Source of the DNA: Clostridia bacterium
GTDB lineage: Bacteria; Bacillota_A; Clostridia; Oscillospirales; UBA929
Reading direction: 5' to 3'
DNA length: 19,394 nt
NCBI GenBank assembly: GCA_026001245.1
Contig: BNZR01000028.1
Span: 1-19,394, forward strand
The translations under genes were made by a program, and so were the position numbers. Position 1 is the first letter of the stretch. Every line of letters begins with the position of its first letter. The notes under the pieces are model-generated. The model was not told the DNA's origin, searched no databases, and worked only from the letters and a program-made list of their open reading frames with translations. This document shows, piece by piece, positions 1 to 19,394 of the stretch.

Positions 1-1248
1 TGCTTGTTCAAAATTGCTCATACTGTAATCTTCTGAATAGAACACCATCGTGCTTGCGGCGGTGAGTGTTATGCCGAGACCGGCCGTTGCGATTTGACCT
101 ACAAACACCATGACATTAGAGTTTTCTTGAAATTGCTTGACTTGCTCGACGCGGTCTTTGGTTTCACCGCTGATGGCAGCGTAGCCGATACCAGTCTTTT
201 TAAGCAACCGCTTGATTGCCGCGATTTCGGGGACGAATCTTGCGATGATTACGAGTTTTTGTCCGTTGTTAGTGGCTTCGTCGATGATGTCTGACAGCGC
301 GTCCAGTTTTGACGTGCTGATTTGCGTGGGGCGCTCACCATCCGCTCCGATGAAACCGCCTGTGAGTTGTGATAACCGCAACAACCTCGAGAGAATGTTG
401 GTCGCGGTAATTTCGCCGCCCGCCAACTCCGCATAACTGTCCTTGACGAGTGCGCGGTACGTTTTCGCGGCTGACGGCTCTAATTCCACTGTGCGAATGA
501 TGTCCGTGGTTTCGGGAAGGTCGAGGCACTCGGATTTGGTAGCCCGAAACGCGATAGAGTGCATTTTGCGTGTGAGTTCCGGCTCCATCGTGCGTTTGAG
601 GATTGGAGTATGTTGTCCATATCCACACATGTCGAAGTAGCGATTTCGCCACGAATAGAAACTGTTGCCGAAGATTGCGGAGTTGAGAAATTTGTACTGC
701 GAGAAGATGTCTATCGCGCGATTTGTTACTGGCGTTCCTGTGAGGAGTAACCGATACGCCGCTTTCGCTCCTAGGCGGTGCATGGCTTTTGCGGCACTTG
801 TGGTGTGGTTCTTGATTTTGTGGCCTTCGTCCGCGATGATTAGGTCTGGTTTCCATGCCGCTATCTCTTTTTCGAGCCGCCACGCGGATTCGTAGTTGAC
901 CACCGCTACTTGGAGCGGCGTTCCTGCGAGATGTCTGAGCGTGTCCGCTTTTTTCGTGCCGCTGCCCGTTAGGACTGCGAGGGTGTAGTCGAAGTCGGCG
1001 AACTTGGCGAATTCTTCCTGCCATACGCCGACTATTGACAGCGGCGCGACTATGAGGACGCGGTGGATTTTTTGAGTGAGGTGCAGTGAACCTGCCACAG
1101 CTATTGCCGTGATTGTTTTCCCGCATCCCATCTCAAACAGGAGTCCGTAACCTTGGCTTTGGCCGCTGACGAAAGCGGCAAGGGCGGCATGGAAAGCGGC
1201 GCGTTGGTGCGCGTAGGGCGCGGCGCGGATTGGCATTTCGTGTGTCAT
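1..1248 (-). CDS. Phage-type SNF2/DEAD-like helicase, 3' end outside window
   Basis: The minus strand is open for 416 codons from ATG at 1248 to the left edge with no stop, so the C-terminus lies outside. The start has GGAGG 7 nt upstream. The protein shows superfamily 2 motifs in order: Walker A GCGKT (residues 41-45), a DEGH motif II followed by KIKN (140-147), LLLTGTP motif III (167-173), and motif V-like TAGLGITLT near residue 393. KIKN after DEGH is typical of SNF2-type ATPases. Short SNF2 proteins of roughly 450 residues are common in the replication modules of Firmicutes siphophages, so perhaps 40 residues are missing here. They are ATP-driven DNA translocases; the exact phage role is not known to me. 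It is transcribed away from the rest of the window and may be the edge of a prophage or prophage remnant. Confidence 0.9.
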   Translation of the reverse strand, partial: MTHEMPIRAAPYAHQRAAFHAALAAFVSGQSQGYGLLFEMGCGKTITAIAVAGSLHLTQKIHRVLIVAPLSIVGVWQEEFAKFADFDYTLAVLTGSGTKKADTLRHLAGTPLQVAVVNYESAWRLEKEIAAWKPDLIIADEGHKIKNHTTSAAKAMHRLGAKAAYRLLLTGTPVTNRAIDIFSQYKFLNSAIFGNSFYSWRNRYFDMCGYGQHTPILKRTMEPELTRKMHSIAFRATKSECLDLPETTDIIRTVELEPSAAKTYRALVKDSYAELAGGEITATNILSRLLRLSQLTGGFIGADGERPTQISTSKLDALSDIIDEATNNGQKLVIIARFVPEIAAIKRLLKKTGIGYAAISGETKDRVEQVKQFQENSNVMVFVGQIATAGLGITLTAASTMVFYSEDYSMSNFEQA

Positions 1249-1279
1249 TGTCGTTTCCTCCGTCGAATAAATTTGTACC

Positions 1280-1308
1280 TTGTCAAATTGCGCCGTATGT
1301 GCTACAAT
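1280..1308 (+). promoter_or_regulatory. Sigma-A type promoter for the NACHT gene
   Basis: TTGTCA at 1280-1285 and TACAAT at 1303-1308 are separated by exactly 17 nt. Transcription would begin near 1315, leaving an untranslated leader of about 130 nt before the NACHT gene. No operator dyad is obvious around it. Confidence 0.65.
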
Positions 1309-1441
1309 AAGGAACAAGGATTTTTGAGAGAACAATCCGTGTCAACGGCTCGTCCAAGCCTCTGATAATAATTTACCCTATTACTTGTTTGATTGGCTAT
1401 CACATCAGAGTTTGAAATGTGTTTGATTAGGGACAGGAGGT

Positions 1442-3793
1442 ATGAAGCTCATGAAACGTCTGCGCTTCGGAACGTATGCTAACACACTTCTTCTATGCGG
1501 CAGCGAGGCCTTGACGCAAACGAAACTGCTGAACACAATAGCGCGTTCGGTAGACGATACCTGTAAGTTGTCCCGCAACGCCGCCACATTGCTGTTGCAA
1601 TGCAAGACAAATCTGCCGGACGGCAGGAGTAACGCACTCGGCGACGTCATCTCCTGCGCGGCAAATGCCGAGCCGTCCGCTGTTGCCGGGTACTTCGCCA
1701 AAAAAGTTATACCGCTCCTTGACCACAACAAACGGAAACTTTCCGTGCTTGCGCTACGCGAAATTATAATGGAAGATGATACGATTCGCGGAGATACAGT
1801 TGTCGAAACAGTCAGCGGAACAACAAAAAATGCCCTGCAAAAGCAGAGCAAGTTTGTATTATCTGATTTCCTCGCGGGCATCTTTCTGTTTATAACTACT
1901 CTTGATAACAGAATCGGCAAAGAAGCCATAGAATTTCTAAACGAGGAATATATACAGTCTTTTATCGGGATACAGGAAACAATAGCGTTCGTCGTGCCGC
2001 GAAACGAACCCGATGTTGCCACATCGGCGGAGGCGTTTAACGTATACCTCACCAACGCCAAAGAAAAATACGGGAGCGTCAAGACACTGCTTTATAATGA
2101 CCAACCTAAACCATTCTACTGTTTTTACATACCGAACGACGTGGAGCATTCGGTCGGACGCGACAGAAGCAACATCCTTCATAACATCACCGCCGAAACA
2201 CTGTCTCGTGTGTCAAATTTCCTCATACTTGACGGAGTAGGCGGCTTGGGCAAGTCGATGATGATGCGACATCTGCTGTTGAACGCCTGCGATAATTTCA
2301 AGAGTTTTCGTCATATTCCGATTTTTATACCGCTCAAAGATTATGGCGAATCAATGTCTCTGATTGAGTTTGTCTACTTGAAAGCCGAAGCGTTAAACGG
2401 CAAGATTACTGATGTCGCGTTTACGACCGCACTGACCGATGGGCTGTTCCTGTTGTTATTTGACGGTTTGGACGAAATCGACGGCGAGCGCAGCCGCCGC
2501 TTTGAGCGCGAGTTGGAAGCGTTTACAGACAAGTACCCCAAGAACCTCTATGTAATATCATCACGTCCGTATCAGTCGTTCGTGTCATTCTCACGATTTA
2601 CAGTTTTGAAAATCAAACCGTTTACACAACAACAGGCATTGCAGCTTATAGACAAGTTGGAATTTCGGCCGGACGAACCCGCGTTCAAGAACAAGTTCCG
2701 CAGTCTGTTACAGAACTCGCTTTACAACACACACCGCTCATTTGTAGAAAACCCGCTGTTGCTCACGATAATGCTTCTGACATTCGAGAGATTTGCCGAT
2801 ATTCCCACGAAAATGCATAGATTTTACCGCAAAGCGTTTGTGACGCTCTCCGAAACCCATGACGCGAGCAAGGGCGGGTATCGCCGTTCGTATAAAAGCG
2901 GATTGATGATTGATGTTCTTACGGATTACATCACGGAATTCTGCTTTCATTCATACAAAGACGGCAAATTCGAGTTTACCTCCGAGGAGTTTGCGCGATA
3001 CTTTAATATCCTGCGTATAAACGATCACTCAACCAACGCGAAGGGTTTCGCTTATGACTTGTGCGCCAACCTATGCTTTATGTACTTGGAAAGCGGCAAG
3101 TATCACTTCACGCACCGCTCATTTCAGGAATATTTCTGCGCCTTGTTTTTCTCTAAACAAAAGGACATCTTTCTCAAGCGGCTCGGGGGTTTCTTCGAGG
3201 ACAGACAGAAACGTATGCGCGGCGACCAGACTTTTCAAATGCTGTATGACATGATTCCAGACAAGGTTGAAACAAATATCTTCATACCATTTCTACAAGA
3301 GCTGTTTTGGGAATGCGACAGTTCAGACGGTTATTGGGCATTCCTCGAAAAAATGTATCCGATTATCGCATATGAGAACGGTGATACGAACGAGTTTTCA
3401 ATCAATACTCCGACTTCATATCTATTCGGTTTCATTGTAAGACTACTCAAACCTGAATTCACCGTCACCACAGACGACTTGCCGTATGATGAAACATTGG
3501 TTGTTGAAGAATATGGTTACATTTATGAGAATGAAGATGTCCGTACCTTGGTGAATCTCGAAGATATACCCGCACAGTATCCGTGGATACAAGAGCTGCC
3601 GGAAGTTGAAGGAGCAAGGCTTGAATTTGGTGTGGATGAGATTCGAGGACGGCGCGGGTATGATGAGATACTTTCAATGCTTGATGACGATAACTTTGAA
3701 TTCAAGAGTGAATACAATGCGGCACGGCGATATCTTGAAACCATAAAGTTAAAACAGCAAAATGCAGATAGCTATTTTATGGATTTGTTGTAA
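1442..3793 (+). CDS. NACHT-family STAND NTPase, candidate antiphage defence protein
   Basis: A 783-residue protein with a clear NACHT module. Walker A is GVGGLGKS (265-272), Walker B is LLLFDGLDEID (337-347), a sensor-like SSR lies at 373-375, NPLLLTIMLL at 437-446, and the winged-helix motif FTHRSFQEYFCALFF at 556-570. The N-terminal ~180 residues match no effector domain I recognise, and the C-terminal ~200 residues contain no visible repeats. Bacterial NACHT proteins (bNACHT and Avs-like) are known antiphage sensors that oligomerise on recognition of phage products; that role is inferred here by family. AGGAGG at 1435-1440 leaves only 1 nt before the ATG at 1442 but 10 nt before the in-frame ATG at 1451, so the true start may be 1451 (codon 4). 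The next gene starts 25 nt downstream, suggesting co-transcription. Confidence 0.88.
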   Translation: MKLMKRLRFGTYANTLLLCGSEALTQTKLLNTIARSVDDTCKLSRNAATLLLQCKTNLPDGRSNALGDVISCAANAEPSAVAGYFAKKVIPLLDHNKRKLSVLALREIIMEDDTIRGDTVVETVSGTTKNALQKQSKFVLSDFLAGIFLFITTLDNRIGKEAIEFLNEEYIQSFIGIQETIAFVVPRNEPDVATSAEAFNVYLTNAKEKYGSVKTLLYNDQPKPFYCFYIPNDVEHSVGRDRSNILHNITAETLSRVSNFLILDGVGGLGKSMMMRHLLLNACDNFKSFRHIPIFIPLKDYGESMSLIEFVYLKAEALNGKITDVAFTTALTDGLFLLLFDGLDEIDGERSRRFERELEAFTDKYPKNLYVISSRPYQSFVSFSRFTVLKIKPFTQQQALQLIDKLEFRPDEPAFKNKFRSLLQNSLYNTHRSFVENPLLLTIMLLTFERFADIPTKMHRFYRKAFVTLSETHDASKGGYRRSYKSGLMIDVLTDYITEFCFHSYKDGKFEFTSEEFARYFNILRINDHSTNAKGFAYDLCANLCFMYLESGKYHFTHRSFQEYFCALFFSKQKDIFLKRLGGFFEDRQKRMRGDQTFQMLYDMIPDKVETNIFIPFLQELFWECDSSDGYWAFLEKMYPIIAYENGDTNEFSINTPTSYLFGFIVRLLKPEFTVTTDDLPYDETLVVEEYGYIYENEDVRTLVNLEDIPAQYPWIQELPEVEGARLEFGVDEIRGRRGYDEILSMLDDDNFEFKSEYNAARRYLETIKLKQQNADSYFMDLL

Positions 3794-3818
3794 AAATAAA
3801 TAGCGGAGGAAGAGAACT

Positions 3819-4802
3819 TTGAACGAAACTCGAAGCAATCAACTATCAGAACGGCGTATAGCGCCAATAAACGGTGCGGCGTTAATGAAACAGAAATTCG
3901 CCGCGAACCGCTTTCTCGTCGATTCACTCTTGTCTCAAGGGTTATATGTCTTGGCGGGAAAGCCGAAGATTGGCAAGTCATGGCTTGCGCTTCAACTGTG
4001 CCTTGCCGTTGCCAAAGGCGAAAACTTTATAAATCTCGAAACCAAGAAAGCGGGAGCGTTGTACTTCTGCCTTGAAGATGGCTACGCTCGGATACAGGCG
4101 CGGCTTTCCATGCTGACAGATTCCGTTCCGAGCAACACGCATTTCATAAACATTTCGTCTACCATTGGGAACGGGCTTGAAGAGGATATTGAGAACTTTG
4201 TAAGTCGTGAGCGTGACGTAAGATTAGTGGTAATCGACACTTTGCAAATCGTCCGTGCAAAGAACAGCTCATACGCTGACGACTACCGTGAACTATGCTC
4301 GGTGAAATCGCTCGCCGACAGGCTCGGAATAACTATATTATTTATTCATCATGTCAACAAAGCAAAACTGACCGACCCGTTCGATACTATAAGCGGAACA
4401 AACGGCATTCTCGGCAGTTGTGATGGCGGCTTTGTACTTATCCCCAAGGAGCGTGGCGAATCCGAAGCGGTTCTTTACGCCACAAGCCGTGATTTTGAGG
4501 AGTGTAAAATAAATCTCGCTTTTTCGGAGAGTTGCCATTGGGATTGCGCTGATGACGATACGGATATTGTAACGATAGTCAAAGATTTTCTGCTTAGAAA
4601 CGGCGGCTATTTTTCCAACACGGCCACGGTGTTGTTAGAACTGCTTGGTGATGAGTTGCCCGAAAGCACTACGGTTAATTTGCTGTCTCGGCTTTTGGGT
4701 AGCAGTAGCGGTGAACTCTTGTCGAGCGGCATTGAGTTTAAGTCGAGCCGCACTAAGAATTCTCGTAATATTGACTTGCGGTTGATAGGTGACGATAGCT
4801 AG
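3819..4802 (+). CDS. RepA-like AAA ATPase (AAA_25 family)
   Basis: This 327-residue RecA-fold ATPase starts at TTG 3819, chosen because GGAGGA (3805-3810) lies 8 nt upstream and no in-frame ATG is as well placed. Walker A is AGKPKIGKS (46-54). Walker B is LVVID (136-140) followed by TLQIV. The segment ILFIHHVNK (173-181) matches the conserved histidine motif of hexameric RepA-type helicases (the plasmid RSF1010 RepA family). Such proteins are found on plasmids, prophages and integrative elements, often near a replication origin or primase. It follows the NACHT gene by 25 nt. Its last codons run into the GGTGACGAT repeat cluster. It could serve replication of the surrounding element or be a partner of the NACHT protein; the sequence does not decide. 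Confidence 0.85.
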   Translation: MNETRSNQLSERRIAPINGAALMKQKFAANRFLVDSLLSQGLYVLAGKPKIGKSWLALQLCLAVAKGENFINLETKKAGALYFCLEDGYARIQARLSMLTDSVPSNTHFINISSTIGNGLEEDIENFVSRERDVRLVVIDTLQIVRAKNSSYADDYRELCSVKSLADRLGITILFIHHVNKAKLTDPFDTISGTNGILGSCDGGFVLIPKERGESEAVLYATSRDFEECKINLAFSESCHWDCADDDTDIVTIVKDFLLRNGGYFSNTATVLLELLGDELPESTTVNLLSRLLGSSSGELLSSGIEFKSSRTKNSRNIDLRLIGDDS

Positions 4803-4901
4803 TTTCTTATCGTCACCTGTGTAAGCATTGTAATTACAGAGCTTTTCAAGCATCGGTGACGAGATGACGATAAAGTTCTGCCCCAACATACCATCGTCAC
4901 C
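4787..4901. repeat. Cluster of GGTGACGAT repeats, iteron- or operator-like
   Basis: The motif GGTGACGAT occurs four to five times in about 115 bp. AGGTGACGATA (4787-4797) and its exact reverse complement TATCGTCACCT (4808-4818) form an 11-bp dyad with a 10-nt loop. GGTGACGA recurs at 4855-4862, TGACGATA at 4865-4872, and ATCGTCACC (inverted) at 4893-4901. A separate palindrome TGTAATTACA lies at 4829-4838. The cluster lies between the RepA-like gene and the KilA-N gene, overlapping the 3' end of the former. The dyad has no T-run after it, so a terminator is less likely than protein binding sites. Confidence 0.6.
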
Positions 4902-4943
4902 ACTCGACTTAGAAATGACACTAATTATTAGGAGGATGCTAAG

Positions 4944-5804
4944 ATGGCAGACAAGAGTTTCAAGGGGAAAATAAACGCGAAAGGGACGGAGATAACGGTT
5001 CTATCACAAGGGACACCTGACGATTATTTGAGCTTGACAGACATCGCCAAGTTTAAAAATCCTGAATTTCCGGCAGAAGTGGTGCGGAACTGGTTGCGAA
5101 CGCGTTTTGCTATAGAATTTTGCGGGATATGGGAACAACTCCATAACCCCAACTTTAAACTGGTCGAATTCGACCAGTTTAAGAACGAGTCAGGTGCGAA
5201 TGCGTTTGTGCTGTCGCCACAAAAATGGATTGAATCTACAAATGCCATCGGAATGGTGTCGCGGTCAGGGCGCGGTGGTGGTACGTTTGCTCACATTGAC
5301 CTCGCTTTCGAGTTCGCCTCTTGGATTTCGCCGGAGTTCAAGTTGTATATCATTCAAGACTATCAACGCTTGAAATCAGACGAGAATAGCCGAATATCCC
5401 TCGACTGGAATGTTAAACGCATACTTGCTAAGGTTAACTATAAAATTCATACTGACGCTATCCGCGACAACCTTATTCCAGACGAACTGACCGCACGACA
5501 ACGGTCTTTCGTATATGCCGACGAAGCAGACTTGCTTAACGTCGCACTGTTTGGACAGACTGCCGCCGAGTGGCGCAAATCAAATCCCGATAAAAAGGGC
5601 AATATGCGCGACGGTGCTACGATTGAGCAATTGCTCGTTCTTGCTAATCTTGAAAACGTCAATGCTCTGTACATAGGCAAAGGTCTGCCGCAGGAGGAGC
5701 GCATTACGGAGCTAAACCGACTGGCGCGTCAGCAGTTGGCGCAATTGCTTTCCAACAGCAGTGTTAAGGGTATGAAAGATTTGGAGAAGCCGACTCTTAA
5801 ATGA
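4944..5804 (+). CDS. KilA-N domain protein
   Basis: A 286-residue protein starting at ATG 4944 with AGGAGG 8 nt upstream. The KilA-N domain spans about residues 25-145. It shows the family pattern: YLSLTDIAKFKN (29-40), a WLRTR...EF.G.WEQL.NP.F segment (50-71), LSPQKWI (90-96), SGRGGGTFAHIDLAFEFASW (108-127) and SPEFKLYIIQ (129-138). KilA-N is a DNA-binding fold found in phage and mobile-element proteins, often with a variable C-terminal domain. Here residues ~150-286 are that domain and have no known function that I recognise. A perfect 28-bp palindrome lies inside the gene at 5155-5182. The gene ends just before a strong terminator and may bind the upstream repeat cluster, which is inference. 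Confidence 0.87.
   Translation: MADKSFKGKINAKGTEITVLSQGTPDDYLSLTDIAKFKNPEFPAEVVRNWLRTRFAIEFCGIWEQLHNPNFKLVEFDQFKNESGANAFVLSPQKWIESTNAIGMVSRSGRGGGTFAHIDLAFEFASWISPEFKLYIIQDYQRLKSDENSRISLDWNVKRILAKVNYKIHTDAIRDNLIPDELTARQRSFVYADEADLLNVALFGQTAAEWRKSNPDKKGNMRDGATIEQLLVLANLENVNALYIGKGLPQEERITELNRLARQQLAQLLSNSSVKGMKDLEKPTLK
5155..5182. repeat. 28-bp perfect palindrome inside the KilA-N gene
   Basis: Each half reads TTAAACTGGTCGAA toward the centre, with no spacer and no mismatch over 28 bp. It lies in frame and encodes residues of the conserved KilA-N region around LVEFDQF (73-79). Confidence 0.9.
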
Positions 5805-5819
5805 ATTTTGTGCTTGTGT

Positions 5820-5858
5820 TCTAAACCGCACATTTCGCTTTGAAATGTGCGGTTTAGA
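5820..5858 (+). terminator. Strong hairpin terminator after KilA-N gene
   Basis: A perfect 17-bp stem (5820-5836 with 5842-5858) and a GCTTT loop lie 16 nt after the KilA-N stop. The 3' side continues TTTGTCTT, a modest U-tract, consistent with a Rho-independent terminator closing the NACHT/RepA/KilA-N unit. Confidence 0.8.
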
Positions 5859-5864
5859 TTTGTC

Positions 5865-5893
5865 TTGACTTTCTCGCCTTTTTGCCCCATACT
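5865..5893 (+). promoter_or_regulatory. Possible promoter for the tyrosine recombinase gene
   Basis: TTGACT (5865-5870) and CATACT (5888-5893) are 17 nt apart, just after the terminator and about 45 nt before the recombinase start. The -10 element is weak, so this is a tentative call. Confidence 0.4.
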
Positions 5894-5939
5894 ACGATAC
5901 TGACTACGGTCAAAATTCAATAGAAAGAGGGAATACAAT

Positions 5940-6755
5940 GTGAAACTCATAACTTTAGAGTGCCTTGCGGACTTCGCGCACCACTTGAAACTTGCCGAGA
6001 AATCGGAAGCGACCATCACCAAATACACACGCGATGTCCGCAAGTTCGCGGAATATCTCGGCGGTGAACCTGTATCTAAGGAAGCCGTCATCGACTACAA
6101 GTCCAAACTCCGAGCCGATGGGCGTGCGGTTACAGGCATAAACGCCGTTATCGCCGCGATTAACAGCTTTCTCGACTTTCTGCAACTGCCCGACCTCAAA
6201 ATCAAGCCATTCAAAGTCCAACGCCGTCAATTCCGCGACTCCAACCGCGAGATGACTCGTGACGAGTACAGTAATCTGCTCTCGGCCGCGCTTAACAGCG
6301 GCAATTGTCAGCTGTGGCTTATCATGCAGACCATCTGCTCGACAGGTATCCGCGTCAGCGAATTGCAGTTTGTGACGGTCGAAGCAGTGAAGCTCGGACA
6401 AATCACCGTTACGAACAAGGGCAAGACGCGCGTGGTGCCGCTTACCGAGAAGCTCTGCGACAAGTTGACGAAATATATAATGAAGTCGAAAATCACGGGA
6501 GAGGTGTTCCCTGTCAAGCGCAATGAGGTCTGGCGCGAAATGAAAAAACTCTGCGCCAAAGCGAGCGTAGAGCCTAAGAAAGTATTTCCACATAATTTGC
6601 GGCATCTGTTCGGGGTTACATTCTACCATCGCGAGCGCGACATCGTGAAGTTGGCGGCTCTCCTCGGACACTCGGATGTTAATACGACGCGGATTTATAC
6701 GTTGGAGAGCGACAAGCTGTATCGGGTGGGGTTGGATTTGGGGTTGGTGGCGTGA
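5940..6755 (+). CDS. Tyrosine recombinase, XerC/D-like, catalytically intact
   Basis: A 271-residue recombinase starting at GTG 5940. The overlapping ATG at 5938 is followed at once by a stop, and GAGGG lies 8 nt before the GTG. An N-terminal SAM-like core-binding domain (about 1-90) precedes the catalytic domain. All catalytic residues are visible: R138 in STGIRVSEL, K160 in TNKGKTR, H218 and R221 in PHNLRH, H244 in LLGHSDVNTT, and the nucleophile Y253 in RIYT. The family cuts and rejoins DNA through a 3'-phosphotyrosine, for integration, dimer resolution or inversion. The stop is only 7 nt before the left inverted repeat of the 6763-6991 segment, as expected for a recombinase encoded beside the switch it inverts. 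It could instead be the integrase of a mobile element. Confidence 0.92.
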   Translation: MKLITLECLADFAHHLKLAEKSEATITKYTRDVRKFAEYLGGEPVSKEAVIDYKSKLRADGRAVTGINAVIAAINSFLDFLQLPDLKIKPFKVQRRQFRDSNREMTRDEYSNLLSAALNSGNCQLWLIMQTICSTGIRVSELQFVTVEAVKLGQITVTNKGKTRVVPLTEKLCDKLTKYIMKSKITGEVFPVKRNEVWREMKKLCAKASVEPKKVFPHNLRHLFGVTFYHRERDIVKLAALLGHSDVNTTRIYTLESDKLYRVGLDLGLVA

Positions 6756-6762
6756 GAAAGAT

Positions 6763-6779
6763 AATTGTGATTCGCTACC
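6763..6779 (+). repeat. Left inverted repeat of the candidate switch
   Basis: AATTGTGATTCGCTACC. It shares 11 contiguous bases, then 4 of the next 6, with the reverse complement of 6975-6991. Confidence 0.75.
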
Positions 6780-6803
6780 GCGATAAAACCAAATTATAGC
6801 GAA
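6771..6803. repeat. Stem-loop TTCGCTA/TAGCGAA inside the switch
   Basis: A perfect 7-bp inverted repeat with a 19-nt loop overlaps the left repeat. It lies downstream of the minus-strand promoter and would fall in the leader of the operon transcript after inversion. Confidence 0.5.
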
Positions 6804-6831
6804 ACATAGGGACAATGCCCCGACGCTCGTC

Positions 6832-6861
6832 ATTATAACATACCTGACAGCGGCTTGTCAA
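6832..6861 (-). promoter_or_regulatory. Consensus promoter with extended -10, facing left
   Basis: On the minus strand TTGACA (6861-6856) is followed after 18 nt by TATAAT (6837-6832), preceded by the extended -10 TGT. Both hexamers are perfect. In this orientation it transcribes only antisense to the recombinase gene; no gene it could serve lies downstream on that strand. Confidence 0.75.
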
Positions 6862-6882
6862 GACCTTTTATGAATAATTTTA

Positions 6883-6914
6883 AGCCGGACGAGGAATCGA
6901 GCCTCGACCCGGCT
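6883..6914. terminator. GC-rich stem-loop, possible read-through block
   Basis: AGCCGG (6883-6888) pairs with CCGGCT (6909-6914), and CGAGG (6890-6894) pairs with CCTCG (6902-6906), with a 7-nt loop. The T-run is weak. In the present orientation it lies between the recombinase gene and the operon and could stop read-through; after inversion it would sit upstream of the promoter. Confidence 0.45.
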
Positions 6915-6974
6915 ATTTCAACTTGTTCCAATGTATTGTAAGCGTCGTTTAAGACGGATGACATTTCCTGTTTT

Positions 6975-6991
6975 GGTACAGAATCACAATT
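6975..6991 (-). repeat. Right inverted repeat of the candidate switch
   Basis: On the minus strand it reads AATTGTGATTCTGTACC, matching the left repeat at 15 of 17 positions. It ends 28 nt before the GTG at 7020. Confidence 0.75.
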
Positions 6992-7019
6992 CCATTTTAT
7001 GCTTGGAAGGGTGAGCTGT

Positions 7020-7847
7020 GTGAAAATGAATGTCGCCACAGACGAGTGGGTGCGGATAAAACTGCCGCACCATGTAGACCGTCAGGATCGGTTGTTGCTC
7101 GTTAAGAACCATATCCTCCCTGAACTTGGTGAGATGGACATGGAGAAGATAACGAGCGAAACAATCCACAGCTATCTGGAACGCAAAGCCTCCGACGGGT
7201 TAAGCGTCGTGACCGTTCGTACGCTGGGCGGTATAATTAAGTCCGTCTTGCGTGTTCAAGGGTTCAGACCTAAAGTGACATTGCCGAAAAATCGGGAAGA
7301 AGACTCGAAAGTCCTCACGCATGACGAACAGCTTAGGCTTGAAGTGTTCTTGAACAAGAATACTGACATCAACAAGTTGGAGGTATTGCTGTGTCTGCAC
7401 ACGGGTATGCGCGTGAACGAGTTGGGAGCGCTGAAGTGGGAAGACATCGGGGAACGTGAGATTTTCGTGCGAAACGGCATAAAACGCATAGCGGGCAAAG
7501 GCTTGGAGATATACGTGTTGGGAGGTAAAAGCCAGCGGAGGTTGCCGATTCCTGTGTTTTTGAAAGAGAAACTGGAGGAATTCCGTCCGAAAAATCAACA
7601 GGCATATTTTCTCTCGTGTGAGGCGTGGATGGTTGAGCCGCGATATGTTGAACGGCGACTGGCCGAGTTCGGCGAGGATTGTGAGATTCCGGGACTGACG
7701 TTTAGGGTGTTGCGGAACACGTTCGTTCATCGAGCCGCTGAGTTTAATATGGATTCGCGGGAGCTGTTGCGGCGACTGGGCTGCGTGAAGCTGAACAAGG
7801 AGTTTACGGAGATATTGAGGGAAGCACAGGGTAAGGTTGCGATTTGA
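7020..7847 (+). CDS. Degenerate tyrosine recombinase, predicted catalytically dead
   Basis: GTG at 7020 is preferred because GGAAGG (7005-7010) lies 9 nt upstream; the in-frame ATG at 6999 has no ribosome site, and ATG 7026 is an alternative. The 275-residue protein has a SAM-like core-binding region (about 1-85) and a recombinase catalytic fold. It keeps R131 (HTGMRVNEL), K170 (GGKSQRR) and R232. The H of the HxxR box is replaced by R229 (TFRVLRNTF), the following H by N233, and the LGH histidine by C255. No tyrosine lies where the nucleophile should be (around E264), nor anywhere after Y209. It therefore should not cut DNA. It is the first gene after the candidate promoter switch and is 17 nt from the next gene. 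It may be a DNA-binding partner of the intact recombinase, a regulator, or a decaying integrase. Confidence 0.82.
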   Translation: MKMNVATDEWVRIKLPHHVDRQDRLLLVKNHILPELGEMDMEKITSETIHSYLERKASDGLSVVTVRTLGGIIKSVLRVQGFRPKVTLPKNREEDSKVLTHDEQLRLEVFLNKNTDINKLEVLLCLHTGMRVNELGALKWEDIGEREIFVRNGIKRIAGKGLEIYVLGGKSQRRLPIPVFLKEKLEEFRPKNQQAYFLSCEAWMVEPRYVERRLAEFGEDCEIPGLTFRVLRNTFVHRAAEFNMDSRELLRRLGCVKLNKEFTEILREAQGKVAI

Positions 7848-7864
7848 GTTGAGGGGGTGAGGTT

Positions 7865-9082
7865 TTGTTCAGTAAGTCAGAGTACAAACGCGCACAGCGG
7901 AAATTCCCGACCGACGCGCTGACAGTCTGTTTTGGCGTGTCCGCAGACGGTTACGGCGGCGGAGTTCGCGCTGTGTATGAAGCTATGCTTGCTGACGAGA
8001 AATACTCCCTGTACAATTTTGTTTGGGGTGTCCCTGAAACCGATGTTAGAGATTACTTGTTTTTACGTGAGAATCCTCGGACGCGAATCGTGAAGATTGG
8101 CAGCGAACATCACCTCCGCGCACTGGTTCGGGCTAAGTATTGGTTCAGCGACGGAAGTTTTGGAATTAAAGCAAAGAAAGACCAAGTTTTGACTTGCACG
8201 AAAGACAGCAATCCTATAGAACTGTTGGAGCGAGTTATTGACTTAAACGAAGTGAGAACCGAAGCCGCAAAGAAAGCTGTCGAACGCAGAGAACGCGGCT
8301 ATGAGCGCTACGCGAAATTCATGGGTATATTTCGCGGAATGGGTTTATATGCATCTAAAAATGCCAAAAAGTTGGCTTCATATCGGGACAAGCATAAAGG
8401 ACAGCGGTGTTTTCTTGTTGGCAACGGTCCGAGCCTAACAACTACAGACCTTAGCAAACTCAAAGGCGAAATAACATTTGGATGTAACATGATTACGAAG
8501 ATATTTGACCAAACGGACTGGCGACCGAATTACTACTTTCTGCTTGAATGGCCGGTAATGGCACAAGTCAAGGACGAAATTGCGGATTGTGAAGTGTTTT
8601 TCAGTCGGCAAGGATACTTGAAGTTAAAAGAACATGATATGTTGCCGCCGAAATATGTATATGTCAATCAGATATTTCCAAGAGATAAATATTGGGTGAC
8701 AAACAATTTGTTTAAGTATTTTATAACGTCGAGAGCCACAGTTATGACATATATTATCGAAACTGCGATGTATATGGGATTCAGCGAGATATATCTGCTT
8801 GGCGTAGATAACACTAATCCGTTTGTTTCGGGTAGTCATTTTTCGCCTAACTATCGCGACGAGAAGTTGCAATATCGGGAGAATCTCAAAGCCGTGCGGA
8901 CGGCGGGGCAGTTTAAGAATGCTTTAGAAATACAGGGTAATATCACGAAAACCAACGCAGATTATGCGTATGGTGAGTTGTGTGAATATGCGGAGAAGCG
9001 CGACATTCACATTTACAACGCGACACGCGGCGGCGAGTTGGAATCGTTTGAGCGTGTGGATTTGGATGAGGTGGTGGCATAA
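7865..9082 (+). CDS. GT42/DUF115-like glycosyltransferase with TagB-like N-terminus
   Basis: A 405-residue protein starting at TTG 7865, with AGGGGG 7 nt upstream and a 17-nt gap from the previous gene. Residues ~15-105 resemble the N-terminal part of TagB/TagF CDP-glycerol glycerophosphotransferases (VYEAML, NFVWGVPET, RAKYWFSDG). Residues ~178-390 resemble the DUF115 and GT42 sialyltransferase fold: CFLVGNGPSL (182-191), CNMI (207-210), and ITSRATVMTYIIETAMYMGF (287-306), then SEIYLLGVD (307-315), with a later SHF (324-326). The last pieces parallel those of Campylobacter Cst-II, where a similar GNGPSL binds CMP-sugar. DUF115 proteins are also linked to flagellin glycosylation (Maf). Next to NeuB and NeuA, transfer of a nonulosonic acid is the likeliest role. 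No signal peptide or membrane segment is visible. Confidence 0.75.
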   Translation: MFSKSEYKRAQRKFPTDALTVCFGVSADGYGGGVRAVYEAMLADEKYSLYNFVWGVPETDVRDYLFLRENPRTRIVKIGSEHHLRALVRAKYWFSDGSFGIKAKKDQVLTCTKDSNPIELLERVIDLNEVRTEAAKKAVERRERGYERYAKFMGIFRGMGLYASKNAKKLASYRDKHKGQRCFLVGNGPSLTTTDLSKLKGEITFGCNMITKIFDQTDWRPNYYFLLEWPVMAQVKDEIADCEVFFSRQGYLKLKEHDMLPPKYVYVNQIFPRDKYWVTNNLFKYFITSRATVMTYIIETAMYMGFSEIYLLGVDNTNPFVSGSHFSPNYRDEKLQYRENLKAVRTAGQFKNALEIQGNITKTNADYAYGELCEYAEKRDIHIYNATRGGELESFERVDLDEVVA

Positions 9083-9129
9083 CTTAGGAATGCACTAAAC
9101 ACAGCAAGAAAAGAATTGGAGGAAAACTC

Positions 9130-10014
9130 ATGACTTATCAAACCTACGAAGCACCAAAAGTTATCGCAGAAATTGGGTGCAACCACATGGGCGATATGGA
9201 ATTGGCGAAAAAGATGATTCGCGAGGCGGCTTTCTGCAACGCTGATGTCGTCAAGTTCCAAAAACGCAATAACCGAGAATTGCTGACGGATGAGCAATAT
9301 AACGCTCCGCATCCCAATCCCGCTAACTCATATGGAGAAACCTATGGAGAACACCGCGAGTTCTTAGAGTTTACGCCAGAACAACACGCCGAGTTGCAAG
9401 ACTATTGCAGAGAAGTAGGGATTATTTACGGTTGTTCGGTATGGGATTTGACCTCGGCGCAACAGATAATGAAACTTCATCTCTCGTCTATCAAAATACC
9501 CTCTGCCTGCAACAACAATGAGAGAATGTTGCGTTTTTTGTGTCAGCATTATATCGGAGAGATACATGTTTCGCTGGGCATGACGACTCGCGACGAGTTG
9601 CACGATATGATACGGCTGTTTGAGGAAGAAAACAGATTGAGAGATGTTGTATTGTATATCTGTACCTCTGGGTATCCCGTACCGTTTAAGGATTTGCGGT
9701 TGTTGGAGATAGAGCGTATCAAAACTGTATACGGCAACATTGTCAAAGGAATTGGGTTTTCGGGACATCACCTCGGTATTGCGGCAGACATTGCCGCGTA
9801 CACGCTTGGAGCATCGATAATTGAACGTCACTTCACGCTCGACCGCACAATGAAAGGTACAGACCATGCCGCGTCATTAGAGCCGGATGGCTTGCGGAAA
9901 CTCAAACGCAACTTGGAAGCGGTATATCAAGCGTTGCATGAGCGAGGGACTAATATTCTTCCGATTGAGAAGCCACAAAGAGATAAGCTGAAATACCGGG
10001 GTGAGGATGAGTGA
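9130..10014 (+). CDS. neuB: NeuB-family nonulosonic acid synthase lacking SAF domain
   Basis: ATG 9130 has GGAGG 7 nt upstream. The 294-residue protein carries the NeuB TIM barrel: IAEIGCNHMGD (12-22), VKFQK (41-45), a SIKIPSACNNNE segment, HVSLGMT, YICTSGYPVPF, GFSGHHLGI, and a final IIERHFTLDRTMKGTDH segment followed by ASLEP. The enzyme condenses phosphoenolpyruvate with ManNAc or a related hexose to give a sialic, legionaminic or pseudaminic acid. The usual C-terminal SAF (antifreeze-like) domain is missing: the protein stops about 50 residues short of the usual ~340-350. The stop overlaps the next start by 4 nt, so translation is probably coupled. Which nonulosonic acid is made cannot be told from this window; no epimerase, dehydratase or aminotransferase is present. 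Confidence 0.9.
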   Translation: MTYQTYEAPKVIAEIGCNHMGDMELAKKMIREAAFCNADVVKFQKRNNRELLTDEQYNAPHPNPANSYGETYGEHREFLEFTPEQHAELQDYCREVGIIYGCSVWDLTSAQQIMKLHLSSIKIPSACNNNERMLRFLCQHYIGEIHVSLGMTTRDELHDMIRLFEEENRLRDVVLYICTSGYPVPFKDLRLLEIERIKTVYGNIVKGIGFSGHHLGIAADIAAYTLGASIIERHFTLDRTMKGTDHAASLEPDGLRKLKRNLEAVYQALHERGTNILPIEKPQRDKLKYRGEDE

Positions 10015-11159
10015 GAACGGTTGCGTTTATCCCTGTGCGCGGTGGTAGCAAGTCAATTCCGCTGAAAAACATCAAGCTCATCGCGGGAAAACCGTTGATT
10101 TATTGGACGGCTAAAGCCGCGAGTGATTGTCTGTTTATTGACGAAGTTTATATTGCCACGGATAGCGATGTAATAGCCGAAACGGTTAAGAAGTTGCAAT
10201 TACCTAAAGTTTCTGTTGTCGGTCGTTCTGTTGATAGCGCCACGGACACGGCGAGTACAGAGTCGGCAATGTTGGAGTTTGCGGCGCAGCATGAATTTGA
10301 CAGGATTGCGTTGATACAAGCAACATCGCCGCTACTGGTAGAAGAAGATTTGAATGGCGGTTTTAAGTTATTCGAGAGCAAAAACATCGACAGCGTATTG
10401 TCTGTTGTGCGGCAGAAACGCTTTCATTGGCAATTTGACGGAAATGGTATTGCAACTCCTACAAACTATGACTATCTCAAACGTCCGCGCAGGCAGGAAT
10501 TTGACGGTTATTTAGTTGAAAATGGCGCGTTTTATATCACAAGTCGGAGGCAGTTATTAGAAACGCGTTGCAGAATTTCCGGCAACATTCGGGCATATGA
10601 GATGTCGGAAGAAAGCTATTTTGAAATAGACGAACCGAGTGATTGGATAATCGTTGAGAACTTGCTGCAAAAACGTCATAAAAAGAGTACTCAAATCAAA
10701 CTTGTGGCAACCGATTGTGACGGAGTTTTGACAGACGGCGGCATGTATTACTCCGAAAATGGCGATGAACTGAAACGCTTTAACGCGAAAGACGGGCATG
10801 GCTTCAAGTTATTGCGCGACGCAGGTATAAAGACTGCTATCATCAGCGGAGAGTATAACGCGATATTGGAGCGACGGGCGAAGAAGCTCAAAGTTGACAG
10901 CTTAATTATGGGTGAGCAAGACAAGTTGGGCGCGTTGACAAGACTTTGCGACGAGTACGGTATGGACATAAGCGAAGCGGCGTACATCGGCGATGATGTT
11001 TTTGATATTCCGGCGCTCACGGCTTGCGGTATGGGTTGCGCCCCAGCGGACGCGTTGGACAGCGTTAAGAATGCGGCAAGCTATGTGTCGCGTGTTTCGG
11101 GCGGCAACGGAGTTTTCAGAGATGTTGCGGAGATTGTTTTATTAGGAGGGAATAGATAA
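10011..11159 (+). CDS. neuA: CMP-nonulosonate synthetase fused to KdsC-like HAD phosphatase
   Basis: A 382-residue two-domain protein starting at GTG 10011, 4 nt inside neuB. Residues 1-222 are a CMP-sugar nucleotidyltransferase: PVRGGSKSIPLKN (8-20), YIATDSDVI (47-55), LIQATSPL (101-108) and YLVENGAFYI (167-176). It should activate the NeuB product with CTP. Residues ~229-382 are a KdsC-type HAD phosphatase with nucleophile D235 and D237 in ATDCDGVLTDGG, IISG (277-280) and IGDDVFD (326-332). The phosphatase would release the 9-phosphate if NeuB uses a 6-phosphorylated sugar, so synthesis, dephosphorylation and activation are carried by two polypeptides. KdsC-like tails are known on animal CMP-sialate synthetases and some bacterial ones. 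Its stop overlaps the next ATG by one base. Confidence 0.9.
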   Translation: MRTVAFIPVRGGSKSIPLKNIKLIAGKPLIYWTAKAASDCLFIDEVYIATDSDVIAETVKKLQLPKVSVVGRSVDSATDTASTESAMLEFAAQHEFDRIALIQATSPLLVEEDLNGGFKLFESKNIDSVLSVVRQKRFHWQFDGNGIATPTNYDYLKRPRRQEFDGYLVENGAFYITSRRQLLETRCRISGNIRAYEMSEESYFEIDEPSDWIIVENLLQKRHKKSTQIKLVATDCDGVLTDGGMYYSENGDELKRFNAKDGHGFKLLRDAGIKTAIISGEYNAILERRAKKLKVDSLIMGEQDKLGALTRLCDEYGMDISEAAYIGDDVFDIPALTACGMGCAPADALDSVKNAASYVSRVSGGNGVFRDVAEIVLLGGNR

Positions 11160-14100
11160 TGGGGTTGTTTGGGAAGAAAAAGAATAATGCAATAATTCCA
11201 AAAGAGATTGCGCTTGTGAAGCCTGAAAACAAGGCTGATTATAATCTCGTTGCTTCCCCGGTGAAGTCGAAAGCTATAGATATTGACAGAACATTTGGAG
11301 GATTTAATATCTGCAATAGTAAAAACGTCAGATTGATTGAACAAAATGGTTTGTTTGTCATTAAGAAAGGCTCCCTCAGTTTTGCTGTTGAAGTTAAGCC
11401 AAATACAGTCTATCGAGTAACTCGCAATGAAGTGGCTACTGCCAACGACAGATTTAGAATATATTTTTGTGATGGTAATTTTCTAGAAGATAAAAGTTTA
11501 CGGAAGCAAAAAACATGGGGATACGACAATCAAATGGGAGCGACTTTCAGAACTGACGAAAGTACAAAGTATTTGCTCATATATCTAGGAGCTGAAAAGC
11601 AATACTCAAACGTGTGCGTAAACATGACTGAATTTGAAAAATCCTTAACAAGCTTATTTACGCCCCAAAAAAGCACTTACAATTCCGACATACTAATTCG
11701 TAGGGTTCGTAGTGCTTGGCGAACAAGTGGCGCAACGAATAGCTTGATTGAAATACTTGACTTCATCAGTCAAGGGCAATGGGCGTGGAAAAATGAAGAC
11801 AGTAGAATTTGGCTGATATATTGTGCTTGCCTAATTGAAAAAGGAGAAATTGATGGCGCGGCAAAGATACTCAATATCTATAAAGGTAGATATGGATTGT
11901 TGAACATAGAAAAATTCTTAACAGTAGCCACATTTGCACGTAGTATTGGCATCAGAAACTCAAGCATAGACAAGGCGAATATTGTGTTCAATCAACTGGA
12001 AAATAATATAAAAAATAATATATTTAAGCAATATGTGCGCGGTAAAACTATCGCTGTTGTCGGCAACGGAGATACGGAAATCGGCAAAAGATTGGGTGGA
12101 GAAATTGATTCACACGACATTGTTATTAGATTCAATAATTATCCGCAAGGATATGAAGCGGATTACGGTAATAAAACTACTGTATGGGTCAGAAACGGCA
12201 ATCGTTTGTTGATTGACAAGGCAAATTTAGAAGATTTTGATTTGGTTGTTTGGGAACCGGAATTTAAGCACACTCCTCTGCAATATACACAATTGGATGT
12301 CTTGTTCCGAGATTTGAGCATTTATCCCGAAAAAGTTATATATTTTGACTGGGAAACGAAAACGAAGCTACTTGCAATTTCAGGGATTACTGTGCCTACC
12401 TCCGGTTGTGTGTTGCTTTGGATGCTATATTCTGCCTTGGGAGGACTAAATAATGTTGACGTTTACGGGTTTTCATTCCTAAAAAAAGATTACGAGAATA
12501 CGAAACACTTTTATGACGATTTATCAAAAATGGATGGTGATCACGACCCCGCCAAAGAATATGACTTTCTTTACACTCTCTATTGGGGTAGCAAAGATAA
12601 TGGTATGGATTCGTCGGAAAATCATATCGCATTGGTTTCTTGCGCATTTGAAAACAAAAACGGCATTGGTGATGTTTTGGAACAACAGCGCTGCTTCTTC
12701 GGAAAACAGTTCCGCAATAGTAAATTGCTGTATCTTAATGCGCCAGACATAGAAAAGCACAAGCGCAACACATCGGTCTTAACCACAGGTTTGAATGAGC
12801 GAGTTGGCGCGCTCTTTGTTGCCGCTGATTTTATTCAAAACAACGAACAAATTGAAATGGAACTCAACAGCGGAGCAAAACTATTGTTCATTTGTCATGA
12901 TGTGGGTACGGCTTATGGCGCATATTTGTGCGGATACAAATATGCTCTTGTATATCATTTGACAGGGAACTTGTCGAGCAACCTTGAAGCGGCAGGCTAT
13001 GAACTCAGCGAGCGAGAGAAAATCCTTGCCGATAAGATTGAAAAAATCGCGTTTGAAAATGCAGAGAAAGTATACTTTCAATCGCCTTATGTCCGTGAAG
13101 CGTTTGTTAAAACCTCTACTGTTGTGGGTTCTTTTGCAGATTACTATTTGCCTAACACCACGTTTAGCAAAGGGTCGAGTTCAATTACGCTCGAACAGTA
13201 CGAATTGCCGCCAAAAACAAAAAAGCTATCAGTGTTTATCAGCATCTCTGATTTCAGTCATAGAGCAGGCATGGAACGCGTGCCTGAATTCCTTGAAGCA
13301 TACGTCGGTATTTCAGGTGAGAAGGTTCTGTGGATTGCTGTGGGGTCAACAGGCAACGACAAGGATATTTACAACTCACTTGTAGCTGCAAAAGACAACT
13401 GGGATTTCAAATCTCTTTTTATAGGCGAAACTATAGGGCGCGATGAACAATCAGCGTTAATTGATTATGCTGATTATTTCATAATGTTACAACGCGACAC
13501 GGTGTTTGACAGCGCGGCACTTGAAGCCATGCGCGAGAAGAAGCGTATGATACTTTCTGATGTCGGCGGCAACAACGAACTAAATATCGCCGACAATGTG
13601 GTCATAGTTCATGATGACAATTATAATATTGCCGTGCGTGACGCGTTAAAAAGAAACGCAGTAATTTGGGGAGAGAGTAACCATCAAGTTTTTAATGAGC
13701 ATTTTTCAGAGGACGGTTTCTTTAAGAGTTACGCAAAAATGATGACTGACGAGCTTGAAAATATGGGAGTCGTATTTAGGCAAAATTCACAGGTAAACGA
13801 ACAAACATTCAAGCCATTCAAGGATTATTACAAAGGGAAGACCGCCGTTATATGCGGTTCGGGAAGTAGTCTTGATGGGTATAAGCCGATTGAGGGCGCA
13901 ATCCATATCGCAATAAATCGTGCTTTGTTCTATGAAGCCGTTGATTTCAATATGTTGTTTATGCACGAAATTCCAAAGAATCAGCCATATAACTTGGCGG
14001 ACTATAACAATTATTATTGCGATAAATTTTACGCATTTGACAGCGATTCAGACGTTGCGAGAGGCAAGCTTTTTAGATTTGAACTCTCGCCGATTGGATT

Positions 14101-14407
14101 TGATTACAGGATTGACGACCCTGAAGCAGAAATTGACAAGTACTGCGTGAGCAATATGAACTCTGCGTTGTTCTCTGCGTTACAATTCGCGGTATTTGCG
14201 GGATTTAAGAAAATTATTCTGTATGGTGTAGATTTCTCAGATATGAATTTCAACGGTCAAGCCAATCCAAACATATATAGCGAGCATATTGAGGATGTTT
14301 TTGCGGGATATATCTGGTTTGCTAAAAAAGATTATCCTGATGTTGAAATTAGAATCGGAAGTACAACAAATGAGAAGTTGAAAATTGAGAAGGGAGTCAA
14401 TTCATGA
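11159..14407 (+). CDS. Three-module glycosyltransferase: GT29 + GT4 + GT42/DUF115-like
   Basis: A 1082-residue protein. Residues ~40-160 look like a beta-rich, possibly carbohydrate-binding region, and ~175-290 look helical. Residues ~295-475 carry all four sialylmotifs of GT29 sialyltransferases, otherwise best known from animals: L (VVGNG at 300-304, then EIDSHDIVIRFN at 315-326), S (TSGCVLL...VDVYGFSF, 414-440), III (HFYD, 450-453) and VS (HxxxxE as HDPAKE, 462-467). Residues ~545-865 form a GT-B fold with a GT4-like end, FDSAALEAM (783-791) and LSDVGGNNE (799-807). Residues ~892-1070 form a second GT42/DUF115-like module: ICGSGSSLDGY (898-908), AINRALFY (918-925) and SALFSALQFAVFAGFKKIIL (1002-1021), then YGVDFSD (1022-1028). 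No transmembrane segment is visible. It starts on the last base of the neuA stop and ends 4 nt into the next gene. It may build a multi-sugar unit in the cytoplasm. Confidence 0.85.
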   Translation: MGLFGKKKNNAIIPKEIALVKPENKADYNLVASPVKSKAIDIDRTFGGFNICNSKNVRLIEQNGLFVIKKGSLSFAVEVKPNTVYRVTRNEVATANDRFRIYFCDGNFLEDKSLRKQKTWGYDNQMGATFRTDESTKYLLIYLGAEKQYSNVCVNMTEFEKSLTSLFTPQKSTYNSDILIRRVRSAWRTSGATNSLIEILDFISQGQWAWKNEDSRIWLIYCACLIEKGEIDGAAKILNIYKGRYGLLNIEKFLTVATFARSIGIRNSSIDKANIVFNQLENNIKNNIFKQYVRGKTIAVVGNGDTEIGKRLGGEIDSHDIVIRFNNYPQGYEADYGNKTTVWVRNGNRLLIDKANLEDFDLVVWEPEFKHTPLQYTQLDVLFRDLSIYPEKVIYFDWETKTKLLAISGITVPTSGCVLLWMLYSALGGLNNVDVYGFSFLKKDYENTKHFYDDLSKMDGDHDPAKEYDFLYTLYWGSKDNGMDSSENHIALVSCAFENKNGIGDVLEQQRCFFGKQFRNSKLLYLNAPDIEKHKRNTSVLTTGLNERVGALFVAADFIQNNEQIEMELNSGAKLLFICHDVGTAYGAYLCGYKYALVYHLTGNLSSNLEAAGYELSEREKILADKIEKIAFENAEKVYFQSPYVREAFVKTSTVVGSFADYYLPNTTFSKGSSSITLEQYELPPKTKKLSVFISISDFSHRAGMERVPEFLEAYVGISGEKVLWIAVGSTGNDKDIYNSLVAAKDNWDFKSLFIGETIGRDEQSALIDYADYFIMLQRDTVFDSAALEAMREKKRMILSDVGGNNELNIADNVVIVHDDNYNIAVRDALKRNAVIWGESNHQVFNEHFSEDGFFKSYAKMMTDELENMGVVFRQNSQVNEQTFKPFKDYYKGKTAVICGSGSSLDGYKPIEGAIHIAINRALFYEAVDFNMLFMHEIPKNQPYNLADYNNYYCDKFYAFDSDSDVARGKLFRFELSPIGFDYRIDDPEAEIDKYCVSNMNSALFSALQFAVFAGFKKIILYGVDFSDMNFNGQANPNIYSEHIEDVFAGYIWFAKKDYPDVEIRIGSTTNEKLKIEKGVNS

Positions 14408-16626
14408 AAGTTCAGAGAAAACCATTCACAGTTAGAGAAATCGCCGCTGCTTGTGGAGGCGTGTTCTATGGAGATTTTGCGATTTTAGACAAAACCGTAG
14501 ATTCGATAGCTACTATACTAAAAAACATCTCCGGGAATGCCTGTTGCTTTGTAGCCAGTATGAGAAAAGCGGTTACTGACGCAGAGTATATGAAAAAACT
14601 TATTGACGAGGCTTACGCAAAGGGTGCGCTTTGCGTTGTTTCGGATTTAGCGCTGAGTACGAGCAAGCCTTATATCAAGGTTAGCAGCATGAGGTGGAAA
14701 GCGGGCGTGCTACACTCAATCGGGCTTTTGTGGACTCGCTCCTGTGTTATTCCAACGATATCAATAACCGGAAGCAACGGGAAAACTTGTGTTACGGATA
14801 TGGTAGACGAAGTTCTTAAACAAAAGCTAACGACAAGTAAAATAAAAGTTTGGACTGAACAACCCGACAACCCAGTTTTCTTATGGCATGATAAGCATGA
14901 TGTAGCTGTCGTTGAAACTGCCACGGGTAGTGGTTGGTCAAATCAACGAAACGGCGAATTGTTGCGTCCGGATGTTGTCGTTATTACAATGATAGGAACA
15001 GCGCATATGGGACATTACAAGATTCAATCACGCGATTCAGTTTTGGAAGCCAAAGCGAAATTATTGGACTACCTTTCTCCCGCAGGGATAGCCTACCTAA
15101 ATGGCGATGACGACAAGTTGACTACACTTGCTCTTTCACCGCCGCAAACTATAAAATGGTTTGGGCTTAATAAAAAACATGATTATTATGCCACTATTAG
15201 CGAAGTTGCCATGACAGGTAGCAAGTGTAAGTTTGTTAGAAAAAGCGACGGTCTTTCTTTAAGCCTTACCATTCCTGTCCCGGGGAACCACATGGTATAT
15301 AACGCGCTTCCCGCGTTTGCCATCGGTCTTGACTTCGGAATAGAGCTTGATAGCATTAAGTATGCGTTAGAACATTTTTCAGCACCCAAATCGCGTACAA
15401 ACGTAATTGAAACTGATTTTCTCACTATTATTGAAGATTGTCACAACGCCGCTCCTGAGTCATGCCGCGTAGCAATTGATGTTGTCGCCAATTCTGAGAA
15501 AAGAAAGGTTTTTTGTTTTGGCGGCATGTTGGAGTTAGGTGAGAATTCACTTTCGTTGCATGAAGATGTTGCGAAATACGCTGCAGAGCGAGTTGATGTA
15601 GCTTTGTTTTCAGGAGAATTTGCGGACGCTATGAAATCAGCTTTCATCGAAACAGCTTCACAAGGCAAGAGCGCGTTGGCTTTTGATGACAGAGATAAAT
15701 TGATGTTAGACTTATGGCCTTTAATTCAAAAAGATGATGTCATCCTAGTAAAGGCTTCTGGCGGAGTAGCATTTTCGCCTATTGCGGAACGGTTAAAACT
15801 TTTCGCCGATAACTCCCCCCCCCCCTCTCACTCAAATAATATTTGTATTGTCGACCAAGACGGCGATGTTTTGTTTGATAAAAAAGCGGACGCCCGAGAA
15901 TATCCGGCAAGCAACACAAAAATACTGACGTGTATAATGGCGCTGGAGAAACTAGCGCTTGACGACCGTATAGAAGTTCCCGAAACTCTCAAAAGAGATA
16001 CTAATGTTCTCGAACCGTATGAAACATTCGCTCTGATGGATGCGTTGTATTTGCTCATGTTGGAGTCTTCAAACGGCATGGCATTAACTATCGCAGATAA
16101 TATTGCGGGTTCAACTGAGGCTTTCGTTAAGCAAATGAACAAGTTTGCGGAGTTATTGGGAGTAGAGTCACCGAGTTTTTGTTCTCCTGCCGGATTAGGT
16201 AGCAGAGCTAAAGAACGTGTGTCGCCTAAAGAAATGCTGAAAATTATGTCGTATGCGATAAAGAACAAAACGTTTAGGCAAATCATTTCCACGCCCTCAA
16301 AAACAATCTATTCATCGAAAAAACGTTTTGACTTAGTAAATACAAACGAGCTTGTTATCAGCGATAATCCTCAATACTATTCATTATGTGGTGGCGGCAA
16401 AACAGGAACTTGGATAAACAAAAAGGAGGGCAAAGAAATCGGGCGCGTCTACTCTTTAGTTTCATTTTCACAAAAAGGCGATACCACCCTGCTGATGTCG
16501 CAGATGTCTGACTTTGCTACAAAAAACGATGGTTCACGTCGTTTCAAAGAAGCCGCCGCTATGTACGAATGGGCATTCGCAAATTACGAGAAACTGAAAA
16601 AACAACCGTGGGAGGACAAAACATGA
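14404..16626 (+). CDS. murF: MurF ligase fused to S11 D-Ala-D-Ala carboxypeptidase
   Basis: A 740-residue fusion starting at ATG 14404, with a 4-nt overlap on both sides. Residues 1-468 are a complete MurF-type ligase: ATP loop TGSNGKT (122-128), ETATGSGWSN (171-180), YLNGDDD (231-237), EDCHNAAPES (344-353), GGMLELGE (373-380) and VKASGG (449-454). MurF adds D-Ala-D-Ala to the peptide of UDP-MurNAc-tripeptide. Residues ~478-725 are a peptidase S11 domain with SxxK at S503-NT-K506, SxN at S555-S-N557 and KTG at 666-668. Such enzymes remove terminal D-Ala and are normally exported, yet no signal peptide or membrane segment exists here. The linker is encoded by a run of 11 C that could slip. The context of sialic-type sugar genes plus a Ddl argues for a specialised glycan role, not a housekeeping one. 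Confidence 0.9.
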   Translation: MKVQRKPFTVREIAAACGGVFYGDFAILDKTVDSIATILKNISGNACCFVASMRKAVTDAEYMKKLIDEAYAKGALCVVSDLALSTSKPYIKVSSMRWKAGVLHSIGLLWTRSCVIPTISITGSNGKTCVTDMVDEVLKQKLTTSKIKVWTEQPDNPVFLWHDKHDVAVVETATGSGWSNQRNGELLRPDVVVITMIGTAHMGHYKIQSRDSVLEAKAKLLDYLSPAGIAYLNGDDDKLTTLALSPPQTIKWFGLNKKHDYYATISEVAMTGSKCKFVRKSDGLSLSLTIPVPGNHMVYNALPAFAIGLDFGIELDSIKYALEHFSAPKSRTNVIETDFLTIIEDCHNAAPESCRVAIDVVANSEKRKVFCFGGMLELGENSLSLHEDVAKYAAERVDVALFSGEFADAMKSAFIETASQGKSALAFDDRDKLMLDLWPLIQKDDVILVKASGGVAFSPIAERLKLFADNSPPPSHSNNICIVDQDGDVLFDKKADAREYPASNTKILTCIMALEKLALDDRIEVPETLKRDTNVLEPYETFALMDALYLLMLESSNGMALTIADNIAGSTEAFVKQMNKFAELLGVESPSFCSPAGLGSRAKERVSPKEMLKIMSYAIKNKTFRQIISTPSKTIYSSKKRFDLVNTNELVISDNPQYYSLCGGGKTGTWINKKEGKEIGRVYSLVSFSQKGDTTLLMSQMSDFATKNDGSRRFKEAAAMYEWAFANYEKLKKQPWEDKT
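15815..15825. repeat. C11 homopolymer at the MurF/carboxypeptidase junction
   Basis: Eleven uninterrupted C bases encode most of SPPP (471-474). With 12 C the frame reads LSLK then TAA, giving a 478-residue MurF-only product. With 10 C it ends at TGA after 33 altered residues (507 total). Both lose the SxxK serine of the peptidase. Confidence 0.9.
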
Positions 16627-17606
16627 ATATAGTCGTACTAACAGGAGGCGCGAGTTCAGAGCGCGATGTAGCTTTGATTAGCTCGTCCGCTATGGCAAAA
16701 CAATTACGAGCCAACAAGCACAAGGTAATTGAACTGGATGTATGTTTGGGGCTGATAGAATTTTCTGTCACCAAATCGCAATCCGATGTTTTGAAAATAA
16801 TTGAAGCCCGCGGCGGCAGTTACTTTTCACCGGACGTTATACCAATATGCCAAAACGCAGATTTTGTGTTTAATGTCTGTCATGGCGGCAACGGCGAAAA
16901 TGGCAGGATTCAAGCGGTATTTGATTGTTTTGGGATAAAATATTCTGGCTCAGGTTATTTAGGAAGCGCGATTGCGATGAACAAAGCTGTCACGAAACAG
17001 ATTTTAGTTTCGGCAGCAGTACCAACCGCAGAATACGAGGTTTTCGCAAAAGGTGATACTCTCGAAATAGATATGCCGTTCCCTGTGGTTGTAAAGGCTC
17101 AAAGCGAGGGGTCGAGTGTTGGTATTTATGTTGCACACAATAACGACGAATTTGTTTCTGTGTGTGGACAAGCCTTTGAATTTGATGACGTCATAATAGT
17201 AGAAAAATTTATTAGTGGCAAAGAGTTTTCTGTCGGAATAGTCGGCGAAACAGTTCTGCCTGTAATTGAAATAAGACATTCAGGGGAAATGTGGGATTAC
17301 ACGTCCAAGTACACAAAAGGGCAAGCCGAAGAAATCTGCCCTGCGCCAATATCGTCGGAACTTAATGAAGTGCTTAAGCGAGAAGCTTTACGTGCATATA
17401 AGGCGTTGCGGTTGTCCGGGTACGCGAGGATTGATTTCTTATCCGATTCTGATGACAACATCTATTGCCTTGAAGCCAACACAATCCCTGGTATGACACC
17501 GACTAGTTTATTGCCGCAGGAAGCGGCGGCGATTGGGTGGAGCTATGCCGATTTATGTGAGGAAATGATAAAAGAATCTAGGTTAGCACGAGAAGTCGAA
17601 GGATAA
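16623..17606 (+). CDS. ddl: D-alanine-D-alanine ligase
   Basis: A 327-residue ATP-grasp ligase. The ATG at 16623 overlaps the previous stop by 4 nt and has GGAGGA just upstream. An in-frame ATG at 16569 is rejected, since it would add 18 residues before the conserved start MNIVVLTGGASSERD. Family motifs are GGASSERD (8-15), HGGNGENGRIQ (87-97), SGSGYLGSAIAMNK (108-121), KAQSEGSSVGI (158-168), CPAP (239-242) and EANTIPGMTPTSL (284-296). Lys229-Tyr230 align with Lys215-Tyr216 of E. coli DdlB; a tyrosine here goes with D-Ala-D-Ala, whereas phenylalanine goes with D-Ala-D-lactate. It would supply D-Ala-D-Ala for the MurF encoded directly upstream. It is the last gene of the tightly packed operon and probably not the cell's only ddl. 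Confidence 0.93.
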   Translation: MNIVVLTGGASSERDVALISSSAMAKQLRANKHKVIELDVCLGLIEFSVTKSQSDVLKIIEARGGSYFSPDVIPICQNADFVFNVCHGGNGENGRIQAVFDCFGIKYSGSGYLGSAIAMNKAVTKQILVSAAVPTAEYEVFAKGDTLEIDMPFPVVVKAQSEGSSVGIYVAHNNDEFVSVCGQAFEFDDVIIVEKFISGKEFSVGIVGETVLPVIEIRHSGEMWDYTSKYTKGQAEEICPAPISSELNEVLKREALRAYKALRLSGYARIDFLSDSDDNIYCLEANTIPGMTPTSLLPQEAAAIGWSYADLCEEMIKESRLAREVEG

Positions 17607-17643
17607 AAGAGGATTTCATAAACAACAAGGAGGTTGTTCCACC

Positions 17644-17823
17644 ATGTCCAGACCGGGAGAAAACATCTACAAACGCAAAGACGGTCGCTGGGAAGGTCGT
17701 TACATCAAAGATCACGGTATTGACAAGCAACGCGTATGGGGATATATCTATGGCCATACGCGCACGGAAGTCTATGAGCGATTAGTCAACCTAAAAGAAA
17801 CTAAAGGTAAAGTTACTCAATAA
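17644..17823 (+). CDS. Orphan integrase arm-type DNA-binding domain (59 aa)
   Basis: This short gene has an unusually good ribosome site, AAGGAGG (17627-17633), 10 nt before ATG 17644. Its 59 residues, with GENIYKRKDGRWEGRYIK (5-22) and VWGYIYGHTRTEV (31-43), match the N-terminal arm-binding domain of Firmicutes tyrosine integrases. It stops cleanly before any core-binding or catalytic domain. It is either a 5' remnant of an integrase or a stand-alone arm-site DNA-binding protein. AACAAC (17621-17626) and GTTGTT (17633-17638) flank the ribosome site and could form a small hairpin displaying or hiding it. It lies 37 nt after ddl and may be co-transcribed. I favour a remnant, with moderate certainty. 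Confidence 0.7.
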   Translation: MSRPGENIYKRKDGRWEGRYIKDHGIDKQRVWGYIYGHTRTEVYERLVNLKETKGKVTQ

Positions 17824-17850
17824 AAAAGAACATTACTCTGACTTCTCACT

Positions 17851-19074
17851 CTATAATACCCAAACCGGAATAATGGCTGTTTCTCGGTCAATAGCAGATA
17901 ACTCTCGCTTAGTGCAGATGATTGCACCCATACCACGCTGCATATTGCTCGCGTCGAGAACTTTGAATGTCCTCGCAAGTTCGGTCGGCGGCGACGCAGT
18001 TTTCTTTATCTCAATAGGATGAAGTTCGCCGCCTTCCTCAATTATCAAGTCAATTTCCTTGCTGTCCTTGTCACGGTAATAATGTGCGATACAATCCAGT
18101 CCATTATTCGAGTAGCTTTTGATGATTTCCGCAACGACATAGTTTTCAAGTATCGCACCATTTATCGCGCCGTTCATCAGTATTTCAGCAGTGGTGTACT
18201 TGGTGAGGTAAGCGACAAGTCCCGTGTCAAAGAAGTACATCTTCGGCGTTTTAATTGTGCGTTTCAACAAATTGTTAGAATACGGACGCAGATAAAAGAT
18301 AACTCCTGATTTTTCCATCAACTGTAACCATCGCTTTGCCGTGTCGTCAGTCACACTCACATCAAGCGCAATGTCATGGACATTCAACATTTGTCCGGCC
18401 CGGCACGCCGCCGCACGAACAAAATCGGCAAATTGTAAAGAATCCATGCGACTCAGCATGTCGCCAATGTCGCGCTGGATATAGGATTGTAAATAGCTAC
18501 TGTAAAACACCTCGCGATTCGGATATTTTCCGCTGACATATGCGGGCATAGAACCCTTCCAAATTCGCTCGTACTGCGAAATCGTGTCCGTTTGCACGCC
18601 GTTATTTGACCGTTCTCTCAATTTCTCGAAATTGACGTTGAACGGCTCGTGCTGATTACAACCGTATATCTCATGTTGCGACAGCGATGACATACGAAGA
18701 ATGGCAACTCGTCCGGCAAGCGATTCTTGCGCCAATTCCATCAATCGGAACGCCTGTGAACCGGTCATCCAAAACGAGCCCGGCGTGGCACCATTGTCAA
18801 CCTCAATTTTAATTTGGGGAAAAAGCTCGGGAGCGTACTGTATTTCATCAATCAACAGCGGCGTCGGATAAAGTGATAGGAACAACGCGGGGTCTGTTTG
18901 AGCCAAGCGCCGCGCCTCAAGGTCGTCAAGTGTAACATATGTCCGCTCACTTTCGGCGATTTTTTGGAGCATTGTAGTTTTTCCCACTTGACGAGGTCCC
19001 GTAATAATCATCGCGGAGTAAGACTTCGACACCTCGAGTATTGTTGATTCGATATCGCGTTTGATGTAATCCAT
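17851..19074 (-). CDS. AAA_14/DUF4143 ATP-binding protein
   Basis: A 407-residue protein read leftwards from ATG 19074, with TGAGGTG just upstream. Walker A is TGPRQVGKTT (25-34), Walker B is LLIDEIQ (73-79), and a sensor-like MTGSQ follows at about 103. The AAA_14 domain covers about 15-150. The DUF4143 domain follows at about 190-345, with SYIQRDIGDML and YFFDTGLVAYL as landmarks. Near the C-terminus, EIDLI and then HPIEIKK resemble the D and ExK of the PD-(D/E)XK nuclease fold. These ATPases are very common in anaerobic bacteria and archaea and often occur in many copies; their function is not established. It converges on the integrase fragment with a 27-nt gap and no obvious terminator between. 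Its own promoter is consensus. Confidence 0.92.
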   Translation of the reverse strand: MDYIKRDIESTILEVSKSYSAMIITGPRQVGKTTMLQKIAESERTYVTLDDLEARRLAQTDPALFLSLYPTPLLIDEIQYAPELFPQIKIEVDNGATPGSFWMTGSQAFRLMELAQESLAGRVAILRMSSLSQHEIYGCNQHEPFNVNFEKLRERSNNGVQTDTISQYERIWKGSMPAYVSGKYPNREVFYSSYLQSYIQRDIGDMLSRMDSLQFADFVRAAACRAGQMLNVHDIALDVSVTDDTAKRWLQLMEKSGVIFYLRPYSNNLLKRTIKTPKMYFFDTGLVAYLTKYTTAEILMNGAINGAILENYVVAEIIKSYSNNGLDCIAHYYRDKDSKEIDLIIEEGGELHPIEIKKTASPPTELARTFKVLDASNMQRGMGAIICTKRELSAIDRETAIIPVWVL

Positions 19075-19086
19075 ACAGCACCTCAG

Positions 19087-19123
19087 TTCGGCTACAATCT
19101 AGTGTAATACCATTATAGCCGAA
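19087..19123. repeat. 12-bp dyad over the -10 of the DUF4143 gene promoter
   Basis: TTCGGCTACAAT (19087-19098) and ATTATAGCCGAA (19112-19123) are inverted at 11 of 12 positions. The right arm contains the -10 element and the left arm would be in the leader, so it could be a repressor operator or a leader hairpin. Confidence 0.6.
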
Positions 19124-19140
19124 ATCCGGGCATTTGTCAA
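19112..19140 (-). promoter_or_regulatory. Perfect consensus promoter for the DUF4143 gene
   Basis: On the minus strand TTGACA (19140-19135) and TATAAT (19117-19112) are exactly 17 nt apart, giving a leader of about 30 nt before ATG 19074. Confidence 0.85.
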
Positions 19141-19394
19141 GTAAAATTATCGGAGAAAATTGTCATTCTCAAGCGTGAAACCCTAGTTGGCGTAATATGT
19201 AAAAAGCGAACCCCCGGTTTCACTTTTGGACTTAGCGTTCTACTTTATCAGCGCTGTTACAGTGAGGCATTTAACCGTAACAGGAATGATAGAAGAGATA
19301 ATCCTTGTAATTGCAAGGGTTTCCAGTTCTATCATTCCTGTTCGTTCGGCAATTTTTAGAGGAGGAGGGAGTCTAACCCACCCCTCGTATCAGA
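19141..19394. other. Right-edge noncoding region
   Basis: No convincing gene is visible from the promoter at 19140 to the window end. The stretch holds nested inverted repeats (19254-19342) and ends in a purine-rich GGAGGAGGGAG tract. A 31-codon minus-strand frame overlapping the hairpin lacks a spaced ribosome site and is not called. Confidence 0.6.
19279..19342. repeat. 16-bp perfect inverted repeat with inner hairpin
   Basis: AACAGGAATGATAGAA (19279-19294) is exactly inverted at 19327-19342. The 32-nt spacer contains a second stem (19301-19307 with 19314-19320, including one wobble pair). A competing 7-bp repeat CTGTTAC/GTAACAG lies at 19254-19260 and 19277-19283. There is no T-run, so a simple terminator is unlikely. 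Confidence 0.75.

Follow-up and report, generated by a model that had tools for sequence, protein, structure and literature searches.

Organization of the locus

The window, that is, the whole stretch of 19,394 nucleotides of clostridial DNA that was analysed, carries a tyrosine recombinase gene, rec1 (5940-6755, plus strand), a short noncoding segment (6763-6991), and a run of seven genes that opens with a second, dead recombinase gene, rec2. The rec1 product matches the Pfam Phage_integrase family (3.4e-22), is Xer-like when compared with PDB, and has a complete catalytic set (R138 K162 H218 R221 H244 Y253). Its stop codon lies 7 nt before the left arm of an inverted repeat. An earlier reading made from the letters of the DNA (the 'sequence-only reading') had described an intact recombinase ending at this place, and both the frame and the catalytic residues bear this out. 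The same reading had reported 17-bp inverted repeats around 229 bp of noncoding DNA; the arms were found again at 6763-6779 and 6975-6991 (17 nt each, 15/17 or 88% complementary, 195 nt between them).

Between the arms lies a perfect sigma-70-type promoter on the minus strand, TTGACA-N18-TATAAT with a TG before the second hexamer (6832-6861, read from 6861 to 6832). It is the sole 12/12 site among the 6 sites present in 5500-8500, where shuffled sequences gave a mean of 3.2 sites (sd 1.7). As assembled, it points away from the seven genes; a promoter of this type facing away from the operon, with the assembled form being OFF, is what had been claimed, and the geometry agrees. When the segment was inverted in a script, the -35 hexamer came to lie at 6893 and the transcription start near 6929. 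The likely start codon of rec2, GTG at 7020 behind the motif GGAAGG, was then about 91 nt past the transcription start, in line with the leader of about 90 nt predicted earlier. Inverted repeats flanking a promoter, with an intact tyrosine recombinase gene adjoining, make up the layout of an inverton.

A strong hairpin (6883-6914; -19.4 kcal/mol, z -3.64, minus strand folded) stands directly upstream of the promoter and on its strand, between the promoter and the right repeat; it is a possible insulator in the ON orientation. Another hairpin, terminator-like (5820-5858, plus strand; perfect 17-nt inverted repeat, 18 pairs, loop of 3, T-rich tail), lies between rec1 and the KilA-N gene that precedes it. 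A search for tRNAs and Rfam RNAs across the window found none.

The seven genes downstream, all on the plus strand, have intact frames and are separated by gaps of -58 to +47 nt. After rec2 (6999-7847, with the likely start at 7020) come genes for an MptE-like protein (7865-9082; partial Glyphos_transf match), a NeuB-type nonulosonate synthase (9130-10014; NeuB 6.8e-67, with SiaC/NeuB and PseI relatives), a cytidylyltransferase fused to a KdsC/KDN-9-phosphatase-like HAD domain (10011-11159; KDN-9-phosphatase model 152 bits, cut-off 180), and a 1082-aa protein with a GT29 sialyltransferase-like domain (11159-14407; Glyco_transf_29 3.5e-18, with weak MptE-like and GT1 matches). The PDB entries closest to this bacterial GT29 protein are mammalian sialyltransferases (4mps, E 9e-8). 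The last two genes encode a MurF-like Mur ligase fused to a D-Ala-D-Ala carboxypeptidase (14404-16626) and a D-Ala-D-Ala ligase family (Ddl-like) protein (16569-17606). Synthase, CMP-activation and transferase genes occur together, as in a nonulosonate operon; with the phosphatase, they point to a nonulosonate product, perhaps KDN-like. Cell-wall precursor genes (14404-17606) would be odd under a phase switch unless they are second copies or have a promoter of their own.

Beyond the glycan run, a gene for an AAA_14/DUF4143 ATPase (17854-19074, minus strand) is convergent with its end. Upstream of rec1, the region 1442-5804 encodes a NACHT protein with an SNaCT14 domain, an AAA_25 ATPase and the KilA-N protein, which have a defence or mobile-element look. 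Plasmid collections gave no match to the window. The sole match in phage collections, 222 bp long, falls under the KilA-N gene and comes from five satellite phages. A KilA-N relative, 66% identical, is also found directly upstream of the recombinase at one related locus (L169).

A probable recombination site shared by a clostridial recombinase family

Taken by itself, the window repeat stands out only moderately. Its 15/17 matches compare with a best of 13 among 60 single-base shuffles of a 350-bp stretch; with a score that penalises mismatches, the window repeat had 11, against up to 12 in 20 dinucleotide shuffles of an 830-bp stretch. This judgement is blind, in that it ignores the site carried by the relatives of rec1.

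The nearest of these relatives (P0002 to P0009) are 74 to 93% identical to rec1, the 93% being that of P0002, and carry the source label Clostridia bacterium. Clostridia proved to be the home of a large rec1 family. Nine relatives were aligned and used to scan named genomes, which yielded 53 loci, two of them distant (24 to 25% identity), and in the order of one scanned genome 103 of 394 sampled genomes had a match at E <= 1e-60. The same locus in the other orientation was sought in the 394 genomes of that one order, and no relative was close enough (best identity listed, 53%). The one recombinase brought up by a viral scan was distant (32% identical) and had no qualifying repeat. The genome of [Clostridium] symbiosum ATCC 14940 (L018, L170 to L176) has 13 rec1 matches, of which 8 reach E 1e-57 or better, so that many switches may coexist in one cell.

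At E <= 1e-40, 133 distinct copies of the recombinase were taken. All but two, and rec1 among them, have the full R-K-H-R-H-Y set (131/133); one exception lacks the Tyr in the alignment and the other has Arg for Lys. Leaving aside 15 copies with less than 450 bases downstream, 118 loci could be tested for a repeat. At 102 of these, the window included, we found a repeat with the core ACATAAT-N4-ATTATGT, the N4 being identical in both copies. This core is an 18-bp palindrome located just downstream of the recombinase gene; a locus was counted when at least 18 of 28 arm positions agreed over both sites and the N4 was identical, and 16 of the 118 failed. The core was present in 59 of 62 repeats of an earlier subset, and the N4 agreed in 59/59, an agreement partly built into the repeats since the search picked aligned registers. 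A strong inverted repeat (score of 14 or more) starting within 300 bp of the recombinase stop was present at 101 of 118 loci, compared to 0 of 103 upstream regions and 0 of 98 regions taken 3 kb downstream. The distance between arms ranged from 155 to 386 bp (median 231.5). At one locus (L196:2311-2730), which lies between a family recombinase and a dead one, the arms are 86 nt long and include a stretch that by eye looks like the 3' part of a tRNA. The palindrome should allow invertible promoters to be called from sequence in many Clostridia.

In the window, both sites could be placed on the plus-strand coordinates: a left core AGATAAT-TGTG-ATTCGCT at 6759-6776, overlapping the left repeat, and a right core ACAGAAT-CACA-ATTCCAT at 6978-6995, overlapping the right one. 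The two cores are inverted with the same N4, and the N4 with its adjoining bases forms an exact 11-mer, AATTGTGATTC, identical in both sites. The pair passes the family core test with 20 of 28 arm positions. When all 25,805 identical-N4 pairs of the whole window were ranked with a matrix built without the window (start distances of 120 to 419), this pair came first, with a score of 15.9 against 4.4 for the next. The right site on its own is the second-best single site in the window; the left core on its own is weak (PWM score -0.36 bits). The repeat score of 11 stays below the threshold of 14 and is among the weakest of the family; arms of the ACAGAAT type are present also at L087, L093 and L095. 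Given the family site, the window pair is far beyond chance.

Opposite orientations and promoters at related loci

The sequence-only reading had pointed to related genomes as the place to seek the opposite orientation. Forty segments were compared all against all, which gave 25 pairs with similar interiors, 6 of them in opposite orientation. Three of these six (L027/L029, L009/L027 and L008/L011) are collinear on both sides of the segment, so that the opposite orientation was indeed found at 3 of 25 comparable pairs of related loci. For L008/L010 only the left flank matched, and the two further opposite pairs were short, weak matches. Since L009 agrees with L029, and L010 with L011, L027 and L008 are the turned ones, in two events. 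L009 and L027 share a metagenome bin, and so do L008, L010 and L011; for the most part, these pairs therefore set paralogous loci side by side.

The orientation of the best promoter follows that of the segment: it is on the minus strand in L027 and on the plus strand in L029 and L009, on the plus strand in L008 and on the minus strand in L010 and L011. Over the 102 core-bearing segments, promoters with at least 11/12 matches were found in 22, compared to 29 of 2040 shuffles, and perfect 12/12 promoters in 11, compared to 0 of 2040 shuffles. Among the 22, the promoter pointed away from the operon in 16 and toward it in 6. The remaining 80 segments showed no strong sigma-70-type promoter. Taken together, opposite orientations, shared sites and their recurrence at 102 of 118 loci make a far stronger case for inversion, and for the recombinase as its catalyst, than the window by itself.

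The genes placed behind these switches are varied. The first downstream frame is on the switched strand at 83 of 105 loci. From these 105 loci, 61 downstream proteins were picked by hand (mostly the first frame on the switched strand), and 87 families were matched, including DUF4379 (5), CpsB/CapC capsule (3), leucine-rich repeats (3), cohesin (3), Band 7 (3), SLH (2) and SpaA (2). When 207 loci were compared with the genes of the window's glycan run, the only relatives recovered were one of the cytidylyltransferase (L048, 29%) and one of the Mur ligase (L019, 26%); among these loci a nonulosonate operon behind such a switch was thus met in the window only.

Dead recombinases as predicted first switched genes

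The sequence-only reading had also placed a dead recombinase ahead of the sugar genes. Rec2 answers to this description: H-II, H-III and the Tyr of the R-K-H-R-H-Y set are replaced, the Lys is ambiguous, and both Arg are retained. A profile of the active family, run over the 7.5 kb downstream of the 118 recombinases, missed rec2 itself and detected 18 recombinase-like frames, all but 3 of them on the switched strand. Of those 15, 13 are dead, one (L027) is cut by the contig end, and one is an intact, separate copy 6.4 kb away. The dead frame opens 99 to 780 nt behind the recombinase stop in 12 of 13 cases, and 1980 nt behind it in L150. A NusG-like gene precedes the dead gene at L023 and L028 (for the latter, Pfam NusG 21.2 bits, cut-off 22.2). 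Two loci with a dead gene depart from the family site: L181 has no repeat and L123 narrowly fails the core test.

The 13 dead proteins form two related groups, d1 (4 members) and d2 (9 members). A d2 profile run on 392 genomes of another order found 19 places in 8 genomes, two of these places being query members. In the alignment, H-III and the Tyr are absent from every one of the 19, and all 10 with enough upstream sequence adjoin a family recombinase and a repeat. At L199 and L200 the adjoining recombinase is split between frames. A search for d1 proteins gave no match at E <= 1e-60 in 392 genomes, a result that shows little because none of these genomes was known to contain a d1. Within the d1 and d2 set, which does not include rec2, pairwise dN/dS was 0.06 to 0.20 in the 29 of 33 pairs that allowed the calculation, several of which reuse the same genes and many of which have dS above 1; the least saturated pair, L025/L028, had 0.12 at dS 0.17. 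For comparison, the active recombinases had 0.08 to 0.15 in six pairs. We conclude that dead genes of the d1/d2 type are under purifying selection. When the label 'dead partner' was placed on the tree of active recombinases, 11 changes were counted, at least 7 of them forced by well-supported branches; this count is rough, as rows without downstream DNA were scored as lacking a partner and P0002 as having one.

A d2 protein could be modelled well (L029, mean pLDDT 87.4); it comes from the cultured Acetatifactor muris DSM 23669, whose genome also contains L178. The model retains the two-domain build, with one long helix at the end, and its fold matches are XerA, an archaeal Xer, the Tn1549 and lambda integrases, and the phi3T repressor SroF. 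The last of these brings up an alternative role for rec2, that of a transcription regulator of the promoter or the operon, without action on recombination. There is a precedent in MrpR (YopR), which is described as a DNA-binding repressor that has a tyrosine-recombinase fold but no longer works as a recombinase (PMC10516654). The d2 genes, however, lie beside a switch recombinase and its repeat in 10/10 places, which a recombination role fits at least as well, and we hold a purely transcriptional role to be a serious but unlikely alternative.

Rec2 appears to belong to an integrase-type lineage other than d1 and d2. It aligns with integrases of 353 to 424 aa (phmmer 82.5 to 104.9 bits), than which it is shorter, and its Pfam match stops at profile position 155 of 172. 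Comparison with the d2 profile gave E 0.14, and with rec1 an hhalign probability of 23%, so that the two recombinases of the window are weakly comparable. The structure model of rec2 is too low in confidence to use (mean pLDDT 36.9). A protein search returned only two relatives at E <= 0.001. One of them, P0121, is 97% identical to rec2; it may come from the same locus as P0002, as both list a longest contig of 7404 bases. P0122, a 250-aa protein of the source series that also includes P0121, matches just the opening part of rec2; the rest of P0122 is unrelated and had no significant counterpart in the window (best E 0.62) or among the collected loci (0.24). It is perhaps an assembly chimera, or else a rearrangement.

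The shortness of rec2, its three missing catalytic residues and its two relatives would all suit the non-functional remnant of a mobile-element integrase, left behind the switch by chance. Against this, rec2 has an intact frame with a Shine-Dalgarno-like GGAAGG ahead of the start, and an identity of 97% to P0121, which makes it at least as conserved as rec1. Moreover, dead recombinases occupy the same place at 13 other loci, where selection has kept them. We therefore consider a chance remnant rather improbable. As rec2 is not clearly related to d1 or d2, the place of the dead partner seems to have been filled from at least two lineages.

Proposed mechanism

We propose that the 229-bp segment 6763-6991 is an invertible promoter, with a probability of roughly 87%. 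Rec1 would recombine the two 18-bp palindrome-like sites, which share the 4-nt spacer, and so flip the segment. In the assembled state the promoter would fire back over the 3' end of rec1, perhaps giving antisense RNA to rec1, and the operon would be OFF. In the inverted state it would drive the run of seven genes, rec2 first, followed by nonulosonate synthesis, activation and transfer, and a surface glycan would thereby become phase variable. The switch reading put forward earlier is strongly supported by the anatomy, the OFF orientation and the comparison within the family; inversion of the window copy itself is what we infer from these.

As the inverted promoter faces rec2, this protein would be made first in the ON state, and in that state only. 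Its most likely action is to bind DNA in or close to the switch and to feed back on recombination or on the promoter: it could lock the switch, bias it, or regulate the promoter in the way that MrpR does in a prophage. On balance, we favour some feedback role for rec2. A broader hypothesis, which we put forward tentatively and at somewhat less than even odds, is that invertible promoters of Clostridia have repeatedly recruited a dead recombinase, from at least two lineages, which is made only in the ON state, associates with the active recombinase or with its sites, and sets the direction or rate of the next inversion, so that switching would be regulated or hysteretic. Phase switches are usually pictured as random, with a bias set by separate regulators; a dead recombinase restricted to the ON state would, if this is true, let a switch sense its own state.

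The segment might instead be a frozen switch, whose ancestral sites have drifted so that it no longer inverts, the operon being silent or read from another promoter. Most of the family has stronger sites than the window, and the 15/17 repeat has its mismatches at two adjacent positions. Yet the 11-mer around the N4 is still exact in both sites, rec1 has kept all its catalytic residues, the promoter is perfect and the seven frames are intact; a frozen switch is thus quite unlikely. That the repeats are the attachment site of an integrative element (NACHT, AAA_25, KilA-N, integrase) ending here was rejected as highly improbable: KilA-N and AAA_25 genes do lie upstream of an integrase-type gene, and the KilA-N match extends to satellite phages, but when ten upstream and operon proteins were compared with 207 loci KilA-N and AAA_25 matched one locus each, and the layout of recombinase, repeat and promoter recurs at 102 of 118 family loci.

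Comparison with known systems

The fim switch of E. coli is an invertible promoter of some 300 bp with adjoining tyrosine recombinase genes, and the window resembles it in both respects. FimB and FimE are both active and encoded outside the switched operon, whereas in the window rec2 is dead and lies inside the switched run. The layout is also like that of the RecV switches of C. difficile (flagellar, CwpV and Cmr), in which a clostridial tyrosine recombinase inverts a short segment before surface genes. RecV acts on several distant switches; rec1 is 7 nt from the segment that it would invert, and the switched run begins with a dead recombinase gene. Among inversion-positive Firmicutes samples, 14 of 15 were Clostridia (PMC5903667). 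MrpR/YopR and SroF offer a proposed parallel for rec2, as DNA-binding regulators with a recombinase fold; they are phage lysogeny regulators, and the accessible part of their description includes no invertible promoter (PMC10516654).

The closest counterpart comes from a defined gut community. Its inverton group 139 comprises 33 invertons, all but one from Clostridia (32), and has a significant association with a single nearby group of tyrosine-type recombinases/integrases, invertase group 35 (PMC11892184). The rec1 family is probably the same as this pair of groups, a match made by description. The authors call the inverted-repeat motif of group 139 novel and state that invertases near invertons are generally not placed for control by the inverton promoter, with group 145 as a possible exception (PMC11892184). 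A dead recombinase in the switched position is absent from the consulted sections of that paper, and the window has one. In a search of open-access full texts, we found no description of a dead recombinase at an invertible promoter, nor of a phase-variable nonulosonate.

The sequence-only reading had suggested a new phase-variable surface-glycan locus here. This stands in part: the design is known and belongs to a family widespread in Clostridia; the dead recombinase as first switched gene is its most unusual part. The window adds a sialic-type glycan operon to the possible targets of such switches. Its active part, made up of recombinase, sites and promoter, is of an already known kind, and the dead partner is a new variation on it.
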